The notes under the pieces: generated by a model
What the model was told of the DNA's origin: nothing
Seen by the model: the letters and a program-made list of their open reading frames with translations, nothing else
Databases searched by the model: none
Part shown: in pieces, positions 1 to 64,000 of the stretch
Numbering within the stretch: the stretch's first letter is position 1
How the letters are laid out: every line of letters starts with the position of its first letter
Program-made: the position numbers and the translations under genes
Origin: Clostridia bacterium
Lineage (GTDB): Bacteria > Bacillota > Clostridia > UMGS1810
Direction of reading: 5' to 3'
DNA length: 64,000 nucleotides
Assembly (NCBI GenBank): GCA_017502845.1
Contig: JAFVUE010000004.1
Coordinates: forward strand, 62,001 to 126,000

Positions 1-1055
1 ATATTGATATTAAGCGGGGTTGATGGGAAAACCTCGCCCCACATATGGTTTACAAAGTCCACACATCCAAGCAGACCGCCATAGAAATCTGAACCGCCGA
101 GAGGGATTCCCTTGGAGTTGTTTACTGATTTATATTCTATGAGACCGTTGGTGTGAAATTTTACAGAAGCGTAGTTCTCTACATAGAGCACAGAATTGTC
201 TTTCTCAGTATATTTTCTTGTGTTGTCAGCGTTGCATCCGAATTGACGGAGTACACCCTCGACAACTTCGGGATTGAATTCGCCATCGGAGTATATAGGG
301 TTAATCTCCTCCACCATATTGTTAATCTGTTTGTTAAGCTGGATGAGAACTCCGGAATCTATAATAACTTTCTGTAGACCGCCTGTAGCGGCTTTGTCAA
401 AATTAAGTTCAGAGGAGTATGCGATACTGCCGATGGAATGACTTGCGTAGGAATCTACCATACTGTCAAACACCTGTTTGCTCATGCTTACGGGGACTTT
501 TGTTATTTCCGATGTTGCCTGATTGCGAATGTATACGTTCACAGTATTGGATGCCACGTCGTTTGCGGTTATAATAAATTCCCTGACAGGTGCGGAATCC
601 GGTTTATTCTGATAAGAACCCAGGATATTCAAGAAAAGCGCCGAGTCATATGCCACGGGATATACCACATGGATAGAGCGCGTTTTAAGTGCCACCGCCC
701 ATTCCTGCTCTGTGATTGGGGTAGTTTCCGCACTCTCCAACGCTGTCCGCAATGCAAGTTTTATCTCAGGCAGCATAGCCGCAAACTGTTCACTGTCTGC
801 CGCGTAAACGCTGCGCTTTTCCACGTTGGTTACGATAAGTGTCTTGGGGAATGCAATAGTTTCCTTGGTAAGTGAGGACACAACGGGCTCTTGTTGAGGA
901 GTAAATTTATCCGTTATTATAGCAAAAAAATTATAGCCCTCGGGCCATAATTTTTCGTCTAACCATATTTTGCCCGTAAGAAATACACTGCTGATAATCA
1001 GCGCAACAAGTGTATATGTCTTAAGAGTTTCTTTTTTAATCCTTAACTTTAACAT
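1..1055 (-). CDS. YycH-like accessory protein of the WalRK system (3' end missing)
   Basis: The gene starts with ATG at 1055 and runs off the left edge, so only the first 351 residues are present. The N-terminus is short and basic, followed by one membrane segment (about residues 13-27), then a long extracytoplasmic part with no cysteine cluster. This layout, and its place as the last visible gene after a WalR/WalK-like pair, match the membrane-anchored YycH/YycI proteins that modulate the WalK kinase from outside the cell. The start overlaps the stop of the upstream gene (TAATG), which suggests translational coupling. Assignment rests mostly on context and topology; the sequence itself I recognise only loosely, and YycH and YycI cannot be told apart here. 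Confidence 0.55.
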   Translation of the reverse strand, partial: MLKLRIKKETLKTYTLVALIISSVFLTGKIWLDEKLWPEGYNFFAIITDKFTPQQEPVVSSLTKETIAFPKTLIVTNVEKRSVYAADSEQFAAMLPEIKLALRTALESAETTPITEQEWAVALKTRSIHVVYPVAYDSALFLNILGSYQNKPDSAPVREFIITANDVASNTVNVYIRNQATSEITKVPVSMSKQVFDSMVDSYASHSIGSIAYSSELNFDKAATGGLQKVIIDSGVLIQLNKQINNMVEEINPIYSDGEFNPEVVEGVLRQFGCNADNTRKYTEKDNSVLYVENYASVKFHTNGLIEYKSVNNSKGIPLGGSDFYGGLLGCVDFVNHMWGEVFPSTPLNIN

Positions 1056-1528
1056 TATTGAAGCAGATTAACGAGATCAAGTGGAACAAACCATAATTTT
1101 TCAAGGAATGTTTCTTCCAAAAGTGTGATATCAAGACGGATTGCCTGATCGTCAACACCATTTGAAGCGTAAACCATAAGATTGTTTGTGCCATCTTTCA
1201 GAGTGATCTGCTGAGCGTAGAGACCACTTGCACCGACAGTTGTTTCCAGCGGCACACCGTCAACGTAAATCTTTTCATAAAGATTTGTTTCTGGATTTAA
1301 TGAGTACACGGTTATGACGGACCCTTCAACTGCTACTGCGGAAATAACGAATGTTCTCGATGATGTAGTAGACGAAAGAGTTTCGGGATTGATAACTGTA
1401 ACGAGCCAGTCGCATGAGGAAGCATAGTCGTAAGTGATTGATTCACTTGCGGCAAATCCTGTAAGGGGGCACAGTCCCAAAACCGCTGTCAGAGACAGGG
1501 CAATTAAAGTTTTAATAAATCTTTTCAT
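1055..1528 (-). CDS. Small secreted protein of unknown function in the walRK operon
   Basis: 157 residues. The start at 1528 has GGAGAAA seven bases upstream, and the first residues (MKRFIKTLIALSLTAVLG) form a clear signal peptide with probable cleavage after GFAAS. The mature part is a short beta-rich domain with phrases such as TLKDGTNNLMVYASNG that resemble bacterial Ig-like or cadherin-like modules. No catalytic motif is seen. The gene is coupled by a one-base overlap to the YycH-like gene downstream and follows the TIM-barrel gene by 121 bases, so it probably belongs to the same transcript. It may be an envelope-side partner of the sensor kinase, but that is only inferred from position. 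Confidence 0.7.
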   Translation of the reverse strand: MKRFIKTLIALSLTAVLGLCPLTGFAASESITYDYASSCDWLVTVINPETLSSTTSSRTFVISAVAVEGSVITVYSLNPETNLYEKIYVDGVPLETTVGASGLYAQQITLKDGTNNLMVYASNGVDDQAIRLDITLLEETFLEKLWFVPLDLVNLLQ

Positions 1529-1649
1529 AACAATTTCTCCATATATAAAAAGGTCGGATAAAGACACTCTGAAATTTTACAATATTATTGTATCATATAA
1601 TTATTACAGCCATATTACAAACACCTTAAAAAACCTTAACAAAAGGAAC

Positions 1650-2462
1650 TTATTCCGACGATTTTTCTACGATTTCGCGGAGTTTGGAAACGCCCTTGTG
1701 GTATTTCACTGCAAGTTCCTCGAATGTCATTTTTTTGTATTCCTCACTTGCGCCGAGAGAAATCTCAAGGGTGAGAGGACCATCGTAGACAGAGGAATTA
1801 AGCTTTTCGGCATATTTTTCCCAGTCGATGCTTCCGTCAAAAGGAATCCAATGCTTGTCGCCCCTCATCTCGGGTGCGCTGTACCATGCGGCACCGTGGT
1901 TGTCGTGAATATGTACGGCGGTAAGTCGGTCAGCATATTTTGCCATATAGTCTGTTGTGGGTGCGTATACATTGTTGTGTCCCACATCCCAGCAAAAGCC
2001 GTGAAAATCACTTACATTTTTGATAACCGCATCAAGATGGGGATATGGCTCAACATTTTCAAACGCCAGATGGACACCCTTGTTTTCGGCATAATCGCAG
2101 AGGCGTTTGTGCCTTTCGATACCGATGTCGGAAACGGGTGGAGGATTTTTAAGGAAAGTGGTGTGAAGCACAACGGTAGGGATTCCGGCACTATGGCAGA
2201 AATTTATCCTTTCTTTCTGAATCTCAATATAATCATCGCCGTCAATACCCTCTGCCCATACTGAATTAACTGTTGAAATAGGCCCGTGAATATTGCAGAC
2301 TTCAAGACCTGCCTTGATTGCTCCATTATAGAGAGGAGCAATATCATCCCCTACAAAGTAACTGAGCATAACGCAGTCAAATCCTACTTCTTTCAGGAAT
2401 GGAAACTGTTCTTCCATCGGCACAGTTGTAGCCCAGATGGGGGCTGTTCCTATTTTTCTCAT
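1650..2462 (-). CDS. Sugar phosphate isomerase/epimerase family TIM-barrel protein
   Basis: 270 residues. The reading frame stays open far upstream, but the ATG at 2462 begins the recognisable fold (MRKIGTAPIWATT) and lies 16 bases after the stop of the sensor-kinase gene. The protein has the AP-endonuclease-2/xylose-isomerase-like barrel pattern: metal-ligand type strands LAFENVEPYPH, CWDVGHNNV, VHIHDNHG and a final TLEIS strand supply the Glu, Asp and His ligands. Such proteins isomerise or epimerise sugars or act as AP endonucleases; the substrate cannot be read. Its insertion between the kinase and the YycH-like gene is unusual for a WalRK operon. Confidence 0.8.
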   Translation of the reverse strand: MRKIGTAPIWATTVPMEEQFPFLKEVGFDCVMLSYFVGDDIAPLYNGAIKAGLEVCNIHGPISTVNSVWAEGIDGDDYIEIQKERINFCHSAGIPTVVLHTTFLKNPPPVSDIGIERHKRLCDYAENKGVHLAFENVEPYPHLDAVIKNVSDFHGFCWDVGHNNVYAPTTDYMAKYADRLTAVHIHDNHGAAWYSAPEMRGDKHWIPFDGSIDWEKYAEKLNSSVYDGPLTLEISLGASEEYKKMTFEELAVKYHKGVSKLREIVEKSSE

Positions 2463-2478
2463 AACAAGGTCAATCCTT

Positions 2479-4245
2479 TCAGTTGTTTTCTGTTTTGATA
2501 GGAAGTTTAATAATAACCTCGGTACCTTTTGTAAATACGCTGTGTATCTCGATTGTACCTTCGTGTGCTTCGATGATTTCTTTTGCAATTGCAAGGCCCA
2601 GACCTGTTCCGCCCTGTGCTCTTGCACGTGCCTTGTCAACTCTGTAAAACCTCTCAAATATGTGAGCAAGGTCTTTCTTGGGAATACCCATACCGGTGTC
2701 CTTAACTTTAATATATGCGGTATCGTATACACTCATACTCGTAACGGAAATCTCTCCGCCTTCGGGAGTGTACTTGATTGCGTTTGAAATAATATTAACA
2801 AGCACCTGCTCGATCCTGTCCTTATCTCCTGTGAATGATTCAATCGGGGTGGTGGGCTCGTATATAAGTATCTGCTTCTTGTTGTCTGCAGAAATCTTAA
2901 TCTTCTTAACAACGTCTGCAAGGAGTTTTGACAGGTTAAACTGCTCTCTGCGGAGTTGATTTTTTCCGTAATCAAGTTTTGAAAGGATAAGCAGATCCCT
3001 TACAAGTCGCGTCATACGGTCGGATTCGCCCTCAATAACGGTTAAGAATGACTCAAACTGCTCCTTGTCAATCTCATCATCAAGGAAATCCTTGAGTGTT
3101 TCCGCATAACTCTTTACTGTGGTAAGGGGTGTGCGGAGTTCGTGGGAGACATTTGCAACGAATTCTCTACGGGACATTTCGAGTTTGCTCTGTTCCGTAA
3201 TATCCTGGAGAACGGTAACAACACCGCCGGGCCTACCCTCGGTGGAGAGTGTTGCAAGGTAAGATTTTATCTCTTTTCCGTCTCTGTCGAGGATTATCTC
3301 CATGGTGCTTCCCTGAGATAGGAAAGCTACCTGACCAAAACTTATCTCGTCTTTTTTGAATACTGTTTCGAAATCAACCTGTTCCCCCTCGGGGATATTG
3401 AGCATCTTTCGTGCGGCAGGATTGATGTGGAGCAGACCGCCCCTTTCGTCAAAGGCCACAACGCCGTCGGTCATGAAACGGAAGATTGTTTCGAGTTTGT
3501 TGTTCTCGCCCTGGATAGCGTCAAGAGTCTGGGCGAGTTCGGAACTCATGTCGTTGAATGTTTCTGTAAGTTTACCTATCTCATCCTCGGATTTTACGTC
3601 AATGGTGTTTCCAAAATCACCCGAAGAAATTTTCTGTGCTTTCTGTGTGAGTGATGTGATTGGGCTGATAATCGTCTTTGACAGTATTATGCCGAATAGC
3701 ACCGCAACTATAATACCGATAAGGAGCGACTGAAAGATGATACCGAATATTTCAGAAAGGATAGTGTTTGCCTCTTCTTTACTGTCTTTGACATATATGA
3801 TGTACTGAACTGTACCGTCTGTGCCGTGAACAGGCAGAGCATAGTCCATGTATTTTGATTCTGTGTTGCCTCCGGTTTTACCCGCCATAGCAGAGATAAT
3901 GCTCCCCGAAATTTCCAAAGAACCTGCAAGTTGTTCATTGGAACTGCGGAGAGATTTGCCTGTTTTGCCGTCAAGAACATAAAAATTTCGGAACGAATCT
4001 ATTCCAAGCTGAACAGAGTACGCCTCTATACTTCCGTACACATCGTCGAGAGTCGCACCGTCAGCAATACCGCTTTGCAGACGGCTCTGCATACTTTCGC
4101 CGAGAACATTGTCCATAAGGGATATAAAATCGTTCTGGTAATATTTATTTGTGCCCGTAGTCATCATTGTGCCGATGAATATAATAACCGACAACGTCAG
4201 CGCCACGAACATTATAACTATCTTGAAACTGATACTTTTGCGCAT
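2479..4245 (-). CDS. walK: WalK/PhoR-type membrane sensor histidine kinase
   Basis: 588 residues from the ATG at 4245, two bases after the response-regulator stop; a TTG six bases upstream is an alternative start. In order: membrane segment (about 8-30), extracytoplasmic sensor region (about 31-165), second membrane segment, HAMP, a PAS domain with FMTDGVVAFDERGG, the HisKA box FVANVSHELRTPLTT (phospho-His near residue 367), and an HATPase domain with N box NIISNAIKYTPEG, G1 DTGMGIP and G2 GGTGLGLAIAKE. This is the full WalK (YycG/VicK) layout, which in Firmicutes adjusts peptidoglycan hydrolase expression. A PhoR-type role is possible, but the neighbouring YycH-like gene favours WalK. Confidence 0.87.
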   Translation of the reverse strand: MRKSISFKIVIMFVALTLSVIIFIGTMMTTGTNKYYQNDFISLMDNVLGESMQSRLQSGIADGATLDDVYGSIEAYSVQLGIDSFRNFYVLDGKTGKSLRSSNEQLAGSLEISGSIISAMAGKTGGNTESKYMDYALPVHGTDGTVQYIIYVKDSKEEANTILSEIFGIIFQSLLIGIIVAVLFGIILSKTIISPITSLTQKAQKISSGDFGNTIDVKSEDEIGKLTETFNDMSSELAQTLDAIQGENNKLETIFRFMTDGVVAFDERGGLLHINPAARKMLNIPEGEQVDFETVFKKDEISFGQVAFLSQGSTMEIILDRDGKEIKSYLATLSTEGRPGGVVTVLQDITEQSKLEMSRREFVANVSHELRTPLTTVKSYAETLKDFLDDEIDKEQFESFLTVIEGESDRMTRLVRDLLILSKLDYGKNQLRREQFNLSKLLADVVKKIKISADNKKQILIYEPTTPIESFTGDKDRIEQVLVNIISNAIKYTPEGGEISVTSMSVYDTAYIKVKDTGMGIPKKDLAHIFERFYRVDKARARAQGGTGLGLAIAKEIIEAHEGTIEIHSVFTKGTEVIIKLPIKTENN

Positions 4246-4247
4246 AA

Positions 4248-4943
4248 TCAAGCACCGAAATAGTATCCCACACCGCGTTTGGTAAGGATGTATACGGGAT
4301 TGCTCGGGTCGTCCTCAATCTTTTCGCGGAGACGTCGGATAGTAACGTCAACGGTACGATCGTCGCCTACATATTCGTAATCCCACACCTTGTTGAGAAG
4401 ATGTTCTCTTGAAAATATCTTTCCGCTTTGTGTAGCAAGGTATTTGAGAAGTTCAAATTCTCTGTAGGTGAGCTCAACAACTTCGCCGCGTTTCTTAACT
4501 TCATAGCGTTCTATGTTGATTTCAAGTTCGGCAAAGCAAAGCGGCTCGTTTGTTTCGGGGACTGCAACGGCAGATCTGCGGAGGTTTGCCTTCACTCTCG
4601 CCATAAGTTCCCTTAAACTGAAGGGCTTTGTGATATAATCGTCCGCACCAAGTTCAAGGCCGAGAACTTTGTCTACTTCCTCTGCACGTGCTGTAAGCAT
4701 AATTATAGGTGTGGATTTTGTTTCGCGGATTTTTTTGCAGACTGTGAAGCCGTCCATAGTGGGGAGCATCACATCAAGGAGTATAAGGTCGGGCTCGTTT
4801 GCAAGTGCAATATCGAGAGCTTCCTTTCCGTCAAATGCATTGAGTACCTTATATCCGTTTTTGATAAGGTTGACTTTCAGTATTTCTGCTATTGGTCTCT
4901 CATCTTCAACAACCAATATAGTTTTTCCTGCTGTGTCCTGCAC
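4248..4943 (-). CDS. walR: WalR/PhoB-type response regulator
   Basis: 231 residues. The frame is open to an ATG further upstream, but a GTG at 4943 is preceded by AAAGGAGG at ideal distance and begins just before the receiver domain, so it is taken as the start. The receiver has the acidic pair VVEDE, the phospho-acceptor in LILLDVMLP, and the TARAEEVDKVLGL and ADDYITKPFS switch residues. The C-terminal OmpR-type winged helix ends with the typical VDVTIRRLREKIEDD and GVGYYF motifs. It partners the kinase encoded two bases downstream. Confidence 0.9.
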   Translation of the reverse strand: MQDTAGKTILVVEDERPIAEILKVNLIKNGYKVLNAFDGKEALDIALANEPDLILLDVMLPTMDGFTVCKKIRETKSTPIIMLTARAEEVDKVLGLELGADDYITKPFSLRELMARVKANLRRSAVAVPETNEPLCFAELEINIERYEVKKRGEVVELTYREFELLKYLATQSGKIFSREHLLNKVWDYEYVGDDRTVDVTIRRLREKIEDDPSNPVYILTKRGVGYYFGA

Positions 4944-5009
4944 TGTAATTCCTCCTTTGGTACATGCCCGATTTACAAGCATACAGATTAACATACTAAT
5001 CTATTCTAA

Positions 5010-5038
5010 ATTCTATCATTTTTCAAGTGAAATGTCAA
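5010..5038 (-). promoter_or_regulatory. Sigma-A promoter of the walRK operon
   Basis: On the minus strand TTGACA (5038-5033), a 17-base spacer and TAGAAT (5015-5010) lie about 65 bases before the GTG start of walR. The match to the vegetative consensus is close. Confidence 0.7.
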
Positions 5039-5051
5039 ATGATTTACAAAG

Positions 5052-5081
5052 AAAAACCCGAAGCGGAAAGCATCGGGTTTG
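5052..5081 (-). terminator. Intrinsic terminator after the beta-lactamase-fold gene
   Basis: On the minus strand an ACCCGA / TCGGGT stem with an 11-base loop is followed by a T-rich tract, directly after the stop at 5101. Confidence 0.7.
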
Positions 5082-5100
5082 TGTGTTGGATTTATAGGGG

Positions 5101-6573
5101 TTAATCAATGGCTTTTCCACCTGCATAACCGTGGTATTCGTTCATGAAATTCTCCGCGATTTTGTTCATACGCACACCAACAATATCGTTCCGGAAATTG
5201 AACACGGCATGGAGGTTGCCGAAATATTTGTCGATAACCTGAACCTTTAACTGGAGCACATTCTCTCTGATCCACGCCGCAGAGGATGCGCAATCGTAGA
5301 GGATGCCGCTTTTCTCTGTGCCCACCATATCGGAGTATCCTTCCTGGGGGAATTTATGGAATGCGTTCTCGCCGAACTTGAACGGGATTTCCTTGTCGCC
5401 CTGTTCATTGGTGTAGTGGAATACGCCTCCGTCTGCGTCAAATGTGAATTTAATCTTCTCAATGCCCATGGGGTTGTAGTCCATTTTGTATGTTTTACCG
5501 TTGATTTTGTCAGCAGTGGGAGATGATTTTTCGCCTATTGCAACTGCGAGAGTGAGATTTTCAATCATATCGTTGAGTTTCTTGTTTGCTTCCATATTTT
5601 CGGGTAGTTCTTCATCTTCTGCGGTGCGGACAATCATATCAAAAAAATTGTCTATGATAATATCTTTAGCATAAGTTTTACCCTGGTTGTCGGCGTTGTA
5701 GATAAGAATCATATCCTTGTCAGGAACGCACACCGCCAATTGGCAACCCATTCCGTTGAAGAAGAATGAATTATCGTGTGTGCGCCAGATGAGATAACCG
5801 TAGCCGTGGGATTCAAACTGGCAGTCGTTTATTGAAGTGCATGTTATAAGGTCTGATGTGGCATCGGTAGCGTATTTCTCATTGAGAATCTGCCCCCCGT
5901 TCCATTTACCCTTGTTCATCATAAACTTTGCAACCTTGAGAAGGTCAGCGGGTGTGCAGAGGAGTGCCGAATCGCTCCAACTGTGTCCGCCGGGACATTT
6001 GAGCATATACGCCTCTTTGGAGAAACCGATTTTGTCAAGGAACTTTTCGCGGAGATAATCAAGAAGTGTTTTGCCTGTAAGGCGTTCAACAAGTGCACCC
6101 AGGACAAATGAGCCCGTGCTGTCGTATTGGAATATTGTACCTGCAGGGCGCGATTCCTTATTGTCATTTTCGAAATAATATTTAACTCTGTCTGTGCAAC
6201 CGGATGTAAACCAATAGCGTTCAATCTTTGCAGTTGACATCATAAGCATATTGCGGATTGTCTGGTGGCGCATATTTTCATCTGTCTGTGCCGCCATTTC
6301 CTCAGGGAAATACTTTGCAATCTCATCGTCGAGTTCAATCAGTCCGTCCTGTTCAAGGAAGCCAACTGCGATACCAACGAAACTTTTTGTAACAGAGTAC
6401 ATTCTGTGGAGAAAATCTTTGTGAAAAGGTTTCCAGTATGCTTCGCAGACGATGTTGTCTCCGCGCATGATGATAACGTCATGGGTTGCGAGACGTCTGT
6501 CTTCTAAAGTTTTTAAGTATTTGAGAATGTTTTCAGAAGAAATACCCATTTTTTCCGGTGTACAGTAGTTCAT
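5101..6573 (-). CDS. Serine beta-lactamase/PBP-fold hydrolase
   Basis: 490 residues from ATG 6573, chosen because GGAGGG precedes it by six bases and the annotated fold begins at MNYCTPEKMG. The N-terminal 330 residues carry the class C beta-lactamase / DD-peptidase fold: the active-site SxxK motif as SVTK within MYSVTKSFVG, a YDS triad residue in FQYDSTGS, and SHGYGYLIW late in the domain. The C-terminal 150 residues are a beta-rich extension. There is no signal peptide, so the enzyme is probably cytoplasmic and acts as an esterase or peptidase on small substrates rather than as a resistance enzyme. It is a single-gene unit with its own terminator. Confidence 0.85.
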   Translation of the reverse strand: MNYCTPEKMGISSENILKYLKTLEDRRLATHDVIIMRGDNIVCEAYWKPFHKDFLHRMYSVTKSFVGIAVGFLEQDGLIELDDEIAKYFPEEMAAQTDENMRHQTIRNMLMMSTAKIERYWFTSGCTDRVKYYFENDNKESRPAGTIFQYDSTGSFVLGALVERLTGKTLLDYLREKFLDKIGFSKEAYMLKCPGGHSWSDSALLCTPADLLKVAKFMMNKGKWNGGQILNEKYATDATSDLITCTSINDCQFESHGYGYLIWRTHDNSFFFNGMGCQLAVCVPDKDMILIYNADNQGKTYAKDIIIDNFFDMIVRTAEDEELPENMEANKKLNDMIENLTLAVAIGEKSSPTADKINGKTYKMDYNPMGIEKIKFTFDADGGVFHYTNEQGDKEIPFKFGENAFHKFPQEGYSDMVGTEKSGILYDCASSAAWIRENVLQLKVQVIDKYFGNLHAVFNFRNDIVGVRMNKIAENFMNEYHGYAGGKAID

Positions 6574-6662
6574 AATATACCCTCCGATCGAAATTATAAT
6601 CAATATAACTTAATGATACATCAACAGTATAAAAAAATCAATTAGTAAAGGTCTTTTTCAAT

Positions 6663-6692
6663 GAAAAAAGGCATTGAGGAGACAATGCCTTT
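6663..6692 (-). terminator. Intrinsic terminator after the DUF2752 gene
   Basis: On the minus strand AGGCATTG / CAATGCCT stem, six-base loop, then TTTTTTC, starting five bases after the stop at 6697. Confidence 0.85.
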
Positions 6693-6696
6693 AATT

Positions 6697-7104
6697 TCAT
6701 AAAAAATATCTTAAAATGCCAAAAGCCACATAACCACACGTCATTGCAATGATAGCGTAGTGATGTGTCATTATGCTACGGACTTTTTGCAAAAACGCGG
6801 AGCGTGTAAACACTTCAAGGTTGAAGATTACGACTAAAACTCCGATGTATATTACAAGTAATGCCACGGATCCGTTGAGTGAGAATGCTTCTGCAATGTT
6901 TCCATTTGAAATGGCAAGAACTGCCCTTGTGCCGCCGCATGAAGGACAGGGAAGTCCTTTCGAAGCGATGTAGCAGTCAGGCAAAGCATTAAGCATCCAC
7001 TTTGCGACAGTTCCCGATAAAAGATATCCTGCAATCAGGACAATATCAAGAACCGCAACGAATATGTATTTCCTGTAACCGGTATTAGAGAAGACTGATG
7101 CCAA
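6697..7104 (-). CDS. DUF2752 small membrane protein
   Basis: 135 residues with three or four hydrophobic segments. The family signature is plain: PCPSCGGTRA at about residue 52, between the first two membrane segments. DUF2752 proteins are short membrane proteins of unknown biochemical role that often sit beside zinc-ribbon membrane proteins, as here. The best start is a TTG at 7104, which lies inside the upstream gene and gives a 20-base overlap; no good ribosome site is visible, so the first residues are uncertain and translation is probably coupled to the upstream gene. Confidence 0.8.
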   Translation of the reverse strand: MASVFSNTGYRKYIFVAVLDIVLIAGYLLSGTVAKWMLNALPDCYIASKGLPCPSCGGTRAVLAISNGNIAEAFSLNGSVALLVIYIGVLVVIFNLEVFTRSAFLQKVRSIMTHHYAIIAMTCGYVAFGILRYFL

Positions 7105-7492
7105 CTACAACACCCAGGAAAATGTATGTTACAGCAATACCCAAAGCGATAGCGGAGCAAACAACACCTGCTTTTGCCATACCGTTGCTCATACCAACTT
7201 CTTTTGCTTTACCACTTGCAACACATGAGAGAATGATACCTGCAATACCGCAAGGAATTGATATGTACCAAAGGCAGAATAAAACAACTGCGATGATACC
7301 GAGAACCATACCAGCGATGCCAAGACCTTTACCGGGCAGTTCTGTGGGTGCGGGAGTGTAGGGAGTAGTTGCGTAACCGCTCACGGGAGCAGCAGGAGCA
7401 ACAGGGGCTGTGGGAACCATGGGAGATCCGCATTTCTGGCAGAATTTTACGCCGGGATCATTCTGTGCACCACAATTTTTACAAAAATTCAT
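7085..7492 (-). CDS. Zinc-ribbon plus DUF4190-type membrane protein
   Basis: 135 residues, ATG 7492 preceded by TTAGGAGG. The N-terminus is a zinc ribbon (CKNCGAQNDPGVKFCQKCGS), followed by a proline/alanine-rich linker (about 25-50) and two hydrophobic helices with the DUF4190 pattern (GIAGMVLGIIAVVLF; IAGIILSCVASG). The zinc ribbon is cytoplasmic by the positive-inside rule. It overlaps the DUF2752 gene downstream, and the two may act together; function is unknown. Confidence 0.85.
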   Translation of the reverse strand: MNFCKNCGAQNDPGVKFCQKCGSPMVPTAPVAPAAPVSGYATTPYTPAPTELPGKGLGIAGMVLGIIAVVLFCLWYISIPCGIAGIILSCVASGKAKEVGMSNGMAKAGVVCSAIALGIAVTYIFLGVVVGISLL

Positions 7493-7594
7493 AGTGAGAA
7501 ACCTCCTAAAAGTTTAATGATTATTAATTATACCACCCGTTGTCGTATATTGCAAGATTTTTTTTGCATAAAGTTTACATAACACAATTAGTTA

Positions 7595-7623
7595 TTGCAT
7601 AATTGACCGAAATATCTTATAAT
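7595..7623 (+). promoter_or_regulatory. Promoter of the ClpC/ClpE-like gene
   Basis: TTGCAT, 17 bases, TATAAT. The -10 box ends 45 bases before the start codon. No CtsR-like direct repeat was noticed here. Confidence 0.7.
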
Positions 7624-7668
7624 ATATAATTATTTATATAATGAGTCAGAACAAATGGAGAAACAAAA

Positions 7669-10083
7669 ATGGAAATGTGTCAGATTTGCGGGAAGAGACC
7701 TGCAATAGTAAAAGCGAAAGATGAAAACGGCGAGGAAAAGCTTTATTGCTTTGCCTGTGCTGCTGAGAAAAATATAGCCATTACGCCGGAGAACTGTATA
7801 GCACCGGCAAATTTTGCTATGCCCAAAGACCCCGAGGCGTTTGCGGAATCTATGGAAAATATGTTCCGTTCTCTTGGTTTTGACGGTGCAGCAATCGAAA
7901 TTCAGGGAGATCCCAACAGCATTGATTTTGCAGAACTTACAGAGAAGCTTCAGGAGCGTCTCGGTGCAGAATTCCCCGGCATGTTCGATGCCGAGAACGG
8001 TATGTACGAAGAATTCGGTGCAGAGGCAGATGAACCTGACGGAGATTCCGACGTTCCCAACGAAAACAAACCGCCAAAAAGAAAGAGAAGAAGTTTTATC
8101 TTCGGCATTGATCCATCCAATATAGGTATTTCTCCCGACATGCAGAGTCCGTTCGGTGGGGAGAAGGGCTCAATCCTTGATAAATACGCCGTAAACCTGT
8201 CCGAAAGAGCGAGAGAAGGGCTTATAGAACCCATTATCGGCAGAGACGAGGAGATAAAGAGAACTATCGAAATCCTCAACCGCCGCACAAAGAATAATCC
8301 TGTTCTTATTGGTGCTCCCGGCGTGGGCAAAACAGCAATCGTAGAGGGCGTTGCCATGAAGGTTGCGGCAAAGGAAGTCCCTGAAAAGCTTTTTAATATA
8401 GAACTTTATCAACTCGACCTCACCTCACTTATCAGCGGCACACAGTTCCGCGGACAGTTTGAGGCAAGGGTAGAGAAACTTGTGAAAGAGTGTGCCAAGA
8501 ATCCCAATATCGTCCTTGTCATGGATGAAATTCATTCCCTTGCATCTCTTGGTGCGTCCGAGGGCTCTCCCGGCGCAGGTAATATCTTAAAACCCGCTCT
8601 CTCCCGTGGTGAGATACAGATTATCGGCACAACCACTGCCGATGAATACAGACAGCATATTGAAAAGGATGCGGCACTTGAGAGGAGATTTCAGCCCGTT
8701 GTGGTTGATGAACCTACGAGAGCGCAGACTATCGAGATTCTCACAGGTATCACAGAACTCTACAGCGATTTTCATAATATAACCATCGACCGTGCAGCAA
8801 TTACTGCGGCGGTTGACCTTTCGGAAAAATATATTTCCGACCGTTTCCAACCGGATAATGCAATTGACGTTCTCGACGAGGCGGCAGCATCACTTAATGC
8901 CAACGATCCGAACCTTGGCGAAATCCGCAATCTTTATGACGAGGATTCGGAGATTGACGAGAAACTTGCGGCACTTCAGGATGAGAACGGTAATGTTAAG
9001 GGCGAGGAATGTTATGAGGAACACGCCAACATAATATCCCGCAGATGTCAGATAGAGGAGAAACTTACAGAATACCACGAAGAACAGAAGAAAACTGTTC
9101 TTACAAGTGAGCATATAGCGCAGGTTATATCCCGCAGAACGGGAATCCCTGCTACAAATATAGCGGAATCCGACAGAAGCAAACTCTTGAATCTCGAAGA
9201 CAGAATTCACGAACGCCTTATCGGTCAGGACCAGGCGGTTTCGTCTGTTGCAAAGGCAATCCGCCGCCGCAGAGCATTCAAGATGTCAACAAAACGCCCT
9301 GTTTCCTTTATCTTCGTAGGACCTACAGGTGTGGGTAAGACAGAACTCGTAAAAGCACTTGCCCAAAACCTTTTTGATGATGAGAAGATGCTTATCCGTC
9401 TTGATATGAGCGAATATATGGAGAAAGAAGCAGTATCGAAACTTATTGGTGCACCTCCCGGATATATCGGTTATGAGGAGGGCGGTCAACTTACCGAGAA
9501 AGTACGCTTAAAACCTTATTCCGTAATACTTTTAGATGAGATAGAAAAAGCGCACCCCGATGTGTTCAATATCCTGCTCCAACTTCTTGATGACGGACGT
9601 CTGACAGATAGCCACGGCAAAGTGGTTAACTTTGAAAACACAGTTATAATTATGACCTCCAATGCAGGTACACGCTCATCCTCTATGGGCTTCGGCGGTA
9701 AGGCAGAGGGAAAGGTGAGCACCAATGTGGATGCGGCACTTAAAGAAACATTCCGCCCCGAATTTTTGAACCGTGTTGACGAGATTGTGGAGTTTAACTC
9801 CTTAACCCGTGAAGAACTCCTTAAGATTGCAGACCTTATGCTCCGTGATATTACAGAGGAGATTACCTCTATGGGTGCGAAATTCGTCATAACCGACGAG
9901 GGCAAAGAAGCAATCGTTACCGATGGGTATATCTATAAATACGGCGCAAGACCTATGCGCAGAACTATTCAGAATTATATAGAGAATCCTCTTGCGGAAC
10001 TTGCAATTGCAGGGGATATAGAACCGGGTAGTACAGTAACCGTTGATGCAGACGAAAACGGCAAGATTGTCTGCAAAGTATGA
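7669..10083 (+). CDS. ClpC/ClpE-family AAA+ unfoldase with N-terminal zinc finger
   Basis: 804 residues. It begins with a C4 zinc finger (CQICGKR about residues 4-9, CFACAAEK about 27-32), as in ClpE, then an acidic linker, then two AAA+ modules: Walker A GAPGVGKT (about 215) with Walker [10 protein letters not shown], and Walker A GPTGVGKT (about 551) with [17 protein letters not shown] near residue 672 occupies the place of the IGF/IGL loop that docks ClpP, so it probably feeds a ClpP protease. The middle domain lacks an obvious UVR motif and the usual ClpC N-domain repeats are absent. A GGAGA ribosome site precedes the ATG. Role: unfolding of damaged proteins; ClpE-like is the better name than ClpC. 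Confidence 0.87.
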
Positions 10084-10094
10084 TAAAATACATT

Positions 10095-10140
10095 AAGGCG
10101 TCTTCTCTTGGGTAAAACAAGAGAAAACGCCTTTTGTTTT
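10095..10140 (+). terminator. Intrinsic terminator after the Clp gene
   Basis: Long stem made of AAGGCGT and TTCTCTTG pairing with CAAGAGAA and ACGCCTT, followed by TTTTGTTTTT. Confidence 0.9.
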
Positions 10141-10272
10141 TGTAACTTGAATTTTAATTCTGGAAATGTTACACTGTACATAATGGGGGGAATTTGGAAA
10201 AGTTGATCCGTCCTATTCTTGATGGAACATTAATATATCACTAATACATCTACTTATGAAAGGAGAAAATTT

Positions 10273-11955
10273 ATGTTTACATCAGTAGAAATAATGCAGC
10301 TTGTTCAGGGACTTATATGGCTCCTTGCCGGTGTTGGTATCTTTATCGTCGGTATGAATTTCATGAGCGAAGCCCTTGAAAAAAGCGCAGGTGAAGGAAT
10401 GAAACGACTTCTCGGAAGAATAAGCAACAACCGTTTCTCAGGCGTTGGTATCGGTGCAGGTGTTACTGCGATTATCCAGAGTTCATCAGCAACATCAGTT
10501 ATGGTAATCGGTCTTGTTAATGCAGGTGTTATGACACTTATGCAGGCAACACCAATTATTATGGGTGCCAATATCGGTACAACAATAACAGGTGTCCTCG
10601 TTGCACTTAAAAATGACTATTTTAATATGCTTATGTATCTTTTCGCTTTTGTCGGCGTTATGATGGGCTTTTTCAAAAACGAAAAGATAAAAATCACAGG
10701 ACTTCTTTTCAGCGGTCTTGGCCTTATCTTTGTCGGTCTTAATATTATGAGCAGCGAACAGGCATTCGGCAGCGAACAGGTAGAAAACCTGTTCCAGGGA
10801 ATATTCAGCGTTATTGATTTCCCCTTGCTCCTTATATTCGTAGGTGTGATTTTCACAGCACTTATCCAGAGTTCTTCTGCGGCAACAGGTGTTGTAATCA
10901 CAATGGTTGGTACAGGTATTCTTTCCCTTGACCTTGCGCTTTTCATCATACTCGGTGCCAATATCGGTACTTGCGTTACGGCACTTCTGGCATCAGTTGG
11001 TGCAAATCCCAATGCGAAACGTGTTGCCCTTATCCACTTTACTTTCAATGTTATAGGAACGGCTTTATTCACGGCGATTGTGTGGATATTCAAAGAGCCG
11101 ATGATAAACTTACTCGTTTCACTTTTCCCGGGAAACGATCCTATGTCTTTGCAGATGAGAGTATCGGTATTCCACGTTATATTCAATGTTACAACGACTC
11201 TGGTTCTTCTGCCTTTTGTATCACACCTTGTTAAATACTCCTGCAAGGTTATCAAAGACAAGAAAGCCGATGAAACCGTTCATACACTCAAATATGTGGA
11301 CGACCGACTGCTTACAATGCCTCCTGTTGCGCTTATGCAGGTTAAGAAAGAAATGGATTATATGTTCTCCCTTGTTGAGGAAAACATCGCCCTTTCTTTT
11401 GACACAATGACAACGGAAAATGTTGAACATAAAGACAAAATCATCGGCAATGAGGCGATCATCGACTTTACAAACGGCGCATTGACTAAGTTCCTCATCA
11501 AACTGTCCGCTGCAGTTGAGCAGAGTGATGAACTTGTTATAGGTTCTTATTTCCATGTTCTCAATGACCTTGAGCGTATAGGCGACCACGCAGAAAACTT
11601 CTATGAAATCGGAGAAGCAATGCTTTCGAAGAAGATGGAATTCTCCGAAAAAGCCCGTGGAGATATCGGAAGAATGTGCGAAAAGATTATGCGCATGATT
11701 GCGATTTCCAAAGATGCATTTGAAAATCTCAACAAAGAAGATCTTCCTCAACTTGCAATGCTTGAGGATGAGGTTGATAAGATGAAGAAAGAACTTACAG
11801 CAAGTCATTTTGCCCGTCTTGCAGAGGGCAATTGCAGTATGGATGTAAGCCCTTATTATTCATCAGCTGTTGCGGGTCTTGAACGTGTAGCAGACCACCT
11901 TGTAAACGTTGGTTTCAGTATTATAAACCCCATCGGTTCACAGAAAGAAGAATAA
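10273..11955 (+). CDS. Na/phosphate cotransporter with PhoU-like domain
   Basis: 560 residues; AAAGGAG seven bases before the ATG. The N-terminal 320 residues contain the two inverted Na_Pi_cotrans repeats with their signature QSSSA motifs (IIQSSSATSVMVIG near 62 and LIQSSSAATGVVIT near 197), which form the sodium and phosphate site. The C-terminal 200 residues are helical and PhoU-like (YFHVLNDLERIGDHAEN; AGLERVADHLVNVG). This is the common bacterial NptA-type fusion for phosphate uptake or balance, with the PhoU part likely regulatory. It stands alone between two terminators. Confidence 0.9.
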   Translation: MFTSVEIMQLVQGLIWLLAGVGIFIVGMNFMSEALEKSAGEGMKRLLGRISNNRFSGVGIGAGVTAIIQSSSATSVMVIGLVNAGVMTLMQATPIIMGANIGTTITGVLVALKNDYFNMLMYLFAFVGVMMGFFKNEKIKITGLLFSGLGLIFVGLNIMSSEQAFGSEQVENLFQGIFSVIDFPLLLIFVGVIFTALIQSSSAATGVVITMVGTGILSLDLALFIILGANIGTCVTALLASVGANPNAKRVALIHFTFNVIGTALFTAIVWIFKEPMINLLVSLFPGNDPMSLQMRVSVFHVIFNVTTTLVLLPFVSHLVKYSCKVIKDKKADETVHTLKYVDDRLLTMPPVALMQVKKEMDYMFSLVEENIALSFDTMTTENVEHKDKIIGNEAIIDFTNGALTKFLIKLSAAVEQSDELVIGSYFHVLNDLERIGDHAENFYEIGEAMLSKKMEFSEKARGDIGRMCEKIMRMIAISKDAFENLNKEDLPQLAMLEDEVDKMKKELTASHFARLAEGNCSMDVSPYYSSAVAGLERVADHLVNVGFSIINPIGSQKEE

Positions 11956-11960
11956 AAATT

Positions 11961-11996
11961 AAAACCCCGAAACAATCCGTTTCGGGGTTTTGTTTT
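11961..11996. terminator. Bidirectional terminator between convergent genes
   Basis: AAAACCCCGAAAC / GTTTCGGGGTTTT stem with a short loop and T tracts readable from both strands; it serves the Na/phosphate gene and the HAD gene that ends at 11995. Confidence 0.88.
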
Positions 11997-12708
11997 ACAT
12001 ATATTCTATTATCTTATCAGGACTGTCAACTACCGCAACTGCATATGGCTCAAGTATACGTCGGTTTGTTTCGCTTTTGGCGATGGCAATGGCGCGGATG
12101 CCGCCGTTTTGTGCAAAGAGCATATCCTTGACCGTATCGCCCACCATAAGCATCTCGTCTTTTTCGATGCCTTCCTCTTCGCATACCATATTTATAATAT
12201 ACGGATCGGGTTTGCCGGGATAACCGCCGTCGGCAACAAATATTCTGTCAAAGCAATCCTCTATCCCTGCCTGGGCAAGACATTCCTTTGTGCTGTGGGT
12301 GTCATCTGCTGTAACGAGAGCAACTTTGATTCCGGATGAGCGAAGATTCATAAGAAAACCCCTTACATCTTCGCAGTTGCCCGTAAGTTCTCCTGCACTG
12401 TAATTTTCTCTGAAGGCACTTGCAAGAGTAGAATTAAATTCGTTTCTGTCGATATTATACCCGTGGGATGAAATTATGTCATAATAAATATCCACGGTAA
12501 GGGCAATATCGCCCTGACAGTAAGGACCACTTATGTCAGCAACGCCGTCAACCACACCGATTGCAGGGTAAATCTTATCTGCAATACCCAAATCCACATT
12601 AAGAGAGTTAAGCGTACTTTCCGTTGCAGTATAGAGGATTTTTATCCAGTATTTTTCAAAATCAAGTAAAGTTCCGTCTTTGTCAAATAAAATATATTTC
12701 GTTTTCAA
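11995..12708 (-). CDS. HAD-superfamily hydrolase
   Basis: 237 residues. HAD motifs: I FDKDGTLLDF near the start (nucleophile and acid Asp), II ALVTADD, III with K in YPGKPDPY, and IV MVGDTVKDM. The helical cap between motifs I and II marks subfamily I phosphatases such as phosphoglycolate phosphatase or YjjG-like enzymes; substrate unknown. The start is a TTG at 12708, since the only nearby ATG runs at once into a stop; GGAG lies about ten bases upstream. Confidence 0.85.
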   Translation of the reverse strand: MKTKYILFDKDGTLLDFEKYWIKILYTATESTLNSLNVDLGIADKIYPAIGVVDGVADISGPYCQGDIALTVDIYYDIISSHGYNIDRNEFNSTLASAFRENYSAGELTGNCEDVRGFLMNLRSSGIKVALVTADDTHSTKECLAQAGIEDCFDRIFVADGGYPGKPDPYIINMVCEEEGIEKDEMLMVGDTVKDMLFAQNGGIRAIAIAKSETNRRILEPYAVAVVDSPDKIIEYM

Positions 12709-12765
12709 ATCAAATCATCTCCGGTATTTATTGTATATCAAACACAAAATAATTTCAACTGTTTA

Positions 12766-12794
12766 TTGATTTTGCCCGATAATGGTGGTATAAT
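12766..12794 (+). promoter_or_regulatory. Promoter upstream of the SGNH hydrolase gene
   Basis: TTGATT, 17 bases, TATAAT. The transcript would have a leader of about 180 bases that includes the inverted palindrome pair at 12853-12924. Confidence 0.65.
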
Positions 12795-12852
12795 GAATTC
12801 GGTTAAATTTGCCTTGCGGCAGCCGAATTAACCCGAAGGTCAGTTATAAAGT

Positions 12853-12924
12853 GTAGGGGCCGGCCTCCCGGACGGTCCGCAAAAAAGGAGAAATAAACGG
12901 ATAGTCGGGGGCGCCTGTCCCTAC
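12853..12924. repeat. Inverted pair of GTAGGG-family palindromes
   Basis: One copy reads GTAGGGG...GGTCCGC on the plus strand (12853-12880) and a shorter one ends CTGTCCCTAC in the opposite sense (about 12905-12924), 24 bases apart. Both have GC-rich self-complementary cores. They belong to the dispersed family described at 14505-14774 and lie in the leader of the SGNH gene. Confidence 0.65.
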
Positions 12925-12982
12925 CCGGTTAAAAGTCCTTCCGATTTTGTATATATTTTTTGAAAAAGGAGAATCCGATATT

Positions 12983-13780
12983 ATGGATATCAGTAAATTT
13001 TTTGATAAAAACGAAAAACCCCTTGATAATCTTCTTTGCGATGCAGGTTTTTCTGCAATATTTCGTAAAGTGGGTGTTGTTGGCGACAGTCTTTCTTCAG
13101 GGGAATTTGAAGTGCTTGATGCGAACGGTGTCAAGGCGTACCACGATTTTTATGAACATTCCTGGGGACAGTATATGGCTCGTGCCATGGGCAGTAAAGT
13201 TTTCAATTTCTCCCGTGGCGGTATGACTGCAAAATGGTTCTGCGATTCATACGGCGATACTTGCGGTGCATGGGAATACGAAAATATCTGTGATGCATAT
13301 ATTATTGCCCTCGGTTGCAATGATGTAAACTCTGTTGAACTCGGAACTGTTGACGATATTTCATACCCTGCAGGTTACGGCAATCCTGAAACATTTGCAG
13401 GATATATCGGTCAGATAATTCTCCGTCTTAAGTCAAAAGCACCCGATGCAAAGTTTTTCCTTGTTTCACAGCCAAAGGCATACTTTGACGATGAGAGAGA
13501 CGGCAAGATAGCAAAGTGGAAAAAAGATTCTGCGAAACTTTTACACGAGATTGCAGAGAGAGTGGGCAATGCTTATGTGATTGACCTTTATGAATATGCT
13601 CCCACATATGATGAAGAATTCAAGGATTCATTCTATCTTCTCGGTCATCTCAATCCTATGGGATATCTTTTTACTGCGAAGATGATGATGACATATATTG
13701 ACTACATAATCCGCCACAATATGAAAGATTTTACTGAAGTGGGACTTATAAATACGCCTTACAGGAATGCGAAATTATGA
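12983..13780 (+). CDS. SGNH/GDSL-family hydrolase
   Basis: 265 residues from ATG 12983 (AAAGGAG upstream). SGNH blocks: block I VGDSLSSGEFE with the nucleophilic Ser, a block II Gly in FSRGGM, block III GCNDVNS, and block V GHLNPMGY with the catalytic His (Asp replaced or displaced, as in several clades). No signal peptide, so an intracellular esterase/lipase-like enzyme; the substrate is unknown. The stop overlaps the start of the next gene (ATGA), so the two genes are translationally coupled. Confidence 0.83.
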   Translation: MDISKFFDKNEKPLDNLLCDAGFSAIFRKVGVVGDSLSSGEFEVLDANGVKAYHDFYEHSWGQYMARAMGSKVFNFSRGGMTAKWFCDSYGDTCGAWEYENICDAYIIALGCNDVNSVELGTVDDISYPAGYGNPETFAGYIGQIILRLKSKAPDAKFFLVSQPKAYFDDERDGKIAKWKKDSAKLLHEIAERVGNAYVIDLYEYAPTYDEEFKDSFYLLGHLNPMGYLFTAKMMMTYIDYIIRHNMKDFTEVGLINTPYRNAKL

Positions 13781-14430
13781 TGCTTACAGACAGACTTGAA
13801 AAGATTGCTGAATGTATAGATTGCAAAACTTTAGCAGATGTCGGCACGGACCACGGTTATATCCCAATCTATGCAGTTAAAAACGGCAAGTGCGAAAAGG
13901 CAATTGCCTGTGATGTGAATAAAGGTCCCCTTAAATCCGCAGACGAAAACATCTCTTCCTACGGTCTTTCGGCTAAAATCGAAACACGGCTTTCCGACGG
14001 ACTTGAGGGACTTGGAACAGGCGAGGCAGATACAATCGTGATAGCGGGTATGGGCGGATTTTTAATCCGTGATATATTGGAACGCGGCGCGGACCGACTG
14101 GACGATAATACCACTCTTCTTCTCCAACCGATGGTTGCCGTAGCGGAACTTCGAGAATATCTTGTCAAAAACGGATATAATATCTTTAACGAACGTCTTT
14201 CCCGTGAGGGAGAGAAATTCTATAATATCCTCTGTGTGAGAAAAGGGAAATGCGAGTATACAGAGAGGGATATTCTCCTCGGCAGAAATATAGAGGACGA
14301 TGAAAACTACGGCGATTATGTGAATTTTCACAGAGGCGTTGTCGAGAAGATAATCGACGGTCTTTCAAAATCCACAGGCAAAGAGGATGAGATTGCCGAA
14401 CTTAAACGAAAACTTGATATTATGAAATAA
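13777..14430 (+). CDS. trmK: tRNA (adenine-N1)-methyltransferase, TrmK family
   Basis: 217 residues. The start overlaps the SGNH gene stop by four bases. The N-terminal Rossmann domain shows the TrmK (YqfN) SAM motif LADVGTDHGYIPIYAV and the later DTIVIAGMGG motif, and the C-terminal half is the helical coiled-coil extension usual for this family. TrmK methylates N1 of A22 in bacterial tRNAs, using S-adenosylmethionine. In many Firmicutes the gene lies near rpoD and a Nif3-like gene; that context is absent here. Confidence 0.9.
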   Translation: MMLTDRLEKIAECIDCKTLADVGTDHGYIPIYAVKNGKCEKAIACDVNKGPLKSADENISSYGLSAKIETRLSDGLEGLGTGEADTIVIAGMGGFLIRDILERGADRLDDNTTLLLQPMVAVAELREYLVKNGYNIFNERLSREGEKFYNILCVRKGKCEYTERDILLGRNIEDDENYGDYVNFHRGVVEKIIDGLSKSTGKEDEIAELKRKLDIMK

Positions 14431-14468
14431 AAAAATCCTGAATACCATATGGTGTTCAGGATTTTTGT
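14431..14468 (+). terminator. Intrinsic terminator after trmK
   Basis: AAAATCCTGAA / TTCAGGATTTT stem with an inner ACCATATGGT palindrome and a TTTTTG tail. Confidence 0.88.
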
Positions 14469-14504
14469 GTCAATTGCGTTTCTTTTGAATTTAGAGATTC
14501 AATA

Positions 14505-14774
14505 ACGGGCGGATGTGGGCATCCGCCCCTACGATGTGCACTATCTGAGTTTATCCGTAGGGGAGGTTCACGAACCTCCCGATGTGTTTTGAGATCATCA
14601 ATAACGGTGCATCGTAAACGCTGCACCCTACGATGTGCACTATTTGCGTTTGCCCGTAGGGTAGGGATTTATCCCTACCGTTATTTAGTACAATCCTTTG
14701 TGGAACGGATTAATCCGTCCCCTACTCTTATATGGGGAGTGTTGCCGTAGGGGCGGATGCCCACATCCGCCCGT
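14505..14774. repeat. Array of six GTAGGG-family palindromes in three inverted pairs
   Basis: Copies lie at 14505-14532 (inverted), 14557-14581 (+), 14604-14631 (inverted), 14656-14681 (+), 14702-14725 (inverted) and 14747-14774 (+). Each copy starts GTAGGG, ends near CCCGT and folds on itself, but stems differ: GGGCGGATG/CATCCGCCC, GGGAGGTT/AACCTCCC, GGTGCA/TGCACC, GGTAGGGA/TCCCTACC, GGACGGATT/AATCCGTTCC. The first two pairs share a nearly identical spacer (CGATGTGCACTAT, then GTTT). No gene is visible in 14470-14879. The layout resembles the BIME arrays built of paired REP sequences in enterobacteria. Confidence 0.8.
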
Positions 14775-14879
14775 GATGTCAGGGAGATTCCCATGCTGTT
14801 TGCATACAACAAAAAATCCAATGCAGATAACCTGCATTGGATTTGTTTTTATATGTATTTATATTATCTGTTTGTGCAA

Positions 14880-15287
14880 TTAAGCAATGAATCCGTAAAT
14901 CTCTTCGGGAAGTTCGCTCTTATCAGCGCTTACAGAGATAGTGAATTTGATGTCGTTATCTTTGCAGATGCCGTCGAGTGCATTTACAAAATCAACAAGA
15001 CCGTTATCACTTGCTGCGATCTTCAGGATCGAATCAATATAGATGTGAGTGATGTCGTAGTTCTGGGACATAATGCCTTTGATAAATCCCTTGAATTCCA
15101 CGAAATCTGCGATACCGCCTTCTGCAACATCTACCAGACGAACGCCACCTTTAACATCAAAAATATGTCTGCCTTCTCTCGCAATGAAAACTACATTGCC
15201 GTGCTCTATATCAACTGCGTTATTAACGCTGTCAAGCATTGCTTTTGTTTTACCGCTACCTTTTTTACCTACGATTAACTTAACCAT
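14880..15287 (-). CDS. Small P-loop ATPase-like protein
   Basis: 135 residues from ATG 15287, with GGAGGAG six bases upstream. The protein opens with a Walker A motif, VGKKGSGKTK (residues 6-15), then shows a Walker B-like strand ITHIYIDSILK near residue 88. It is only the minimal core of a P-loop fold (RecA/TIR-like order of strands) with no further domain. Similar short P-loop proteins occur singly in Clostridia; I know of no function. It is divergent from ispG, each gene having its own promoter. Confidence 0.75.
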   Translation of the reverse strand: MVKLIVGKKGSGKTKAMLDSVNNAVDIEHGNVVFIAREGRHIFDVKGGVRLVDVAEGGIADFVEFKGFIKGIMSQNYDITHIYIDSILKIAASDNGLVDFVNALDGICKDNDIKFTISVSADKSELPEEIYGFIA

Positions 15288-15361
15288 TGGTCTCTCCTCC
15301 TTAAAAATGCTGTAATCGGTCAGAATTATATGTATTAAAGTAGTTATTCTTTCCTGATTCA

Positions 15362-15390
15362 ATTATACAATATTACTCTATAAAGTGCAA
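15362..15390 (-). promoter_or_regulatory. Promoter of the small P-loop gene
   Basis: Minus strand TTGCAC (15390-15385), 17 bases, TATAAT (15367-15362), 75 bases before the start codon. Confidence 0.7.
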
Positions 15391-15512
15391 TAGGTAAAAT
15401 AATTTTTGGATAAATTGCCAAAAAACCAACTCCGTTTTTATGTGAAATAACGAATTTGTACAAAAACCCTTTATTTGGCGGTTTTACAAGGGTTTGTGAG
15501 CGCTGAAAATCC

Positions 15513-15541
15513 TTGTAAAAATTCTTCGGATGTGGTAAAAT
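15513..15541 (+). promoter_or_regulatory. Promoter of the ispG-polC operon
   Basis: TTGTAA, 17 bases, TAAAAT; the start codon of ispG follows 49 bases later. The rest of the 303-base divergent region 15288-15590 shows nothing else clear. Confidence 0.6.
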
Positions 15542-15590
15542 TAAAATGTTGGTTGTATAACTGATTCTGATGAAAGGGCGATGATTTATT

Positions 15591-16628
15591 ATGAGCAAAC
15601 GCATATATATAGGCAATGTTCCGGTTGGCAGCGGTGCACCAATTGCAATACAGTCGATGACAAATACACTTACAGCGGATGTTTCCTCTACCGTAGAGCA
15701 GATTAATTCTCTTGCGGCAGCGGGTTGTGATATTGTGCGTTGTGCAGTTCCCGATATGGAGAGTGCAAAAGCCCTTGCAGAGATTAAAAAACGCATTTCA
15801 ATCCCCCTTGTGGCGGATATACATTTTGATTACAAACTTGCCCTTGCGTCCATCGAAAGCGGCGTTGACAAGGTTAGAATAAACCCCGGAAATATCGGTT
15901 CGGCAGAGGGCGTAAAAGCCGTTGCCGAGGCAGCAAAGAGCGCAGGTGTGCCAATTAGAATCGGTGTAAACAGCGGTTCTGTGGAGAAGAATATTCTTGC
16001 AAAACACGGCTCGCCTACTGCGGCGGCATTGGTTGAAAGTGCCGAGGAGCATATGAAACTCCTTACGGACTTTGGATTCCATGACATACTGGTATCCCTC
16101 AAGGCATCGGATGTTAAAACCACAATTGAGGCATACAGAATATTTGCTTCAAAATACGATTATCCCCTGCATTTAGGTGTTACAGAAGCAGGTACATATC
16201 TTGGCGGAACAGTTAAATCCGCCGTGGGTATCGGTTCACTTTTAGCCGACGGAATCGGCGATACGTTCAGGGTTTCACTTACCGACGAACCAATTAAAGA
16301 AATCGTAGTTGCCCGTGAGATACTCAAAGCCCTTGACCTTACCGATAAGTGCGCCCGTCTTGTTTCATGCCCCACCTGCGGAAGAACGAAGATTGACCTT
16401 ATTCCCCTTGCGAAAAAGGTTGAGGAATACCTGCTTACAGTAAACAAACCAATTACCGTTGCTGTTATGGGTTGCGCTGTGAACGGTCCGGGCGAAGCAA
16501 GGGAAGCGGATATCGGCATTGCAGGTGGAAACGGCGAAGGACTTATCTTCCGCAAAGGTGAGATTATCCGAAAAGTGCCCGAAGATAAACTCTTTGAAGA
16601 ACTGAAGAAAGAAATAGAAAATTTATAA
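15591..16628 (+). CDS. ispG: IspG, 4-hydroxy-3-methylbut-2-enyl-diphosphate synthase
   Basis: 345 residues, the normal length of bacterial IspG. It converts 2-C-methyl-D-erythritol 2,4-cyclodiphosphate to HMBPP in the MEP isoprenoid pathway, with a [4Fe-4S] cluster. Visible signatures: [12 protein letters not shown] at the N-terminus, the TIM-barrel strand [13 protein letters not shown], and the cluster cysteines in [11 protein letters not shown] and [17 protein letters not shown]. PolC follows after 17 bases. This ispG-polC order is common in Clostridia; the dxr and rseP genes that often precede it are absent. IspE of the same pathway is encoded at 45855. Confidence 0.96.
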
Positions 16629-16645
16629 GCGAGGATTAATATAAA

Positions 16646-19600
16646 ATGTCTCCCACACCGGTTACTATAGATGAATTATTTGCAACGATTGAAGTGCCCG
16701 AAGAACTGTCGGGTGCGAGGATTTATAATGTAAAAGCAAGTGCAATAGACAGGACACTGGAACTCACTCTCTATTCCGAGAAACTTCTGCCCTGCTGGAT
16801 AATAGAGGATTTTAAGGAGATGGCATCGGAAGAGTGCAATCTTTCGTCGCTTATTATCCGTGTAAAATACGAAGGCCTTTCACTTGCAAATATTGATATT
16901 GACGAATATTTCCGCAATCTCGTTTTCTACGTGAATGCTATGGTAAAGGGCGTATCAAGTTTGTTTACCGACAGCACCTGCACATATGAAAACGGTGTGC
17001 TTAAGGTTACCTGTCTTTACGGAACTGCTCTTCTTGAGGAAGCGGGTTGCGATAAACTTATGGAAAAGCTTGTGCACTCACAACTTGGAGAAACAGTCAA
17101 AGTTGAACTTATCGACAATTTCAGCGAAGAACAGTTTGAGATAATGCAACAGGAGGCAATTGACAGTCTGCCTGTTATAGAGGCAACAGAAGAAAAACCC
17201 GAAGAAAAGAAAGAAGAGGACGACGGCCCTGTATTCGGCAAACCCATAAAGGACGAGCCGATTCCTATTAAGATGATAAGCGAAGATATGGGAATGGTAA
17301 CCGTCTGCGGAGAGATATTCGAGATAGATTCCCGTGAACTGCAGAGCGGAAAAACCCTCTATAAATTCTATATAGGGGACAATACATCCGCTTACGGGGT
17401 TACACTCTTTGCAGAGAAGAAACAACTTCCCAAGCTCAAAGACGGCATCAAGAAAAACGCATACCTGAAAGTACGCGGCAGAGTCCGTTATGACAGTTTT
17501 GCCAAAGAGAATGTTCTTATGGTAAACGATATCGAAAAGGCAAAGAAAGTTCTGCGCGAGGACAACGCTGAGGAAAAGAGAGTGGAACTCCATATGCACA
17601 CACAGATGTCTGCAATGGACGGCGTTTCATCTACAAAATCACTTGTAGAAACTGCAATCCGCTGGGGACATAAGGCAATTGCCATCACAGACCACGGCAA
17701 TATTCAGGCATTTCCCGAGGCGATGAACACCGCCGTTAAATTTGACTGGAACGGCGAGGTTGAGAGTCATAAGATAAAGGTTATCTACGGCGTAGAGGCA
17801 TATATAGTAAACGACTCCGTACCCATCACATTCGGCAATACCGATATGGGTTATGACGGGGATTTTGTAGTATTTGATATTGAAACAACGGGACTTCGTC
17901 CCACCAATGACGGCATTACCGAAATCGGTGCCGTTAAAGTGATCGGCGGCAAGATAACGGAAGTATTCAACACATTTGTAAACCCGGAAAAGCCAATCCC
18001 TGAAAAAATCGTACACCTTACAGGTATCACAGATGCAATGGTTGCAGATGCACCCAAGACAGATAAAGCGGTTGCGGATTTCCTCGAATTTTCAAAAGGG
18101 TGTGTTTTAGTCGCTCATAATGCAGGGTTTGACACATCTTTTATCAAGGCGGCTGCAGCTAAATACGGACTTGATTTTTCAAATGCATATATTGACACAC
18201 TTGAACTTTCACGTACACTTGTGAAAGACCTTAAAAACCACAAACTCAACACCCTTACGAAACATTTTGATATAAAACTCGAAAATCACCACCGCGCCTG
18301 TGATGATGCAATGGCAACGGCAGAGGTATTCTTAAAACTCGTTGAGTTGCTTAAAGAGAAAGGGATAGATTCCGTTGAGGAGACAAATTCTGCCCTTGCG
18401 GGAGATACTGACTTGAAATCCCAGAAATCCTATCACGCCACACTTCTTGTCCGTGATTATACGGGTCTTAAAAACCTCTATCATCTTATCTCCAAATCCT
18501 GTATTGAGTACTATCACAAGCGCCCCATTATGCCCAAGAGTTTGATTGAGAAATACAGAGAGGGAATACTCGTTGGTTCTGCCTGTGAAGCAGGTGAACT
18601 TTATAAAGCGGTTTTGGAATCCACAGGAAACGACAAAGAGAAAATATCCAATATAGTAAAATTCTATGATTATCTTGAGATTCAGCCCCTGGGCAATAAC
18701 AAATTTATGATTGCCAACGGCACCGTTTCAAGCGAGGAAGACCTTAAATACTTAAACAAGAAAATCGTTGACCTTGCCCGTGAGCACAATAAACTCATTG
18801 TTGCCGCAGGTGATGTACATTTCTTAAATCCCGAAGACGAAGTTTACCGCCGTATTCTTATGGCAGGTAAGGGCTTTTCGGATGCAGACGATCAGGCGCC
18901 CCTGTACTTACGTACAACAGACGAGATGTTAGCAGAGTTTGACTATCTCGGGGATGAATTAGCAAAAGAACTTGTTATAGAAAACCCATCAAAGATTGCT
19001 GATATGGTTGACTATATAATTCCTATCCCCACCGAAACAGCACCGCCTATTATTGACGGTTCTGATGATGAACTCCGTGAAATGACATACAACACCGCAA
19101 AATCAATCTACGGCGATCCTCTCCCTGACCTTGTCAAGGACAGAATTGACGTAGAACTTTCGTCTATTATTGATAACGGCTACAGCGTTATGTATATCAT
19201 CGCCCAGAAACTCGTTAAGAAATCCAATTCCGACGGTTATCTCGTTGGTTCCCGTGGTTCGGTTGGTTCATCACTCGTTGCGTTCTTCTCGGGTATTACC
19301 GAGGTTAACTCCCTGCCGCCACACCACGTTTGCCCCAACTGCAAACATTCGGAATTCATCCTTGACGGCTCTATCGGTTCGGGGTTTGATATGGAGAACA
19401 AGAATTGCCCCAAATGCGGAACACTCATGAAAAACGACGGCCACGACATTCCCTTTGAAACATTCCTCGGATTCGGCGGCGGTAAAGAGCCCGATATCGA
19501 CCTTAACTTCTCAGGCGAATATCAGGGTAAGATTCATAAATACACAGAAGAACTATTCGGCGAAGGTTACGTTTTCCGTGCAGGTACTATCGGTACTGTT

Positions 19601-20911
19601 GCGGATAAAACGGCTTTCGGCTATGTCAAGAAATATTTTGAAGAACGTGGACAGTATGTAACCAAAGCGGAGATTGCCCGTCTTGTCCGTGGCTGTACAG
19701 GTGTTAAGAATACTACGGGACAACACGCAGGTGGTCTTATGATTATCCCCCGAAACCGTGATGTTCACGAATTTACGCCCATTCAGTATCCTGCAGATAA
19801 GGCGGACAGCGGCGTTATCACAACACATTTCGACTACCATTCCATTTCGGGTAAACTGTTGAAACTTGACCTTCTCGGCCACGATGATCCTACCGTTATC
19901 CGTATGCTTGAGGATTTAACAGGTATCGATGCCAAGAAAATCCCTGCAGGGGATCCCGAAACAATGAGCTTGTTTACTAAAACCGATGCCCTCGGTGTTA
20001 CTCCCGAAGACATCAACAGTAAAGTAGGCACATATGCTATCCCCGAATTCGGTACTAACTTCGTCCGTCAGATGCTTGTGGAAACAGGGCCGACAACATT
20101 CTCCGAGCTTGTTCGTATTTCAGGACTTTCCCACGGTACTGACGTTTGGACAAATAATGCACAGGACCTTGTCCGAAACGGGACTGTTACTCTTAAAGAA
20201 GCAATCTGTACCCGTGATGATATTATGCTCTATCTTATACAGAAAGGCGTTGCCCCCAAATCTTCATTCAAGATAATGGAGATGGTTCGTAAGGGTAAGG
20301 GTTTGACTCCCGAATACGAAGCAGAAATGCGTGAGGCAAAAGTTCCTGAATGGTATATCAAATCCTGTAAAACAATAAAATATATGTTTCCCAAGGCACA
20401 CGCCGTTGCCTATGTTACCATGGCATACAGAATCGCATGGTTCAAGGTGCATTACCCCATCGAATTCTATATGGCGTATTTTTACCGTAAGAGCGATGAA
20501 TTTGATGCCACCACAATGGCACAGGGCAGGGATAAACTTCTGCAGGTCATGAAAGAATATGAAGATAAGGGCAAGGAGATTTCCGCCAAGGATAAGGGTA
20601 TTATAACTGTTATGGAAGTTTGTAACGAGATGTACGCCCGTGGTATAGAATTCCTGCCCATAAATATTTTCACATCTGATGCTTCGAAATTCTTAAAGGT
20701 TGACGGAAAGATATTACCGCCCCTTAACGCTATCCCCGGACTCGGTACTTCTGCAGCGGAGTCAATCGTTGAGGCACGTGAAGAAGCGGAATTTACGTCA
20801 ATAGAGGATATCGTTCAGCGTTCCAAAGCCAATAAAACCGTTTTGGATGTAATGAAGGATATGGGTGCTATGGGCGATCTCCCTGAAAGCAGTCAGATGA
20901 GTTTCTTTTGA
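16646..20911 (+). CDS. polC: DNA polymerase III alpha subunit, PolC type
   Basis: 1421 residues, full length for PolC, the replicative polymerase of Firmicutes. Order: N-terminal domain and OB fold (to about 310); PHP domain beginning ELHMHTQMSAMDG (about 313); inserted DnaQ-like 3'-5' exonuclease with VVFDIETTGL (about 410) and HHRACDDAMAT; remaining PHP; polymerase palm with SRGSVGSS (about 868) and the PDIDLNFSGEYQ catalytic aspartates (about 950); a C4 zinc motif (CPNCKH...CPKCGT) unique to PolC; and the C-terminal HhH and OB part. GAGGATT lies before the ATG. It shares the ispG transcript. Confidence 0.97.
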   Translation: MSPTPVTIDELFATIEVPEELSGARIYNVKASAIDRTLELTLYSEKLLPCWIIEDFKEMASEECNLSSLIIRVKYEGLSLANIDIDEYFRNLVFYVNAMVKGVSSLFTDSTCTYENGVLKVTCLYGTALLEEAGCDKLMEKLVHSQLGETVKVELIDNFSEEQFEIMQQEAIDSLPVIEATEEKPEEKKEEDDGPVFGKPIKDEPIPIKMISEDMGMVTVCGEIFEIDSRELQSGKTLYKFYIGDNTSAYGVTLFAEKKQLPKLKDGIKKNAYLKVRGRVRYDSFAKENVLMVNDIEKAKKVLREDNAEEKRVELHMHTQMSAMDGVSSTKSLVETAIRWGHKAIAITDHGNIQAFPEAMNTAVKFDWNGEVESHKIKVIYGVEAYIVNDSVPITFGNTDMGYDGDFVVFDIETTGLRPTNDGITEIGAVKVIGGKITEVFNTFVNPEKPIPEKIVHLTGITDAMVADAPKTDKAVADFLEFSKGCVLVAHNAGFDTSFIKAAAAKYGLDFSNAYIDTLELSRTLVKDLKNHKLNTLTKHFDIKLENHHRACDDAMATAEVFLKLVELLKEKGIDSVEETNSALAGDTDLKSQKSYHATLLVRDYTGLKNLYHLISKSCIEYYHKRPIMPKSLIEKYREGILVGSACEAGELYKAVLESTGNDKEKISNIVKFYDYLEIQPLGNNKFMIANGTVSSEEDLKYLNKKIVDLAREHNKLIVAAGDVHFLNPEDEVYRRILMAGKGFSDADDQAPLYLRTTDEMLAEFDYLGDELAKELVIENPSKIADMVDYIIPIPTETAPPIIDGSDDELREMTYNTAKSIYGDPLPDLVKDRIDVELSSIIDNGYSVMYIIAQKLVKKSNSDGYLVGSRGSVGSSLVAFFSGITEVNSLPPHHVCPNCKHSEFILDGSIGSGFDMENKNCPKCGTLMKNDGHDIPFETFLGFGGGKEPDIDLNFSGEYQGKIHKYTEELFGEGYVFRAGTIGTVADKTAFGYVKKYFEERGQYVTKAEIARLVRGCTGVKNTTGQHAGGLMIIPRNRDVHEFTPIQYPADKADSGVITTHFDYHSISGKLLKLDLLGHDDPTVIRMLEDLTGIDAKKIPAGDPETMSLFTKTDALGVTPEDINSKVGTYAIPEFGTNFVRQMLVETGPTTFSELVRISGLSHGTDVWTNNAQDLVRNGTVTLKEAICTRDDIMLYLIQKGVAPKSSFKIMEMVRKGKGLTPEYEAEMREAKVPEWYIKSCKTIKYMFPKAHAVAYVTMAYRIAWFKVHYPIEFYMAYFYRKSDEFDATTMAQGRDKLLQVMKEYEDKGKEISAKDKGIITVMEVCNEMYARGIEFLPINIFTSDASKFLKVDGKILPPLNAIPGLGTSAAESIVEAREEAEFTSIEDIVQRSKANKTVLDVMKDMGAMGDLPESSQMSFF

Positions 20912-20936
20912 TAAATAAGCAAAGGAGGAAAAGATT

Positions 20937-21188
20937 ATGGCAAAAAAATCCCCCATCAGCAAAGCAAGGAAAGTAGAAGAAGCAGCTAATGAGAAGTCAG
21001 CGGAAAAGATTGAAAAATTGACGCGTTCCGACCTTCTTATGCACAGGGCAGTTTCGTCTGTGATCGGTAAACTTGCGGGTGTTACGGTTGTAAAATCTTT
21101 TCGCAAAATTAAGTGGGCTCTCGGTACCGTTGCAGGTGCAGGTGCGCTTTATTCCGTGTACAGGCGGTACTTTAAGAAAGAGGATTGA
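20937..21188 (+). CDS. Small basic membrane-associated protein, unknown
   Basis: 83 residues with AAAGGAGG nine bases upstream of the ATG. The N-terminal half is charged and helical (KARKVEEAANEKSAEKIEKL); the C-terminal half has a weakly hydrophobic glycine/alanine stretch (WALGTVAGAGALYSVYRRY) ending in a basic tail, so it may touch the membrane. I do not recognise a family. It sits in the polC operon, 25 bases after polC and three before the pseudouridine synthase gene. Confidence 0.75.
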   Translation: MAKKSPISKARKVEEAANEKSAEKIEKLTRSDLLMHRAVSSVIGKLAGVTVVKSFRKIKWALGTVAGAGALYSVYRRYFKKED

Positions 21189-21191
21189 CAG

Positions 21192-22085
21192 ATGCTTGAA
21201 CTGATATGCACAGAAGGCGGAGTACGCCTTGATAAATATATAGAGATAGACGGATTTTCCCGTTCCCGTATACAAAAACTTATCGACGACGGGTGTGTTT
21301 TAGTCAACGGCGAGGTTGCCAAAGCGAGGGATAAGGTTAAAGACGGGGATGTTATAGAGATTGATGTTCCCGAGGCGGAACCCCTGGATGCACAGCCGGA
21401 GAATATTCCCCTCGATATTGTGTATGAGGACGACCAGCTTCTCGTTATCAATAAACCACAGGGGATGGTTGTTCATCCCGGTGCAGGTAATCACAGCGGA
21501 ACCCTTGTGAATGCACTCCTTTACCATTGCGGCGAGAGTCTTTCGGGCATCGGCGGAGTGGCAAGACCGGGAATTGTCCACAGGATTGATAAAGAAACAT
21601 CGGGACTTCTCCTCGTTGCAAAAACCGACCTTGCCCATAATTCCCTTTCTGAACAGATTAAGGAGAAAACTGCCGCAAGAGAGTATATCTGCTTAACTGA
21701 CGGAAATATGACGATATTAAAGGGTAAGATTGATGCTCCTATCGGCAGACACCCTGCAATCCGCACCAAAATGGCTGTTACTGCGAAAAATTCGAAAAAC
21801 GCAGTTACGCACTTTGAAGTGAAAGAACAATTAAACGGTGCTTCCCTTGTGGAATGTAAGCTCGAAACAGGCAGAACCCACCAGATAAGAGTTCACCTTG
21901 CATATATCGGATTCCCGCTTTTAGGCGATAATGTCTACGGTGCAAAGACCAACTCCTACGGTCTTACAGGTCAGGCACTCCATGCATACCGTATCGGCTT
22001 TAACCACCCCGTAACGGGCGAGAGAATGGAGTTTACGGCAGAACCTCCACAGTATTTTACAGAGTTAATTCAAAAATTAAAATAG
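21192..22085 (+). CDS. RluA-family RNA pseudouridine synthase (RluD-like)
   Basis: 297 residues. An N-terminal S4 RNA-binding domain (RLDKYIEIDGFSRSRIQKLI, GCVLVNGE) precedes the RluA catalytic domain with the hallmark VHRIDKETSGLLLVAK, whose Asp (about residue 140) attacks the uridine; RTHQIRVHLA and LLGDNVYG follow, as in RluD/YlyB. It isomerises uridines in rRNA or tRNA. In many Firmicutes the ylyB gene follows lspA; here it closes the ispG-polC operon. The stop is TAG. Confidence 0.93.
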   Translation: MLELICTEGGVRLDKYIEIDGFSRSRIQKLIDDGCVLVNGEVAKARDKVKDGDVIEIDVPEAEPLDAQPENIPLDIVYEDDQLLVINKPQGMVVHPGAGNHSGTLVNALLYHCGESLSGIGGVARPGIVHRIDKETSGLLLVAKTDLAHNSLSEQIKEKTAAREYICLTDGNMTILKGKIDAPIGRHPAIRTKMAVTAKNSKNAVTHFEVKEQLNGASLVECKLETGRTHQIRVHLAYIGFPLLGDNVYGAKTNSYGLTGQALHAYRIGFNHPVTGERMEFTAEPPQYFTELIQKLK

Positions 22086-22090
22086 ATAAT

Positions 22091-22128
22091 AAAACGACGG
22101 ACTTTTATTAAAAAATCCGTCGTTTTTG
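22091..22128 (+). terminator. Intrinsic terminator of the ispG-polC operon
   Basis: AAACGACGGAC / TCCGTCGTTT stem followed by TTTGTC; also readable in reverse for the convergent gene at 22141. Confidence 0.85.
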
Positions 22129-22140
22129 TCGGTGTTAATA

Positions 22141-22629
22141 TTATCTTGTTGAACCGCAATCTTTACAGAACATTTTGCTGCTTGGATTACGTGATGAACA
22201 TTTAGTGCAGATCCAACCTTCTTCGGACACAGCACCTTTTCCTGCCAAGGGATAAGTTGTGGGTGTGGAAGCGGGGGGAGCGTATGAGGGATATGTGTAT
22301 TCGTATGAAGAATACCTTGTTGAAGGCGGAGTGTATGAGTGGGTGTCTCTGCGTTCAGCAAGTTTGCATCCGAAATAGAAGATAAGTGCAAGACCTAATA
22401 TGAATAAAATCATAGATAATCCTGTCGCAAGTATCTCCGTATTTTTGTATATGTTGTTTGCAGTCTGGGCTGCGGCGTTCTGAATACCTGTGTAAGCATC
22501 TCCGCCGTATGATTCGCGGGATGCGGTGCTTCCGAGACTGTAGTTACATGCTAACAGCACCGAAAATATTATTGAAAGTCCGCCTGATACAATTCCGCAA
22601 ATGCTCATTGCTTTTTTTGCACCGTTCAT
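22141..22629 (-). CDS. Membrane protein with C-terminal zinc ribbon
   Basis: 162 residues. Two hydrophobic segments (about 8-28 and 68-90) flank a short external loop; the C-terminal cytoplasmic tail is rich in Ser, Tyr and Pro and ends in a zinc ribbon (CTKCSSRN...FCKDCGS). It mirrors the zinc-ribbon membrane protein at 7085 but with the order reversed. Function unknown. It leads no visible operon: the lipoprotein gene at 22670 lies upstream on the same strand with a 40-base gap, so the two may share a transcript. Confidence 0.78.
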   Translation of the reverse strand: MNGAKKAMSICGIVSGGLSIIFSVLLACNYSLGSTASRESYGGDAYTGIQNAAAQTANNIYKNTEILATGLSMILFILGLALIFYFGCKLAERRDTHSYTPPSTRYSSYEYTYPSYAPPASTPTTYPLAGKGAVSEEGWICTKCSSRNPSSKMFCKDCGSTR

Positions 22630-22669
22630 AATGATTGCCTCCTGTTATAATAGAAATGTTGATATAGGA

Positions 22670-23095
22670 TTAATCAAAACTAAGCATTCTTTCTGTCTGA
22701 CTCTCTGTTGCAGGTTGCCATTTAACTTTGTTGCCGTTGTCGGCAGTATACTCTAAAGAGGATGATGTTACTTTGACATTTTTAAGAACAGAAACCGGCT
22801 GACCGTCGAGAGCAAACATTTCAATATTGTTGCCGTCGATTGTATATGTACCGCCGTAGTACTCTTCCTCCTCCATATCAAAGAGAATATACTTATCGCC
22901 ATCGAAGAAACACAGACCACTTGCTTCATTTGGAGTTATCCATGCACGTTCAAGATCTGCTGATGTAACCGGCTTGGGTTTTTCAACTTCGATGCTGCTT
23001 TCGGTAGTGTCATCGTTTTTGTTGCCACAGCCAGTAAATACGCCAAGCATCATAACTGCACAAAGCAACAGGCATAATAATTTTTTGATTTTCAT
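22670..23095 (-). CDS. Lipoprotein of unknown function (paralogue of 25100)
   Basis: 141 residues from ATG 23095 with AAAAGGAGG upstream; the longer frame upstream lacks a ribosome site. Lipoprotein signal peptide MKIKKLLCLLLCAVMMLGVF with lipobox FTGC. The mature part is a small beta-rich domain (LCFFDGDKYILFD, GTYTIDGNNIEMF, LEYTADNGNKVKWQ) that reads like a calycin- or DUF-type sheet measuring one property. The protein at 25100-25528 has the same signal peptide pattern, the same domain order and the same TADNGNK/TAKNGNK motif, so the two arose by duplication. Confidence 0.78.
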   Translation of the reverse strand: MKIKKLLCLLLCAVMMLGVFTGCGNKNDDTTESSIEVEKPKPVTSADLERAWITPNEASGLCFFDGDKYILFDMEEEEYYGGTYTIDGNNIEMFALDGQPVSVLKNVKVTSSSLEYTADNGNKVKWQPATESQTERMLSFD

Positions 23096-23207
23096 TTGTA
23101 AAACCTCCTTTTGAGTTATGATATCACATCCGCAATTAAAAATCAAGAATTTTGGGGTGCGCATCAATCGTCAATTGTAGTCTTCTCCGTTTTGTTCTGA
23201 TTACATA

Positions 23208-24224
23208 TCAGGAATTATCATGGGATGCTTTTATCATATCCACTATATAACCGTTACTTTTGTAGGCATAGAAAGTTGCAGTTCTTTTTGTAGTTGATGA
23301 TTGTTTGGTAAGGGAGCCGGTCCTCTCCATATAATGCAAATCGTTTGAATCTTCTGACGGATCTGTGCTGAATCCAAGAGCATATGCTGTGGATCCAAAT
23401 ACGTCGTATGTGATGCGCATTTTATCTGCGGAATAACTATGGTGTACGCGATAATCACCCCTTGTTGCTACATACACATGAGTGAGCATACCTGTTTTCG
23501 GATCCTCTGTTGCACACAGCCAAAGAGCATCCGACGAATTTTCCATAATGTACTCGTGCCGAATGACACCGTCCCGTTCATCATATTGGGCGCGACTATA
23601 TCCCCTTGGTAAAGTGCAAAGCTTCATTGTTGTATAATCGTCGTCACTGGCAATCTTAAGACCGTCATTATAAATCATGATGAATTCATCCAACATCATA
23701 CCAAGATGTACGGGATTGTCATCCTCTTCACAAATGGCGAGGTGGTATATTCGATTAATTACGCTTTCGGGATCAGCAATTATACGGTCTTTAAGGATAA
23801 CTGCTTCAGGTTTTATATTACCTGATTCTGCCATAGAGAAAAGAAAACTTCCTGTCGGCTCACCTTTGTAACTGAAATGCATTTCAAAATAGTCCATGTC
23901 TTCTTTTTTATTGAGATCTTCTAATCCCTTATAACCGAGGAAATCCGTATTGTTTACATTGACGGATGTTTTATAATCTTCGCCTTTATCCTCATATTCT
24001 TTTATAAGTTCGTCAAGAGAAATAAAATCTGTTTCCTGAGAGTATACGGATGGCAGATAATCTTTGATTCTCACATTTGAAATATTGTCATTAATTTTAT
24101 TCATATACTTTGTTGTAGATATATAATCGAAAAGCCCGAATGCATACAAAAAGCATAAACCAACGGCAACCATTGCCGCTATGCCGAGAAACCACTTAAA
24201 ATAAAATTCAAACCCTCTCCTCAT
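23208..24224 (-). CDS. Single-pass membrane protein, unknown
   Basis: 338 residues from ATG 24224, preferred over the ATG six bases upstream because AAAGGAG then lies at normal spacing. One membrane helix (about 10-30) with a long extracytoplasmic domain rich in acidic and aromatic residues; there are no repeats or catalytic motifs that I recognise. The domain contains repeated strand-like stretches (HLGMMLDEFIMIYNDG, HVYVATRGDYRVHHSY). It sits in the block of envelope proteins between 22.1 and 25.5 kb and has its own ribosome site. Confidence 0.72.
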   Translation of the reverse strand: MRRGFEFYFKWFLGIAAMVAVGLCFLYAFGLFDYISTTKYMNKINDNISNVRIKDYLPSVYSQETDFISLDELIKEYEDKGEDYKTSVNVNNTDFLGYKGLEDLNKKEDMDYFEMHFSYKGEPTGSFLFSMAESGNIKPEAVILKDRIIADPESVINRIYHLAICEEDDNPVHLGMMLDEFIMIYNDGLKIASDDDYTTMKLCTLPRGYSRAQYDERDGVIRHEYIMENSSDALWLCATEDPKTGMLTHVYVATRGDYRVHHSYSADKMRITYDVFGSTAYALGFSTDPSEDSNDLHYMERTGSLTKQSSTTKRTATFYAYKSNGYIVDMIKASHDNS

Positions 24225-24386
24225 TTTCATTCTCCTTTATAGATTTGTATGAACATATTTTAACACATTCTGACAAGATGTGCAATATATTTTTAATTAT
24301 AAAAACAAGTATATTTTTGACTATATCATTGTAAGATAAAATAAGTTACAATTTTATTGTAATCTTTCGGCTACGGAGGTGATTGT

Positions 24387-24554
24387 ATGGATTTTATCAT
24401 TAAGAAACCAACAAGTTCCAACAGAACGGTGCGTATGCCCGACGAACTTATAGAAAAACTTGGCAGCATCGCAGCAGACAAAGGTATATCGTTCAATCAA
24501 CTGGTAATTCAATGTTGCGAGTTTGCCCTTGATCATCTGGAAGATAAGAAATAA
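24387..24554 (+). CDS. Small ribbon-helix-helix (Arc/CopG-like) protein
   Basis: 55 residues. GGAGGTGAT lies six bases before the ATG, which is an almost perfect ribosome site and strongly supports translation. The protein reads as an RHH fold: a beta strand RTVRMPDELIEKL, helix A, turn, and helix B ISFNQLVIQCCEFAL. Such proteins bind DNA as dimers through the paired strand and often act as repressors or antitoxins. No toxin gene lies beside it; its stop ends two bases before the end of the convergent gene at 24556. The target is unknown. Confidence 0.75.
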   Translation: MDFIIKKPTSSNRTVRMPDELIEKLGSIAADKGISFNQLVIQCCEFALDHLEDKK

Positions 24555-24555
24555 T

Positions 24556-25008
24556 CTATTCCCCTTTTCCGCATTGGAAGAAGGGGATTTTAATTTCTTC
24601 TGTTTTTCCGTTAATGTTCCCTGTGATGCAGATTTTCGCAGAAATGCTGTCAAAATGGTTTGAGTTAAAAACCTCTCCCGATGATTTGATTATCATAAGT
24701 CCCGTATCGTCTTCTGTGATATTTATAAGGTTATCTCCGTTTACACAGATTGGCATACGTAGTATGTGTGGGTGGATTTTGTATCCCTTATCCGTCGGGT
24801 GGATATATGTACTGTACCAACTGTCATAAAAGGACGGGCCAAGGGGAGTTTCCCCGCAGAATGATATGACGGAATTTTCCCCGTTTGATAAAGGAAATGA
24901 AAAAAGAATCTTTTCTTTATTTGCATCTATGATGTACCTGTGGTTTTCATCCCTGCAATAGATATAGGGAGAATCGTATATAACCTCTTTGTATAACGAT
25001 AAATCCAT
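24556..25008 (-). CDS. Hypothetical protein, cytoplasmic, unknown
   Basis: 150 residues, AAAGGA before ATG 25008, TAG stop. No signal peptide or membrane segment. The sequence is a run of beta strands (YIYCRDENHRYIID, SVISFCGETPLG, GLMIIKSSGEVF, KICITGNINGK) without a motif that I recognise. It converges on the RHH gene with one base between the stop codons. Confidence 0.65.
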   Translation of the reverse strand: MDLSLYKEVIYDSPYIYCRDENHRYIIDANKEKILFSFPLSNGENSVISFCGETPLGPSFYDSWYSTYIHPTDKGYKIHPHILRMPICVNGDNLINITEDDTGLMIIKSSGEVFNSNHFDSISAKICITGNINGKTEEIKIPFFQCGKGE

Positions 25009-25031
25009 AACTGTAATTCCTTTCGCACAAT

Positions 25032-25074
25032 AAAAAACTTCCTGTATGATTATACAAAATAATCACACAGGAAG
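25032..25074 (-). terminator. Intrinsic terminator after the 25100 lipoprotein gene
   Basis: On the minus strand a long ACTTCCTGTGTGATTAT / ATAATCATACAGGAAGT stem is followed by TTTTTTA. Confidence 0.88.
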
Positions 25075-25099
25075 TCCCGTACAAAAAGTACGGTTATTG

Positions 25100-25528
25100 T
25101 TATTTAAGTAAATTTTCTATTCTTTGTACCTGACTGTCGTTTGCTCTTATAAAGGTTGCTTTGTTTCCGTTTTTTGCAGTGTATACCAGAGTGTTGCCGG
25201 TTATAATGACGTCCCTCATCTCGACAAAAGGTTCATAATCAACAAAAGCATCGACCATATTTTTGCCATCTTCAATATAAATCTCGTATGTTCCGATAGC
25301 AGAATTGACTTCATTGCCTGATATTATACCAAATCCGAAATCTCCGTCATTAAATACCATAAATATATTCTCATCTTCGCTGTGAAGCCAGATGGATTCG
25401 ATAGTGTCATCAATATCTACCCATTCGGGATTCGGAACCGTCGATTCTTCTTTTTTACCACAGGCAGTAAATACGCCAAGTATTATAACAGCACAAAGCA
25501 TAATACATAAGATTTTTTTCATTTTCAT
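25100..25528 (-). CDS. Lipoprotein of unknown function (paralogue of 22670)
   Basis: 142 residues from ATG 25528, with AAAGGGGG eight bases upstream. Signal peptide MKMKKILCIMLCAVIILGVF and lipobox FTAC. The mature domain matches the protein at 22670 in order: an acidic linker, an IWLHSEDENIFMVFNDG strand pair, GTYEIYIEDGKN, and a closing LVYTAKNGNKATF motif. The gene is bracketed by two similar short hairpins (25074-25093 and 25622-25641), see findings. Confidence 0.78.
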   Translation of the reverse strand: MKMKKILCIMLCAVIILGVFTACGKKEESTVPNPEWVDIDDTIESIWLHSEDENIFMVFNDGDFGFGIISGNEVNSAIGTYEIYIEDGKNMVDAFVDYEPFVEMRDVIITGNTLVYTAKNGNKATFIRANDSQVQRIENLLK

Positions 25529-25570
25529 AAGTAATTCCCCCTTTTTGAAATATAATAGCATAATTAAATT

Positions 25571-25602
25571 AAAAATGCAACTATATTTTAGTTGCATTTT
25601 AT
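25571..25602 (-). terminator. Intrinsic terminator after the Ser/Thr kinase gene
   Basis: Minus strand AAAATGCAACTA / TAGTTGCATTTTT stem with a five-base loop and a T tail, 45 bases after the kinase stop. Confidence 0.85.
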
Positions 25603-25646
25603 CATATTAAAAAGGAGTATGTCCCGTACTTTTTGTACGGAAAGCA

Positions 25647-27134
25647 TTATATCCCCGGGATAAGGGCATCTCCCTCCAGGTCGTAGCCCGTAATCTCGCC
25701 GATTTCGTTCCATGAAATATTCAATCTGCTTACACGCTGAAATGTGTGGAAATTGCCGGTATTTGACACGGCAACTCCGTCGCAGAGGGTAAAGCCCCTT
25801 GCCTCGTCATACCGTATGCACCACGCCCTGCAGTTTTCAAATATATTATAAAAGCCGTTGTCTGTACCGATAAATCCGCTGTTCATTCCTATAAAGAGTT
25901 CGTCTGCTCCGTCATCATCCATATCGTAGCAGATAATGTCAGCATTCCGCCGCCATATAAATCCATCGCTGTCTGTATGGCGGATATCTTCCATATAAAA
26001 TGAATGAGAAAAGGTATGTCCCTTTCCGTCATCAAGGTGTAGGGAAAGGGTTCCGTTATCAAGAGTAAATCTTGCATCGGCAACGGCAGCGTTTTCGCCA
26101 AAACGGATTCTGCCCGATTTGGTCGTATCCTCAAGGATGAATATATGCTCGTGTGGTTCGTCAAACGTAAAAATATGTACATCGGAAAAATTGCGGAATT
26201 TTCTGTATTCTGTCTCCAATGCCCCAAATTCAAATTCGCCGAATGTCCCCTTGAAGTCATCTTTTTCGGCAGGGGGTGGTGTTTCTTCTTTTTCCGCTGT
26301 TGGCTCTGCATCCGTATTTTCTGTGGGCGGTTCTGCTGTAACCGTTTCTTCGGGGACGGGAGTTACAATTGTTTCCTGAAGAACCGGTGTGCTCCGTGGC
26401 AGATTCGCACAGACAATAACTGCAATTGCAATAATCATCGCAATTGACGGGATAAGCAAATTCTTTTTCTTTATTTCCTTTATAATGCTTATGGCAGAAT
26501 CAAATCTCTCCGCAGGATCAATCCGCTTACACTTGTCGGCAATTTTGCGGAGTTTGTTGTATGGAACAGAATTGTCAAGCAGATGTGCAAGTGTCGCCCC
26601 GAATGAATAAATATCTGTTTTCTCGTCTGTGGGGAGCATACCGAACTGTTCAATTGGCGCATATCCGAATGTTCCCATTGCCTCCGTGTCCTGACGGACT
26701 TCGTTTCGCAGGATTCTCGCAATGTCATAATCCGTAAGCCATACATTGCAGTTTTCGTCAATTAAGATATTGTCGGGTTTTATATCCCTGTGGATAATAT
26801 TGACCTTGTGAAGAGAATCCATTGCGTTGAGTATTTGCAACGCGATTTTTTTAAGTTGTTTTTTCGTATATGAATGATTCTTTACTGCATCCTCTAAAGG
26901 AGAACCCTCTATATATTCTTCTACAACAACAGTTTTCTCCTCAAGCCCCGCATAGTAAATCTTCGGAATATTTGCACAGTCGGTTTTCATAAGAGTTTTG
27001 TATATTTCTCTCTTGTCCCCGTCAATATAGCGTTTAATATATTTTTTGCCGCAAGGATCTGCCGTCAGGATAATCTCCTGACGTTTTGTTTTCTTGATTG
27101 TTTTTATGTCCGTAAGATTGGAAACATCAAACAT
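25647..27134 (-). CDS. Membrane Ser/Thr protein kinase with extracytoplasmic domain
   Basis: 495 residues from ATG 27134 (AAGGAG ten bases upstream). The N-terminal half is a Hanks-type kinase: HRDIKPDN catalytic loop (115-122) and a metal-binding motif reading DYD (135-137) where DFG is usual; the activation segment ends MGTFGYAPIEQFG. The glycine loop is poorly conserved. A membrane helix (about 225-245) leads to a Pro/Glu/Thr-rich linker and an external domain of about 200 residues containing a calcium-loop-like CYDMDDDGADELFIG motif, as in FG-GAP/VCBS-type repeats. This is a PknB-like receptor layout without PASTA repeats. It is divergent from an HTH gene. Confidence 0.87.
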   Translation of the reverse strand: MFDVSNLTDIKTIKKTKRQEIILTADPCGKKYIKRYIDGDKREIYKTLMKTDCANIPKIYYAGLEEKTVVVEEYIEGSPLEDAVKNHSYTKKQLKKIALQILNAMDSLHKVNIIHRDIKPDNILIDENCNVWLTDYDIARILRNEVRQDTEAMGTFGYAPIEQFGMLPTDEKTDIYSFGATLAHLLDNSVPYNKLRKIADKCKRIDPAERFDSAISIIKEIKKKNLLIPSIAMIIAIAVIVCANLPRSTPVLQETIVTPVPEETVTAEPPTENTDAEPTAEKEETPPPAEKDDFKGTFGEFEFGALETEYRKFRNFSDVHIFTFDEPHEHIFILEDTTKSGRIRFGENAAVADARFTLDNGTLSLHLDDGKGHTFSHSFYMEDIRHTDSDGFIWRRNADIICYDMDDDGADELFIGMNSGFIGTDNGFYNIFENCRAWCIRYDEARGFTLCDGVAVSNTGNFHTFQRVSRLNISWNEIGEITGYDLEGDALIPGI

Positions 27135-27148
27135 ATAACATTGACTCC

Positions 27149-27177
27149 TTGCAAAAAATCGAATTATGTAGTATATT
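27149..27177 (+). promoter_or_regulatory. Promoter of the HTH gene
   Basis: TTGCAA, 17 bases, TATATT in the 74-base divergent space between the kinase gene and the HTH gene. Confidence 0.6.
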
Positions 27178-27208
27178 GTAATTATATTAGACTTGCGGAG
27201 GAATGTCA

Positions 27209-27631
27209 ATGGCACAGGTAACTGAACGTCTGCTGAAAGCACTTGAAAATGCACGGGATTTGGAGGGCTTTTTCCGTGAAAACGAAAATGAATTTATGAG
27301 CATAACAACTGCGCAGTATTTAAGCGATATTCTTAAACTTCGAGAAATTACAGTTGCAGAAGCGGCAAAGAGAGCAGGTCTTGGCGAATATGCATACAAG
27401 ATTTTTTTGGGCGACAGACACCCCTCCCGTGATGTGCTTATAGCGTTGTCATTCGGTATGAATCTCTCGGTAGACGAAACTCAACTACTTATGCGAATAT
27501 CAAAATTTGCATCCCTTGATCCGCGGGATAAGCGGGACAGCACCATAATATACGGACTCACTCACGGACTTAACGTATTTGAACTTGACGATATTTTAGA
27601 GCAGCACAATCTCGTAACAGTAAATAAGTAA
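27209..27631 (+). CDS. HTH (XRE-like) protein paired with the Ser/Thr kinase
   Basis: 140 residues. ATG 27209 is preferred over ATG 27203 because GCGGAGG then lies at the right distance. A helix-turn-helix of the XRE kind occupies about residues 45-95 (REITVAEAAKRAGLGEYAYKIFLGDRHPSRDVLIAL), followed by an all-helical C-terminus ending LNVFELDDILEQHN. The divergent neighbour is a membrane Ser/Thr kinase; HTH-kinase pairs of this type recur in Clostridia, and the HTH protein could be the kinase substrate. It may also autoregulate from the shared 74-base spacer. Confidence 0.8.
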   Translation: MAQVTERLLKALENARDLEGFFRENENEFMSITTAQYLSDILKLREITVAEAAKRAGLGEYAYKIFLGDRHPSRDVLIALSFGMNLSVDETQLLMRISKFASLDPRDKRDSTIIYGLTHGLNVFELDDILEQHNLVTVNK

Positions 27632-27639
27632 ACAAACGA

Positions 27640-27677
27640 AAATGACGGTTTTTCATTTTGAAAAATCGTCATTTTTT
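27640..27677 (+). terminator. Intrinsic terminator after the HTH gene
   Basis: AAATGACGGTTTTTC / GAAAAATCGTCATTT stem then TTTT. Confidence 0.88.
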
Positions 27678-27718
27678 AATTGCAAAAAACCATTGGATAT
27701 ACTTCCATATATTGTGGA

Positions 27719-27829
27719 TTGATATCCGGATATATATGCGATATGATATATACGAGCCCGACAGGAACGGCGTCGGGAAAAAACATAGGGGGTAACCCCC
27801 GAAAAACATTATTAAGGAGGAAACATTTA
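27719..27829 (+). promoter_or_regulatory. Promoter and structured leader of the first SLH gene
   Basis: TTGATA (27719), 17 bases, TATGAT (27742-27747). The leader of about 75 bases holds two compact hairpins: CCCGAC / GTCGGG with a nine-base loop, and GGGGG-TAA-CCCCC. They precede AAGGAGG and may stabilise a highly expressed mRNA. I cannot match them to a known riboswitch. Confidence 0.6.
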
Positions 27830-30403
27830 ATGTTTAAGTTCAAAAAATTAATTGCTTCCGTGTTGACTTCAATAATGACATTTTCAATGGCGGCAACAGT
27901 TGCCATGGCGGCAATCCCGTCAGATGTAGCAGATACAAAATATGAAGAGGCAGCCGAAGTCCTCGGAATATTGGAGGTTATGGTCGGCGATACAGAAGGC
28001 ACATTCCGTCCCGATGCCACAATCATCCGTTCCGAAGCGGCAAAGGTAGCGGTTGCACTCAGCGGCCTTACAGAAGTTGCTAACGTAACAAGCGGTCAGA
28101 CAAGATACCCTGACGTTCCCGCAGGTTACTGGGCAACAGGTTTTATTAATGTAGCAACAGATCAGAAACTCGTTATCGGCGATACTGAGGGCACATTCCG
28201 TCCCGATGCAAATATCACTTATCAGGAAGCGGTAACAATCCTTGTCCGTGCACTTGGTTACGAACCCAGAGCACTTGCAAAAGGCGGTTACCCCACAGGT
28301 TACCTTGTAACTGCATCTGATATCGGCCTTACAAAAGGTGTAACAGGTGCACAGAACGGTCCTATCTCAAGAGGCGACGTTGCACAGTTGGCGTTCAATG
28401 CTCTTACAATCAAAATGATGGAGCAGACCGGTTTCGGCGAAAATGTGAACTACGAAGTAGTTGACAAAACAATCCTTGAAGACAAACTCGATGTTGAAAA
28501 AGTTACAGGTCAGGTAATGGCAGTAGGTAACGCATCACTCGACGGCGAATCAAACCTTTCCAAAGACCAGATCTTAATCGGCGAAGAAATCTTCAAAACA
28601 GGTACAGCCGATGTACGTCAGGTACTCGGTTTCACAGTAGATGCTTATGTGAGAGAAAACAACCGTGGCGAAAAAGTGCTTCTTCTTGCACGTCCTGCTG
28701 ACGGAAAAAACGAAGCTATCACAGTTTCTGCTGAAAATATTGCAACAATAACAAACACTTCTGACAAGAAAGAACTTCAGTACTGGAAGAATCCCGACAA
28801 AGACAACAAAGCAACAAAAGCAAACATCAGAACAGATGCTAACGTTATCTACAACGGCAAAGCAGGTTCTTGGGATGATTTCAAAGTGATTGAGTCAGGT
28901 TCAATAACACTTCTCGACACAGAGGGTAAGGGTTCTTACGATGTTGTGTTTGTAAACGAAACTGTAAACTATGTAGTAGAAGAAGTTGTAACATCTTCTA
29001 ACAAAATCGTAGACAAATACGGCCAAAGAACACTGGTTGCAGATCCTGAAGACGAAGACCTCACTTTCCTTATTGTAAAAGGTGCAGAGGAAGTAAAACT
29101 TGCTGACCTTAAAGAGTGGGATGTTCTCACAGTAACAATGAGCAAAGACGGTCAGCTCGTATATGCAGAAGTTTCAAATGAAGTGGTTGAGGGTAAAGTA
29201 ACACGTAAATCCGACGACACTTACTATATCGGCGGTAAGGGTTACAAAGTAGCGAAGAACTACCCCGGTACAATTTCTCTGGAAGACGAGGGCACATTCT
29301 ACCTTGACGTAGAGGGTAAGATTGCCGCAGTAAACGGCGAAACATCCTTAAGCAGCAACTACGCTTACCTCAACAAAGCAGCAATCTCATCAGGTATGGA
29401 CAAAGTTTTAGAGATGAAAGTCTTCACAAAAGACGGCAAAACTCTCCTTGTTAAGTCCGGTTCTAAAATCAAAGTAAACGGCGTAAGCGGTAAAACTCCC
29501 GCAGAAGCCCTTGAAATCCTCGGGGAAGAAAGTCAGCTTATCACATTCGAAATGAATGCTGACGGCATCGTAACACAGATTAACACAGCAACATCCTCTT
29601 CTACAATCAACGAAGATAAGTTCATGCTCAATATGACCGAAGAAGACGTTGAATACAAAGCATCTTCCGGTAAACTCGTAGGCGATTCTATGAGCGTTAA
29701 TGTAACAGAAGATACAATCGTGTTCGATATTCCTGCAGGTAAGACAGACACAGAAGATTATGCAATAAGAAACAATAAATTCTTCGTAGACGGCGACTAC
29801 TACAATGTAATGGTATTCGACGTAACAGAAGACAGAAATGCAAAAGCGATTATCGTAACAAACTCTACAGGTACAGCAAACGAAGAATCTGCACTCGCAA
29901 TCGTTGACAGTATCGCAACAGGTAAGAACGATGACGGCGAAGAAGTAGAAATCCTCTACGCTTACCAGAACGGTGAAAAGATTGAAATCCCCACAACCGA
30001 AACAGGCGTTCTTGTAAAAGGCGATAGCACAGCACTCCAGCAGGGCGACGTTATCCAGTTCAAGACAAATGTTAAGGGCGAGATTGAGAATATCACACTG
30101 GTATTCGATATATCCACAAAGGATACAGAAGCCGAGGTAGAGGTTTCCGATAAGATGAGCACATTCTACGGTAAAGTGCTTAAGAAATTCTCAAACTCCT
30201 TCAATATGCAGGTAAATGACGGTACAGTTCACAACTTTGCAATAGGCAATGCAACTGTATACACCGTGGATACAACCTTAAGCAGAAACAACATCACAGT
30301 TGGCGATGCAGGTGATATCCAGAAATACGACGAACTTGATCCTTCAAGAGTATTCGTAAGAGTGTATAACGATACCGTTAAAGAGATTATCATCATAAAA
30401 TAA
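27830..30403 (+). CDS. S-layer-homology surface protein
   Basis: 857 residues from ATG 27830 (AAGGAGG upstream; the open frame before it has no ribosome site). A signal peptide (MFKFKKLIASVLTSIMTFSM) with cleavage near VAMA-AI is followed by two clear SLH domains: SDVADTKYEEAAEVLGILEV...GTFRPDATIIRSEAAKV (about 30-80) and YPDVPAGYWATGFINVA...GTFRPDANITYQEAVTIL (about 95-150), and a degenerate third (about 160-215). SLH domains bind secondary cell-wall polymer. The remaining 640 residues are acidic, beta-rich and without cysteines. The gene at 50720 has the same design. Both are likely major surface proteins. Confidence 0.9.
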   Translation: MFKFKKLIASVLTSIMTFSMAATVAMAAIPSDVADTKYEEAAEVLGILEVMVGDTEGTFRPDATIIRSEAAKVAVALSGLTEVANVTSGQTRYPDVPAGYWATGFINVATDQKLVIGDTEGTFRPDANITYQEAVTILVRALGYEPRALAKGGYPTGYLVTASDIGLTKGVTGAQNGPISRGDVAQLAFNALTIKMMEQTGFGENVNYEVVDKTILEDKLDVEKVTGQVMAVGNASLDGESNLSKDQILIGEEIFKTGTADVRQVLGFTVDAYVRENNRGEKVLLLARPADGKNEAITVSAENIATITNTSDKKELQYWKNPDKDNKATKANIRTDANVIYNGKAGSWDDFKVIESGSITLLDTEGKGSYDVVFVNETVNYVVEEVVTSSNKIVDKYGQRTLVADPEDEDLTFLIVKGAEEVKLADLKEWDVLTVTMSKDGQLVYAEVSNEVVEGKVTRKSDDTYYIGGKGYKVAKNYPGTISLEDEGTFYLDVEGKIAAVNGETSLSSNYAYLNKAAISSGMDKVLEMKVFTKDGKTLLVKSGSKIKVNGVSGKTPAEALEILGEESQLITFEMNADGIVTQINTATSSSTINEDKFMLNMTEEDVEYKASSGKLVGDSMSVNVTEDTIVFDIPAGKTDTEDYAIRNNKFFVDGDYYNVMVFDVTEDRNAKAIIVTNSTGTANEESALAIVDSIATGKNDDGEEVEILYAYQNGEKIEIPTTETGVLVKGDSTALQQGDVIQFKTNVKGEIENITLVFDISTKDTEAEVEVSDKMSTFYGKVLKKFSNSFNMQVNDGTVHNFAIGNATVYTVDTTLSRNNITVGDAGDIQKYDELDPSRVFVRVYNDTVKEIIIIK

Positions 30404-30437
30404 TCACACCCAAAACGAAGTTCATCTCCTTTATAAA

Positions 30438-30470
30438 AAAGAACCGCAGAGGTTATCCTCTGCGGTTTTT
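30438..30470 (+). terminator. Intrinsic terminator after the first SLH gene
   Basis: AACCGCAGAGG / CCTCTGCGGTT stem with TTAT loop then TTTTT; also usable in reverse by the gene ending at 30473. Confidence 0.88.
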
Positions 30471-30472
30471 CG

Positions 30473-30945
30473 TTATTCATTGTAAAAGCAATCGTCCTCC
30501 CAACGTATCGGATTTGTGTCGATGTATTCCCATATCATTTTGTAATCCTGCTCATTACGGATAATATGGTCGTGGAATGACCGTTGGAAGATAGGGTGCC
30601 CTATTTCCTTTGTAACCAATGTCTTGAGAGAACGGACAATACTTACGATGCTTGTAGGGGCCACATCGTCCCGTTAAGGGATATCAATAAATGAATATGA
30701 TTCGGCATTATCACATATTTATCAACAGATACATTCTCATATTTATTGTTTATATTTTTGATATACTTATCACAAACACGCCCATATTCGGACAATTCGT
30801 TTTTCGGGACGATGTGGGCATCGTCCCCTACGATTTTTCCGAGAATGTGTTTTTTATCCTTCACACATACCGTTATAAAATATGCACCGGGGGATGAATA
30901 ATCATATTCTTTCAACCGTGTAGGTTTCCGTTTGGGTAAATCCAT
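30473..30945 (-). pseudogene. REP-associated tyrosine transposase (Y1/HUH), frameshifted
   Basis: The N-terminal part (ATG 30945 to a stop at 30643) begins MDLPKRKPTRLKEYDYSS, then GAYFITVCVKDKKHILG, and carries the HUH motif MPNHIHLLI. The C-terminal part, in another frame (about 30664-30473), reads SLKTLVTKEIG...FQRSFHDHIIR...YIDTNP with the family's conserved tail. Together they make one TnpA_REP transposase of normal length (about 160 residues). The frame is lost inside a GTAGGG-family palindrome (30654-30674) that lacks seven bases, ACGATGC, of one arm; restoring them rejoins the frames exactly. A second complete palindrome (30805-30831) is translated as VGDDAHIVP. The ATG overlaps the end of uxaC. 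Confidence 0.88.
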
Positions 30946-30946
30946 A

Positions 30947-32338
30947 TTATATTCCGAGATATGTTTTTGCGTTATTGTAACAGATGCCTTTAACGATTTC
31001 TTCGAGTGCATCCCAATCTTCGGGGTATTCGCCGTTTTCTACCCATGTACCGATAAGGTTACACATAATTCGTCTGAAATACTCGTGTCTTGGGTATGAG
31101 AGGAAGCTTCTTGAGTCTGTGAGCATACCTACGAATTTGGAGAGCAATCCGAGGGATGCGAGATTTCTCATCTGCTCTTCCATGCCGTCTCTGTGGTCAA
31201 CGAACCACCATGCAGTACCGAACTGTATTTTAGATGGTGCTTCGCTGCTCTGGAAATTACCGAGCATTGTGCCGATAACAAAATTGTGAACGGGATTGAG
31301 TGTATAGAGAATTGTCTTGGGGAGTTTTCCGTCTTTGTCAAGAGCGTCTAAGAAGAGTGCAAGTTTTGCGGCAATCTTCTCGTCTGCAATTGAGTCAAAG
31401 CCCGTATCGGGACCAAGTTTTTCAAACATTCTGCTGTTGTTGTTTCTCTGTGCACCGATGTGGAGCTGCATTGTCCAGCCGAGTTCGTGGAATTTCTTTC
31501 CGAGTGCGAGCATAATCTTTGTCTTGTAGCAATCGCCCTCCTGTTCAGTAATCTTCTCTCCTGCCATAGCACGTGTAAAGATGCTGTCAATTTCTGCATC
31601 AGTTGCAACTTCAAACGGAACATATACAAAAGCGTGGTCGGAAATCTTACCACCGATTTCGTTAAAGAAATCTGCTCTCTTTATAAGTGCGGAGATAACG
31701 TCGTCAACATTTTTGATCTCAACTCCTGCCACTTCGCTGAGCTTTGCAATATACTCTGCAAAACCATCTGCAGTAATATTAACTGCTTTGTCGGGACGGT
31801 ATGTAGGCAGAACTCTTGTCTTGAATGTATCGTCCTTTTTGAGGGCAATGTGATACTCAAGTGAATCCGCAGGATCGTCTGTTGTGCAGACAACTTCAAC
31901 ATTGGATGATTCTATAAGTTTACGTGCAGACATACCTTTGAGTTTTTCTTTTGTCTCTTCCCAGATGGCGTCTGCTGTCTTTGAATTAAGGGGAGTTGTA
32001 ATACCGAAAAATCTCTGGAGTTCAAGGTGTGTCCAGTGATATAAGGGATTGCCTATGCAAAGGGGCATAACCTTTGCCCATGCATCAAACTTCTCTCTGT
32101 CAGTTGCATCGCCTGTCATGAATTTCTCGTCAAGACCTGATGAACGCATTGCTCTCCATTTGTAATGGTCGCCGTAGAGCCACACCTGTGTGATGTTCTC
32201 ATACTTTAAGTCCTCGTAAATCTCCTTGGGACTTAAATGGCAATGGTAGTCAATGATCGGCATTGATGAAGCATACTCGTGATAGAGTTTTTTTGCTGTT
32301 TCGTTAGAAAGGAGAAAATCCTTGTCCATAAATTTCAT
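30947..32338 (-). CDS. uxaC: Glucuronate isomerase
   Basis: 463 residues, standard length for UxaC, which isomerises D-glucuronate to fructuronate (and galacturonate to tagaturonate). Signatures: MPIIDYHCHLSPKEIYED with metal-binding HxH, MQLHIGAQRNNN, and the C-terminal SRSFLSYPRHEYFRRI. AAGGAGAG lies upstream of the ATG. It is the second gene of the THF-riboswitch transcript, 22 bases after the ECF gene; no other hexuronate genes (uxaA, uxaB, kdg) are in the window, which is unusual. Confidence 0.95.
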   Translation of the reverse strand: MKFMDKDFLLSNETAKKLYHEYASSMPIIDYHCHLSPKEIYEDLKYENITQVWLYGDHYKWRAMRSSGLDEKFMTGDATDREKFDAWAKVMPLCIGNPLYHWTHLELQRFFGITTPLNSKTADAIWEETKEKLKGMSARKLIESSNVEVVCTTDDPADSLEYHIALKKDDTFKTRVLPTYRPDKAVNITADGFAEYIAKLSEVAGVEIKNVDDVISALIKRADFFNEIGGKISDHAFVYVPFEVATDAEIDSIFTRAMAGEKITEQEGDCYKTKIMLALGKKFHELGWTMQLHIGAQRNNNSRMFEKLGPDTGFDSIADEKIAAKLALFLDALDKDGKLPKTILYTLNPVHNFVIGTMLGNFQSSEAPSKIQFGTAWWFVDHRDGMEEQMRNLASLGLLSKFVGMLTDSRSFLSYPRHEYFRRIMCNLIGTWVENGEYPEDWDALEEIVKGICYNNAKTYLGI

Positions 32339-32360
32339 AATTAATCCACTCTCCTTGGAA

Positions 32361-33128
32361 TTATTGTTTTTTTATTACTCTGCGGTAGACTTTAAGCAGA
32401 CAGGAAATAATGTAAGCGAAAAGCGGTACCTGAACAAAATCGGGAATTAGTCGGGGGATATAAACCGCCCAGAACGGGAGACGAGCAAGTCCCGTATAGT
32501 AAAAGCGCAATACGAATGTATTAAGTGTTGTAACCATTATGTCGGAAATAAAGATCGTAAGTACAAGTTGCAGAAAATCGTCGTTGTAGGAAGATGGGGA
32601 TTTCTTTTTCATAATCAGGTCGATTATAACGAAGATGATTCCCAGAAGTGATGTTATGTACATACCGTATGTGGCAAATACTAGATTTTCTTTAAGTCGC
32701 AGGAGAATATCATGCCATACACCCTGCTTGACAACGCCCAGAATATAGTGGTTGTATCCGCCGAAAACTGCAAGTGCTATGCAGAACGCTATAAACCCAA
32801 TCCGAAGTTTTGATGAAGAAACTTTTTTCATCCATTTCCACATAAAACCTGTTATGAATCCGCCCAATACCATTACAAAAAATATTGGCCAGAGGTATGC
32901 GCCCTCGGATTTGATTATCTGCGCAAGGAGGTCAACAAGTCCCGATGTGATACCGCCGAATACAGGCCCGAAAAGGATTGCGGGCATCTTGGTAAAAACC
33001 TCCGAAACGCCTATTCGCATACCGTTTGCTCCGCCCATGGGAATCATAAACGAGAACTGCCTCAACACAAGCGCCAATGCGATAAAAAGGGCTGTGTGTA
33101 CCACTTGTTTAAGGTGTGTGTTTTTCAT
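32361..33128 (-). CDS. ECF transporter substrate-binding (S) component, probably for folate
   Basis: 255 residues, six hydrophobic segments, and an N-terminal helix with the ECF S-component pattern (ALFIALALVLRQFSF followed by a MGGANGMRIGVSEVF loop). FolT proteins of Clostridia look like this, and a THF riboswitch directly upstream names tetrahydrofolate as the ligand, so folate uptake with a shared EcfAAT module is the likely role. The ECF module itself is not in the window. A GAGGAG ribosome site lies eight bases before the ATG. Confidence 0.85.
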   Translation of the reverse strand: MKNTHLKQVVHTALFIALALVLRQFSFMIPMGGANGMRIGVSEVFTKMPAILFGPVFGGITSGLVDLLAQIIKSEGAYLWPIFFVMVLGGFITGFMWKWMKKVSSSKLRIGFIAFCIALAVFGGYNHYILGVVKQGVWHDILLRLKENLVFATYGMYITSLLGIIFVIIDLIMKKKSPSSYNDDFLQLVLTIFISDIMVTTLNTFVLRFYYTGLARLPFWAVYIPRLIPDFVQVPLFAYIISCLLKVYRRVIKKQ

Positions 33129-33183
33129 AAAAAAAGCTCCTCTCTAAAAAACAGAGAAAGCAACCTTTGAAGCATATTAAAAT

Positions 33184-33526
33184 GCAACAGCGGATGAAGC
33201 ATTGCACCGCAAGAAAGAAGCAGATGCGTTAATATCCAAACCCGTTTTGGGCATCGGTTTTTCCGCCGCTGCTTTGTTAAAATACTCGCAAATGCGTCAA
33301 GCATTAGCTCCGTTTTTGCCTCGCATCGACGACAAAAACTCAATGCCGAAAATCTGCGACCTAAATCAAGATAAAATTGGATGTTTTCAAGAACTATAAC
33401 AAAGAAAACGGATTTTACTTGATTCAGGCGAGTTTGGACACTAACGCATCTGCTTTTTGTTTTTCTTTTCGTTTTCAGACTCTACTCCCATTCTGAAACA
33501 CTTAACGCACAATGACTGCTCTGTTC
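33184..33526 (-). promoter_or_regulatory. Tetrahydrofolate (THF-I) riboswitch with an insertion in P4
   Basis: On the minus strand the conserved elements appear in order: GAGCAG, GCGTTAAGTG, AATGGGA in a loop closed by TTTCAG / CTGAAA (P3), ACGAA, P4 arm AAGAAA, then after an inserted element TTTCTT, GCGGTG, and CATCCGCTGTT pairing with AACAG to close P1; P2 is CATTGTGC with GCGGTGCAATG. This is the class I THF aptamer that controls folT genes. The aptamer is split by a 234-base element between the P4 arms. The expression platform between 33183 and the start codon at 33128 may mask the GAGGAG site; no simple terminator was seen. Confidence 0.85.
33220..33453. mobile_element. 234-bp MITE-like element with 24-bp inverted ends inside the riboswitch
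   Basis: The ends are GCAGATGCGTTAATATCCAA and, in inverse, GCAGATGCGTTAGTGTCCAA; 21 of 24 terminal bases agree. The interior has no reading frame of convincing design. No clear target duplication was found at the borders. It lies exactly between the two arms of P4. Confidence 0.6.
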
Positions 33527-33570
33527 GTATTTGGTGTGTGCACAATATCGCACTCACTCTTATAACCAAT

Positions 33571-33599
33571 ATTATACTCCCTACCCATACTCTTGTCAA
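33571..33599 (-). promoter_or_regulatory. Consensus promoter of the THF riboswitch transcript
   Basis: Minus strand TTGACA (33599-33594), 17 bases, TATAAT (33576-33571), placed to start transcription about 40 bases before the aptamer. Confidence 0.85.
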
Positions 33600-33608
33600 C
33601 TAAAATAC

Positions 33609-33637
33609 TTGCGAATAAGGCGGAAATATAGTATAAT
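33609..33637 (+). promoter_or_regulatory. Promoter upstream of hydE
   Basis: TTGCGA, 17 bases, TATAAT. It lies back to back with the riboswitch promoter. Confidence 0.6.
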
Positions 33638-33655
33638 AATTTTATTCGATGACGT

Positions 33656-33746
33656 GTAGGGAACGCATTAATGCGTTCCGTCTGTTTGCTTGAATTGCAT
33701 TATCTTACGAATAATAACACGGGACGTCGAGGACGCCGTCCCCTAC
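33656..33746. repeat. Inverted pair of GTAGGG-family palindromes
   Basis: A plus-sense copy at 33656-33681 (stem GGAACGCATT / AATGCGTTCC) and an inverted copy at 33719-33746 (stem GGGACG...CGTCCC, ending CCCCTAC). Both are in the leader of hydE, which is otherwise empty. Confidence 0.75.
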
Positions 33747-33793
33747 AATGCGGTGTCATATATTGAGAATAATCTCACGAAAGGCGGGTGCTT

Positions 33794-34771
33794 ATGAAAA
33801 AACAGGAATTACAATTTGATGATATTTGCAGTTTGCTTGATATAAATAATTCTGCAGACGAACTTTATGCACTTGCTGATGAGATAACAAAGGAAACCAA
33901 AGGCAACACCGTAAATGTCCGGGGGATTATAGAGTTTTCCAATTACTGCAACAGGAACTGTGCCTATTGCGGACTTAATTGCCACAATACTACCCTTGGC
34001 AGATACAGAATGTCACCCGATGAGATTATCGAAACTGCCCTTGAAGCATCGGATGCAGGGTACAAGACAGCAGTTCTGCAAGGCGGTGAAGATCCCTGGT
34101 TTACTGCGGATGTGTTCTGCCATATTATTAAAGAAATAAAATCTAAAAGAGATATCGCAATCACACTCAGCGCAGGAGAAATGAGCGAGGAAGATTACGC
34201 CGCAATACGGAAAGCAGGTTGCGACAGATACCTTTTGAAGCACGAAACAACGGATAAGGATATTTACAGTAAACTCCACCCCGGTTACAATATTGATGAC
34301 CGTCTCAATTGCCTCCGCACTTTGAAACGGCTTGGGTTTGAAACAGGTGGCGGATTTATGATAGGACTTCCTGAACAAACAGCGAAAACCATTGCAAACG
34401 ACTTGCTTTTTATAAAATCCGTTCCCTGCGATATGGCAGGTATCGGGCCATTTATTCCGCACCCCGAAACACCTCTTAAGGGGTGTGATTCGGGCAGTAC
34501 AGAACTTACACGCCGTGCCGTGGCAATTGCAAGGATTCTTCTTCCTGATATAAACTTACCTGCCACCACATCATTGGGCGTTATTGATAAGGAAGAGCGA
34601 AACAAGGTTTTCAGCGGCGGAGCGAATGTTATTATGAAAAAGGTTACTCCCGAAAAGTACAGAAAACTTTATGAGATTTACCCCGTAAACCACGGCAAAA
34701 TCAAATCCGTGGCCGAGGAGAGGGCAGAGATAAATGAGTTACTTGCGTCCATTGGAAAGGAGTGGGATTGA
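33794..34771 (+). CDS. hydE: [FeFe] hydrogenase maturase HydE
   Basis: 325 residues. ATG 33794 is chosen over a GTG two codons earlier. Radical SAM CxxxCxxC motif CNRNCAYCG (about 52-59); the sequence around it (IIEFSNYC), LQGGEDPWFT, the LKHETTD motif and the C-terminal GANVIMKKVTPEKYRK agree with HydE. The enzyme helps build the diiron subcluster of [FeFe] hydrogenase. It is followed by hydF with one base between; hydG and the hydrogenase itself are not in the window. Confidence 0.95.
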   Translation: MKKQELQFDDICSLLDINNSADELYALADEITKETKGNTVNVRGIIEFSNYCNRNCAYCGLNCHNTTLGRYRMSPDEIIETALEASDAGYKTAVLQGGEDPWFTADVFCHIIKEIKSKRDIAITLSAGEMSEEDYAAIRKAGCDRYLLKHETTDKDIYSKLHPGYNIDDRLNCLRTLKRLGFETGGGFMIGLPEQTAKTIANDLLFIKSVPCDMAGIGPFIPHPETPLKGCDSGSTELTRRAVAIARILLPDINLPATTSLGVIDKEERNKVFSGGANVIMKKVTPEKYRKLYEIYPVNHGKIKSVAEERAEINELLASIGKEWD

Positions 34772-34772
34772 T

Positions 34773-35948
34773 ATGAGTATAAACGAACTTCACTCCTCCG
34801 AGAGAGTGCATATAGTGTTTGTGGGAAAGCGCAACAGCGGTAAATCCTCTCTTATAAATGCTATCTCCGGTCAGGATATTTCAATAGTTTCCGATACACC
34901 GGGTACAACTACCGACCCTGTAAAAAAGGTTATGGAGGTCAGCGGTATCGGCCCTTGTGTTATAGTGGATACTGCGGGATTTGACGATGTGGGCGAACTT
35001 GGCAGTATGCGTGTTGAGAAAACACGCCTTGCCGTAAGGACAGCAGATGTAGTTGTCGCAGTTTTGAATGGCGAAGATAATGACCACACCGCAGAAATAG
35101 AATTTGTAAAAACACTTGGTTGCAAAAATATCCTCTATGTCCTTAATAAAACCGATATTGGAAATGGCAATTTCGATTCAGTCCCCGAACCGAAGATTAA
35201 AGTCAGCGCATTTTCAGGCAAGGGCATTGACGAACTTATTAAGATCATCGCAACCTACGCCCCCGAGAAGATTGCCGAACCAACTGTTACAGGCAATCTT
35301 GTGAAAAAAGGCGACACGGTTCTCCTCATTATGCCACAGGACGAATCTGCCCCCAAAGGCAGACTTATCTTACCGCAGGTTCAGGTTATCCGCGAACTTT
35401 TAGATAAAGGTGCTGTTCCCGTATGTGCTACATTGGAGTCGTTGCCCGATGCAATGGCAACTCTTAAAAGCGCACCCGACCTTGTTATAACGGATTCACA
35501 GGTTTTCGGTAAAGTGGTCGGGATAATCCCCAATGATTGGAGATTAACCTCATTCTCTGTTCTCTTTGCGGCATATAAGGGGGATATCGAACTCTTTATA
35601 AATGGTGCAAAAGCAATTGACGCTCTCACTACGGGAAGTAAAGTGCTTATTGCAGAGGCGTGTTCCCACACTACAACTGATGCAGATGTTGCGAGAGTAA
35701 AGATTCCGAGTCTCCTGCATAAGAAGATAAACCCCGATATTGAGATAACAGTTGTGTCGGGTTCGGATTTTCCCGACGATGTTTCAGGGTATGACCTCGT
35801 TATTCATTGCGGTGCGTGTATGTTCAATAAAGCACACGTTATGAGCCGAGCCGATATCTGTGCAAAAAGCGGAACGCCTATGACAAACTACGGCATAGCA
35901 ATCGCACATCTTACAGGAATACTTAATAGAGTAATACTGCCTGAATAA
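34773..35948 (+). CDS. hydF: [FeFe] hydrogenase maturation GTPase HydF
   Basis: 391 residues from ATG 34773 (AAAGGAG upstream); an earlier in-frame start overlaps hydE and lacks a site. The N-terminal G domain has P-loop GKRNSGKSS, PGTTTDPV, DTAGFDD and NKTD. The C-terminal region carries the cluster-binding signature EACSHTTT and IHCGACMFN (His and Cys ligands of the [4Fe-4S] scaffold). HydF assembles the H-cluster precursor and hands it to apo-hydrogenase. Translation is coupled to hydE. Confidence 0.96.
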   Translation: MSINELHSSERVHIVFVGKRNSGKSSLINAISGQDISIVSDTPGTTTDPVKKVMEVSGIGPCVIVDTAGFDDVGELGSMRVEKTRLAVRTADVVVAVLNGEDNDHTAEIEFVKTLGCKNILYVLNKTDIGNGNFDSVPEPKIKVSAFSGKGIDELIKIIATYAPEKIAEPTVTGNLVKKGDTVLLIMPQDESAPKGRLILPQVQVIRELLDKGAVPVCATLESLPDAMATLKSAPDLVITDSQVFGKVVGIIPNDWRLTSFSVLFAAYKGDIELFINGAKAIDALTTGSKVLIAEACSHTTTDADVARVKIPSLLHKKINPDIEITVVSGSDFPDDVSGYDLVIHCGACMFNKAHVMSRADICAKSGTPMTNYGIAIAHLTGILNRVILPE

Positions 35949-35969
35949 ATGAAAATATTTGTATTTGCC

Positions 35970-36004
35970 AAAATGCCTCCTTTTGCATAAGGGAGGCATT
36001 TTTA
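35970..36004 (+). terminator. Terminator after hydF
   Basis: AAAATGCCTCC / GGGAGGCATTTTT stem. The CCTCC...GGGAGG core resembles the first hairpin of the DUF559 cassette repeat (42663), and the same arrangement precedes the RNA at 43175. Confidence 0.8.
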
Positions 36005-36028
36005 TGTCCGTATTTTATAATAATGTAC

Positions 36029-36057
36029 TTGATATTCAATAAACTATATGCTATAAT
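36029..36057 (+). promoter_or_regulatory. Promoter of structured RNA copy A
   Basis: TTGATA, 17 bases, TATAAT; transcription expected at G36064, seven bases after the -10 box, exactly at the conserved GCCAAAC. Confidence 0.85.
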
Positions 36058-36063
36058 AAATAA

Positions 36064-36300
36064 GCCAAACAAATTTAATATTATGTATTGCCATGTATTT
36101 TTATTTCGGTAAAAATGCGTACTTTTTTAGTGCATGGTGATACTATAATTGAATTTGTTTGGCGACAATTCAGAGTACGCGTTTTTCATGCGCTGACTTT
36201 GAGTTGGCGCATTTTTTAATTTGCAGGAGAGAGTGTCTCCGTATGTTGGCGCACACATTTGATATCGCAAAAACGGACAGGTTTTACCTGTCCGTTTTTG
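36064..36300 (+). ncRNA. Structured non-coding RNA, copy A, unassigned class
   Basis: About 237 nt with no reading frame. Elements in order: closing helix GCCAAACAAATT / AATTTGTTTGGC (36064 with 36163); inner helix GTATTGCCATG / CATGGTGATAC; apical hairpin TTTTTA / TAAAAA; a conserved GTACTTTTTTA; a 61-base block after the closing helix with only one difference from copy B, containing hairpin ATGCGC / GCGCAT with loop TGACTTTGAGTTG; hairpin GGAGA / TCTCC; and a terminator stem ACGGACAGG / CCTGTCCGT with TTTTTG. Copy B at 43175 has different bases but the same pairs in several helices. It is convergent with the yitT-family gene. Confidence 0.85.
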
Positions 36301-36327
36301 TGTAAATGTTTCTTGGATTCGTTTTGT

Positions 36328-37191
36328 TCACACATTTCTGAATCCCCTGCCGATAATCTCACTTGATGTTGTGATGATTATAAATGAATGGGGATCAATC
36401 TCTTTTATGTATCTGCGGAGTTTAATTGCTTCAATTCGTTTGCATACGGTGTGTACCATATATCTTTCTTCGTGGGTAAATTCGCCCTCCGCCTTATGTA
36501 CCGTTGCACCGTGGTGGAGAGTTTTTGTTATGTAGTCGGAAACCTCGTCTCTCTTTGTTGTGATAACAACGAAGTATTTGCAACTGTTTAAGTTTTCTAT
36601 AACCCCGTCTACGAGGAACGCTTTTGCAAAAAGACCGAGCAGAGAGAAAAGTCCTGTTTCAATGCCGAATACGGCAAAGGAACTTGCGGCGATTACGAAG
36701 TCTGTGCAAAGGAGCGCTTTGCCAACGTCGAGGTTAGAATATTTCTTGAGGATAAGGGCAACTATATCCGTTCCGCCTGATGATGCGGCGCAGTTGAACA
36801 TCATAGCCGAGCCGATAGCCGTTAAGATAATGGCATATATAAGTTCAAGGAACGGCTGATCGGAAAGTGGCGCAGTGAGTGGGCAAATGAATTCAAAAAC
36901 CCACGTAAGTGCCGAGAACATAAGTGAACAGTAAACTGTCTTTATTCCTGTTGTCTTGCCAAGTACCATAAACCCAAGGAGCAGCATAAATACGTTTATC
37001 CCTGCAATCCAGGTAGCGGGAGTTATCCACGGAGTTATGTTACCCAATATAGTACCGATACCGCTTACTCCGCCTGTGGAGAAACCGTTTGGAATCTTAA
37101 AGAAGTATACGCCTACGGACATAAGCAATACACCCAGATTCATTATGAAAAACTCTTTTATTGCCCTTTTTCGTTCTTTTGTCATAGCCAT
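36328..37191 (-). CDS. YitT-family membrane protein (DUF161 + DUF2179)
   Basis: 287 residues, the usual length. Five hydrophobic segments with the DUF161 signature GVYFFKIPNGFSTGGVSGIGTIL and SSGGTDIVALIL, then a cytoplasmic DUF2179 domain (about 225-287: HHGATVHKAEGEFTHEERYMVHTVCKR). The family is common in Firmicutes, has no firm biochemical role, and is often listed as a putative transporter. It stands alone. Confidence 0.9.
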   Translation of the reverse strand: MAMTKERKRAIKEFFIMNLGVLLMSVGVYFFKIPNGFSTGGVSGIGTILGNITPWITPATWIAGINVFMLLLGFMVLGKTTGIKTVYCSLMFSALTWVFEFICPLTAPLSDQPFLELIYAIILTAIGSAMMFNCAASSGGTDIVALILKKYSNLDVGKALLCTDFVIAASSFAVFGIETGLFSLLGLFAKAFLVDGVIENLNSCKYFVVITTKRDEVSDYITKTLHHGATVHKAEGEFTHEERYMVHTVCKRIEAIKLRRYIKEIDPHSFIIITTSSEIIGRGFRNV

Positions 37192-37284
37192 TTTAATGTA
37201 CCCCTGTCAATCAATTTTTTGACAGATGTAATTATATAATATTGTGCAGAGTGTGTCAAGGTGGATTCTAATCTTCATTGAATC

Positions 37285-37313
37285 TTGACAATAGGTGTTG
37301 TATTTTGTATAAT
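37285..37313 (+). promoter_or_regulatory. Consensus promoter of the 37350 lipoprotein gene
   Basis: TTGACA, 17 bases, TATAAT, 36 bases before the GTG start. Confidence 0.85.
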
Positions 37314-37349
37314 CCAATTAAATATGTATACAAAACAGGAGGGGTTGCT

Positions 37350-38261
37350 GTGAACAGAAAGAAATGGTTGAGCTGTTTGTTTGTGCTTATTACTTTGTGC
37401 GTTTCTCTGGTGTTTTCCGCTTGTCAGAAGGAAGATGGCGCTGCCGCAGAGAAAAAGCCGGAAAAAGAAACGGAAGTTACTGCAGAAGAGCAAATTTCTG
37501 TTGAAGATTTCTGCAACAAGGTTAAAGGATTCTGGTTTAATAAAAGCGAAAGTGGAGAATTAAGTATCGTTAGCTTTGAGAACGGAACTATGGACGATTT
37601 TGTTTATTGCTCAGAGTATAGTATTAAAGATGGAGTCATCAAAGATGCAAAAGAGGACGGAGCTGTTTTTGAAATAAAGGTTGAGTACAGAGAAGATTCA
37701 CATGGCAATGAAACAGAAGGAACTCTTCAGGAAACAACTTTTTCACTAAGTTCCAATGATGATTTTAGAAGAAAACTTATTCTTGTACGCGACAATGGGG
37801 TCAGTCTTAATTACGAGTATATAGGTGCAACTTATGATGAGGCAGAGGCGATTCTTGAGGATATAGGTCATTATGAAATCAATAATACAACAGATTCAAA
37901 AACTCCTGCAGGTTATGGAATGAGTATATACGATGTATACAAAACAAGAGAAACACTTGTTTTGAGTTATGTTAAATCACAGGAAAGGGAACTCGAGGAA
38001 CAAGCAAAAAACGAAAACAAGGTTGTGGATATTTATTCAGAAGGGACAACTGTTGTATTTGAGACTACACTTTTGCCATATCCTTCAGCAACACCTGAAG
38101 ATAAGGCGTTTATAAAGGATGTCTTTGAATCTTCCGAATCTGATATGCAATATCTGAGGTCTTCATTTGAGATAATGAAAAAGGAAGCTCCTGTTACAGC
38201 TGTAAGAATGGAAATCCGTGCAGCAAACGGTGATTTGATGTATGAATATACATTCAGATAA
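37350..38261 (+). CDS. Lipoprotein of unknown function
   Basis: 303 residues. The start is GTG 37350, directly preceded by AGGAGGGG; the upstream in-frame start lies in the promoter. Lipoprotein signal (NRKKWLSCLFVLITLCVSL) with lipobox FSAC. An acidic linker (to about 45) leads to a domain with short strands (FWFNKSESGELSIVSF, AVFEIKVEYRED) and a second domain of about 120 residues. No known family recognised. It has its own promoter and terminator. Confidence 0.8.
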   Translation: MNRKKWLSCLFVLITLCVSLVFSACQKEDGAAAEKKPEKETEVTAEEQISVEDFCNKVKGFWFNKSESGELSIVSFENGTMDDFVYCSEYSIKDGVIKDAKEDGAVFEIKVEYREDSHGNETEGTLQETTFSLSSNDDFRRKLILVRDNGVSLNYEYIGATYDEAEAILEDIGHYEINNTTDSKTPAGYGMSIYDVYKTRETLVLSYVKSQERELEEQAKNENKVVDIYSEGTTVVFETTLLPYPSATPEDKAFIKDVFESSESDMQYLRSSFEIMKKEAPVTAVRMEIRAANGDLMYEYTFR

Positions 38262-38299
38262 TATGGCTATGGAGTTCGAATCTCCTGAATGTATGGTAC

Positions 38300-38328
38300 A
38301 AAAAAAGCCACCCTTTTGGGTGGCTTTT
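38300..38328. terminator. Terminator after the 37350 gene
   Basis: AAAGCCACCC / GGGTGGCTTT stem with TTTT loop; T/A tracts on both sides make it usable in both directions. Confidence 0.8.
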
Positions 38329-38499
38329 CCTGTACGCGCCCGGAGAGAACCGTCAGCGATGCTGCCGCACGGCTTGTCGACCGTGCCAAAAGGCACAGTA
38401 CCCGACTGCGCCCCTGAAAACGCCAATGCCTACCGAGTGGTAGCCATTGGTAATCGTTTTCAGCCCTCTCAGAGTTCAAATCTCCTGAATGTATGGTAT

Positions 38500-38536
38500 A
38501 AAAAAAGACACCCTCTGTAGAGGATGTCTATTTTTT
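38500..38536 (-). terminator. Terminator of tRNA-Arg
   Basis: Minus strand AGACATCCTCT / AGAGGGTGTCT stem followed by TTTTTT. Confidence 0.85.
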
Positions 38537-38539
38537 ATA

Positions 38540-38613
38540 CGCGCCCGGAGAGATTCGAACTCCCGACCTACTGGTTCGTAGCCAGGCACTCTATCCAGCT
38601 GAGCTACGGGCGC
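38540..38613 (-). tRNA. tRNA-Arg (anticodon ACG)
   Basis: Cloverleaf: acceptor GCGCCCG with CGGGCGC, D arm GCTCAGCTGGATAGAGT, anticodon stem CTGG / CCAG with loop CTACGAA, so anticodon ACG (A34 presumably edited to inosine), and T arm GGGAGTTCGAATCTCTC. The discriminator base is G at 38540; CCA is not encoded. It has its own promoter and terminator. Confidence 0.95.
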
Positions 38614-38632
38614 AAATTTTTGCAACATAAGT

Positions 38633-38661
38633 AGTATACCACAGCAAATCTCAAAAATCAA
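38633..38661 (-). promoter_or_regulatory. Promoter of tRNA-Arg
   Basis: Minus strand TTGATT (38661-38656), 17 bases, TATACT (38638-38633). Confidence 0.7.
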
Positions 38662-38699
38662 GAGTTTTATTCAAATAAATTAAAATATTTTTATGTAAC

Positions 38700-38789
38700 A
38701 CGGGTGAGGATGGAACCTCGCCCCTGCATATCGTTCTGTCTATACCATCATCATGGCTATCGTAGGGGCGGATGCCCACATCCGCCCGT
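38700..38789. repeat. Inverted pair of GTAGGG-family palindromes
   Basis: An inverted copy at 38700-38727 (stem GGTGAGG/CCTCGCC, ending CCCCTGC) and a plus copy at 38762-38789 (stem GGGCGGATG/CATCCGCCC) flank a 34-base spacer ending ATGGCTATC. The pair lies between tRNA-Arg and the end of glgP. Confidence 0.75.
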
Positions 38790-38794
38790 TATAC

Positions 38795-41035
38795 TTACAA
38801 TTTCCATATATCCTTGTTGTATTCCGAAACTGTTCTGTCTGAGGAGAAATATCTCGCCTTTGAAATATTGACAAGCGTTTTTCTTGCCCAATCGGCACGG
38901 TTTTCGTAATCGTCGATTGCTTTGTCCTTAACTTTTACATAATCTTCAAAATCAAGCAACGTCATAAACCAGTCTTTGGTTATAATCTCGCTCTGGAGGC
39001 GTCGGAGAGAAGTGCTGTCGCCAATGGACAGCATTTTTGTATCGGTTATGAAATCCACCGCTTTTTTGATATAGGGATTGCCGCTGTAGATGGCGCGGGG
39101 ATTGTAACGACCGCTTTTGTAGAGGGCGATAACTTCATCAGCACTCTTGCCGAAAATATAAATATTGTTATTTCCGACTTCACGTGCAATCTCCACGTTT
39201 GCTCCGTCGGATGTGCCAAGCGTTACTGCGCCGTTTAACATAAACTTCATATTGCCCGTACCACTTGCCTCTTTTGATGCGAGAGAAATCTGCTCCGAAA
39301 TATCACAGGCAGGTATAAGTTTCTCCGCAACGGAAACGTTGTAATTTTCAATCATAACAACCGTCATATGCTCACGTGCAACGGGATCGGATTTAATAAG
39401 TTCCGAAAGGCAGAGTATAAGGTGTATTATATCTTTTGCCAATGTGTAGGCAGGAGCCGCCTTTGCCGCAAAGATAAATGTCAGGTGGCGTTTTGGGAGT
39501 TTTCCGGATTTTATGTCAAGGTATTTCTTTATTATATAAAGGGCGTTCAACTGTTGCCGTTTGTATTCGTGCAGACGTTTTGCCTGAACATCGAAGATAG
39601 AATCCTCACGTAGAACGATTCCCTCTTTTGCCATAAGGAATTCCTTAAGCCGCAGCTTGTTTTTACGCTTTATATGCATAAGTGCAGAAAGAACGTCTGT
39701 GTCATTTTCGTACATGGCAAATTCTTTTAATCTGTCCGCCTCACTTATAAATCCGTCTCCCGTAAGTCGGCGTATAAGTTCCGTAAGGTCGGGATTTGCC
39801 TGAATAAGCCAACGGCGGAACGTGATGCCGTTTGTCTTGTTGTTGAATCTGTCGGGGTACAGGTCATAGAAATTTTTAAGTTCCACGTTTTTAAGGATTT
39901 CCGTGTGCAGAGCCGCAACACCGTTTACGCTGAACGAAAAGTGTATGGCAAGGTGTGCCATATGCACAGTATCATTTTGTATAATATCCGTATTTTCGCC
40001 CTTGCCTTTTATAAGTGAATCCATTTTGCGGATAATATCCATAATCTCAGGTACTGCTTCCTCCAGATAACGGACAGGCCACTTCTCAAGTGCTTCGGCA
40101 AGTATTGTGTGGTTTGTGTATGCACACATTTTCTGCACTGTTTCCACCGCTTTTTCAAAGCCGATTCCCTTTGATGTAAGGATTCTCACAAGTTCGGGGA
40201 TAATCATAGCAGGGTGTGTATCGTTTATCTGCACAACTGCAAAGTCGGGAAGATTATTAAGGTCAGAGCCATTTGCAATTGCCTCGTCAATTATAAGTTG
40301 TGCGGCGTTGCTCACCATAAAATACTGTTGATACACACGGAGTTTCTTGCCCTTGTCGTCGCTGTCGTCAGGATAGAGGAAAAGTGTAAGATTCTCGTCA
40401 ACTTCTGTTTTGTCGAAGTTGATGCCCTCTTTGATGATGTTCTCGTCCACGCCTTTTACATCAAACAATCTCAATCTGTTGCAATCGCTTCCGTAACCTG
40501 AAACCGCCACGTCATAGAGTTCTGATTGTAAAGTAAACTTACCGTATTTCACAGAATACCCTTTGCCTGTGGGTATAAGCCAACTTTCGTCCTCAATCCA
40601 GTAGTCGGGTTCTTCTGTCTGCTTGTTCTTTTTGAATTTCTGGCGGAAAAGACCGCAATGATAACAAAGCCCCACACCGTCAGCAGGTAGACCTAATGTT
40701 GCCGCCGAATCCATAAAACACGCCGCAAGTCGACCAAGACCGCCGTTGCCGAGGGAAGGTTCGGGTTCCAATGACTCTATCTCCGCAAGTGAAACCCCTG
40801 CACTTTTAAGTTCGTTATCAACTATGTCGTAGATGCCGAGATTAATAAGGTTGGCAGATAATAACTTGCCGATGAGAAACTCCGCAGAAACATAATATAA
40901 CTTTTTCTTTCCCGTGTTAAGTCCACGTTCGTTTAATTTTTCGCCTGTGAATTTCAATAAGTTTCCGTATATCTCTTTGTGGGATAAATCACTCAATTCC
41001 CTGCCTGATGTTTTCTTGACATACTCTGCAAACAT
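38795..41035 (-). CDS. glgP: Glycogen/alpha-glucan phosphorylase
   Basis: 746 residues, slightly short for the family but complete in its motifs. It releases glucose 1-phosphate from alpha-1,4-glucans with pyridoxal phosphate. Signatures: YVSAEFLIGKLL, LEPEPSLGNGGLGRLAACF near residue 100, and the PLP site EASGTGNMKFMLNGA with the Schiff-base Lys near residue 590, followed by TLGTSDGANVEI. AAAGGAAAG precedes the ATG. It follows malQ by two bases, making a glycogen or maltodextrin breakdown operon. Confidence 0.96.
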   Translation of the reverse strand: MFAEYVKKTSGRELSDLSHKEIYGNLLKFTGEKLNERGLNTGKKKLYYVSAEFLIGKLLSANLINLGIYDIVDNELKSAGVSLAEIESLEPEPSLGNGGLGRLAACFMDSAATLGLPADGVGLCYHCGLFRQKFKKNKQTEEPDYWIEDESWLIPTGKGYSVKYGKFTLQSELYDVAVSGYGSDCNRLRLFDVKGVDENIIKEGINFDKTEVDENLTLFLYPDDSDDKGKKLRVYQQYFMVSNAAQLIIDEAIANGSDLNNLPDFAVVQINDTHPAMIIPELVRILTSKGIGFEKAVETVQKMCAYTNHTILAEALEKWPVRYLEEAVPEIMDIIRKMDSLIKGKGENTDIIQNDTVHMAHLAIHFSFSVNGVAALHTEILKNVELKNFYDLYPDRFNNKTNGITFRRWLIQANPDLTELIRRLTGDGFISEADRLKEFAMYENDTDVLSALMHIKRKNKLRLKEFLMAKEGIVLREDSIFDVQAKRLHEYKRQQLNALYIIKKYLDIKSGKLPKRHLTFIFAAKAAPAYTLAKDIIHLILCLSELIKSDPVAREHMTVVMIENYNVSVAEKLIPACDISEQISLASKEASGTGNMKFMLNGAVTLGTSDGANVEIAREVGNNNIYIFGKSADEVIALYKSGRYNPRAIYSGNPYIKKAVDFITDTKMLSIGDSTSLRRLQSEIITKDWFMTLLDFEDYVKVKDKAIDDYENRADWARKTLVNISKARYFSSDRTVSEYNKDIWKL

Positions 41036-41037
41036 AA

Positions 41038-42528
41038 TTACTTTCCTTTCCCTTTTTTATTGTCTCTTCCGTAGATTGCGGTAAGACGTTTCAGTTCGTT
41101 TCCGCATTTTGTATAATCTTTGTTAAGGCGCCAACACCAGTTGCCACCGAGAGTAGAGGGGACGTTTATCCGTGTCTCATCGCCAAGCATCAGTATATCC
41201 TGTATTGGCAGTATGCACATATCCGAAACACTTGACATTGCAAGTCGTATAAACCCCCTGCATATGTCTTCGATCTTGTTTTTGTCAATTCCCATATACT
41301 CTGATGCAAGTTTCAGTTCGTCTTGTGAGACAGACTTTGCCCAGCCCATGCAGGTGGGGTTGTCGTGAGTGCCTGTGTACACCACGGAATTTTGAATGTA
41401 ATTGTGGGGCATATAGTCATTGTCCATACTGTCAAATGCAAATTGCACCACTTTCATTCCCGGGCAACCAACACGACTAAGCAATTCCTTTACATCATCT
41501 GTTATAAAACCCAGATCCTCCGCTATTATGTTGAGATTGGGACAACCTTTCTGGAGTGCATCAAAAAGTTCTGCTCCCGGACCGGGATACCATTTACCGT
41601 TCTTTGCATTTTTGCTTTCGTAGGGGATGGCATAATAACTTTCAAGGCCCCTGAAATGGTCTATCCTCACCATATCAAAAAGTTCGGCGTTGCGGTTCAT
41701 CCTCTTAATCCACCAGTCGAATCCTGTTCGGCGCTGGTAGTACCAGTCGTATATGGGGCTTCCCCATAATTGACCGTCGGGCGAGAACGAATCGGGCGGA
41801 CAACCTGCCACAAATGCAGGTACTCCCTCTCTGTCGGTTAAGAAAAGTTCGGGTTTGCAACGGAGTTCCACGCTGTCCATAGCGGTGTATATCGGCATAT
41901 CCCCGATAATGCGGATTCCCTTTGAGTTGGCGTAATTTTTGATTGAGCACCATTGTTTCATAAACTCATATTGGAGGAATTTATGATAGTTGATACTTGC
42001 TATCAGTTGCTCTGCAAGTTTTCTTGACTGGGACGTGTGGGGAGAACGATATTCCTCGTCCCATTCTCTCATATCTCTTCCGCCGAAATATTCTTTTACA
42101 GCCGCAAATTCGCAGTACTCTCCGAGCCAGTATTTTTCACTTTCTTCAAAGAGAAGATAATTTTCGTCGGGAGCAAATCTGTCAAATGCCTTTCTTAATA
42201 TTGTGTGCCGTGTTCTGTATAAAAATCCGTAATCAATCTTATCCCCCTTGGGGCACTTGTCTTTGTATGATTCGCACTCTTCGGAGGTAAGAAGTCCCTC
42301 TTTGCAGAGAGTGTCAATGTCGATAAAATACGGATTCCCCGCAAATGCCGACGGACTCTGATATGGCGAATCTCCATAAGTCGTGGGCCCTAACGGCAGT
42401 ATCTGCCAGTATGATTGCCCCGAATCGCAGAGGAAATCTATAAATTTACGTGCTTCATCGGAAAAACAGCCGATTCCGTAAGGCGACGGGAGAGAAAATA
42501 CGGGCAGAAGTATTCCGCTTGTTCGCAT
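41038..42528 (-). CDS. malQ: 4-alpha-glucanotransferase (amylomaltase)
   Basis: 496 residues from ATG 42528 (AAAGGAC upstream); the 67 extra codons of open frame upstream have no family similarity. GH77 signatures: GILLPVFSLPSPYGIGCFS, YWQILPLGPTTYGDSPYQSPSAFAGNPYFID, the nucleophile region MVRIDHFRGLESYYAIP, the acid/base NIIAEDLGFI and the TGTHDNPT motif. It transfers alpha-1,4-glucan segments between maltodextrins, giving GlgP longer substrates. First gene of the malQ-glgP operon. Confidence 0.96.
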   Translation of the reverse strand: MRTSGILLPVFSLPSPYGIGCFSDEARKFIDFLCDSGQSYWQILPLGPTTYGDSPYQSPSAFAGNPYFIDIDTLCKEGLLTSEECESYKDKCPKGDKIDYGFLYRTRHTILRKAFDRFAPDENYLLFEESEKYWLGEYCEFAAVKEYFGGRDMREWDEEYRSPHTSQSRKLAEQLIASINYHKFLQYEFMKQWCSIKNYANSKGIRIIGDMPIYTAMDSVELRCKPELFLTDREGVPAFVAGCPPDSFSPDGQLWGSPIYDWYYQRRTGFDWWIKRMNRNAELFDMVRIDHFRGLESYYAIPYESKNAKNGKWYPGPGAELFDALQKGCPNLNIIAEDLGFITDDVKELLSRVGCPGMKVVQFAFDSMDNDYMPHNYIQNSVVYTGTHDNPTCMGWAKSVSQDELKLASEYMGIDKNKIEDICRGFIRLAMSSVSDMCILPIQDILMLGDETRINVPSTLGGNWCWRLNKDYTKCGNELKRLTAIYGRDNKKGKGK

Positions 42529-42609
42529 AGATGACGTCCTTTCGCTTTTTTTGTTAGTATGCATTGTGGGAAGCGGATTTATGTAAGCATTTATGAAAAG
42601 GTAATTGTG

Positions 42610-42638
42610 TTGACTAAAGCAATAAAAAATGATAATAT
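42610..42638 (+). promoter_or_regulatory. Possible promoter ahead of the DUF559 cassette
   Basis: TTGACT, 17 bases, TAATAT, lying outside the cassette, 25 bases before its left repeat. It overlaps the upstream region of malQ on the other strand. Confidence 0.45.
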
Positions 42639-42662
42639 AATCTGCGATGAAGAACCATAAAT

Positions 42663-43107
42663 GCCTCCCTTGTGTAAAGGGAGGTGGGTTGCGAAGCAAC
42701 TCGGAGGGATTGTAATGGACTATAAACACAACAAAGAAATTGTACCACTCGCAAAAACATTACGAAAGAATATGACAAAAGAAGAAAAGCATCTTTGGTA
42801 TGATTACTTAAGAGAATACCCTGTCAGATTTATACGACAGAAAGTTATAGGCAAATACATTGTTGATTTTTACTGTGCAAAAGCAAAAATTGTTATTGAA
42901 TTGGATGGCTCTCAGCATTACGAGGATAAAGGAATAGAAAAAGATGCTTTGAGAACAGAGTTTTTAGAACAGTATGGATTAAAAGTTATAAGAATATCCA
43001 ATCTTGATATAATCAAAAACTTTGAGGAAGTATGTATGTTTATTGATAATGAAGTTAAGCAATCCCTCAGTCAACTTCGTTGACAGCTCCCTTTACACAT
43101 GGGAGCC
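42663..43107 (+). mobile_element. DUF559 cassette with roughly 50-bp structured inverted repeats
   Basis: Left repeat 42663-42712 and right repeat 43060-43107 are inverse copies of one design: hairpin 1 (CTCCCTTGTGTAAAGGGAG left; GCTCCC/GGGAGC right), hairpin 2 with differing but self-pairing stems (GTTGC-GAA-GCAAC left, GTCAAC-GAA-GTTGAC right), then (A/G)AGGGATTG pointing inward. The gene fits exactly between: the left repeat supplies its ribosome site and the right repeat supplies its last codons, its stop and a terminator. A solo copy of the repeat is at 53769-53819. No target duplication was seen. Confidence 0.7.
42715..43083 (+). CDS. DUF559 (Vsr/endonuclease-like) protein
   Basis: 122 residues from ATG 42715, with GGAGGGATTGTA of the left repeat as ribosome site. 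DUF559 proteins have a Vsr/PD-(D/E)xK-like nuclease fold: here LRKNMTKEEKHLWYDYLR, VRFIRQKVIGKYIVDFYCAKAKIVIELDGSQHY (catalytic Asp in VDFYC and Glu-Leu-Asp-Gly) and GLKVIRISN. The last residues QSLSQLR are encoded by the right inverted repeat. Role unknown; a DNA-nicking function that moves the cassette or its repeats would fit the layout but is inferred. Confidence 0.88.
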   Translation: MDYKHNKEIVPLAKTLRKNMTKEEKHLWYDYLREYPVRFIRQKVIGKYIVDFYCAKAKIVIELDGSQHYEDKGIEKDALRTEFLEQYGLKVIRISNLDIIKNFEEVCMFIDNEVKQSLSQLR

Positions 43108-43114
43108 TTTTTTA
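43085..43114 (+). terminator. Terminator formed by the right cassette repeat
   Basis: GCTCCC / GGGAGC stem with a nine-base loop and CTTTTTTT, directly after the DUF559 stop. Confidence 0.8.
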
Positions 43115-43139
43115 TGTTCGTGCTTTTATAACAATACAC

Positions 43140-43168
43140 TTGATATTTTATAAAATCTGTGCTATAAT
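43140..43168 (+). promoter_or_regulatory. Promoter of structured RNA copy B
   Basis: TTGATA, 17 bases, TATAAT; the -10 box ends seven bases before G43175, the same geometry as copy A. Confidence 0.85.
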
Positions 43169-43174
43169 AACTAT

Positions 43175-43413
43175 GCCAAACAAATTTAATATTAGATTAG
43201 TTACGTGCGTTTTTATTTTGGTAAAAGCGTGTACTTTTTTATGCACTAACTAATGCTAATGAATTTGTTTGGCGACAATTCGGAGTACGCGTTTTTCATG
43301 CGCTGACTTTGAGTTGGCGCATTTTTTAATTTATAAGGACAAGTGTTCCTGAGGTTGTCTACACCACGCATTCGATTATACAAAAGCGGACGGGATAATC
43401 CCGTCCGCTTTTG
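43175..43413 (+). ncRNA. Structured non-coding RNA, copy B, unassigned class
   Basis: About 239 nt. It shares with copy A the closing helix GCCAAACAAATT / AATTTGTTTGGC, the inner GTACTTTTTTA, and the 61-base block with hairpin ATGCGC / GCGCAT (one base differs). Other helices keep the pairing with new bases: inner helix TTAG-ATTAGTTA / TAACTAAT-CTAA, apical GTTTTTA / TAAAAGC, small hairpin AGGA / TCCT, terminator GCGGACGGG / CCCGTCCGC. The aconitase gene downstream has its own promoter after the RNA terminator, so this is not a leader of that gene. Confidence 0.85.
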
Positions 43414-43437
43414 TGTGTTTTTATATTCGGCTAAATC

Positions 43438-43466
43438 TTGACAAAATCTATATTTTTTTATACAAT
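43438..43466 (+). promoter_or_regulatory. Promoter of the aconitase gene
   Basis: TTGACA, 17 bases, TACAAT, 32 bases before the TTG start. Confidence 0.8.
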
Positions 43467-43498
43467 ATAACGTAAGACTAAAGTGGGAGGAAATTACA

Positions 43499-45418
43499 TT
43501 GAATATTACACAGAAAATTATTAAAAATCATCTTGTGTCAGGTAATATGGTTGCAGGTGAGGAAATCTCTATCCGTATTGACCAGACACTTACACAGGAC
43601 TCCACAGGTACTATGGCGTATCTGGAGTTTGAGGCAATCGGTATTCCAAGAGTAAAGACAAAGAAATCTGTTGCATACATTGACCACAATACTCTTCAGT
43701 CCGGATTCGAGAATGCTGATGACCACAAATATATTCAGACAGTTACGAAGAAACACGGTATCCATTTTTCACGTCCCGGTAACGGTATCTGCCATCAGGT
43801 ACACCTTGAGAGATTCGGTGTCCCCGGTATGACACTCCTCGGCTCTGACAGCCACACACCTACAGGCGGCGGTATCGGTATGCTCGCAATCGGTGCAGGT
43901 GGTATGGACGTTGCTGTTGCAATGGGCGGCGGTGCATATTACCTTACTATGCCCAAAGTTGTTAAAGTAAATCTTACAGGCAAACTCAATCCCTGGGTTG
44001 CCGCAAAAGATATTATTCTCGAAGTTCTCCGCAGATTAAGCGTTAAAGGCGGCGTTGGTAAAGTTATCGAGTACGTTGGCGAGGGCGTTAAATCCCTGAC
44101 AGTTCCCGAACGTGCTACAATCACAAATATGGGTGCAGAACTCGGTGCGACCACATCTGTATTCCCCAGTGATGAAACAACAAGAGCATTCCTCAAAGCA
44201 CAGGGCAGAGAAGAAGATTACACAGAGATTCTTCCCGATGCTGATGCTACTTATGATGAAGAACTCACAATCGACCTTTCAACTCTTGCACCTATGGCGG
44301 CAAAACCCCATATGCCCGATAATGTTGATACTATCACAAATATCGGTCCCATCAAGGTTGATCAGGTTGCAATCGGTTCATGCACAAACTCATCTTATAT
44401 GGATATGATGAAAGTTGCCAGAATCTTAAAAGGTAACACAGTTCACGAGGATGTAAGCTTGGTTATTGCTCCCGGTTCAAAGCAGGTACTCAATATGCTT
44501 TCACAGAACGGCGCTCTTGCTGATATGATTGCTGCAGGTGCGAGAATTCTTGAATCTGCTTGTGGTCCCTGTATCGGTATGGGACAGTCTCCCAAGACAG
44601 ATGCGATTTCACTTCGTACATTCAACCGTAACTTTGAGGGCAGAAGCGGAACAGTTTCCGCACAGGTTTACCTCGTAAGCCCCGAGGTTGCTGCAATCTC
44701 TGCTATCAAAGGTGTGCTGACAGACCCAAGAGAACTTGATATGTCAAACATCATTGATATGCCCGAGAAATTCTTAATCAACGACAATATGGTAGTAGAA
44801 CCCGCTCCCGAGGGTAACGATGTAGAGGTTGTACGTGGCCCTAACATCAAACCGTTCCCCGTGAATGTGGCGCTCCCCGAAAACCTTAAAGGCAAATCGC
44901 TCATCAAGGTTGAGGACAATATCACAACAGACCACATTATGCCCTCAAATGCTAAACTTCTGCCTTACCGTTCGAATGTTCCTTATCTTTCAGAATATTG
45001 CCTTACACCCTGCGATCCCGAATTCCCCGCACGTGCTAAAGAGAACGGCGGCGGATTCATCATCGGCGGTTCAAACTACGGTCAGGGTTCAAGCCGTGAA
45101 CACGCAGCACTTGCTCCCCTGTATCTCGGTATCAAGGCAGTTATAGTTAAGTCCTTTGCACGTATTCATATGGCAAACCTTATCAACTCCGGTATTCTCC
45201 CGCTCGTTCTTGAGAATGAGGCGGATTATGACCGCATTGATATGATGGACGAACTCGCAATTGACGATGTTCGCACACAGCTTACATCAGGCAACAAGAT
45301 TGTAGTTAAGAATATTACAAAAGGTATAGAAATCCCCACAATCATCAATGTATCCGACAGACAGAAGGATATGCTCCTTGCCGGTGGATTGCTCAACTAT
45401 ACAAGAGAAAATAACTAA
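43499..45418 (+). CDS. Aconitate hydratase
   Basis: 639 residues, the length of the compact clostridial aconitase. The start is a TTG at 43499 with GGGAGG eight bases upstream. Cluster cysteines: GSCTNSS (about 294) and ACGPCIGMGQ (about 354 and 357). Other signatures: GSDSHTPTGGG, DNITTDHIMPS and the swivel-domain motif GGSNYGQGSSREHAA. It interconverts citrate and isocitrate, probably for glutamate synthesis in an incomplete oxidative branch. Isocitrate dehydrogenase and citrate synthase genes are not in the window. A 3-isopropylmalate or homoaconitase assignment is less likely because both domains are fused. Confidence 0.93.
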   Translation: MNITQKIIKNHLVSGNMVAGEEISIRIDQTLTQDSTGTMAYLEFEAIGIPRVKTKKSVAYIDHNTLQSGFENADDHKYIQTVTKKHGIHFSRPGNGICHQVHLERFGVPGMTLLGSDSHTPTGGGIGMLAIGAGGMDVAVAMGGGAYYLTMPKVVKVNLTGKLNPWVAAKDIILEVLRRLSVKGGVGKVIEYVGEGVKSLTVPERATITNMGAELGATTSVFPSDETTRAFLKAQGREEDYTEILPDADATYDEELTIDLSTLAPMAAKPHMPDNVDTITNIGPIKVDQVAIGSCTNSSYMDMMKVARILKGNTVHEDVSLVIAPGSKQVLNMLSQNGALADMIAAGARILESACGPCIGMGQSPKTDAISLRTFNRNFEGRSGTVSAQVYLVSPEVAAISAIKGVLTDPRELDMSNIIDMPEKFLINDNMVVEPAPEGNDVEVVRGPNIKPFPVNVALPENLKGKSLIKVEDNITTDHIMPSNAKLLPYRSNVPYLSEYCLTPCDPEFPARAKENGGGFIIGGSNYGQGSSREHAALAPLYLGIKAVIVKSFARIHMANLINSGILPLVLENEADYDRIDMMDELAIDDVRTQLTSGNKIVVKNITKGIEIPTIINVSDRQKDMLLAGGLLNYTRENN

Positions 45419-45439
45419 TTTACCTAAAGGAGAATTCCT

Positions 45440-45865
45440 ATGGAAGCAAAACTCAAAAAAGGCGCACTTGGTTATAAATCCAAAGAGGTAGAGGCGTATC
45501 TTATAGAAATGTCCAACAAATACCTTGCCGATATTAAAGAGAAAGACGAACAGATTGCAAAATTAAATGCGAAGATCGAACGTCTTGAGGGCAAGATAGA
45601 CGGTTATGAGGAAGAACGTCTTTCCGTTGCTGATGCACTTGTTAAGGCACAGAAAGAAGCCCAGGATATTTTGGATGCCGCAGTAACTGAGGCAGAGGCA
45701 CAGCGCGAGAAAATCCGTAAGGATTGCGATATCTTGAATAAAAAGATTGACGAAGCCAAGGACACTCTCGCCGCTTTGCAGAAAGATGCCCTTAAAGTTA
45801 TGGAAGATTACAAAGCAGTAGTTGAGGAATTCACAGATTTTTCAGGTATCGGGGATGAAGATTGA
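45440..45865 (+). CDS. DivIVA-like coiled-coil protein
   Basis: 141 residues, AAAGGAG upstream. The first 30 residues (KKGALGYKSKEVEAYLIEMSNKY) resemble the membrane-binding DivIVA head, which senses curved membrane; the rest is a continuous coiled coil (about 32-125) rich in Lys, Glu and Ala. It could be a small DivIVA/GpsB-type scaffold of cell division or growth. Its last 11 bases overlap ispE. Confidence 0.7.
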   Translation: MEAKLKKGALGYKSKEVEAYLIEMSNKYLADIKEKDEQIAKLNAKIERLEGKIDGYEEERLSVADALVKAQKEAQDILDAAVTEAEAQREKIRKDCDILNKKIDEAKDTLAALQKDALKVMEDYKAVVEEFTDFSGIGDED

Positions 45866-46694
45866 AGGACGCGCCAAGATAAACTTGGCACTATCCGTGG
45901 AGGGACTTCTGGAGAACGGTTATCATCGGGTAAAGATGATAATGCAGGAGATAGCCCTTTGCGACGAAATCTCGTTGGAATTTGGAAAAAGTGGTGTAAA
46001 CCTTTCCTGCAACGTTTCGCAAATTCCCACAGACAGTAGAAATATCGCCTACCGCGCGGCAGAACTTTTTTATGCTGTTACGGGCATTGACGACGGTGTT
46101 AATATTCATATCGAAAAGGTTATCCCCTCCGAGGCAGGTCTTGGCGGCGGAAGTGCTGACGGAGCCGCTGTGCTCAAAGGTATGAATGAACATTATGGCA
46201 ACCCGATTCCCTATGGCGAACTGATTTCTCTCGGTGCAAAGATCGGTGCTGATGTTTCTTTTTGTATAATGGGCGGAACGGCACTTGCAGAGGGTATCGG
46301 CGAAGTGCTTACTCCAATTGATAGTAAAGTAAAAGCGGATATCCTTATAGTCAAACCCGATGTGGGCATCTCAACACCATGGGCGTATAAACGTCTTGAT
46401 GAAGTTGGCTGTACACCTTGCGATGTGGATAGTGTTGTATCTGCTCTTGAAAAAGGAGATACAAAAGAACTTTGCAGGAGTATGGCAAACACTTTTGAAA
46501 TCGTTGTACCCGAGGTTGCTCCGGAAATAGATGCGATAAAATCAAAACTCATCGGATACGGTGCACTCGGCGCGATGATGAGCGGCAGTGGAACAGCAGT
46601 TTTTGGAATATTTGACGATGCGGACACACTTGAACGTGCCTGTGAAGATTTTAGAGATAACTATCCATATGTGTTCAAATCAAAGATGCTGTAA
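45855..46694 (+). CDS. ispE: IspE, 4-diphosphocytidyl-2-C-methyl-D-erythritol kinase
   Basis: 279 residues from ATG 45855, which begins the family sequence (GRAKINLALSVEGLLENGYH) and overlaps the previous gene by 11 bases. GHMP-kinase motifs: PSEAGLGGGSADGAAVL (ATP-binding glycine loop) and the C-terminal GALGAMMSGSGTAVFGIF. It phosphorylates the C2 hydroxyl of CDP-methylerythritol in the MEP pathway, upstream of IspG (15591). Confidence 0.95.
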   Translation: MKIEGRAKINLALSVEGLLENGYHRVKMIMQEIALCDEISLEFGKSGVNLSCNVSQIPTDSRNIAYRAAELFYAVTGIDDGVNIHIEKVIPSEAGLGGGSADGAAVLKGMNEHYGNPIPYGELISLGAKIGADVSFCIMGGTALAEGIGEVLTPIDSKVKADILIVKPDVGISTPWAYKRLDEVGCTPCDVDSVVSALEKGDTKELCRSMANTFEIVVPEVAPEIDAIKSKLIGYGALGAMMSGSGTAVFGIFDDADTLERACEDFRDNYPYVFKSKML

Positions 46695-46720
46695 TTTTAT
46701 AGATAATAAGGAGAAATACC

Positions 46721-46990
46721 ATGAAGAAGATCAAAATTGTGCTCGTATTTTCACTTGTTGCAGTTTTGGTATTCCTTTCGGGATGCGCCATGAGCAATAA
46801 ACCATGTGAATATTGCGGCGATACTCCCACCAAAGGGTATACCACATCAGATGATAAAAAGTTTTATGTGTGCCGGGACTGCAGCTCTGAATGTATGTTC
46901 TGCGGAGACAGAGCCACAAAGCATTATACAAATTTGCTTGGTATGGAAATGTTTGTTTGCAGAGATTGTTATAACGAAATCGTAGATTAA
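46721..46990 (+). CDS. Lipoprotein with two CxxC...CxxC zinc-ribbon motifs
   Basis: 89 residues, AAGGAG upstream. Lipoprotein signal (MKKIKIVLVFSLVAVLVF) with lipobox LSGC. The mature part is two tandem four-cysteine modules, CEYCGDTPTKGY...CRDC and CMFCGDRATKHY...CRDC, separated by about 18 residues. A zinc ribbon outside the cell membrane is unusual; redox or metal binding is possible. No family recognised. Confidence 0.8.
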   Translation: MKKIKIVLVFSLVAVLVFLSGCAMSNKPCEYCGDTPTKGYTTSDDKKFYVCRDCSSECMFCGDRATKHYTNLLGMEMFVCRDCYNEIVD

Positions 46991-46991
46991 C

Positions 46992-47052
46992 AAAAACCGA
47001 TACTGTAAGGCGTATCCCTATGGAGCACTGCCTTAAAGTATCGGCTTTTTAT
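46992..47052 (+). terminator. Terminator after the zinc-ribbon lipoprotein gene
   Basis: Outer stem CCGATACT / AGTATCGG, inner TAAGGC / GCCTTA, then TTTTT. The loop holds TCCCTATGGAGCAC, shared with the RNase J leader (59900 area). Confidence 0.82.
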
Positions 47053-47057
47053 GGCTA

Positions 47058-47087
47058 TTGACAACACGCACATTTCGGTAGTATAAT
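47058..47087 (+). promoter_or_regulatory. Promoter of the 47140 lipoprotein gene
   Basis: TTGACA, 18 bases, TATAAT. Confidence 0.75.
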
Positions 47088-47139
47088 GTGGACGTTACTA
47101 ATATATTTATATGGATATATTTATATGGAGGATAGGAAT

Positions 47140-47598
47140 ATGAATGTGAAAAGAATTTTAAGCGTACTTTTGATAATGTGCATGGCGTTTGCTGTTGTTG
47201 GTTGTAACAAAAAAGTTGATTATAACAAAGTAAAATGGGAGGGCTATGATGAAGCGCCTTTCCTGGAAATGCTTGAAAAAGGTGTTCCTGATATGCTTGA
47301 CCCTGATGATGACACTATCGAGGTAGATGTTTCTGTAAAAGAAGGATGGGAAGAATCAGATACTCTGGATGAAGAAACTCTTGAAGACGGATGTAAAGCC
47401 GTAACATATGAGATAAATGCGTCAAACGACAAACAATCTGTGAAATTCTATTTCCTTATGGAATACGATAAGGATTCAGATGCTCTTATTGCGAGAGAAG
47501 CGATTGTATTACAGGATGGCGGAGGCAGAAAAACATACGATGTTAAGGACACAGAAGATGCTCTTTACGAGTTGAAAGATTCTATGGATAGCAAATAA
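47140..47598 (+). CDS. Lipoprotein of unknown function (paralogue of 47751)
   Basis: 152 residues from ATG 47140 with GGAGGATAGG upstream. Signal peptide MNVKRILSVLLIMCMAFAV and lipobox VVGC. The mature part contains APFLEMLEKGVPDMLDPDDDTIEVDVSVKEGWEES and a SVKFYFLMEYDKDSD strand pair. The next lipoprotein has the same sequence blocks (PFIELLQTGIPRMLDPDNDTM, MKLYFFMEYDVE), so the two are recent tandem paralogues. Function unknown. Confidence 0.8.
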   Translation: MNVKRILSVLLIMCMAFAVVGCNKKVDYNKVKWEGYDEAPFLEMLEKGVPDMLDPDDDTIEVDVSVKEGWEESDTLDEETLEDGCKAVTYEINASNDKQSVKFYFLMEYDKDSDALIAREAIVLQDGGGRKTYDVKDTEDALYELKDSMDSK

Positions 47599-47621
47599 TT
47601 CAACCACAATGGAGAAAGTTT

Positions 47622-47702
47622 ATGAACGGATTGATTACCGGCGCGGTCTTCTCATTCTGTGTAATGAGCAGAATGGTAACTTTGGGACGTTTTGAAGGAT
47701 AA
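47622..47702 (+). CDS. Possible 26-residue small protein
   Basis: GGAGAAAG stands seven bases before an ATG that opens a 26-codon frame (NGLITGAVFSFCVMSRMV...) ending in TAA. The peptide is hydrophobic. The ribosome site and position between two lipoprotein genes make it plausible, but length is too short to be sure. Confidence 0.3.
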   Translation: MNGLITGAVFSFCVMSRMVTLGRFEG

Positions 47703-47750
47703 ACGTCATTATGTGTTCAAATCAAAGATGGTATAGCAGGAGTATTTCTT

Positions 47751-48311
47751 ATGAGAAAAAGAAGGATAATAAGTATACTGTTAATTATGTGTATGGCGCT
47801 TTCATTTACCGGATGTGCCCAAATCTCCGAGTATGGTCGTAATTTTATTAAGTATATTTACAATTATGGTAAAAAGACTGAACGAAGTCAGGAAGATATC
47901 AACGGCGAAGTAGTAAAAGAAGCGGTATATCAGGTTGACTTTGAAGTGGCGCAATACGAACGCTATCCGAATGTGCCTTTTATAGAACTTCTGCAGACAG
48001 GTATTCCCAGGATGCTTGATCCTGATAACGATACAATGAAGGCAACGATTATAGTAATAGAAGACTGGTCAGAATCATCTGTCCTCAATGTTGAAACAAA
48101 CCTTTCCAACCCCATGAACAGAGCAGTAACTTACGTTGGCGATGTTTCCACCGACCAGATGACAATGAAACTGTATTTCTTTATGGAGTATGATGTAGAG
48201 AGAAAAGTTATGGTGTCAAAAGGCGGTAAAGTTGTTGTTGATGATATGGTGGAAGAGGTTGACGCAGCAGAGATAGAATCAACGCTTGATGATATTATGA
48301 GCAGTATGTAA
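47751..48311 (+). CDS. Lipoprotein of unknown function (paralogue of 47140)
   Basis: 186 residues. Lipoprotein signal MRKRRIISILLIMCMALSF with lipobox FTGC, then an extra 45-residue charged segment not present in its paralogue, then the shared domain (FIELLQTGIPRMLDPDNDTM, EDWSESSVLNVE, MKLYFFMEYDVERK). GCAGGAG lies nine bases upstream. A 21-base copy of the 3' end of ispE stands just before it (47710-47730). Confidence 0.8.
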   Translation: MRKRRIISILLIMCMALSFTGCAQISEYGRNFIKYIYNYGKKTERSQEDINGEVVKEAVYQVDFEVAQYERYPNVPFIELLQTGIPRMLDPDNDTMKATIIVIEDWSESSVLNVETNLSNPMNRAVTYVGDVSTDQMTMKLYFFMEYDVERKVMVSKGGKVVVDDMVEEVDAAEIESTLDDIMSSM

Positions 48312-48326
48312 AATTAATTAAAATAC

Positions 48327-48363
48327 AAAAGCCCGATATTCCCCAGAGTATCGGGCTTTTTAT
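48327..48363 (+). terminator. Terminator after the 47751 lipoprotein gene
   Basis: AAAAGCCCGATA / TATCGGGCTTTTT stem. Confidence 0.85.
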
Positions 48364-48399
48364 TGTGTTGAAAAATCTCGCCAAGGATATTTCTATAAT

Positions 48400-48438
48400 A
48401 AAAAAACAACGGATGTTCTTTAAGAACATCCGTTGCTG
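48400..48438 (-). terminator. Terminator after the solute-binding protein gene
   Basis: Minus strand AACGGATGTTCTT / AAGAACATCCGTT stem followed by GTTTTTTT. Confidence 0.88.
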
Positions 48439-48457
48439 TGAAATCTTAAATCAAATA

Positions 48458-50020
48458 TCAGTTGGCCATAAATCTGTCATAAGCTGCCTGATAGATAGAG
48501 AGCATCTCGTCAAGACCACGGTTTCTCAATTCAGTCATATGTTTGCCGTAGTTTGAGATAGGTTCTGTTCCTATAACCATCTTTGTTACAACTTCGCTTT
48601 CATATGTCTTGATAATACCCTGGATTTCGGTGAGTTTTGCTTTCTCGTCAGCTGTGAGAGGCCACTCAAGAGTCATAAGACGTGTGTCGCCTTCATCCCA
48701 GACAATAGAAGCATCTTTCTGCTGAGGTGTGCCGTACTGTGCTGCTGCATAAGCTTCAGCATCAACGATTTTTGCAGGATAATCATGAGCAACGTCGGCA
48801 TAGAGTCCAAGTGCCTGGAGACGTGATTTGCCGTCGGGATTGTTTGTAACGAAATCGGTAAGTTTGTATTCGCCGTTTTCAATCACATAAGATTTGCCTT
48901 CAATACCCCAGTTCTGGAGGATTGTACCTTCTTCGCTGTAGAGGTAATCCATAAATCTGAATGCAACGTCAAGGTTAGCACATTTTGTTGTGATTACAGA
49001 ACCTGTATCTGTAGAAGTTCTTCTTGTGAAGTCCATAGGAATGTAGTTGGGAGCACCTGCTTCTTTTGAGGGCCAGGGAGCAGCAACCAGGTTGTAGTTG
49101 GGGTCTGCCTGACCTGCTGTGAGGTATGTACCCATACCACTTCCAACATATGCAATACAAGCACCGGAAGTACCGTTTGTCATGTAAGCGTCCTGTGTGG
49201 CCTTTTCAAGTGCGGGATATTCGCTGTCAAGGAGGCCTTCTTTGTACCATTTGTTCATTTCAGTAACAAATGCTTTGTATTCGGGCTGCATAAAGCCGTA
49301 AACAACTTTGCCGTTCTTTACATAGATACCGCTTCTTGTGCCGAAAGCACCTGCAAACTGTTTGAATGCAGCAGCTTTGTAATCAGCAAAGGGAATCTCG
49401 TCAGCTTTTCCGTTGCCGTTGGGGTCCTGAGTCTTGAATGCTTTAAGAACGGTGTACCACTCATCAATTGTGGTAGGCATCTCGAGATTAAGTTTGTCAA
49501 GCCAGTCCTTACGGATCATAGGACCATAACATGCGTTAACTGAGGTGTCTTCTTTAACAGATGCGAAATAGAGCAATTTTCCGTCAACAGTACGGATAGA
49601 TCTATCTACGTCGGGATTTTCTGCAAGAACTTTTGAGTATGTAGGCAATTTATCCATCTTGTCTGTAAGGTCAACGATGACGCCGTCATTGAGGGCACCC
49701 TCATAACCGCCGTTGTACTTGGAACCCCAGTTCCAGTGGATAATGTCTGTGTAATCGCCGGAAGCGATCATAATATTAAAGCTTTCTTCCCATGCAGCAG
49801 ATGAAGGGTGAACAAACTCAACTGTAATTCCGAGGTTCTCCTGGATTTTCATCATGCCTTCCAACTGACCGAAGTTATCCTGGCCGCCGGGACCACGCGC
49901 ACCCATCCATAATGTCAGGCTTCCTGTTGCGAGTTCCTCTTTCTCGCCGCCGCATCCTGCTAAGGCAGAAACTGTCAGCAAAGCAATGAGAGCAACACAA
50001 AGGATTTTTCTGAGTTTCAT
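48458..50020 (-). CDS. Extracellular solute-binding lipoprotein (carbohydrate ABC family 1)
   Basis: 520 residues. Lipoprotein signal MKLRKILCVALIALLTVS, lipobox LAGC. The sequence after it (LTLWMGARGPGGQDN...MMKIQENLGITVEF, GDYTDIIHWNWG, MIRKDWLDKLNLEMPTTIDEWYTVLKAFK) is that of family 1 solute-binding proteins of the LplA/YtcQ kind, which bind complex oligosaccharides for ABC importers. ABC permease genes, which usually follow, are absent, so it is an orphan binding protein serving permeases encoded elsewhere or acting as a sensor. GAGGT precedes the ATG. Confidence 0.9.
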   Translation of the reverse strand: MKLRKILCVALIALLTVSALAGCGGEKEELATGSLTLWMGARGPGGQDNFGQLEGMMKIQENLGITVEFVHPSSAAWEESFNIMIASGDYTDIIHWNWGSKYNGGYEGALNDGVIVDLTDKMDKLPTYSKVLAENPDVDRSIRTVDGKLLYFASVKEDTSVNACYGPMIRKDWLDKLNLEMPTTIDEWYTVLKAFKTQDPNGNGKADEIPFADYKAAAFKQFAGAFGTRSGIYVKNGKVVYGFMQPEYKAFVTEMNKWYKEGLLDSEYPALEKATQDAYMTNGTSGACIAYVGSGMGTYLTAGQADPNYNLVAAPWPSKEAGAPNYIPMDFTRRTSTDTGSVITTKCANLDVAFRFMDYLYSEEGTILQNWGIEGKSYVIENGEYKLTDFVTNNPDGKSRLQALGLYADVAHDYPAKIVDAEAYAAAQYGTPQQKDASIVWDEGDTRLMTLEWPLTADEKAKLTEIQGIIKTYESEVVTKMVIGTEPISNYGKHMTELRNRGLDEMLSIYQAAYDRFMAN

Positions 50021-50719
50021 GTTTTTACCTCATTTCTTAATAAAGTGTGTTTCTGGTTTCATTCTACATCATGAAAAGAAAAAAAGCAATATACAAATTA
50101 TAATATGTAGCCCAAAAACATTCAGAAGGCAAAAAATAAAACCCGAAAAGGACGTTTTTGAAATGTTGTGAAGTTGCCGGGGAATATCCTGCTGAAAACC
50201 GCTTATATATTATATATAAAAGGAAGCTTTTTTCAATTTGACGGAATTTCTCATCAAATTGCACAATTTAACAGGGGTATAACTGTACACAATATAAGAA
50301 AAAACAAAATGGAGCACAAAATTCAAAAAACAAATAAAAAAATCCTTGACAGTTTGCGATAAAAAATATAAAATATATTAGGTGGAAGAATGTGTATGCC
50401 TTTTTTGGATAGATACATAGGTGCTTATTTATATTATATATAATAGGTACACAAGTTTTGTTTCGGAACTTTTCTTCCCTTTATAATGGTTATAGCAAAA
50501 GTGTGTTGTCAGGATTTTTTCTAGGAAAATCCTTACTTTACATTTTTGTTACAACAATAAAATGTGCATTGACGAAGCAATCTGTGGATGCTATAATCAA
50601 TGCATAAACTAGAAGTTTTTCTAGTGATGTGTCTGGTTGTATATGAAAGAGATGCGGCCGGTTAACACTAAAAAACGTAATCTCTTTCAAAAAAATATTT
50701 TAAGGAGGCTTTGAGAATT
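50021..50719 (+). promoter_or_regulatory. 699-base upstream region of the second SLH gene
   Basis: No gene seen. Two promoter-like pairs face the SLH gene: TTGACA (50346)-17-TAAAAT and TTGACG (50569)-17-TATAAT (50592-50597). The downstream leader of about 115 bases has hairpins CTAGAA / TTCTAG and GAAAGAGAT / ATCTCTTTC just before AAGGAGG. Further upstream are a TATATATTATATATA palindrome (about 50202) and a CAATTTGA / TCAAATTG hairpin (about 50235). The arrangement suits a strongly expressed, stable mRNA. Confidence 0.6.
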
Positions 50720-53662
50720 ATGAAAAATCTCAAAAAAGTACTCGCGTTAGTAGTAGTATTTTCTATGATGCTCGGTACTGTTGCTTTCGCAGCATTCCCG
50801 GACGTTGCTGAAGATGCTGATTACTCCAGCGCAGTTAACACCCTCGCTGCTCTCGATATCATCGGCGGCGACGATCAGGGTAACTTCAACCCTGACAACA
50901 CAATCACCAGAGCTGAAGTAACAAAGATCATCTGCGAAATGCAGGGTCTTAAAGGTGATGCTAGCAAAGGCGCTACAATCTTCACAGACGTAGCTGCTGA
51001 TCACTGGGCATCCGGTTACATCAACATGGCAACAAACATGGGTATCGTAAACGGTATGGGCGATGGCACATTCGCACCTGATGCACCCGTTACATACGAA
51101 CAGGTTGTAAAAATGATCGTTGTAGCTCTTGGCTACGCTCCTATGGCTGCTGACAAAGGCGGTTACCCCACAGGTCACCTCGTTGTTGCTCAGTCTGCTG
51201 GCGTAACAAAGAACGTTGCAGCTCCTGCACAGACAGACGCTGCTAAACGTGCACTCGTAGCACAGCTCGTTTACAACGCACTCGACGTTCCTATGATGGA
51301 GAAAACAGGTTTCGGTACAAACGAATCTTACGAAATCATGGATGGTACTGGCGACAAAGCTAGAAACACACTCCTCACAACAAAATTCGACGTTATCAAA
51401 CTCGGCGGCGTAGTTATCGCTAACGAGAAAGTAGCTCTCGAAGACGTTGACCTCATTGGCGACGGTGACGAACTTGACGGCGTATCTGCTGAAGACGAAA
51501 TCACACTCGCATATGACAACAGCTTCAAGACAACAAACGAAGACTTCATCCTCGGCAGAAATGAGTTTGCTAAAGTTAACGCTAAAGTTGGCGAAACAAA
51601 CGCAGCTGATTTCTTCGGTCAGAGAGTAATCGCTTACATCCAGGATACAGGTAGAAATTATGAAGTAATCGCTATCGTAGCTGAAGATGGTAAGAACGCA
51701 TCTGTTTCTTTCGGTCTTGACGATATCGATACAGGTAGCAGATCAGTTGTAGACGCTACTCCTTACAAACTCGCATACTACGAGTCAGATGATGCAAGAA
51801 AATCTACACAGGTTAAAGTTAACGATTCTTACGTTGTAATCTGGAACAGTGTTGTTTCTAGTGCAGATCTCGAAGATATCGTAGCTGCAGCAGTTGCTGA
51901 AGAGTTCTCTGCAAAAGTTGAACTCATCGACTGGGATGCTGATGACAAATTTGATCTCATCAAAGTTGACCAGTACGCTCACTATGTAGTTGAAGAAATC
52001 GATGCTGAAGATTACATCATCAGCACAATCGATGGTTCTGAGTTCAAACTCGACGAAGATACTCTCGAAGAACTCATCGTTACAGTTAAAGATGTAAACG
52101 GCGACGCTGTTGCATTTGAAGATATCGCTGTAGGCGACGTTCTCGCAGTTATCGCTGACGATGTTGACGACGCTACAGAAGCTGAGTCTTTCATCGATAT
52201 CACAGTTCTCGGCCAGACAGCTGTTGAAGGTACAGTTAAATCTGTAGCTGCTGATGGCAAAGTAACAATCGACGGTACAAAATATCAGCTCGACGCTGCT
52301 TGCTACAATGGTAACAAGATCGCTATCGGTTCTGAAGGTTCTTACTACCTCGGTATCGCTGGTCAGATCGTAGCATTCGACGGTAGCAAAGCTGCTTCTG
52401 GCAACTACGCTATCATCCTCGAAACAGCTGAAGCTACAACTGGTTTCGACGAAGGTATCCAGGTTAAAGTTCTTAACAAGAACGGCGAAGTTGTTATCTA
52501 CAACGTAGGTAAAAAGATCAAAATCAAGAATGCTGACGGTATGGCTGTAAGCTATGATGCTACTGTAGACGCTCTTGAAAACCTCGCTGAAGAAGGCGAT
52601 CCCGCTTTCTACTTCGACCTCGCTGGTACAGACTGGGCAGATTATGCAACTGAAACAAACGTAGCTGCACTTCTCGAAAACTTTGAGACAGAGCCCACAG
52701 TTGACAACATTCTCGACAGACTCGTTCAGATCAAAGTTAACTCTTCTAACGAAATCACAGAAATCACACCTGCTGGTTCTGAAGATACATTCGAAGTAGA
52801 AGATTGCACAGATACAGATAAGACATTCAGTGCAACAACAGGCAGATTCTCTGGCATCGGCAGAGTTGACGAAGGTACACTTATCTTCAACATCAACTGG
52901 AATGACCTTGCAAAATCTAAGATCATCACAGTAGATTCACTCCTCGATGACGCTGATTACAAAGTTGCTGGTATCGACAAAGACAATGGCTACTATGCAG
53001 CTATGATCATTGTTGACGGTGGTAACTCACTCGCTGCTTCTATCGACGGTATGGCTGTTGTAACAGCAGTATCTGAGACAAGAGATGCTGACGATAATGA
53101 TGCTTATGCAATCAGCTTCGTAGAAAACGGCGAAAAAGAAGAAAAGACAATCCTCGTAACAGCTGATACAGATGTTGATGCTGAGTACAATGGTTCTGCA
53201 GATGCTATGGATCTCGTAGCTGCTATGGGCGAAGGTTCACTCTTCCTCTACGCTGCAGATGCTGACGGCAATGCTACAGCAATCGCTTCTATCGCTAACA
53301 TCGCTGAAAATGCTGACGGCGAAGAAATCTACGTATTCGTAATTGACGAAGACGGCGAATTCGGTCCTGCAAGCAACGCAACAACATTTATCTATGGTTG
53401 CACAACTGATGAGAAGATGACAGCTAACTCTATTGAAACAACAGATGGCGAAATCGAAATCACAGCTGGTGTATACAAATACACATTCAACAACACAGGT
53501 AAGACAAGAGTTGAAGTTGGTTCTTACAAAGGTGGCGACGTTGACGAAGCTGACGAAACAGAGACAACTCTCTTCGTAGCACGTCTCGTTGACGGTGAAA
53601 CTGTTGACGTAATCGCTATCGGCGCTCGTGTAACAACAGCTACATGGGATGTAATGGACTAA
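50720..53662 (+). CDS. Large S-layer-homology surface protein
   Basis: 980 residues from ATG 50720 (AAGGAGG upstream). Signal peptide MKNLKKVLALVVVFSMMLGT cleaved near VAFA-AF. Three SLH units: FPDVAEDADYSSAVNTLAAL...GNFNPDNTITRAEVTKI (about 28-80), FTDVAADHWASGYINMA...GTFAPDAPVTYEQVVKM (about 95-145), and a degenerate third to about 200. The remaining part is very acidic and beta-rich. Codons are strikingly uniform (GCT for Ala, GAC and GAA), unlike the neighbours, as expected of a major protein. It is an S-layer candidate; the paralogue is at 27830. Confidence 0.92.
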   Translation: MKNLKKVLALVVVFSMMLGTVAFAAFPDVAEDADYSSAVNTLAALDIIGGDDQGNFNPDNTITRAEVTKIICEMQGLKGDASKGATIFTDVAADHWASGYINMATNMGIVNGMGDGTFAPDAPVTYEQVVKMIVVALGYAPMAADKGGYPTGHLVVAQSAGVTKNVAAPAQTDAAKRALVAQLVYNALDVPMMEKTGFGTNESYEIMDGTGDKARNTLLTTKFDVIKLGGVVIANEKVALEDVDLIGDGDELDGVSAEDEITLAYDNSFKTTNEDFILGRNEFAKVNAKVGETNAADFFGQRVIAYIQDTGRNYEVIAIVAEDGKNASVSFGLDDIDTGSRSVVDATPYKLAYYESDDARKSTQVKVNDSYVVIWNSVVSSADLEDIVAAAVAEEFSAKVELIDWDADDKFDLIKVDQYAHYVVEEIDAEDYIISTIDGSEFKLDEDTLEELIVTVKDVNGDAVAFEDIAVGDVLAVIADDVDDATEAESFIDITVLGQTAVEGTVKSVAADGKVTIDGTKYQLDAACYNGNKIAIGSEGSYYLGIAGQIVAFDGSKAASGNYAIILETAEATTGFDEGIQVKVLNKNGEVVIYNVGKKIKIKNADGMAVSYDATVDALENLAEEGDPAFYFDLAGTDWADYATETNVAALLENFETEPTVDNILDRLVQIKVNSSNEITEITPAGSEDTFEVEDCTDTDKTFSATTGRFSGIGRVDEGTLIFNINWNDLAKSKIITVDSLLDDADYKVAGIDKDNGYYAAMIIVDGGNSLAASIDGMAVVTAVSETRDADDNDAYAISFVENGEKEEKTILVTADTDVDAEYNGSADAMDLVAAMGEGSLFLYAADADGNATAIASIANIAENADGEEIYVFVIDEDGEFGPASNATTFIYGCTTDEKMTANSIETTDGEIEITAGVYKYTFNNTGKTRVEVGSYKGGDVDEADETETTLFVARLVDGETVDVIAIGARVTTATWDVMD

Positions 53663-53697
53663 TTCTTAATTGAATTAATTCAACACAATAATTAATC

Positions 53698-53736
53698 GCA
53701 CCGCACTCCTCATGAGTGCGGTGCTTTTAATTTTGC
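53698..53736 (+). terminator. Terminator after the second SLH gene
   Basis: GCACCGCACTC / GAGTGCGGTGC stem with CTCAT loop and TTTTAATTTT. Confidence 0.92.
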
Positions 53737-53755
53737 ATTTGTATTTGCATTCCTC

Positions 53756-54270
53756 ACGTCTACGGAACGCCTCCCTTGTGCAAAGGGAGGTGTCTGCCAA
53801 CGGCAGACGGAGGGATTGTGTTTCGCACTATACGTGTGGCTATGAACAACTTCCTTTTCCACATTGTAGGGGCGATTTACGAATTGCCCGTACCTTTTGC
53901 TACGATTGTCACGGCCACTACCAATCTCTCCCTTTCCACACCGTAGGGCATGGTCTTGCTACTGCCGCTTTATATTTACTCATTATTATGGCTACGATAT
54001 GACCCTTTCATTATTACCTCTTCCTTAAAAACGTAGGGTTCGGCGGTTTCCGACGAACCGCCTTTTATATGTTTACTATCCCCATGTCTACGTAACTCCC
54101 TTTTCCTTTTCACATGTAGGGGACGATGCCCACATCGTCCCGCTATGTATGTCCACTCTCCCTACGGCTACAGAATGCCTTTTTCCTTTTACTTTCGTCT
54201 TCTTTGTTACGCTCATTCCCACGGCTACAAAGCTATTATCCTTCATGTTTTTTCGTCAACCTATGTTTAA
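53756..54270. repeat. Degenerate tandem array of palindrome-bearing units
   Basis: A 515-base gene-free stretch. A phrase like ACGGCTACRRA recurs at about 53758, 53838, 53912, 53989, 54085, 54163 and 54220, that is every 75-95 bases, usually followed by a pyrimidine-rich CTCCCTTTTCC run and then a GTAGGG-family palindrome (53866-53891, 53943-53968, 54033-54062, 54116-54142). The first unit carries instead a solo copy of the DUF559-cassette repeat (53769-53819). No reading frame of convincing design was found. Confidence 0.65.
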
Positions 54271-54308
54271 CTACTTTCCTTGTGATTTACGTCATTTATT
54301 TTCCATTA

Positions 54309-54344
54309 TAAAAGCCGTGTGAGATTAATCTCATACGGCTTAAT
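54309..54344 (-). terminator. Terminator after the AI-2E family gene
   Basis: Minus strand AAGCCGTATGAGATT / AATCTCACACGGCTT stem followed by TTATAAT. Confidence 0.8.
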
Positions 54345-54369
54345 TCATTATATTTAATAATAGCACAGA

Positions 54370-55569
54370 TCATTCGGCAACGATTTCTTTATTATCATCC
54401 GATACCACTTCGGAATTTTTTTCTTCAAGTCGTTTGTCAACAGATCTTTTCACTACGTTGAGTATAACTGCCAATGTAGGTGCACCGAGGAACATACCGA
54501 CAACCCCGAAGAGCCCACCGCCGATAATAATTGCCAGTATAATCCAGAATGGTCTCAGATTAATCGAATCGCCGAGAATCTTGGGCCCCAATATCATTCC
54601 GTCGAACTGTTGCAACCCGAATATAAACAGACCAACCCATACTGCCTGGAGAGGGTTTTCGAGCAATACCAGGAGAACTACGGGGATACCGCCCATGAAG
54701 GGACCAAAGTAGGGAATCATGTTGGTAACACCCACGATAACGCTATACAGAACGCTGTTGGGAACTCCGAGAAGTGAAAGTCCTATGAAGCAAAGTATAC
54801 CGATAATCAAAGAATCAAGCGATTTTCCGGCAATAAATTTTGAAAATATTCTGTGTGATTCAGCGAAGAAAGCAACGGTTTTCTCGTATGTTTCTTTTTT
54901 GAACAAGGCACGAAGCAATCGTTTGGTTCCTCTCAAGAGTTTTCCTTTGTCGAGAATCAGATAAATTGAAATAATAAGACCGAAAACTATATCAAGAACT
55001 GTTCCTGTCGCATTGACAATACCTTTGAAAATTTCGGATATAGCGGGAGTGATAGTTTTCACATCAATTTTGCTGATATACCCGGTCAACTCTCTCTCAA
55101 CAGTGGCAATGGCATCGTAGAGTGCTTTGCCTGTTACGGAATGGTTCCAGTCGCCGTTACGGTATTCCATAAGTTTGTTTATATATACAGGGATCTGCTC
55201 TATGAGGTTTGTAATGTTCTTTACCAGAATTGGTATAAGTGAATTGAGAACAATAAAGAGCGCCGCTGTACACAGGATATACACTGTGATGAGACTGAAA
55301 AGTGTTTTCGTCTTATTGAATATTCTGAACCGGCCGAACAGATTTCTTTCAAAGAAGTTTACGGCAGGATTCAATAAATATGCAATTGCGCTACCGATAA
55401 TAAATGGTAACAGAAGGTTGCCAAGGAATTTTAGTCCCCGTGAAAGCAGACCGACTACACCTTCGATGTTCATTATAACCTTATAAGCAAGTATAAGTAC
55501 GATTCCTGCGATCAGCAGATTAAATACATTGCTTTTTCTGCCAAACAGATTTTTGATTTTCTCCAGCAT
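54370..55569 (-). CDS. AI-2E family (TqsA/YdiK-type) membrane protein
   Basis: 399 residues from ATG 55569 (GAGGAAT upstream); the open frame before it is AT-rich and unrelated. Eight or so membrane helices. Family motifs: LLPFIIGSAIAYLLNPAV in the first third, and the conserved C-terminal block GVTNMIPYFGPFMGGIPVVLLVLL, LGPKILGDSINLRPFWIILAIIIGGGLFGVVGMFLGAP. Members export autoinducer-like compounds or act as Na/H antiporters; substrate cannot be told here. Confidence 0.9.
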   Translation of the reverse strand: MLEKIKNLFGRKSNVFNLLIAGIVLILAYKVIMNIEGVVGLLSRGLKFLGNLLLPFIIGSAIAYLLNPAVNFFERNLFGRFRIFNKTKTLFSLITVYILCTAALFIVLNSLIPILVKNITNLIEQIPVYINKLMEYRNGDWNHSVTGKALYDAIATVERELTGYISKIDVKTITPAISEIFKGIVNATGTVLDIVFGLIISIYLILDKGKLLRGTKRLLRALFKKETYEKTVAFFAESHRIFSKFIAGKSLDSLIIGILCFIGLSLLGVPNSVLYSVIVGVTNMIPYFGPFMGGIPVVLLVLLENPLQAVWVGLFIFGLQQFDGMILGPKILGDSINLRPFWIILAIIIGGGLFGVVGMFLGAPTLAVILNVVKRSVDKRLEEKNSEVVSDDNKEIVAE

Positions 55570-55708
55570 TTTGATTCCTCGATTCAAAAGAATGGTATTG
55601 ATGAAATTATTATACACCAATATTTTCATATTGTACATATTTTTTGTGCTAAAATTAACCAAACAGTAATATACATTTATAAACGAACAGAATAAAAGGA
55701 GGATTACC

Positions 55709-57274
55709 ATGTCCGTAGAACTTGAAAAAACTATTATAAAGACCTGCTATTCGCTTCCTGCTATGGGAACGCAGATAACATTGGACAATGATATTATCGT
55801 GCCCGACAGTCAGCCCGATGTTAAGACGGTTCTTCAGGCGGAGATTCTGCCTATGATATGTGAAAAACACGTGCAGAAGGATTATATTATCATCACGGGA
55901 AATGTAGACTATTCTATTGTATACTTAAGTGATGAAAAGGATTCTCCCTCTCGTGTGAGAGCAATAAGCACACGTATGCCCTTTTCCCACCAGATAGAAG
56001 TGGCAGATGTCAACATGGCGGATTTTGTGAGCATTAAACCCGATGTGATTAATGTTGAATTCTCTGCCGTAAACAGCCGTAAAATAAATGTGAGATCAGT
56101 TGTTGATTTCGATACATCTGCTGTCCGTTGCGACGGTTTTGAGGCGGTGTGTTCTGCCGTATGTGATTCAGATCTTCCCAGCAAAAGCGAGATTGCGGAA
56201 TGGTTTGCTCTTTCTGGTTGCGGGGAGATGAATTTTGAAGTGGCGGACACTATTTCTATACCATCAGGAAGTGATCTGATCGACGAGATTCTGGGTGCAG
56301 ATGTGAAAATCTGCGGCAGAGAGATTAAACTTATAAACGGCAAACCTGTTGTTAAGGGCGATGTTAAGATTTGTGTTCTTTATACAGATACTGCATACCG
56401 TATGCAGACAGCCGAGGGAAGTATTCCGTTCACGGAGATACTTGGTATTGACGATGTTGAGGACGAACGCCTCTGTGAAATAGAATATTGCCTTACAGAC
56501 TTTCGCTACAGCATTATGGCAGACAATGATGGCGATGCGACTTTAATAGATGTATGCGCAAAAATTAATGTTTCTGCCTGTGCGTATTCCACGGGCAGAG
56601 AAAATATAACTGCAGACCTTTACAGTCCCGATTTCAAGGTAGATATAATCCGCGGAAACGCCGAATTGACACGATTGGTGTCAGCAAACAGCGAACAGGA
56701 TATATTTAAGGATACAGTTGAAGTATCTCCCACTTGCCCTGCTATATCAAAAGTGCATAATGTCATCGTGAAACCCTATGTTGAAAATGCGGAGATCATG
56801 GGCGGAAGGATGAAAATAACAGGTGTGGCGGACACGTATATTGTGTACACAACATCCTCTCCTGATACGCCGGTATATACATATAAAAAAGAGATCCCCT
56901 TCACACATTCTGCAATGGCGGACGGTAAAGAGGATTGCAATATAAATGTTATATGCGAAGCGAATGACATAATATACAATGCTATTTCTGCAAATGGTGT
57001 TCAGGTTCAGTTTACTCTTAATTTTAATGTGAGAATTACGGAGGAGAAAAATCTGACATATATTAGCCATGTGGAATCCGACGGTACTGTTTCAGAAGAC
57101 AGCGCACCCACGGGTATAGTAATATATTTCGCAGATGCGGGAGAAAATATGTGGGATATTTCAAAGCGTTACCACACAACCACGGAAGCAATCAATAAAG
57201 CCAACGGAGTAGATTTCCCCGAGGTTCTCGATTCGCCGAAGCGCATTATGATTCCGAAAAGAAGAATCGGATAA
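55709..57274 (+). CDS. DUF3794 (SPOCS) and LysM domain protein
   Basis: 521 residues; AAAGGAGG upstream of the ATG. It has repeated DUF3794 modules: the first begins CYSLPAMGTQITLDNDIIVPDSQPDVKTVLQAE, with later copies around 170-300 and 330-450, and ends with a LysM domain (about 470-518: AGENMWDISKRYHTTTEAINKANG). DUF3794-LysM proteins are typical of endospore-forming Clostridia and thought to be spore-coat or cortex associated. There is no signal peptide, which agrees with deposition from the mother cell. Confidence 0.92.
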   Translation: MSVELEKTIIKTCYSLPAMGTQITLDNDIIVPDSQPDVKTVLQAEILPMICEKHVQKDYIIITGNVDYSIVYLSDEKDSPSRVRAISTRMPFSHQIEVADVNMADFVSIKPDVINVEFSAVNSRKINVRSVVDFDTSAVRCDGFEAVCSAVCDSDLPSKSEIAEWFALSGCGEMNFEVADTISIPSGSDLIDEILGADVKICGREIKLINGKPVVKGDVKICVLYTDTAYRMQTAEGSIPFTEILGIDDVEDERLCEIEYCLTDFRYSIMADNDGDATLIDVCAKINVSACAYSTGRENITADLYSPDFKVDIIRGNAELTRLVSANSEQDIFKDTVEVSPTCPAISKVHNVIVKPYVENAEIMGGRMKITGVADTYIVYTTSSPDTPVYTYKKEIPFTHSAMADGKEDCNINVICEANDIIYNAISANGVQVQFTLNFNVRITEEKNLTYISHVESDGTVSEDSAPTGIVIYFADAGENMWDISKRYHTTTEAINKANGVDFPEVLDSPKRIMIPKRRIG

Positions 57275-57280
57275 AACAGA

Positions 57281-57320
57281 AAAGTCGCAGTGAATTTCAC
57301 TGCGACTTTGTTATTTTATT
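57281..57320 (+). terminator. Terminator after the DUF3794 gene
   Basis: AAAGTCGCAGTGAA / TTCACTGCGACTTT stem, tail TTATTTTATTT. Confidence 0.88.
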
Positions 57321-57454
57321 TCCTGATCTAAATCATCAAAATCTTCTGTGGAGAAAAATTCTCCAAGTGTTATCAGGACATTGTATTTTTGATTGTTTGT
57401 ATAGAAGCGCTACTGTAGATATTTTAAAATAAAATATGTTTTGCGTATATTCAC

Positions 57455-57483
57455 TTGCACAATTTATGAAAGTGTGCTATACT
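57455..57483 (+). promoter_or_regulatory. Promoter of the 57597 gene
   Basis: TTGCAC, 17 bases, TATACT. The rest of 57321-57596 is AT-rich with nothing clear. Confidence 0.6.
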
Positions 57484-57596
57484 TTTCCATGGATAATGGT
57501 TCAGAGGAAATATCTAATGTATTATGTTGAGATCGTATAGCAATATAAACTATATTGGAAGAGTAATAGAGTTGCATGAAGGTGGTAATAAAAACT

Positions 57597-58145
57597 ATGA
57601 GTGGAAATGATATGAACAGCGTTGTTTTCTATTTGATTTTGGGGTGTTTGGTGACATTAATATATAACAAGGTGATTAAAAATATCGAAAAACGGAAAAT
57701 AGAGAAGGCAAAGAATCAAGAAAACGAGGAGTTGGAACGTGAAATCAAAAGATTAACGCAATGTGGTATAGTGCGCGACGTTTCAATGGCAATGCGCACG
57801 ATTTTAACCGAAAGAATTTCCAACAGTATACACTGGCATATCCAAAACTATGGTTATAGACCTGAAAAAATTTCGGACATTTGGCGACCTACCGTCGGTG
57901 CTGAAATTGATTCACATGGGTTTTACTTTTATGGTAGTGTAGAATTTCAGAAACTAGGATATTGCAATTTGCAAGAAGAAATTCAAAAGAAAGCATTGGG
58001 TTGTGCTGTTGAGAGATGGTCAAAGGAATGGGTGTTTGCAGAACCGAGGTTACATCCAGATAAAAAATATTGGGAAGAATACACCAAAAATGAAATTGAT
58101 AGAATTTGTACTGAAAAAGGAATCCCTTCATTAAAAAGAATTTAA
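57597..58145 (+). CDS. Membrane-anchored hypothetical protein
   Basis: 182 residues from ATG 57597 (AAGGTGG upstream; an ATG 21 bases earlier is possible). A single N-terminal membrane helix (about 8-25: FYLILGCLVTLIYNKVI), a highly charged coiled segment (about 28-58), then a cytoplasmic domain with many aromatic residues (IHWHIQNYGYRPEKISDIW, HGFYFYGSVEFQKLG). I recognise no family. Codon use is more AT-rich than the neighbours, so it could be a recent arrival. Confidence 0.7.
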   Translation: MSGNDMNSVVFYLILGCLVTLIYNKVIKNIEKRKIEKAKNQENEELEREIKRLTQCGIVRDVSMAMRTILTERISNSIHWHIQNYGYRPEKISDIWRPTVGAEIDSHGFYFYGSVEFQKLGYCNLQEEIQKKALGCAVERWSKEWVFAEPRLHPDKKYWEEYTKNEIDRICTEKGIPSLKRI

Positions 58146-58165
58146 GTATTATGTGAATTGTACAA

Positions 58166-58200
58166 CAAAAGCAGAACGATTAAATCGTTCTGCTTTTTCA
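58166..58200. terminator. Bidirectional terminator between convergent genes
   Basis: AAAAGCAGAACGAT / ATCGTTCTGCTTTTT stem between the 57597 gene and RNase J. Confidence 0.88.
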
Positions 58201-58206
58201 ATTCCA

Positions 58207-59871
58207 TCATACATCAATAATAATCGGGATAATCATCGGATTTCTCTTTGTTTCCTGGAAGAGACATTCGGAAATTTTGCTCTTAAGGTTTGCTTTGATG
58301 GTTGCCCAGTCGTAGATGTTATTTTTTGTACAAGCTGACATACAATCAGTTGCCACTTCACGGATATGGTCCATAAGGTCGCCTGATTCTCTTACATAAA
58401 CAAAACCTCTCGAAATAATCTCGGCCTGACCCACCATTGCGTGAGTTTCCGAAGAGATTGATACGACGACTACTATAACACCGTCTTCCGAAAGTTTCTT
58501 TCTGTCTCTTAAAACGATATTGCCCACATCTCCTACGCCAAGACCGTCAACTAATGTGATACCTGCAGGAACTGTGCCTGAAATACGTGCGCTGTCAGGA
58601 GAAAGTTCCAGCACCTTGCCGTTTTCCATAATGAAGATATTTTTCTTCTCGATCCCCATATACCTTGCCAGATTGGCGTGAGTTTTAAGGAAACTGTATT
58701 CTCCGTGAACAGGGATAAAATATTTCGGCTTTGTGAGAGCCAACATAATCTTCAGTTCTTCCTGACAGGCGTGGCCCGAAACGTGGAGTTCGGCACTTCT
58801 GTCGTGAATAACGTCAGCGCCTTTCTTCATAAGTTCGTTTACCACATTGGCAACAAGTTTTTCGTTACCTGGAATTGGATTTGCAGAGATGATAACGAGA
58901 TCTCCCTCTACAATCTCAACCTTCTTGTGGTCGGAATATGCCATACGGTAGAGGGCGCTCATTGTCTCGCCTTGACTTCCCGTTGTGATGATAACTATCT
59001 GATGGGGACGGTACTTGCCGATATCGTCAATATCCACTAAAATATTATCGGGGATCTTCATATAACCCAGATTAATAGCGGTTTCAAGAACATTTATCAT
59101 ACTTCTGCCCGAAAGAGCAACCTTGCGGTTTGTTTTATGGGCGGCTGTGATGATCTGTTGCACCCTATGTATGTTGGATGCAAATGTAGCCACTATAATA
59201 CGCTGTTTAGTTGATTTGAAAACATCGTCAAACTTTATACCGACAGAACGCTCTGACATGGTAAATCCGGGACGTTCGGCATTAGTGGAATCGCTGAAAA
59301 GTGCGAGTACGCCTTTTTTGCCCAGTTGACCGAGACGAGTTAAGTCAATCATTTCTCCATCAACGGGGGTTGAGTCGATCTTGAAATCGCCTGTGTGAAC
59401 GATTGTGCCCACAGGAGTGGTAACTGCAACTGCCACCGCATCAGCAATTGAGTGATTGGAACGGATGAATTCAACGGTGAATCCACCCACCTTGAACATG
59501 TCTCCGGGAATCTTTCTTATCAGTTGTGTAGTAGAGAGCAATCCGTGCTCTTTCAGTTTGTTCTGCACAAGACCGAGAGTAAGATTTGTACCGAAGATAG
59601 GTACGTTTACTACTTTCAGCAGAAACGGAATAGCGCCTATGTGGTCCTCATGACCGTGGGTGAGCACTACGCCTTTTACTTTGTCTTTGTTTTTCACAAG
59701 GTATGTGAAATCGGGAATAACCATGTCGATTCCCAGCATTTCCTCATCGGGGAAGGTCATACCGCAGTCTATCAGCAGTATCTCGTTGCCGTATTCCAGA
59801 ACAGTTAAGTTTTTGCCGACTTCGTTAAGACCGCCCAGAGGAATGATTTTAAGTTTGCTTTTTTTAGCCAC
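58207..59871 (-). CDS. rnj: Ribonuclease J
   Basis: 554 residues, typical for RNase J. The start is a GTG at 59871 (V read as Met in MAKKSKLKIIPLGGLNEVG), preceded by AAGGAGG at optimal distance. Metallo-beta-lactamase motif THGHEDHIGA (about 72-81), the beta-CASP block with FSDSTNAERPG, and HVSGHA. RNase J is the main 5' exo- and endonuclease in mRNA turnover and rRNA maturation of many Firmicutes. A small hairpin stands in its leader. Confidence 0.96.
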   Translation of the reverse strand: MAKKSKLKIIPLGGLNEVGKNLTVLEYGNEILLIDCGMTFPDEEMLGIDMVIPDFTYLVKNKDKVKGVVLTHGHEDHIGAIPFLLKVVNVPIFGTNLTLGLVQNKLKEHGLLSTTQLIRKIPGDMFKVGGFTVEFIRSNHSIADAVAVAVTTPVGTIVHTGDFKIDSTPVDGEMIDLTRLGQLGKKGVLALFSDSTNAERPGFTMSERSVGIKFDDVFKSTKQRIIVATFASNIHRVQQIITAAHKTNRKVALSGRSMINVLETAINLGYMKIPDNILVDIDDIGKYRPHQIVIITTGSQGETMSALYRMAYSDHKKVEIVEGDLVIISANPIPGNEKLVANVVNELMKKGADVIHDRSAELHVSGHACQEELKIMLALTKPKYFIPVHGEYSFLKTHANLARYMGIEKKNIFIMENGKVLELSPDSARISGTVPAGITLVDGLGVGDVGNIVLRDRKKLSEDGVIVVVVSISSETHAMVGQAEIISRGFVYVRESGDLMDHIREVATDCMSACTKNNIYDWATIKANLKSKISECLFQETKRNPMIIPIIIDV

Positions 59872-59883
59872 AACAATCCTCCT

Positions 59884-59920
59884 TGTTAGGCGGTTTCTCC
59901 CTATGGAGCACCACCTTTAG
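59884..59920 (-). promoter_or_regulatory. Leader hairpin of the RNase J gene
   Basis: On the minus strand AAAGGTGG...ACCGCCT encloses CTCC-ATAG-GGAG, ending five bases before the AAGGAGG ribosome site. The core TGCTCCATAGGGA also occurs in the terminator at 46992-47052. It could be a site of autoregulation. Confidence 0.5.
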
Positions 59921-59943
59921 TTATTTGTTATTATAATTATTTC

Positions 59944-59969
59944 CAAAAATATGTATTCAGATACATATA
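59944..59969 (-). terminator. Probable terminator after ogg
   Basis: Minus strand ATATGTAT / ATACATAT stem with CTGA loop and TTTTTGG; weak, AT-rich stem. Confidence 0.5.
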
Positions 59970-60033
59970 AAAGCCAGTTGTAATTTTGTGCAAATGGGCG
60001 TAAAATCCCCTATCTGTACACAAAAAAGGTTTT

Positions 60034-60924
60034 TCAGCCGTTTTCACGGGCATAGAAAAACAGATATTGCTGTGCAATACCGCTGTGCATCCCGAACCTT
60101 TCTCCTGCGAATGCACTGATTTCTTTGATTGACGCATTCTCGCCAAGATAAAGCTGACGCACAATTCTCTGCACCCACACGTCCACGGGGAAAGCATCCC
60201 CTTTCTGCAGAGAAAAAAGCATAGTGCAGTCCGCCACCTTGGGGCCTACGCCTTTTATTTTCATAAGTTCCGCCTTTGCCTTATCCGTTGGCAAAGCGCA
60301 AATAATGTCAAGGTCAATCTCTCCTGACGCCACTTTCTTTGCGGCATCGAGGATATATGCAGTACGATAACCTGCATTAATGGGAGCAAGGTCCTCTTCT
60401 GTAAGTGATGCCAACTTGTGGCAATTGGGGAATGTATAGTAATCCTTGCCGTCAAATGTTATCTTATCTCCGAATAGTTCACACATCTTTCTGATGATTT
60501 TCTTGATTCTCGGAATCTGGTTTTGTGTGGAAATCACGAAAGATATAAGGCACTCAAACGGTTCCTGATTGAGGAGGCGGATGCCCCAACCGAATTCCAT
60601 TGCTTTGTCGATGTGTTCTTCTCCCGAAAGGGATTCTTTTATTGCACCATAGTCGGTGTCAAGGCCTAAAAACCTCTCCCACAGATTTTTGAAATCTTCT
60701 TCTGTGCAGTTTCGTATCTGTACGGTAGTGCCGTTTGTTTTAACGTTTATAACTTTGCCGTGAGCCACACCTGTAAAACTGCCGTCGTCCTCCTGATCAA
60801 AACGGAAACACTGACCGCAGAGGAATGTGTGCCCGGCGTCAAAATGCTCTACTCCGGTTAATGTTACGGTATTGGTACTGCTGTCGAATTTATATTCATA
60901 TCCGTTACCCACATAAATCACCAA
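60034..60924 (-). CDS. ogg: 8-oxoguanine DNA glycosylase/AP lyase (Ogg type)
   Basis: 296 residues. The N-terminal OGG_N domain (GHTFLCGQCFRFDQEDDGSFTGVA) and the HhH-GPD domain with KIKGVGPKVADCTMLFSLQKGDAFPVDVWVQR hold the family's catalytic Asp (VDVW). The catalytic Lys expected before the HhH core is replaced in position by the NAGYRTAYI stretch; this should be compared with clostridial Ogg proteins. The start is uncertain: TTG 60924 or GTG 60921, with no ribosome site, so translation is probably coupled to the flippase gene 11 bases upstream. Confidence 0.88.
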   Translation of the reverse strand: MVIYVGNGYEYKFDSSTNTVTLTGVEHFDAGHTFLCGQCFRFDQEDDGSFTGVAHGKVINVKTNGTTVQIRNCTEEDFKNLWERFLGLDTDYGAIKESLSGEEHIDKAMEFGWGIRLLNQEPFECLISFVISTQNQIPRIKKIIRKMCELFGDKITFDGKDYYTFPNCHKLASLTEEDLAPINAGYRTAYILDAAKKVASGEIDLDIICALPTDKAKAELMKIKGVGPKVADCTMLFSLQKGDAFPVDVWVQRIVRQLYLGENASIKEISAFAGERFGMHSGIAQQYLFFYARENG

Positions 60925-60935
60925 TATATATTATA

Positions 60936-62231
60936 TCACGTGTTTGCTGATTGCACAAGGATTTTTTTCAGGCGGTGTGCGGACAGGGCGAGATTCATAA
61001 GTTCGCTGCCGTACAGAACGGCTATATAACCGTATATCCCCATACAGGGTAGAAGCAGATATATAACGGGTACACGGATTGCGGAATCAATAATATTGAT
61101 CTTCAGACAATACACCTGCTCATTGAGACCTTTTAATAAACTGTCCGTTACGGAATCAATATACATAGGTATCGTAAGTAACGACAATGCAGTAACGTAT
61201 AATCCTGCTTCCCAGTTGCCGTAGAGGTTTGTGGCAAGTTTTTTGCCGTATATTAGAAGGAACACTGCTATTGCCATTGCGAGAATAAATGTCCAGCGTA
61301 TAGAGGTTTTCGCGGCACGTATAACGCTTCGTCTGTTATGCTTTGCATATCTTCCCGAAACTTCGGGGATAAGGAGCGAAGTGAGTGATTGAAGAAACAC
61401 ATAAGGGAATGTGATTATCGGCATTGCCATGCCCTTGATTACGCCGTAACCTGCCACACCGTTTATCATTCCTGATTTTGCAAGAGCAATGGGGATGATC
61501 ATATTTTCCACCGCAACGAGACCGCTCCTGATATACGAACCCAACGCCACAGGCATAGATATCGAGAGTATTTCGCCTGTTTTTACGGGCACCGATTTTG
61601 AAAGCGACTTTGCCCTTGCCCACAGAAAATATAAAACAACATCACATACGCAGGTTATAACGGACGACACAAGCGTTCCCCATATGGGTATCATAAATGC
61701 CGAATCGGGGTTTATTCCGCATTTCATGATCCCAAGTACTGCCGCAATGGACGAGAATTCCTCCACCATGCAACTTGCGGTTATGAAAGACACTTTCTGT
61801 ATTCCTGTGAAGTACCCACGTATTACCGACGAAAAAGATATAAGGGGCAGTGTGAGAGCGAGTAACCTTATGGGTATGGCGGTTGAGGGAGTTTTCAGCA
61901 ACTTAACGGAGATAGCATCTGCAGATATAAGCATAACGGCACAGGCGGTAACTCCGCAGAAAAGCGCCAGTACAGTGCATTTCGACATAACGGAGCGAAT
62001 CCGTTCTTTTGATTTTGACTCTGATATAAGACGTGTTACTGCAAGTGGTATCCCTGATATTGCAACGGTTACGGCAAAAGCGAATACGGACACGATAAGG
62101 TGAAACACACCCATGTTTGATGCACCGAGGCGGGAGGACACATACACGGAGAACGCCATAGATGTTGACCGTGTTATAAGCATTGAAACGGATAAGGATG
62201 CCACACCTGTGAGGAATTCTTTTTTCTTCAT
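60936..62231 (-). CDS. SpoVB-like MOP-family flippase
   Basis: 431 residues from ATG 62231 (AAAGGAAGG upstream). At least twelve hydrophobic helices. Start MKKKEFLTGVASLSVSMLITRSTSMAFSVYVSSRLGASNMGVF, later SGIPLAVTRLISE, RGYFTGIQKVSFITASCMVEE and SLLIPEVSGRYAK are typical of SpoVB/polysaccharide-biosynthesis flippases, which move lipid-linked precursors of spore cortex or cell wall. A MurJ-like role is possible. The ogg gene follows in the same transcript. Confidence 0.88.
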   Translation of the reverse strand: MKKKEFLTGVASLSVSMLITRSTSMAFSVYVSSRLGASNMGVFHLIVSVFAFAVTVAISGIPLAVTRLISESKSKERIRSVMSKCTVLALFCGVTACAVMLISADAISVKLLKTPSTAIPIRLLALTLPLISFSSVIRGYFTGIQKVSFITASCMVEEFSSIAAVLGIMKCGINPDSAFMIPIWGTLVSSVITCVCDVVLYFLWARAKSLSKSVPVKTGEILSISMPVALGSYIRSGLVAVENMIIPIALAKSGMINGVAGYGVIKGMAMPIITFPYVFLQSLTSLLIPEVSGRYAKHNRRSVIRAAKTSIRWTFILAMAIAVFLLIYGKKLATNLYGNWEAGLYVTALSLLTIPMYIDSVTDSLLKGLNEQVYCLKINIIDSAIRVPVIYLLLPCMGIYGYIAVLYGSELMNLALSAHRLKKILVQSANT

Positions 62232-62333
62232 TATATACCTTCCTTTGTATGAGTATATGATGAATGTGCACAATAAAGAATAATCCCCTTGTATACAGTT
62301 ATGTTACAAATAGTCGAATAAATGAATTTTTCC

Positions 62334-62362
62334 TTGACAAAGCGTACATACAAATATATAAT
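62334..62362 (+). promoter_or_regulatory. Promoter of the rsmD-coaD operon
   Basis: TTGACA, 17 bases, TATAAT; 34 bases before the TTG start. Confidence 0.85.
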
Positions 62363-62396
62363 TAAACTAGTATTAACATAGGGGTGGTATCGTCAA

Positions 62397-62948
62397 TTGA
62401 GAATCATATCCGGCAAGGCAAGAGGAACTAACCTCTTTGCACCTGAAGGTTTGGACACCCGACCTACTCTTGACAGAGTCAGGGAAGCCATATTCAGTAT
62501 GATATTCACCCGCATTTTCGATGCACGTGTGCTTGACCTTTTTGCAGGGAGCGGAGCCATGGGGCTTGAATCCCTTTCCCGGGGTGCTGCGGGGGTTGAT
62601 TTTGTTGATATTTCGCCGAAAGCATGTGATTGCGTTAAGAAAAATCTTGACAAGACACATTTGTCCGGTGGCCGTGTAACCAATTGTGATTTTAAGACAT
62701 TTCTTGAAAGTTGCAACGGCGTGTACGATATCATATTCCTTGATCCTCCCTATGAGGCAGGGTATTATGACACAGCCCTTGATATTATAAAGGAGAAAGG
62801 TCTCCTTGCAGATGACGGCATTATAGTTGCCGAGTGCGGCGATCCCAATGGGTTCGACAGCCGCGGCTTTGAGATAGACCGTCAGAAGAAATACGGCAAA
62901 GCATCTGTGTATTTACTGATACACTCCTACGGAGGCGACAGTTTATGA
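62397..62948 (+). CDS. rsmD: 16S rRNA (guanine(966)-N(2))-methyltransferase RsmD
   Basis: 183 residues. The start is TTG 62397 ([12 protein letters not shown]), with GGGGTGG upstream. SAM motif [20 protein letters not shown] and catalytic motif [13 protein letters not shown]. It methylates G966 of 16S rRNA. The classical rsmD-coaD order follows, with ATGA overlap. Confidence 0.95.
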
Positions 62949-63445
62949 AAAATATCGCTGTATATCCCGGTTCCTTTGATCCCGTTACCAACGGGCACCT
63001 TGATATTATCAAGAGAGCGAGTCGGATTTTTGAGAAAGTGTACGTTGCAGTTTTGGTAAACAGTGCAAAGTCGCCTATGTTTACTGCAGAAGAACGCGCA
63101 GATATGCTTACCCGTTCTGTTAAAGCAATGGGGCTCAAGAATGTTGAGGTTCATATCTTCAGCGGTCTTTTGGTAGACTTTATCTCCGAGAAGGGTGCAA
63201 ATGTTATTATAAAAGGTCTTCGTGCCGTGTCCGATTTTGAATATGAATTCCAGATGGCGCTTATGAACCACAAACTTCTCCGCGAAGTTGAGACACTCTT
63301 TATGATGACAAGCAATAAGTATTCATACTTAAGTTCCAGTATCGTTAAAGAGGTTGCACGTTACGGCGGTAACTTAAACGGTCTGGTACCTGACGATCTT
63401 ATTGACGAGATTACTGAACGAGCTATGCAGAAGCATTCAAAATAA
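62945..63445 (+). CDS. coaD: Phosphopantetheine adenylyltransferase
   Basis: 166 residues, standard length. Nucleotidyltransferase motif [16 protein letters not shown] (HxGH-type), [18 protein letters not shown]-like [20 protein letters not shown] and [17 protein letters not shown]. It adenylates 4'-phosphopantetheine in coenzyme A synthesis. Confidence 0.97.
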
Positions 63446-63482
63446 AATAATAATTTTCAGATATTGAAAGGACGTGAAAAAC

Positions 63483-63902
63483 ATGGATAGAGGTACAGAT
63501 ATTCTCGAACTCTTAAGCGAACTTGAGGACCTTATTGACGGTAGCTTTGAGTTTCCCATCATCCATAAAGCATTTGTAAGTAAAGATGAGGTTATGGAGA
63601 TTATCAAGGATATAAGCTTACATATCCCCGAAGAAATTCGTGTTGCTAAAACTGTTGCAGAGGATAGAAAGAGAATTCTCGACGATGCACAGGCAAAGGC
63701 AGATATGATCATTAAGGGCGCAGAGGAGAAGATAGTTTCTCTTATCGACGAGCACGAGATCACAAAACGCGCTAATGCAAAAGTAAACGAGATTATCGCT
63801 GCTGCACAGGCAAACAGCCGTGAGATTCGTCTCGGCACATTGCAGTTTGCTGACGAAGTTCTCAAGAAAGCAGAACTTGGTCTTCGTGATGTGAATGCAT
63901 AG
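63483..63902 (+). CDS. Coiled-coil protein downstream of coaD (stop possibly read through)
   Basis: 139 residues from ATG 63483 (GAAAGGA ten bases upstream). Helical, with a long coiled coil (about 50-135: KTVAEDRKRILDDAQAKADMI...EITKRANAKVNEIIAAAQANS). Such proteins often follow coaD in Clostridia and look like DivIVA/V-ATPase-H-type stalk proteins; function unknown. The frame ends in TAG at 63900, yet the same frame stays open for another 24 codons to a TGA at 63975, with a sequence (SLTKLTDTLRNSRAELQNGK) that continues the helical pattern. The true end may be 63977. Confidence 0.8.
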   Translation: MDRGTDILELLSELEDLIDGSFEFPIIHKAFVSKDEVMEIIKDISLHIPEEIRVAKTVAEDRKRILDDAQAKADMIIKGAEEKIVSLIDEHEITKRANAKVNEIIAAAQANSREIRLGTLQFADEVLKKAELGLRDVNA

Positions 63903-64000
63903 TCAAGTGCAAGTTTAACAAAACTTACAGATACATTGCGTAACAGCAGAGCGGAGCTTCAGAATGGTAAACGCTGATAAAGTTAAAAGAGTTGTTATAA

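Follow-up and report, generated by a model that had tools for sequence, protein, structure and literature searches.

The array at nucleotide positions 14506–14773 of the window (the whole 64,000 nt stretch of DNA from a gut Clostridia bacterium that was analyzed) raises the question of how adjacent palindromes can share outer bases and linkers when the hairpins themselves differ. The array consists of six palindromes, all of which open with GTAGGG, in the strand order −, +, −, +, −, + and with gaps of 21–24 bp. It is located between two convergent genes, beyond a terminator-like hairpin of each; the inverted repeat that follows the trmK-like gene is likely that gene's own terminator. All six elements display an unpaired 5′ GT[A/G]G followed by a palindrome, as in GTAG-type REPs, and such elements are repeated and dispersed, most copies in the window being outside of long open reading frames. 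The array is a BIME built of GTAG-type REP elements, i.e. its REPs alternate in orientation and its linkers recur. The original prediction of six palindromes in a BIME-like arrangement is thus borne out. An Rfam search of the window gave one tRNA only and no match to the array, which is therefore not covered by a known RNA family.

Some details of the prediction need correction. The pairs that share a spacer were described as head-to-head; these are tail-to-tail with the GTAG ends inward (in the nomenclature of PMC3733652). The spacer said to be common to the pairs, CGATGTGCACTAT, is present in the first two pairs but not in the third, which has another spacer; there are two copies of CGATGTGCACTAT in the window and one elsewhere in the genome. 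Conservation of the outer bases holds for the GTAGGG end, however the CCCGT end is found in two of the six only. The common part is CCG, and REP 5 ends in TCCA. The stems were also thought to be all distinct, but REPs 1 and 6 and the single REP at 38762–38788 are identical letter for letter, and for REPs 1, 3, 4 and 6 the sampled genome contains exact copies at other places. Table 1 lists the features.

Table 1. REP elements, spacers, genes and hairpins in the window.
Feature	Positions	Strand	Description
Single REP	12853..12878	+	class B-like
TrmK-type tRNA methyltransferase gene	13777..14430	+	upstream, convergent on array
18-bp inverted repeat	14431..14466	+	ends in T run; found by eye, not in terminator scan
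REP 1	14506..14532	-	GTAGGGGCGGATGCCCACATCCGCCCG; class A, ATG/CAT core, 9 bp stem, 4-nt loop
Spacer 1	14533..14556		GATGTGCACTATCTGAGTTTATCC
REP 2	14557..14581	+	GTAGGGGAGGTTCACGAACCTCCCG; 9+2+9, TTCACGAA core
REP 3	14605..14631	-	GTAGGGTGCAGCGTTTACGATGCACCG; class B, G.A mismatch, CG/CG, tetraloop
Spacer 2	14632..14655		GATGTGCACTATTTGCGTTTGCCC; homologous to spacer 1
REP 4	14656..14680	+	GTAGGGTAGGGATTTATCCCTACCG; 9+2+9, GATTTATC core
REP 5	14702..14725	-	GTAGGGGACGGATTAATCCGTTCC; GATTAATC core, one G.T pair
Spacer 3	14726..14746		TCTTATATGGGGAGTGTTGCC; not homologous to spacers 1 and 2
REP 6	14747..14773	+	same sequence as REP 1, opposite strand
Terminator-like hairpin of downstream gene	14814..14844	-	from scan
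Downstream convergent gene	14880..15362	-	without Pfam match; conserved in most relatives searched
RAYT (Y1 transposase) pseudogene	30470..31011	-	class A; intact relatives in other genomes
Internal REP b remnant of pseudogene	30654..30673	+	shorter than in relatives
Internal REP a of pseudogene	30805..30831	-	GTAGGGGACGATGCCCACATCGTCCCG; in frame (VGDDAHIVP)
Single REP	33656..33680	+	GCATTAATGC core; outside long ORFs
Single REP	33720..33746	-	class B; outside long ORFs
Single REP	38762..38788	+	class A, identical to REPs 1 and 6
Single REP	53866..53890	+	ATTTACGAAT core
Single REP	54033..54059	+	class B-like, longer loop
Single REP	54116..54142	+	class A

The window contains 12 GTAGG-headed hairpins, versus 0–5 for each of eight other five-base heads, most of which are commoner. 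The genome is one 72%-complete MAG of 820 kb, sampled by pattern search and by six stretches, in which assembly errors at repeats are possible. The pattern GTAGGG-N13-18-CCCG has 31 matches in this genome, on several contigs, versus 3 for the reversed pattern, and a wider pattern gives 31 versus 9. A chance origin of the stems was rejected on the basis of the head excess in the window, the 31 versus 3 genome matches and stem covariation.

Covariation was followed with patterns that left the outer stem free and did not require pairing at bp 3–5. Class A (ATG/CAT core) is represented by 23 distinct sequences; bp 2 is invariant, all 23 have a Watson-Crick pair at bp 4, where independent columns would give 8, and 21 are paired at bp 5 (12.3 expected). 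Class B, with its CG/CGA core and a nearly constant G.A mismatch, is represented by 35 distinct sequences, with pairing of bp 3 in 30 (13.5 expected), of bp 4 in 31 (11.0) and of bp 5 in all 35 (20.5). Variation is mainly in bp 3–5 and is nearly always compensated. Thus pairing is conserved and the letters are variable in a short middle stretch, whereas the stem base and the loop-proximal core are fixed per class, the fixed core being partly a product of the class definition. A third set consists of 9+2+9 hairpins with cores such as TTCACGAA, GATTTATC and GGGCTTGC. The array itself mixes at least four REP classes: A (REPs 1 and 6), TTCACGAA (REP 2), B (REP 3) and GATTTATC/GATTAATC (REPs 4 and 5).

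The proposal that hairpin form and ends are kept but not stem letters is therefore correct with respect to compensated changes, however bp 1–2 are fixed and the loop-proximal part is class-specific. It is a matter of several REP classes with variation concentrated in bp 3–5, not of one class with free stems. Nor do the stems set the array apart from classical REPs, as had been suggested. In the available text of the sources cited here, the refined definition of REPs is a 5′ GTAG or GTGG and a palindrome of variable base composition (Nunvar 2013, PMC3686654), and most GTAG families display alternative complementary stem residues (Di Nocera 2013, PMC3733652). A variable palindrome is within that definition.

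The two tandem units, 1 and 2, differ in their hairpins. Their flanks are identical at 13/17 positions and the CCCTAC-spacer-GTAGGG stretch at 32/36, while the hairpin interiors, of equal length, are identical at 3/18 and 6/16. Read on the minus strand, spacer 1 is the 5′ flank of REP 1, TAGTGCACATC. Among 58 GTAGGG-headed elements, 5′ flank identity and hairpin identity are uncorrelated (r = 0.04), and of the 45 pairs of elements whose 5′ flanks share 75% identity or more, 25 have hairpins less than 50% identical; these pairs are not independent, many coming from one cluster on contig C1. The flank TAGTGCRCATY has 11 copies in the genome, all followed within one base by GTAGGG (one element is decayed), and these copies carry at least six different hairpins. 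The 3′ flanks track the hairpins more often than the 5′ flanks, thus the exchanged unit may reach past the 3′ end. The copies, when compared, suggest an exchange of entire hairpins within DNA that stayed unchanged around them, and in this one genome the flank, spacer and hairpin data point to whole-hairpin replacement at the REP borders as the simplest reading.

We consider it probable, at about 0.6, that the array is a GTAG-REP BIME of at least four RAYT classes which arose by unit duplication and then by exchange of whole hairpins for dispersed REPs. It appears doubtful that this is an ordinary REP array whose stems changed where they stand, through point mutation with the second arm then corrected on the template of the first (quasipalindrome correction), and with no exchange of whole hairpins. 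Arm-to-arm correction would produce the within-class covariation at bp 3–5, and near-class variants with the same loop do exist, e.g. GACGATG/GCGGATG. However the interiors of units 1 and 2 are at chance identity while their spacers are 89% identical, and the loops and the class-specific G.A mismatch change along with the stem. In addition, REP 3 has its exact copy at L190:19467-19493 and REP 4 at L190:4517-4541 of the sampled genome, with unrelated and different flanks respectively.

Independent insertion of different REPs beside a preferred target would mean that TAGTGCRCATY is a target rather than a piece of an older element. The junction at GTAG is sharp and position −1 is a pyrimidine in 57/58 elements, as expected for a recognized cutting site, however none of the 11 flank copies is empty and the spacer similarity continues to the opposite REP, which makes this improbable. 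Less probable still is selection of the hairpins as RNA elements (terminators or mRNA 3′ stabilizers) of the two convergent genes. The location between convergent genes is that of many REPs (in the available text of PMC3733652), and hairpins 2 and 4 have weak scores as terminator-like sites. Against this, each gene has its own hairpin and T tract ahead of the array, and the orthologous gene has no adjacent REPs in two same-genus genomes. Its neighboring genes differ in these two genomes, thus no empty site can be compared.

RAYT chemistry, i.e. the cutting and joining of single-stranded REPs (PMC8266576), is the natural candidate and is probably responsible for the exchange of hairpins. The window contains a class A RAYT pseudogene whose frame is lost next to internal REP b. 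As it carries a class A REP, class A of the array has an associated RAYT. It is the sole recognizable RAYT of this type in the 72%-complete genome, and none was found there for the non-A classes; their mobilizer is therefore assumed, and RAYTs of these classes would once have been active in this lineage. An intact 248-aa Y1 transposase at G000:C9:3708-4043 was rejected as the mobilizer, as it belongs to a longer type and there is no hairpin with a GTAGG head within 1.5 kb of it.

Intact relatives of the pseudogene were analyzed in other genomes. The sample is 80 RAYT genes chosen by similarity to one class A gene, mostly from ruminant-gut Clostridia MAGs; a search for relatives at the order level returned the same 16 genomes as at the family level. 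A modeled intact relative (pLDDT 83.8) displays the HUH-Y1 fold of E. coli TnpA-REP and matches PDB 4er8 (E 8.8e-7, TM 0.63) as well as the IS608/ISDra2 transposases. Intact relatives score at or above the Pfam cut-off for Y1_Tnp. The best NCBIfam family is REP_Tyr_transpos, with 63–70 bits in five relatives; as this is below the 80-bit equivalog cut-off, “RAYT” is meant here broadly, as in publications on subclass 2.4. Subclass 2.4 was recognized by NH[IFV]H and WQ motifs, a REP with a GGG/CCC base and a REP inside the gene, and the relatives show the consensus MPNHIH and IWQ, the GGG/CCC base and internal REPs.

Hairpin a (+ strand, nt ~115–140) is present in 71 of the 80 genes, hairpin b (− strand, nt ~280–305) in 76, and both in 67. 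Most of the related RAYT genes (L037-L054, L076-L155) display two inverted, class-matched REPs at fixed positions of the coding sequence. Identity of a with b is 0.89 within a gene as compared with 0.53 for different genes, and none of 20,000 permutations gave more than 0.61; the permutation is blind to ancestry, so part of the within-gene match is class inheritance. Third codon positions within the hairpins are 0.77–0.88 identical within a class versus 0.44–0.47 in the remaining gene, which shows DNA-level constraint or homogenization inside the coding region. In the predicted structure the hairpin-encoded peptides form loops at residues 40–48 and 93–101. Helix alphaC (residues 103–121), directly after b, is associated with hairpin class (partial r 0.53, permutation maximum 0.12), versus a partial r of 0.13 or less for other segments. 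REPs flanking 29 RAYT loci in other genomes resemble the locus's own internal REPs (0.62 versus 0.47). In related genomes the commonest REP class is often without a matching RAYT among those found.

In the proposed mechanism, RAYT (TnpA-REP) transposases of the subclass 2.4 type would fall into at least four recognition classes, to which the REPs of the array belong. Judging from the association of helix and class, and by analogy with other TnpA-REPs, where pairing, GTAG and loop matter and the stem letters matter less (PMC8266576, available text), the enzyme may recognize the unpaired GTAG foot, the G-C stem base and the class-specific loop-proximal core through the helix that follows the HUH strand. 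Pairing alone would be required at bp 3–5, so compensated drift could occur there. The array would have grown by tandem duplication of a ~99 bp unit, flank-REP-spacer-REP. Whole hairpins, bounded by the GTAG foot and the 3′ CCG, would later have been exchanged for REP copies dispersed in the genome, most likely by single-strand cutting and joining by RAYT at the REP borders. REP cleavage assays in vitro are established (PMC8266576). Arrays with a kept linker and another hairpin would document replacements directly, with borders that are defined. The association of a short helix with the core of the hairpin suggests that recognition of a DNA hairpin by its transposase follows a readable code.

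A more speculative and rather unlikely extension is that the RAYT gene holds the matched pair of substrate hairpins in frame as a protected master copy. A change in the helix would lead to rewriting of both, which would then be pasted over the array REPs, and a class would spread by replacement and not by new insertion.

Pseudomonas REPINs differ from the array in spacing, hairpin size and RAYT subclass. In both, the unit that is repeated is an inverted REP doublet (2011, PMC3116915, available text). With the GTAG superfamily (PMC3733652) the array shares the GTAG foot, the short palindrome, alternating dimers and clusters, alternative stem residues and intergenic location. The families described in the available part of that catalogue are from Proteobacteria, Cyanobacteria, Chloroflexi and the PVC group and none is from Firmicutes, whereas the present elements are from a Clostridia-type genome, with several structural classes in one array; a literature search for Firmicutes REPs gave unrelated papers only. 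E. coli BIMEs also have tandem REP doublets in alternating orientation with linkers between them, but here one linker is found with at least six hairpin types (compared with the available text of PMC3686654). Different REP classes at the same locus of related genomes are known as the REP orthoswitch (Nunvar 2013, PMC3686654). In the available text this was inferred at RAYT flanks and ascribed to mutation, and the mechanism of a joint class change of a RAYT and its REPs is stated there as unknown; here the different classes are seen between tandem units of one array, and the whole hairpin interior is unrelated.

The subclass 2.4 REPtrons (PMC6006769, 2018) share the NHIH HUH motif, the WQ motif, three G-C pairs at the stem base and in-frame REPs. 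REPs inside subclass 2.4 RAYT genes are already published in that source and are not claimed as new, and REP class switching at a RAYT locus is described in PMC3686654. Unlike what the available text of PMC6006769 describes, the sampled Clostridia genes mostly have two inverted REPs at fixed places with matching class. No earlier report of the fixed matched pair or of the helix-hairpin association was found in the REP/RAYT papers cited here.

Three relatives of the GATTTATC class (L098, L125 and L142) have a matched pair at b plus a third site after helix alphaC, with the GTAG ends inward. L098 also retains a class B hairpin at site a, an arrangement that is possibly an intermediate of class switching. 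L153, from a Zoogloeaceae MAG record (a betaproteobacterium name), is a Clostridia-like RAYT with an internal REP, due to either horizontal transfer or misbinning.

Dense REP clusters are present at G000:C1:66000-95000 (L188, L189), where a long recurring 5′ flank, aaacatatgtagtgcgcatc, precedes many different hairpins. A further genome, G003, has mixed doublets of GCGGATG and GTCGATG hairpins, ~7 or 16 bp apart, in about a dozen places, i.e. a stable two-stem REP pair.

Follow-up and report, generated by a model that had tools for sequence, protein, structure and literature searches.

A MITE of a probably TA-targeting family, predicted to extend P4 of a THF-I riboswitch that precedes a folate ECF transporter gene

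A stretch of 64,000 nucleotides from the MAG of an uncultured Clostridia bacterium of the gut (contig JAFVUE010000004.1; here called the window) holds, on its minus strand, a THF-I riboswitch whose P4 loop is split by a MITE, as confirmed by sequence comparison. We put the probability at roughly 0.72 that this TA-targeting element, lying in a riboswitch that controls a folate ECF gene, folds as an extension of P4 and leaves the junction free.

The features of the locus are listed in Table 1. Because the promoter lies upstream of the aptamer, the element must be transcribed through; the promoter arrangement is the same in the same-genus genome G001. The aptamer sits in the leader of a folate gene whose same-genus orthologues also carry the riboswitch. 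The gene product matches TIGR04518 with an E value of 6e-15 and 55.3 bits (curated cut-off, 60) and PF12822 above the cut-off, and the G001 and G002 orthologues are 64% identical to it. The SD-sequestering hairpin and its T7 tract stand directly before the start codon (33128), similar hairpins are found in relatives, and CTCTGTT of the platform (33156-33150) has an alternative partner in AACAGAG of P1 (33525-33519). On the plus strand, a strong hairpin (GGAACGCATTAATGCGTTCC, 33660-33679) followed by T-rich sequence is located between the folT promoter and a divergent gene at 33788.

Table 1. Features of the interrupted riboswitch locus (window coordinates)
Feature	Positions	Strand	Basis
Sigma-70 type promoter, TTGACA-17-TATAAT	33571-33599	minus	12 of 12 consensus matches; upstream of the aptamer
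5' half of the THF aptamer	33455-33525	minus	5'-half model (86.1 bits, partly by construction); alignment; 47 of 47 invariant columns
Parts of the 5' half: P1 5' strand AACAG, P2 5' strand, core GCGTTAAGTG, P3-L3, ACGAA, P4 5' strand AAGAAA		minus	
MITE, 236 bp, in the P4 loop	33219-33454	minus	Other copies in own and related genomes
First transcribed inverted end (AGCAGATGCGTTAGTGTCC...)	33429-33454	minus	Pairs with the other end at 0.99-1.00
Second transcribed inverted end, holding TTAACGCA (33232-33225)	33219-33244	minus	Inverted repeat and pairing computations
3' half of the THF aptamer	33186-33218	minus	Column alignment with relatives; invariant columns; covariation
Parts of the 3' half: P4 3' strand TTTCTT, GCGGTGCAATG (P2 3' strand), receptor CATCCGC, P1 3' strand CTGTT		minus	
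Expression platform: SD-sequestering, terminator-like hairpin GCTTTCTCTG...AGAGAGGAGC, then T7	33136-33161	minus	MFE structure
Folate-family ECF transporter S component (folT-like), 255 aa	32361-33128	minus	TIGR04518; PF12822; orthologues

Because of the insertion, the full RF01831 model scores the locus at 21.9 bits, below its gathering score of 36, and wrongly fills in the 3' half with part of the element; a search of the 820-kb MAG with this model returned no THF match. GibS, mir-3660, Poribacteria-1, and CRISPR-DR35, which also gave low Rfam scores at the locus, were far under threshold and were rejected. A model of the 5' half only (61 positions, built from 17 aptamers, with the window as one row, so that the window's own score is partly by construction) gave 86.1 bits at 33525-33465, and the true 3' half (33218-33186) was placed by column-by-column alignment with relatives. 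With the flanks fused, the aptamer conforms to each of the 47 columns that are invariant in 15 intact relatives, keeps every conserved core, L3, and receptor nucleotide of THF-I, and forms 24 of the 24 tested pairs of P1, P2, P3, and P4. Covariation in the alignment points the same way: 94.8% of cells are paired, 18 of 24 pairs changed on both sides (none of 500 shuffles was as high), the cells changed on both sides number 78 versus 21.9 in shuffles, and paired cells fall to 35-44% in slid registers. A misassembly at a repeat is unlikely, given that no other copy is the same as this one and that the two flanks belong together in a single aptamer. The preliminary description, made from the letters alone, had seen conserved aptamer parts on both sides of an element inserted in P4, and the joined halves bear it out in both respects; the match to the THF model that it had expected was obtained for the separate halves but not for RF01831 as a whole.

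Comparison of copies sets the ends of the element at 33219 and 33454 (AGCAGATG...CATCTGCT; AGCAGATGCG...CGCATCTGCT), so that the inverted-ended element first placed at 33220-33453 (234 bases) is there but was drawn one base short per side. Its inverted repeat arms (33215-33244 and 33429-33458) are 87% complementary and constitute the only inverted repeat reported in 32900-33800; the ORFs that overlap it encode only 65 and 72 aa, and no transposase gene lies inside. The own genome, one incomplete MAG (820 kb, 71.7% complete), yielded the other copies that the preliminary description had proposed to look for: a second full copy with 273 bp between its ends, a 170-bp copy with an internal deletion, and partial copies. 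The window copy is unlike any other (93% over half, 80% over all). Element relatives were found in 17 of the 98 genomes searched (own and 16 others), with dozens of copies in relatives, the full ones mostly about 274 bp long. Nearly all of the ~85 ends retrieved with a 28-base end pattern start with TA, and most other full copies have TA on both sides, among them those in L002, L003, L093, L094, and L102. TA at both borders is the mark of TA-targeting transposition of the IS630/Tc1-mariner type. By its terminal inverted repeats, its several copies at unrelated places, and the TA targets of other copies, the element is a non-autonomous MITE of a probably TA-targeting family, and its earlier label as MITE-like was apt. 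The DDE_3 transposase (PF13358) is absent from the 72% complete own MAG, and a 2.7-kb interval between two element ends in G006 holds ordinary genes and no transposase. The window copy lacks an internal stretch, and its flanks are GA (33217-33218) and TT (33455-33456) in place of the TA seen at other copies; the loss of TA on both sides suggests that the insertion is not recent, although it is no proof of selection on the aptamer. The own genome also contains a second MITE family with ends AGCCGAAAGAGAATAATCCGAACC (L004 1345-1619, L007 from 1448, and L008 1445-1723), whose inner core (CTTTGTTAAAATACTCG...) is common with the riboswitch element; in L008, the copy closely precedes another ORF resembling a membrane protein gene.

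The site appears empty in the two same-genus genomes compared, a goat-rectum Clostridia MAG and an Oscillospiraceae MAG (G001 and G002). Both have uninterrupted THF aptamers before the orthologous gene (100 and 114 nt; 57 and 56 bits, over the cut-off), with a short P4 and no element; a long P4 shared by all relatives, without inverted ends, had been named at the outset as one observation that would speak against an insertion. Outside P4, the joined window aptamer and that of G001 are the same at 77 of 83 aligned columns. Supposing that TA served as the target, P4 before the insertion would have been AAGAAA-AACAAUA-UUUCUU, with 6 bp in the stem and 7 nt in the loop.

In the MFE structure of the whole leader, P2, P3, and P4 are present and the entire element is stacked on P4. 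This and the following values come from thermodynamic folding, which models neither the L3-receptor pseudoknot nor the ligand nor true kinetics. In the ensemble of the isolated aptamer, the mean pair probability of P2 is 0.95 with the element and 0.93 without it, and it is likewise 0.95 with the inverted ends only or with the element turned round. Control inserts behave differently: the mean is 0.36 for 100 dinucleotide-shuffled inserts and 0.35 for 100 random window stretches of equal length, with 4% and 6%, respectively, reaching the natural value, so that about 95% of shuffled or random 236-nt inserts disturb the aptamer. The cost of forming P1, P2, and P3 follows the same pattern (1.55 kcal/mol for the natural insert and 1.50 without an insert versus control means of 3.7 and 5.4). 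Keeping both ends and shuffling the middle always preserved the aptamer. The worst case was the second transcribed arm kept alone (mean P2, 0.06); this arm disrupts the aptamer when its partner is shuffled, because its UUAACGCA / TTAACGCA is the exact complement of UGCGUUAA / TGCGTTAA in the conserved core (33509-33502). The element is thus predicted to carry both poison and antidote, the partner arm neutralizing the core-complementary one, and the insert would be tolerated because it is self-complementary. In the growing transcript, the arms pair at 0.99-1.00 once both exist and the mispair between core and arm stays at 0.00. The antiterminator AACAGAG/CUCUGUU reaches 0.87 with the element and 0.85 without it and is lost when the SD hairpin is complete; in step-wise folding, aptamer and antiterminator values are nearly equal in the two cases. 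MFE and ensemble folding thus favor the earlier proposal that the folded inverted ends lengthen P4, and folding and conservation are what support its suggestion that the switch may still work; by these models, function is likely to have been retained.

THF riboswitches bind folate at the loop-receptor site and at the three-way junction, and the loop-receptor site matters more (PMC6614920). In the mechanism that we propose, the MITE would have inserted into the P4 hairpin loop of a THF-I riboswitch controlling the folate ECF transporter gene, and its inverted ends would pair in the transcript, turning the element into a long hairpin on top of the 6 bp of P4 that were kept. Both sites of folate binding, the three-way junction and the L3-receptor contact, would stay free. 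Without ligand, the P1 5' strand AACAGAG would pair with CUCUGUU and block the SD hairpin; folate binding would stabilize P1, thereby freeing CUCUGUU, so that the SD-sequestering, terminator-like hairpin could form and the gene would be turned down.

The insertion might instead have broken or weakened the switch through slow or wrong folding, early termination, or lost affinity, leaving the gene constitutive or off and the core kept merely for lack of time. Synthesis of the 3' half is indeed delayed by 236 nt through the element, and in a growing transcript ending at 33292 the core is paired at 0.97 through short-lived contacts with portions of the element. The polymerase could also be slowed by a stable hairpin with UUCUUUCUU behind it, and the lone arm is complementary to the core. 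However, the P2-P4 pairs and each of the 47 invariant positions have been preserved despite the lost TA and the divergence from the sister copies, the coding strand of the element showed no terminator-like site, and equilibrium folding is unchanged by the element, so we regard a broken switch as unlikely. A role of the element itself in the leader, by which an RNase III cut of the long hairpin or a polymerase pause would give a two-piece aptamer or altered kinetics, seems to us very improbable. RNase III cuts long near-perfect duplexes, and the element forms one (free energy of the aptamer, -118 kcal/mol with it versus -19 without it); the halves, once cut, would remain held by P1, P2, and P4. 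Yet the same element elsewhere does not lie in riboswitches, and nothing points to selection on the element itself. Although arm length differs among relatives (G027, G270, and G230), a long native P4 arm with no mobile element has practically no probability left, being refuted by the copies in the own genome and 16 others, besides the short P4 of the same-genus relatives.

Beyond the insertion of the MITE into the window's aptamer, P4 has been enlarged in other THF riboswitches. Across 391 genomes of the class, RF01831 has matches in 239 and the 5'-half model in 208, and several genomes with a 5' half but no full RF01831 match were inspected. G367, from another family, carries an unrelated 650-nt insertion in a THF P4 loop (between GGAAA and AAAUUCC; L148 480-1226, G367:C1), which holds two direct-repeat copies about 316 nt apart and precedes a folT-family S component gene (TIGR04518, 76.3 bits). 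Its sibling G284 (L149) has an empty 94-nt aptamer, which is identical to that of G367 for 63 nt leading up to the insertion point and for 34 nt past it (three A's shared). In G270, P4 contains tandem repeats, and in G027 it is a long arm. Thus P4 has repeatedly grown or taken up inserts, as would be predicted from the fact that riboswitches in general accept variable insertions (PMC2258182). The earlier assessment of the insertion as rare is tempered by this second long insertion in the same loop and by the natural variation of P4 length. It is tempting to speculate that the THF P4 is a natural docking site for foreign DNA in which self-neutralizing elements persist, and that here the hairpin retunes a working switch by a slowed 3' half or a two-piece cut, but we consider this extended idea doubtful at best.

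Two other kinds of leader were encountered. L140 (G148) is a decaying THF leader (P1 5' strand CAGAAC) before a folT-like gene and, unlike the window, looks like a dead copy. THF-like leaders missed by RF01831 occur at L136 303-410 (G004) and, on the minus strand, at L152 89-182, L154 1503-1592, L155 1475-1568, and L156 1471-1564, the last four from one genus of another family. They keep P1, P3-L3 (AAUGGGAGUAGAGU), and the CAUCCGCUG receptor, but the three-way-junction core GCGUUAAGUG/ACGAA is gone and an extra hairpin has taken its place; folT-family genes come next in at least G004, L154, and L156. By sequence, these leaders are possibly a natural one-site THF riboswitch.

The window's riboswitch shares with known THF-I members (RF01831) P1-P4, the invariant core, L3 and receptor, and the place upstream of a folate ECF transporter gene, but it differs in the 236-nt mobile element in the P4 loop and in scoring under the Rfam gathering score. 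Like the variable insertions described by Barrick and Breaker in 2007 (PMC2258182), which are long unconserved stem-loops at specific sites, the insert leaves the core undisturbed; in contrast to these, its origin is identified as a multicopy transposable element with element-free sister species. The BOX element of the pneumococcal trp operon (PMC3049150) is likewise a co-transcribed MITE-like repeat whose neighboring riboswitches seem still to work, but it lies between two T-box riboswitches, whereas the window's element is inside one aptamer, in a hairpin loop. The short inverted-repeat form and the TA borders of other copies resemble those of IS630/Tc1-mariner-derived MITEs, although this family had no transposase partner in the searches of the own 72% complete MAG and the G006 interval. 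For a mobile element inside an aptamer, nothing closer than the BOX/T-box case and a general remark about variable insertions turned up in the open-access literature, and priority is not claimable. The riboswitch class, the kind of element, and the tolerant site are thus known, and riboswitches are known to accept variable insertions; judged by the open literature searched, the new points are the traceable origin of an insert inside an aptamer, its self-neutralizing property, and a second independent case. The results suggest that covariance-model searches miss such interrupted riboswitches. With its sister copies and element-free sister species, the locus provides a clean natural case in which a transposable element becomes a peripheral riboswitch domain, and it suggests a source for riboswitch "variable insertions" and a reason why palindromic elements can survive in structured RNA.

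Follow-up and report, generated by a model that had tools for sequence, protein, structure and literature searches.

The DNA examined here (the window) is a 64,000-nucleotide stretch of a draft genome of Clostridia bacterium (assembly GCA_017502845.1, contig JAFVUE010000004.1, positions 62,001 to 126,000), and all coordinates below are those of the window unless stated otherwise. It contains two copies of a structured RNA, copy A at 36064 and copy B at 43175. Copy A lies between hydF (HydF, 34734-35948, + strand) and a convergent YitT-family gene (36328-37191, - strand), and copy B lies downstream of a DUF559 gene and upstream of an aconitase gene that has its own promoter-like site at 43438-43466. 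A short ORF elsewhere in the window (30643-31011, - strand) resembles, by its MPNHIHLLI motif, a truncated REP-associated (Y1-type) transposase. An earlier note, made from the sequence alone, had described the two copies as a two-copy structured RNA with compensatory base changes, its own promoter and its own terminator, and had stated that it was not a leader and could be assigned to no class.

To evaluate this description, we examined the promoters, folded both RNAs, aligned the two copies with each other, and checked helices pair by pair. The features obtained were:

36029-36057, + strand: copy A promoter, TTGATA-17-TATAAT with TGC before the -10
36064-36217, + strand: copy A core RNA, from the predicted start to the end of the U tract of terminator T1
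36064-36163, + strand: copy A P1 hairpin, with P1 formed by 36064-36079 and 36148-36163 (16 bp), an inner stem by 36085-36094 and 36134-36143, and an apical hairpin by 36095-36104 and 36109-36118, all pairs canonical
36111-36125, + strand: copy A pseudoknot, apical strand AAAAATGCGTACTTT, 15 of 15 pairs canonical with 36172-36186
36172-36186, + strand: copy A pseudoknot, 3' strand AGAGTACGCGTTTTT, overlapping the 5' arm of the antiterminator
36166-36206, + strand: copy A antiterminator, 36166-36176 with 36196-36206 and 36179-36182 with 36190-36193, which excludes both T1 and the pseudoknot
36188-36217, + strand: copy A terminator T1, stem 36188-36212 and U tract 36212-36217
36218-36268, + strand: copy A tail between T1 and T2, containing the small GGAGA/TCTCC hairpin
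36269-36299, + strand: copy A second terminator T2, whose position suggests that it is shared with the convergent YitT-family gene
43140-43168, + strand: copy B promoter
43175-43327, + strand: copy B core RNA, with P1 formed by 43175-43187 and 43261-43273
43223-43237, + strand: copy B pseudoknot, apical strand AAAAGCGTGTACTTT, 15 of 15 pairs canonical with 43282-43296 although its sequence differs from copy A
43282-43296, + strand: copy B pseudoknot, 3' strand GGAGTACGCGTTTTT
43276-43316, + strand: copy B antiterminator
43298-43327, + strand: copy B terminator T1
43381-43413, + strand: copy B second terminator T2

Both promoters are TTGATA-17-TATAAT with an extended TGn -10, each with 11 of 12 matches, and the predicted start at GCCAAAC places the first G at 36064 and 43175. 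Both RNAs fold far better than dinucleotide-shuffled sequence (-97.9 kcal/mol, z -10.7 for A, and -94.7 kcal/mol, z -9.9 for B). The alignment of the two copies shows a nearly identical 3' block with diverged but still paired arms, and the helices checked by position were fully canonical. The observation made in the earlier note is therefore confirmed, with several additions: each copy has two terminators rather than one, a pseudoknot and an antiterminator had been missed, the draft genome (72% complete) holds a third, more diverged copy, and the family is large. The terminator described in the note is T2, and the inferred regulatory terminator, T1, lies about 80 nt upstream of it.

The note had itself named a match to an existing Rfam family as the outcome that would remove novelty. 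No Rfam 15 family reached its gathering score on the RNA in the window or in 20 relatives' loci, and sensitive scans of the copies and of these loci gave only sub-threshold, chance-level matches on the element. A Gut-1 RNA (Rfam) was found next to tRNA genes near one leader copy (locus L040, positions 595-666).

Distribution of the RNA in Clostridia

A DNA search of the 16 genomes of the window's family found homologues in 10. To examine the distribution further, we built a covariance model of the conserved 3' block (R1), which scores copy A at 79.4 bits (36138-36219) and copy B at 79.2 bits, and this model found the RNA in 73 of 291 sampled genomes of the class, in 46 of 180 genera, with E values down to 1e-16. 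In an evenly drawn phylum sample of 398 genomes, searched at a stricter cut-off, only the window's own genome matched. Copy number reaches 19 and 21 in two genomes that are 94% and 98% complete. Named records with the exact long-type pattern (see below) are gut and rumen Clostridia or Oscillospiraceae MAGs. A phage or prophage origin found no support, since the long-type pattern was absent from IMG/VR, copy A found no match in the phage collection searched, and two short-pattern matches in IMG/VR did not score with the model. A search of the literature found no paper describing this element, although it was limited to open-access full text, without subscription journals and supplementary files, and prior description under another name cannot be excluded.

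Shared architecture and covariation of the helices

Over 100 copies share one plan, in the same order in relatives. The promoter has TATAAT with at most one mismatch in 87 of 98 copies, TTGnnn at -35 in 90 of 98, and an extended TGn -10 in 88 of 98. It is followed by P1, whose 5' strand starts the RNA, arms of very variable sequence, an apical A-rich segment, the P1 3' strand, a short linker, the pseudoknot strand ending in a U tract, and T1. The pseudoknot strand is also part of the 5' arm of an antiterminator (36166-36182 with 36190-36206 in A) that excludes T1. Two length classes exist, of about 150-175 nt and 190-230 nt. Tandem arrays also occur, with P1 diverged between neighbours; at locus L149 (genome G006, contig C138, 35006-35512), three tandem copies about 215 bp apart, each with its own promoter and a different P1, are followed by an ORF.

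To evaluate whether pairing is under selection, we compared, for each helix, the duplex energies of strands from the same copy with those of strands dealt out among copies. Each copy paired better with itself, with z -28.8 for P1, -34.0 for the apical stem, -13.6 for T1, -8.1 for the antiterminator, and -7.0 for the pseudoknot over both subtypes, while two control pairings gave z 0.6 and -1.1. In 62 distinct copies, mostly of the short type, the pseudoknot gave z -10.1, and still -9.3 without the A5:U5 stretch. Because the copies are related and the permutations do not correct for this, the z-scores are not strict probabilities. Within the long subtype alone, the pseudoknot is conserved mostly by sequence, with 93% canonical pairing against 92% after shuffling, although sliding the register drops pairing to 55-63%; pseudoknot covariation therefore comes from the short subtype and from comparison between subtypes, and the long subtype alone is not used as evidence for it.

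In a nearest-neighbour estimate, the state with pseudoknot and T1 was favoured over the state with apical hairpin and antiterminator in all 98 copies, by about 10.5 kcal/mol on average. This estimate ignores pseudoknot loop entropy and geometry, and a rod of roughly 30 bp must fold back for its tip to reach the strand after P1. In the long subtype the apical segment can also form its own small hairpin (GAATTTG/CAAATTC), and in copy A the 10-bp apical hairpin overlaps the pseudoknot strand, so the pseudoknot must invade it.

Genes located downstream of T1

To determine whether the RNA is positioned as a leader, we searched downstream of T1 on the same strand for ORFs of at least 40 codons with a ribosome site. 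Such an ORF starts within 40 nt of T1 in 56 of 114 copies, against 6.7% at random positions, and within 110 nt in 81 of 114 (about 71%), against 15.8% at random positions. A start within 40 nt leaves little room for a separate promoter. Most copies are thus positioned as leaders, either attenuators or orphan riboswitch candidates. A Pfam scan of 68 downstream ORFs found BspA-type LRR proteins (10 of 68), Listeria-Bacteroides repeat, Cu-amine-oxidase-N, CHAP, M23, S-layer, Big_2, lectin and zinc-ribbon proteins and DUF6809, and small ORFs were also present downstream. A hydrophobic N-terminal segment was detected by a simple hydropathy rule in 47 of 89 distinct ORFs. In one genome (G245), many copies precede secreted proteins that look LRR-like and AbrB-like small proteins. 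AbrB-like small proteins lie behind leader copies in several genomes (loci L201, L212, L165, L174, L181 and L188), of which L201 matches the NCBIfam AbrB domain model and the others are assigned by resemblance. In another genome (G011), six copies (L215, L216, L218, L221, L223 and L224) each precede a paralogue of a 58-61 aa Cys-rich protein (IDVTGIxLTPGNxGKDCLGNG...ECCCxECxYL), which is also found behind leaders at the related loci L028, L043 and L064 and has no Pfam or NCBIfam match.

Copies without an ORF

Copies A and B belong to the minority that lacks an adjacent ORF, and each is closed off by T2. Ten of 159 copies carry, after T1, a tail antisense to the P1-3'/pseudoknot region, against about 1% of random windows. 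The tails match their own block better than other copies' blocks (0.3% of permutations as good), yet keep a GTCGCCAAAC-like core even where the copy's own P1 differs. Loci with this antisense block just after T1 are L027, L046, L047, L022, L135, L145, L146, L148, L150 and L153; those inspected lack a clear adjacent ORF, and most are followed by a second terminator. L146 is the third, diverged copy in the window's own genome (contig C9, 118184-118261, - strand), and its tail CCGAATTGTCGCCAAAC is the exact reverse complement of 17 bases of copy B. The tails of A and B are only weakly complementary to their own blocks (2-4% of shuffled tails pair as well, 3.7% for copy A), and pair somewhat better with each other's block (-26.9 and -26.5) than with their own (-22.6 and -21.9). 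We therefore treat A and B as ORF-less derivatives of unknown use.

Interpretation

The interpretation in the earlier note is supported in part. A real structured RNA with compensatory change and its own promoter, matching no Rfam family and none of the classes that the note excluded (6S RNA, SRP RNA, tmRNA, RNase P and known riboswitches), is supported, whereas "two-copy" and "not a leader" are not supported as general statements, since most copies in relatives sit directly in front of an ORF. For A and B themselves, the reading as a discrete transcript stands.

We consider it likely, though not certain, that A and B are members of a Clostridia-specific, multi-copy family of transcription-attenuating RNA switches. 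In this model, each unit has a strong, constitutive-looking promoter, and while the RNA is made, the long variable-armed hairpin would present its apical A-rich segment, which would pair with the strand after P1, once this emerges, as a 15-bp pseudoknot. This would sequester the 5' arm of the antiterminator, so that T1 forms and transcription stops, giving a default OFF state. A signal that keeps the apical segment from pairing, for example a bound ligand or protein, would free the strand to form the antiterminator and let RNA polymerase read on into the gene behind, typically one for a surface or very small protein. In A and B, read-through would only extend the RNA from about 154 nt to about 236 nt before T2, so these two are probably ORF-less derivatives that give a short RNA with a read-through form. 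The architecture, the helices, the mutual exclusion of the two states and the position in front of ORFs are shown by comparison, and comparison is the only evidence we have; the default OFF state, the direction of control, the existence of a signal and of regulated read-through in response to it, and any function of A and B are inferred.

A special case of this model, which remains possible but is held only tentatively, is a metabolite-binding riboswitch, in which a small molecule bound directly by the hairpin/pseudoknot domain would decide between T1 and the antiterminator. The mutually exclusive helices resemble a riboswitch expression platform, and the many copies per genome in front of a shared set of gene types recall second-messenger riboswitches, which are distributed in this way. 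However, the arms are hypervariable and the consensus shows little strong conservation outside P1, the pseudoknot strands and the terminator block, so no obvious ligand pocket was found.

It is less likely that A, B and the other ORF-less copies are trans-acting small RNAs whose extended form pairs with the conserved block of other copies. The antisense tails, the 17-base match between the third copy and copy B, and the better pairing of the A and B tails with each other's block are consistent with this idea. In contrast, tails match their own block better than other copies' blocks, a same-genus genome (G015) has tails but no detected copy with the sequence they would target, and the A and B tails are only weakly better than shuffled tails.

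A diverged member of a known RNA class (6S, tmRNA, raiA/ModT, ROOL, ToxI antitoxin, T-box and others) is very unlikely, since nothing beyond length and structure favours it and the Rfam scans gave only chance-level matches; in the case of 6S RNA, in which the 5' and 3' ends pair around a large central bulge, the 5' end here instead pairs with nt 85-100 of the RNA, and no 6S model matched. A mobile DNA element (MITE- or REP-like), with the hairpins as its termini rather than a working RNA, is equally hard to sustain: the inverted repeat P1, the several copies per genome, the tandem arrays and the patchy distribution would fit, but each copy keeps a promoter with its start at P1, P1 diverges with compensatory change even between tandem copies, the terminator, antiterminator and pseudoknot covary, and ORFs sit at fixed short distances.

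Among known systems, riboswitch and attenuator expression platforms share the position as a 5' leader in front of an ORF, the intrinsic terminator, the mutually exclusive antiterminator and an upstream domain that controls the choice. Here, the upstream domain is a long hypervariable hairpin whose tip makes a 15-bp pseudoknot with the antiterminator's 5' arm, no Rfam family matches, and no ligand or factor is known. The c-di-GMP riboswitch regulons of Clostridia likewise have many copies per genome controlling surface and secreted proteins, but no c-di-GMP riboswitch model matches, and architecture and conserved sequences differ. The raiA motif/ModT and other ornate Clostridia RNAs (PMC11706538, PMC12286853) are also structured noncoding RNAs common in Clostridia, whereas the RNA described here has no Rfam hit and is mostly a multi-copy leader with an antiterminator/terminator pair. 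Type III toxin-antitoxin leaders (ToxI; discussed in PMC8040213) share the order of promoter, structured RNA with a pseudoknot, terminator and ORF, but no tandem repeat unit was seen here, the downstream ORFs are diverse, and no ToxN is among the 25 families shown by the Pfam scan of 68 downstream ORFs.

A more far-reaching possibility, which we raise only tentatively, is that this is a new orphan riboswitch or signal-responsive attenuator class, restricted to Clostridia, in which a hypervariable hairpin acts as a molecular arm whose tip captures the antiterminator's 5' strand as a long pseudoknot. In this view, many copies per genome would place a surface-protein and small-protein regulon under one unknown signal, and ORF-less copies such as A and B would carry antisense tails and feed back in trans on the leaders.

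The presence of a structured RNA without an Rfam entry in a quarter of the sampled genomes of the class, with up to 21 copies per genome, suggests an unrecognised regulatory network of gut and rumen bacteria. Its downstream genes (BspA-type LRR, S-layer, cell-wall hydrolase and lectin proteins, and uncharacterised Cys-rich small proteins) suggest control of the cell surface by one signal. The family gives those unknown genes a shared regulatory label, and gives riboswitch researchers a testable orphan class.

Follow-up and report, generated by a model that had tools for sequence, protein, structure and literature searches.

The locus at positions 42663-43107 of the window (the whole stretch of 64,000 nucleotides that was analysed, C3:62001-126000 of an 820-kb, 72%-complete genome) holds, as read directly, a gene for a 122-aa protein lying between inverted double-hairpin repeats. 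The initial annotation had described it as a DUF559 nuclease-like gene packaged in hairpin-bearing inverted repeats, and this was confirmed: a repeat search of the window recovered the inverted pair blind, and a profile search assigned the gene (42715..43083, plus strand) to PF04480 with an E-value of 2.2e-30 (105.2 bits against a gathering cut-off of 20.6). Together with the predicted structural model described below, this identifies a nuclease of the PD-(D/E)XK / EDxHD / Vsr fold. The left repeat (42663..42712, plus strand) consists of hairpin 1 (42664-42684, CCTCCCTT..AAGGGAGG), hairpin 2 (42688-42700, GTTGC-GAA-GCAAC) and a tail (42703-42712, GGAGGGATTG), and belongs to the end type that we call L by its outer pair C-G and the G that begins its tail. 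The right repeat (43060..43107, minus strand) has the tail at 43060-43069, hairpin 2 at 43070-43084 (GTCAAC-GAA-GTTGAC) and hairpin 1 at 43086-43106, and is an R-type end by its outer pair G-C and tail-first base T. That the palindrome also occurs alone was borne out by an L-type copy without a gene at 53769..53818 (plus strand; hairpin 2 GTCTGCC-AAC-GGCAGAC), which is matched by our repeat covariance model R1, and by a second solo copy in the same genome (C2:36003). Window and genome together contain one DUF559 gene, with five R1 matches genome-wide. As single-stranded DNA the left, right and solo copies each fold as two hairpins (z of -4.5, -4.0 and -3.9), and none of 200 shuffles was equally stable.

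The repeats also appear to take part in expression of the gene. The left tail ends 2 nt upstream of the ATG at 42715 and contains a good Shine-Dalgarno site, in agreement with the role proposed for the inward tail; GGAGGGATTG occurs twice on the plus strand of the window against 0.09 occurrences expected. The right repeat had been said to encode the last seven residues and then to form the terminator. The coding part of this claim holds, the repeat encoding QSLSQLR followed by the stop codon. A run of six T follows the right hairpin, which a strict terminator scan left without a score because its loop of 9 exceeds the limit of 8. Of the two hairpins only the left one obtained a score, on the minus strand, and the terminator role of the right repeat is therefore no more than plausible. 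The minus-strand score at 42664-42684 falls on the strand of a malQ-like gene, just upstream of its start. A sigma-70-like promoter (TTGACT-17-TAATAT, 9 of 12) is found at 42610..42638 on the plus strand, outside the L end; an alignment of upstream regions showed it to be conserved across other copies in the subfamily of the window copy, and the upstream homology of L001 reaches -142/-144. The neighbouring genes are presumably malQ-like and aconitase-like, judging from their translations. Because the malQ side is not kept beside the aconitase gene in relatives, no empty site for the window locus was obtained. Models of defence systems gave no more than weak partial matches.

Repeat classes and two end types

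An exact-pattern scan of 84,980 species genomes found at least 120 matching stretches, and the titles read among the matches listed were nearly all from Clostridia, with one from Dokdonia (Bacteroidota). The second hairpin was expected to differ in sequence between copies while always pairing, and this is what we found. Among 161 distinct copies there were 93 different hairpin 2 stems, all still pairing, with a commonest stem length of 6 versus 4 in shuffles. In 51 aligned copies of several sequence classes, 15 base pairs were kept in 91.3% of cells, and cells in which both bases had changed numbered 185 versus 65.5 in shuffles (none of 500 shuffles as high); sliding the alignment by 1-3 columns brought pairing down to 41-57%. 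In several classes, reading the 3' arm of hairpin 1 backwards, without complementing it, gives a sequence similar to the tail (AAAGGGAG/GAGGGAT and GGGAGAG/GAGAGGG).

Beyond the initial annotation, we observed that the repeats come as two end types, that the units have spread into other phyla and that some are inserted in frame. The L type (outer pair C-G, G before the tail) accounts for 143 distinct copies and the R type (outer pair G-C, T before the tail) for 128, while 15 copies deviate from this scheme. When gene-free neighbours no more than 110 nt apart were compared (n = 61, leaving out loci L322-L339 of genome G003), 45 were arranged tail-inward, 9 tail-outward and 7 in tandem. The tail-inward pairs combined one L with one R in 44 of 45 cases, or in 36 of 37 when one pair per locus was counted; equal random pairing would give about half. 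On this basis the gene-free pairs resemble miniature elements requiring one end of each type. The gene-bearing units were less uniform. The strict end parser left 56 of 80 DUF559 elements without one or both ends typed (31 of the 80 without any), and the 24 with both ends typed were 15 LR, 1 RL, 5 RR and 3 LL, so that 8 of 24 are RR or LL.

Association of the repeats with DUF559 genes

Within the family of the window (16 genomes), DUF559 is present in 10 genomes at 19 places, with flanking repeats at almost all of them, and the class of the repeat varies with the subfamily of the DUF559 gene. The initial annotation had proposed counting the repeats that flank DUF559 genes. This was done with full-length DUF559 elements, leaving out fragments, contig-edge copies and weak domain matches, and with control ORFs of at least 90 aa from the same loci. 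Upstream, 63 of 80 DUF559 genes had a hairpin within 130 nt, compared with 13 of 178 control ORFs; downstream, 56 of 77 had one within this distance, compared with 24 of 153. At least one side was flanked in 72 of 77 elements and both sides in 45. DUF559 genes lacking such repeats, named beforehand as evidence against the link, do exist as a minority: 5 of the 77 elements have no hairpin on either side, and no clear flanking repeats were seen at the E. coli-labelled, Azospirillum, Photobacterium and K101 DUF559 copies examined.

The covariance model R1 was then applied to 291 genomes belonging to the class. Every one of the 42 that have a strong small DUF559 (PF04480 E-value of 2e-12 or below) yielded matches, at least five in each, compared with 32 of the 249 genomes without one (Fisher, 9e-31). 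R1 was trained on repeat copies beside DUF559 in these very genomes and the comparison is therefore not blind; the matches in excess of the two flanking copies are the stronger part of the result. Repeats that show no association with DUF559 had been the other proposed counter-evidence, and here the association holds genome-wide, with those 32 genomes as its exceptions. Genomes G010, G062, G065, G137, G205 and G240 have at least 20 repeat matches and no strong DUF559; the gene may have been lost, or another mobiliser may be at work.

The class of hairpin 1 also follows the protein. With five hairpin-1 classes assigned to 57 of 75 proteins, the class changed 7 times on the protein tree compared with 23.5 times after shuffling, and none of 200 shuffles gave a number as low. 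The upstream and downstream classes agreed in 36 of 37 elements. Some of this agreement between class and tree is to be expected, since the ends move together with the gene. An informal look at solo repeats genome-wide against the class of the resident DUF559 gave a mixed picture.

Unit boundaries, insertion sites and spread

Pairwise BLAST comparison of independent elements showed where the shared DNA ends. Upstream, identity ended between -4 and +10 nt from the outer edge of the repeat in 325 of 473 ordered pairs; the corresponding downstream count was 366 of 498. In most of the remaining ordered pairs the identity extends beyond the repeat edge. The flanks of separate DUF559 insertions are unrelated. 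In one DUF559 subfamily (L129, L148, L150-L152, L155 and L169) the unit is longer, its left boundary being sharp at -212 (CCTATAACTCGATTTTCTGTG), and carries a promoter of its own; the window copy shares part of this longer unit. A burst of 20 copies in genome G003 (L322-L331, L339) was considered as an amplification of DUF559 and rejected, as it represents a separate MITE, bounded by terminal inverted repeats of its own (ATAAATTATTGTTTA../..TAAACAATAATTTAT), that carries an L-R pair in many near-identical copies. Copy number by itself therefore proves nothing, and other elements are able to carry L-R pairs.

A search for empty sites in close relatives, suggested along with the count, gave one near-clean insertion and one loss. 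In genome G031, exactly 1,004 bp containing a DUF559 gene (L168) are absent from G118 and G065, the flanks being 96% identical. Sequence at the empty site is continuous and free of repeats, and in the filled site AATC, a 4-bp duplication, flanks the insert on either side. The insert comprises four tandem L ends, the DUF559 gene and an R end, plus about 60 and 37 nt outside the ends. Because it runs past the repeats in this way, the exact termini of the element may lie elsewhere than at the repeats. The tandem ends (L168:1086-1471) are four copies of a 114-bp segment, each holding an L end, upstream of the gene.

The second case is the unit L175 of G230, which is missing in the close relative G125. 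There the flanks are joined at a lone hairpin-1 palindrome, the two halves of which correspond to the outer half of the R end and that of the L end of L175; no target duplication distinct from the palindrome overlap is seen at the G230 site. On the simplest reading, the palindrome in G125 is the scar of a lost unit, since G074 retains a decayed unit at the same site; the alternative is a palindrome that was there before, and a palindrome is also present at this site in G170 and G210. For gene-free pairs, a 20-kb comparison of G031 with G118 and G065 gave mosaics and no clean empty site. Sinorhizobium K101 and C101 were considered as an insertion polymorphism and rejected, as the DUF559 locus is identical apart from three single-base differences.

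The flanking-hairpin plan of DUF559 is kept in Bacteroidota, Alphaproteobacteria, Deinococcota and Cyanobacteriota, with repeats of a related plan beside DUF559 in records of Sinorhizobium, Sphingomonas, Deinococcus and Synechocystis. In Sinorhizobium meliloti Ak57 (L262, CP090106) a DUF559 gene lies between near-perfect inverted repeats (SW 106); this record of 3.7 Mb is labelled pSymB and is probably a chromosome. DUF559 was found in 78 of 148 Bacteroidota genomes, and in several of them (L246, L251, L257, L236, L238 and L243) the domain is in frame within a host protein, its flanking repeats being translated as linker peptides. In the MetH of L246, the insert spans residues 466-626, where E. 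coli MetH has a linker of five residues, and in the LeuRS of L257 the homology to the host protein runs up to 464 and resumes at 627; at these sites relatives have no more than a short loop. The domain is also found inside the ORFs of HsdR, HsdM and DNA methylases, and at one end of HemD and of N-formylglutamate amidohydrolase.

A candidate mobility enzyme and its alternatives

The AlphaFold2 model of the window protein (pLDDT 88.5, pTM 0.82) matched 3hrl (Z 15.1), the homing endonuclease I-Bth0305I (3r3p, Z 12.7, rmsd 2.5 over 95 residues) and Vsr (1cw0, Z 10.8). Holliday resolvases and TnsA were rejected as fold relatives, as their Z of about 7 is at background level. Residues invariant over 42 DUF559 sequences include E24, D51, E62, D64, H68, D77 and R93. 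Judging by the predicted fold, the protein should cut or nick DNA.

We directly observed the association of gene and repeat, the boundaries of the units, the pairing of L with R, the co-variation of class and protein, one recent insertion, one loss and the in-frame invasion of host genes. We regard as real a recurrent mobile unit that has REPIN-like anatomy and an unrelated enzyme. By analogy with REP systems, the DUF559 protein is most likely the mobility enzyme, and cleavage would occur at the hairpin or the tail. The best explanation, to which we give about an even chance, is a small selfish mobile element of the form [L end]-DUF559 gene-[R end], in which DUF559 would act on its own class of ends. 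The double hairpins would be the ends of the element; the Vsr/EDxHD-type nuclease would recognise the hairpin-plus-tail of its own class, and would nick or cut there or at a target. Such cutting could allow the unit to reach new sites by copying or relocation, either through single-strand transfer or through break-and-copy, and gene-free L-R pairs would be mobilised in trans, as RAYTs are thought to do for REPINs. More broadly, and with somewhat less than even confidence, we suggest that DUF559 nucleases may drive the mobility of a class of transposable elements distributed across the bacteria, with distinct L and R double-hairpin ends. Such elements would scatter gene-free L-R miniatures and could insert in frame into coding sequences, so that MetH or LeuRS genes keep an open reading frame with a nuclease embedded in it; they would be a third route, besides HUH and DDE enzymes, for the spread of hairpin-ended repeats.

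Homing is the main alternative, suggested by the EDxHD fold and by the palindromes present at the G230 site. The repeats would then be older and independently spread, and DUF559 would be an EDxHD-like homing endonuclease, not a transposase, that cleaves repeat sites lacking the gene, homologous repair then copying the gene in with the repeats serving as homology arms. We consider this rather unlikely. In its favour, I-Bth0305I is the second-best fold match, PMC9403480 counts a DUF559 gene among the EDxHD homing family, the site of L175 has a lone palindrome where the unit is absent and a palindrome in G170 and G210 too, and 32 of 249 genomes have repeats without a strong DUF559. However, the empty site in G118 and G065 is without any repeat, separate insertions have unrelated flanks, relatives of the MetH and LeuRS insertions have nothing but a short loop at the site, and the repeat class tracks the DUF559 clade.

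It is also conceivable, although we judge it unlikely, that the hairpin pairs are mobilised in trans by a different enzyme, be it a Y1/HUH TnpA or various IS transposases, and that the DUF559 gene became trapped as cargo between two ends, where a role in repair or restriction may have preserved it. Y1_Tnp matches are present in 26 of 38 repeat-rich genomes, that of the window included, and the MITE of G003 is a foreign element with an L-R pair aboard. The longer unit of one subfamily and the extra flanks in G031 suggest other outer ends, and segments with a transposase and DUF559 are recombination hotspots in Legionella according to PMC12308824. Yet 12 of the 38 repeat-rich genomes gave no Y1_Tnp match, several of them more than 90% complete (G245, G065, G205, G160, G280, G182, G001 and G116 are among those at 92% or above), and a Y1 transposase acting in trans is therefore less likely as a general explanation. 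No other gene is common to the units, DUF559 keeps its flanking hairpins across the phyla named above, and the repeat class agrees with the protein tree. Finally, the repeats could be ordinary intergenic terminators or RNA stabilisers under selection, immobile, with DUF559 adjacent by chance or for regulation. The T tract after hairpin 1 of the right copy and the minus-strand terminator score of the left copy fit such a role, which we nevertheless find very improbable in the face of 44 L+R pairs out of 45, fixed unit edges at unrelated places, the presence or absence of a unit between 96%-identical genomes and in-frame copies within coding genes; it would be tenable only if those insertions were assembly artefacts.

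DUF559 is a large family whose members usually carry the label 'unknown function' or 'endonuclease', and the genomes of gut Clostridia are strewn with short hairpin repeats of the CTCCC/GGGAG type. Should repeat and protein prove to be partners, an enzyme and a mechanism open to testing could be assigned to a widespread genomic repeat, and many palindromes so far unexplained, in-frame insertions in housekeeping genes among them, would represent traces of a single kind of mobile element. The family also provides a small nuclease with a possible structure-based recognition of hairpin DNA. These results suggest a little-studied kind of jumping element that recurs across gut bacteria and beyond, including within essential genes. 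In the available portions of the open-access literature searched, a set apart from subscription papers, no link of DUF559 to such hairpin repeats was found; a DUF559 gene is reported beside mam in Faecalibacterium.

The initial annotation had compared the locus to REP/RAYT systems with a different enzyme family. The anatomical part of this comparison stands, and the action of the enzyme on the repeats is what we infer. As in REP/REPIN-RAYT systems, short hairpin repeats with an unpaired tail occur solo and as inverted pairs with a short spacer, and they flank a single- or few-copy enzyme gene of matching class. Inverted doublets are over-represented in both: REP doublets are 93% inverted according to PMC3116915, and 45 of the 61 close neighbours here are tail-inward. 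Unlike RAYTs, which are Y1 HUH tyrosine transposases (PF01797), the enzyme here is a DUF559/Vsr-fold nuclease (PF04480), the ends carry two hairpins, and pairs almost always join one L and one R. The GTAG tag, for which PMC8266576 describes a role in REP systems, was absent beside hairpin 1 in the aligned copies, in which the tails read G/T-GAGGG or GATGAGG.

Other known systems share single features with these units. EDxHD homing endonucleases such as I-Bth0305I, and the DUF559 proteins of phages and inteins, have the same catalytic fold, but here we saw no intron or intein; the units have their own inverted repeats and gene-free miniature forms, and lie at unrelated places instead of at one homing site. 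The Vsr mismatch nickase also has the same fold. To our knowledge, hairpin ends are not part of Vsr biology, and no cytosine methyltransferase was seen by eye beside the window gene among the ORFs at 38000-56000. Caulobacter VsrA, which also shares the fold, is a DUF559 Vsr-like protein according to PMC12907096. MITEs of DD(E/D) insertion sequences resemble the present units in having non-autonomous forms with inverted ends and a related gene-bearing form, and a 4-bp duplication (AATC) was found at one site here, with the edges there lying outside the hairpin ends. The ends here are pairs of hairpins, however, and not simple terminal inverted repeats, and there is no DDE gene inside. Rickettsia palindromic elements are palindromic repeats inserted in frame in protein genes. 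We know of no nuclease carried by them, whereas in the Bacteroidota proteins it is the DUF559 domain itself that has been inserted.
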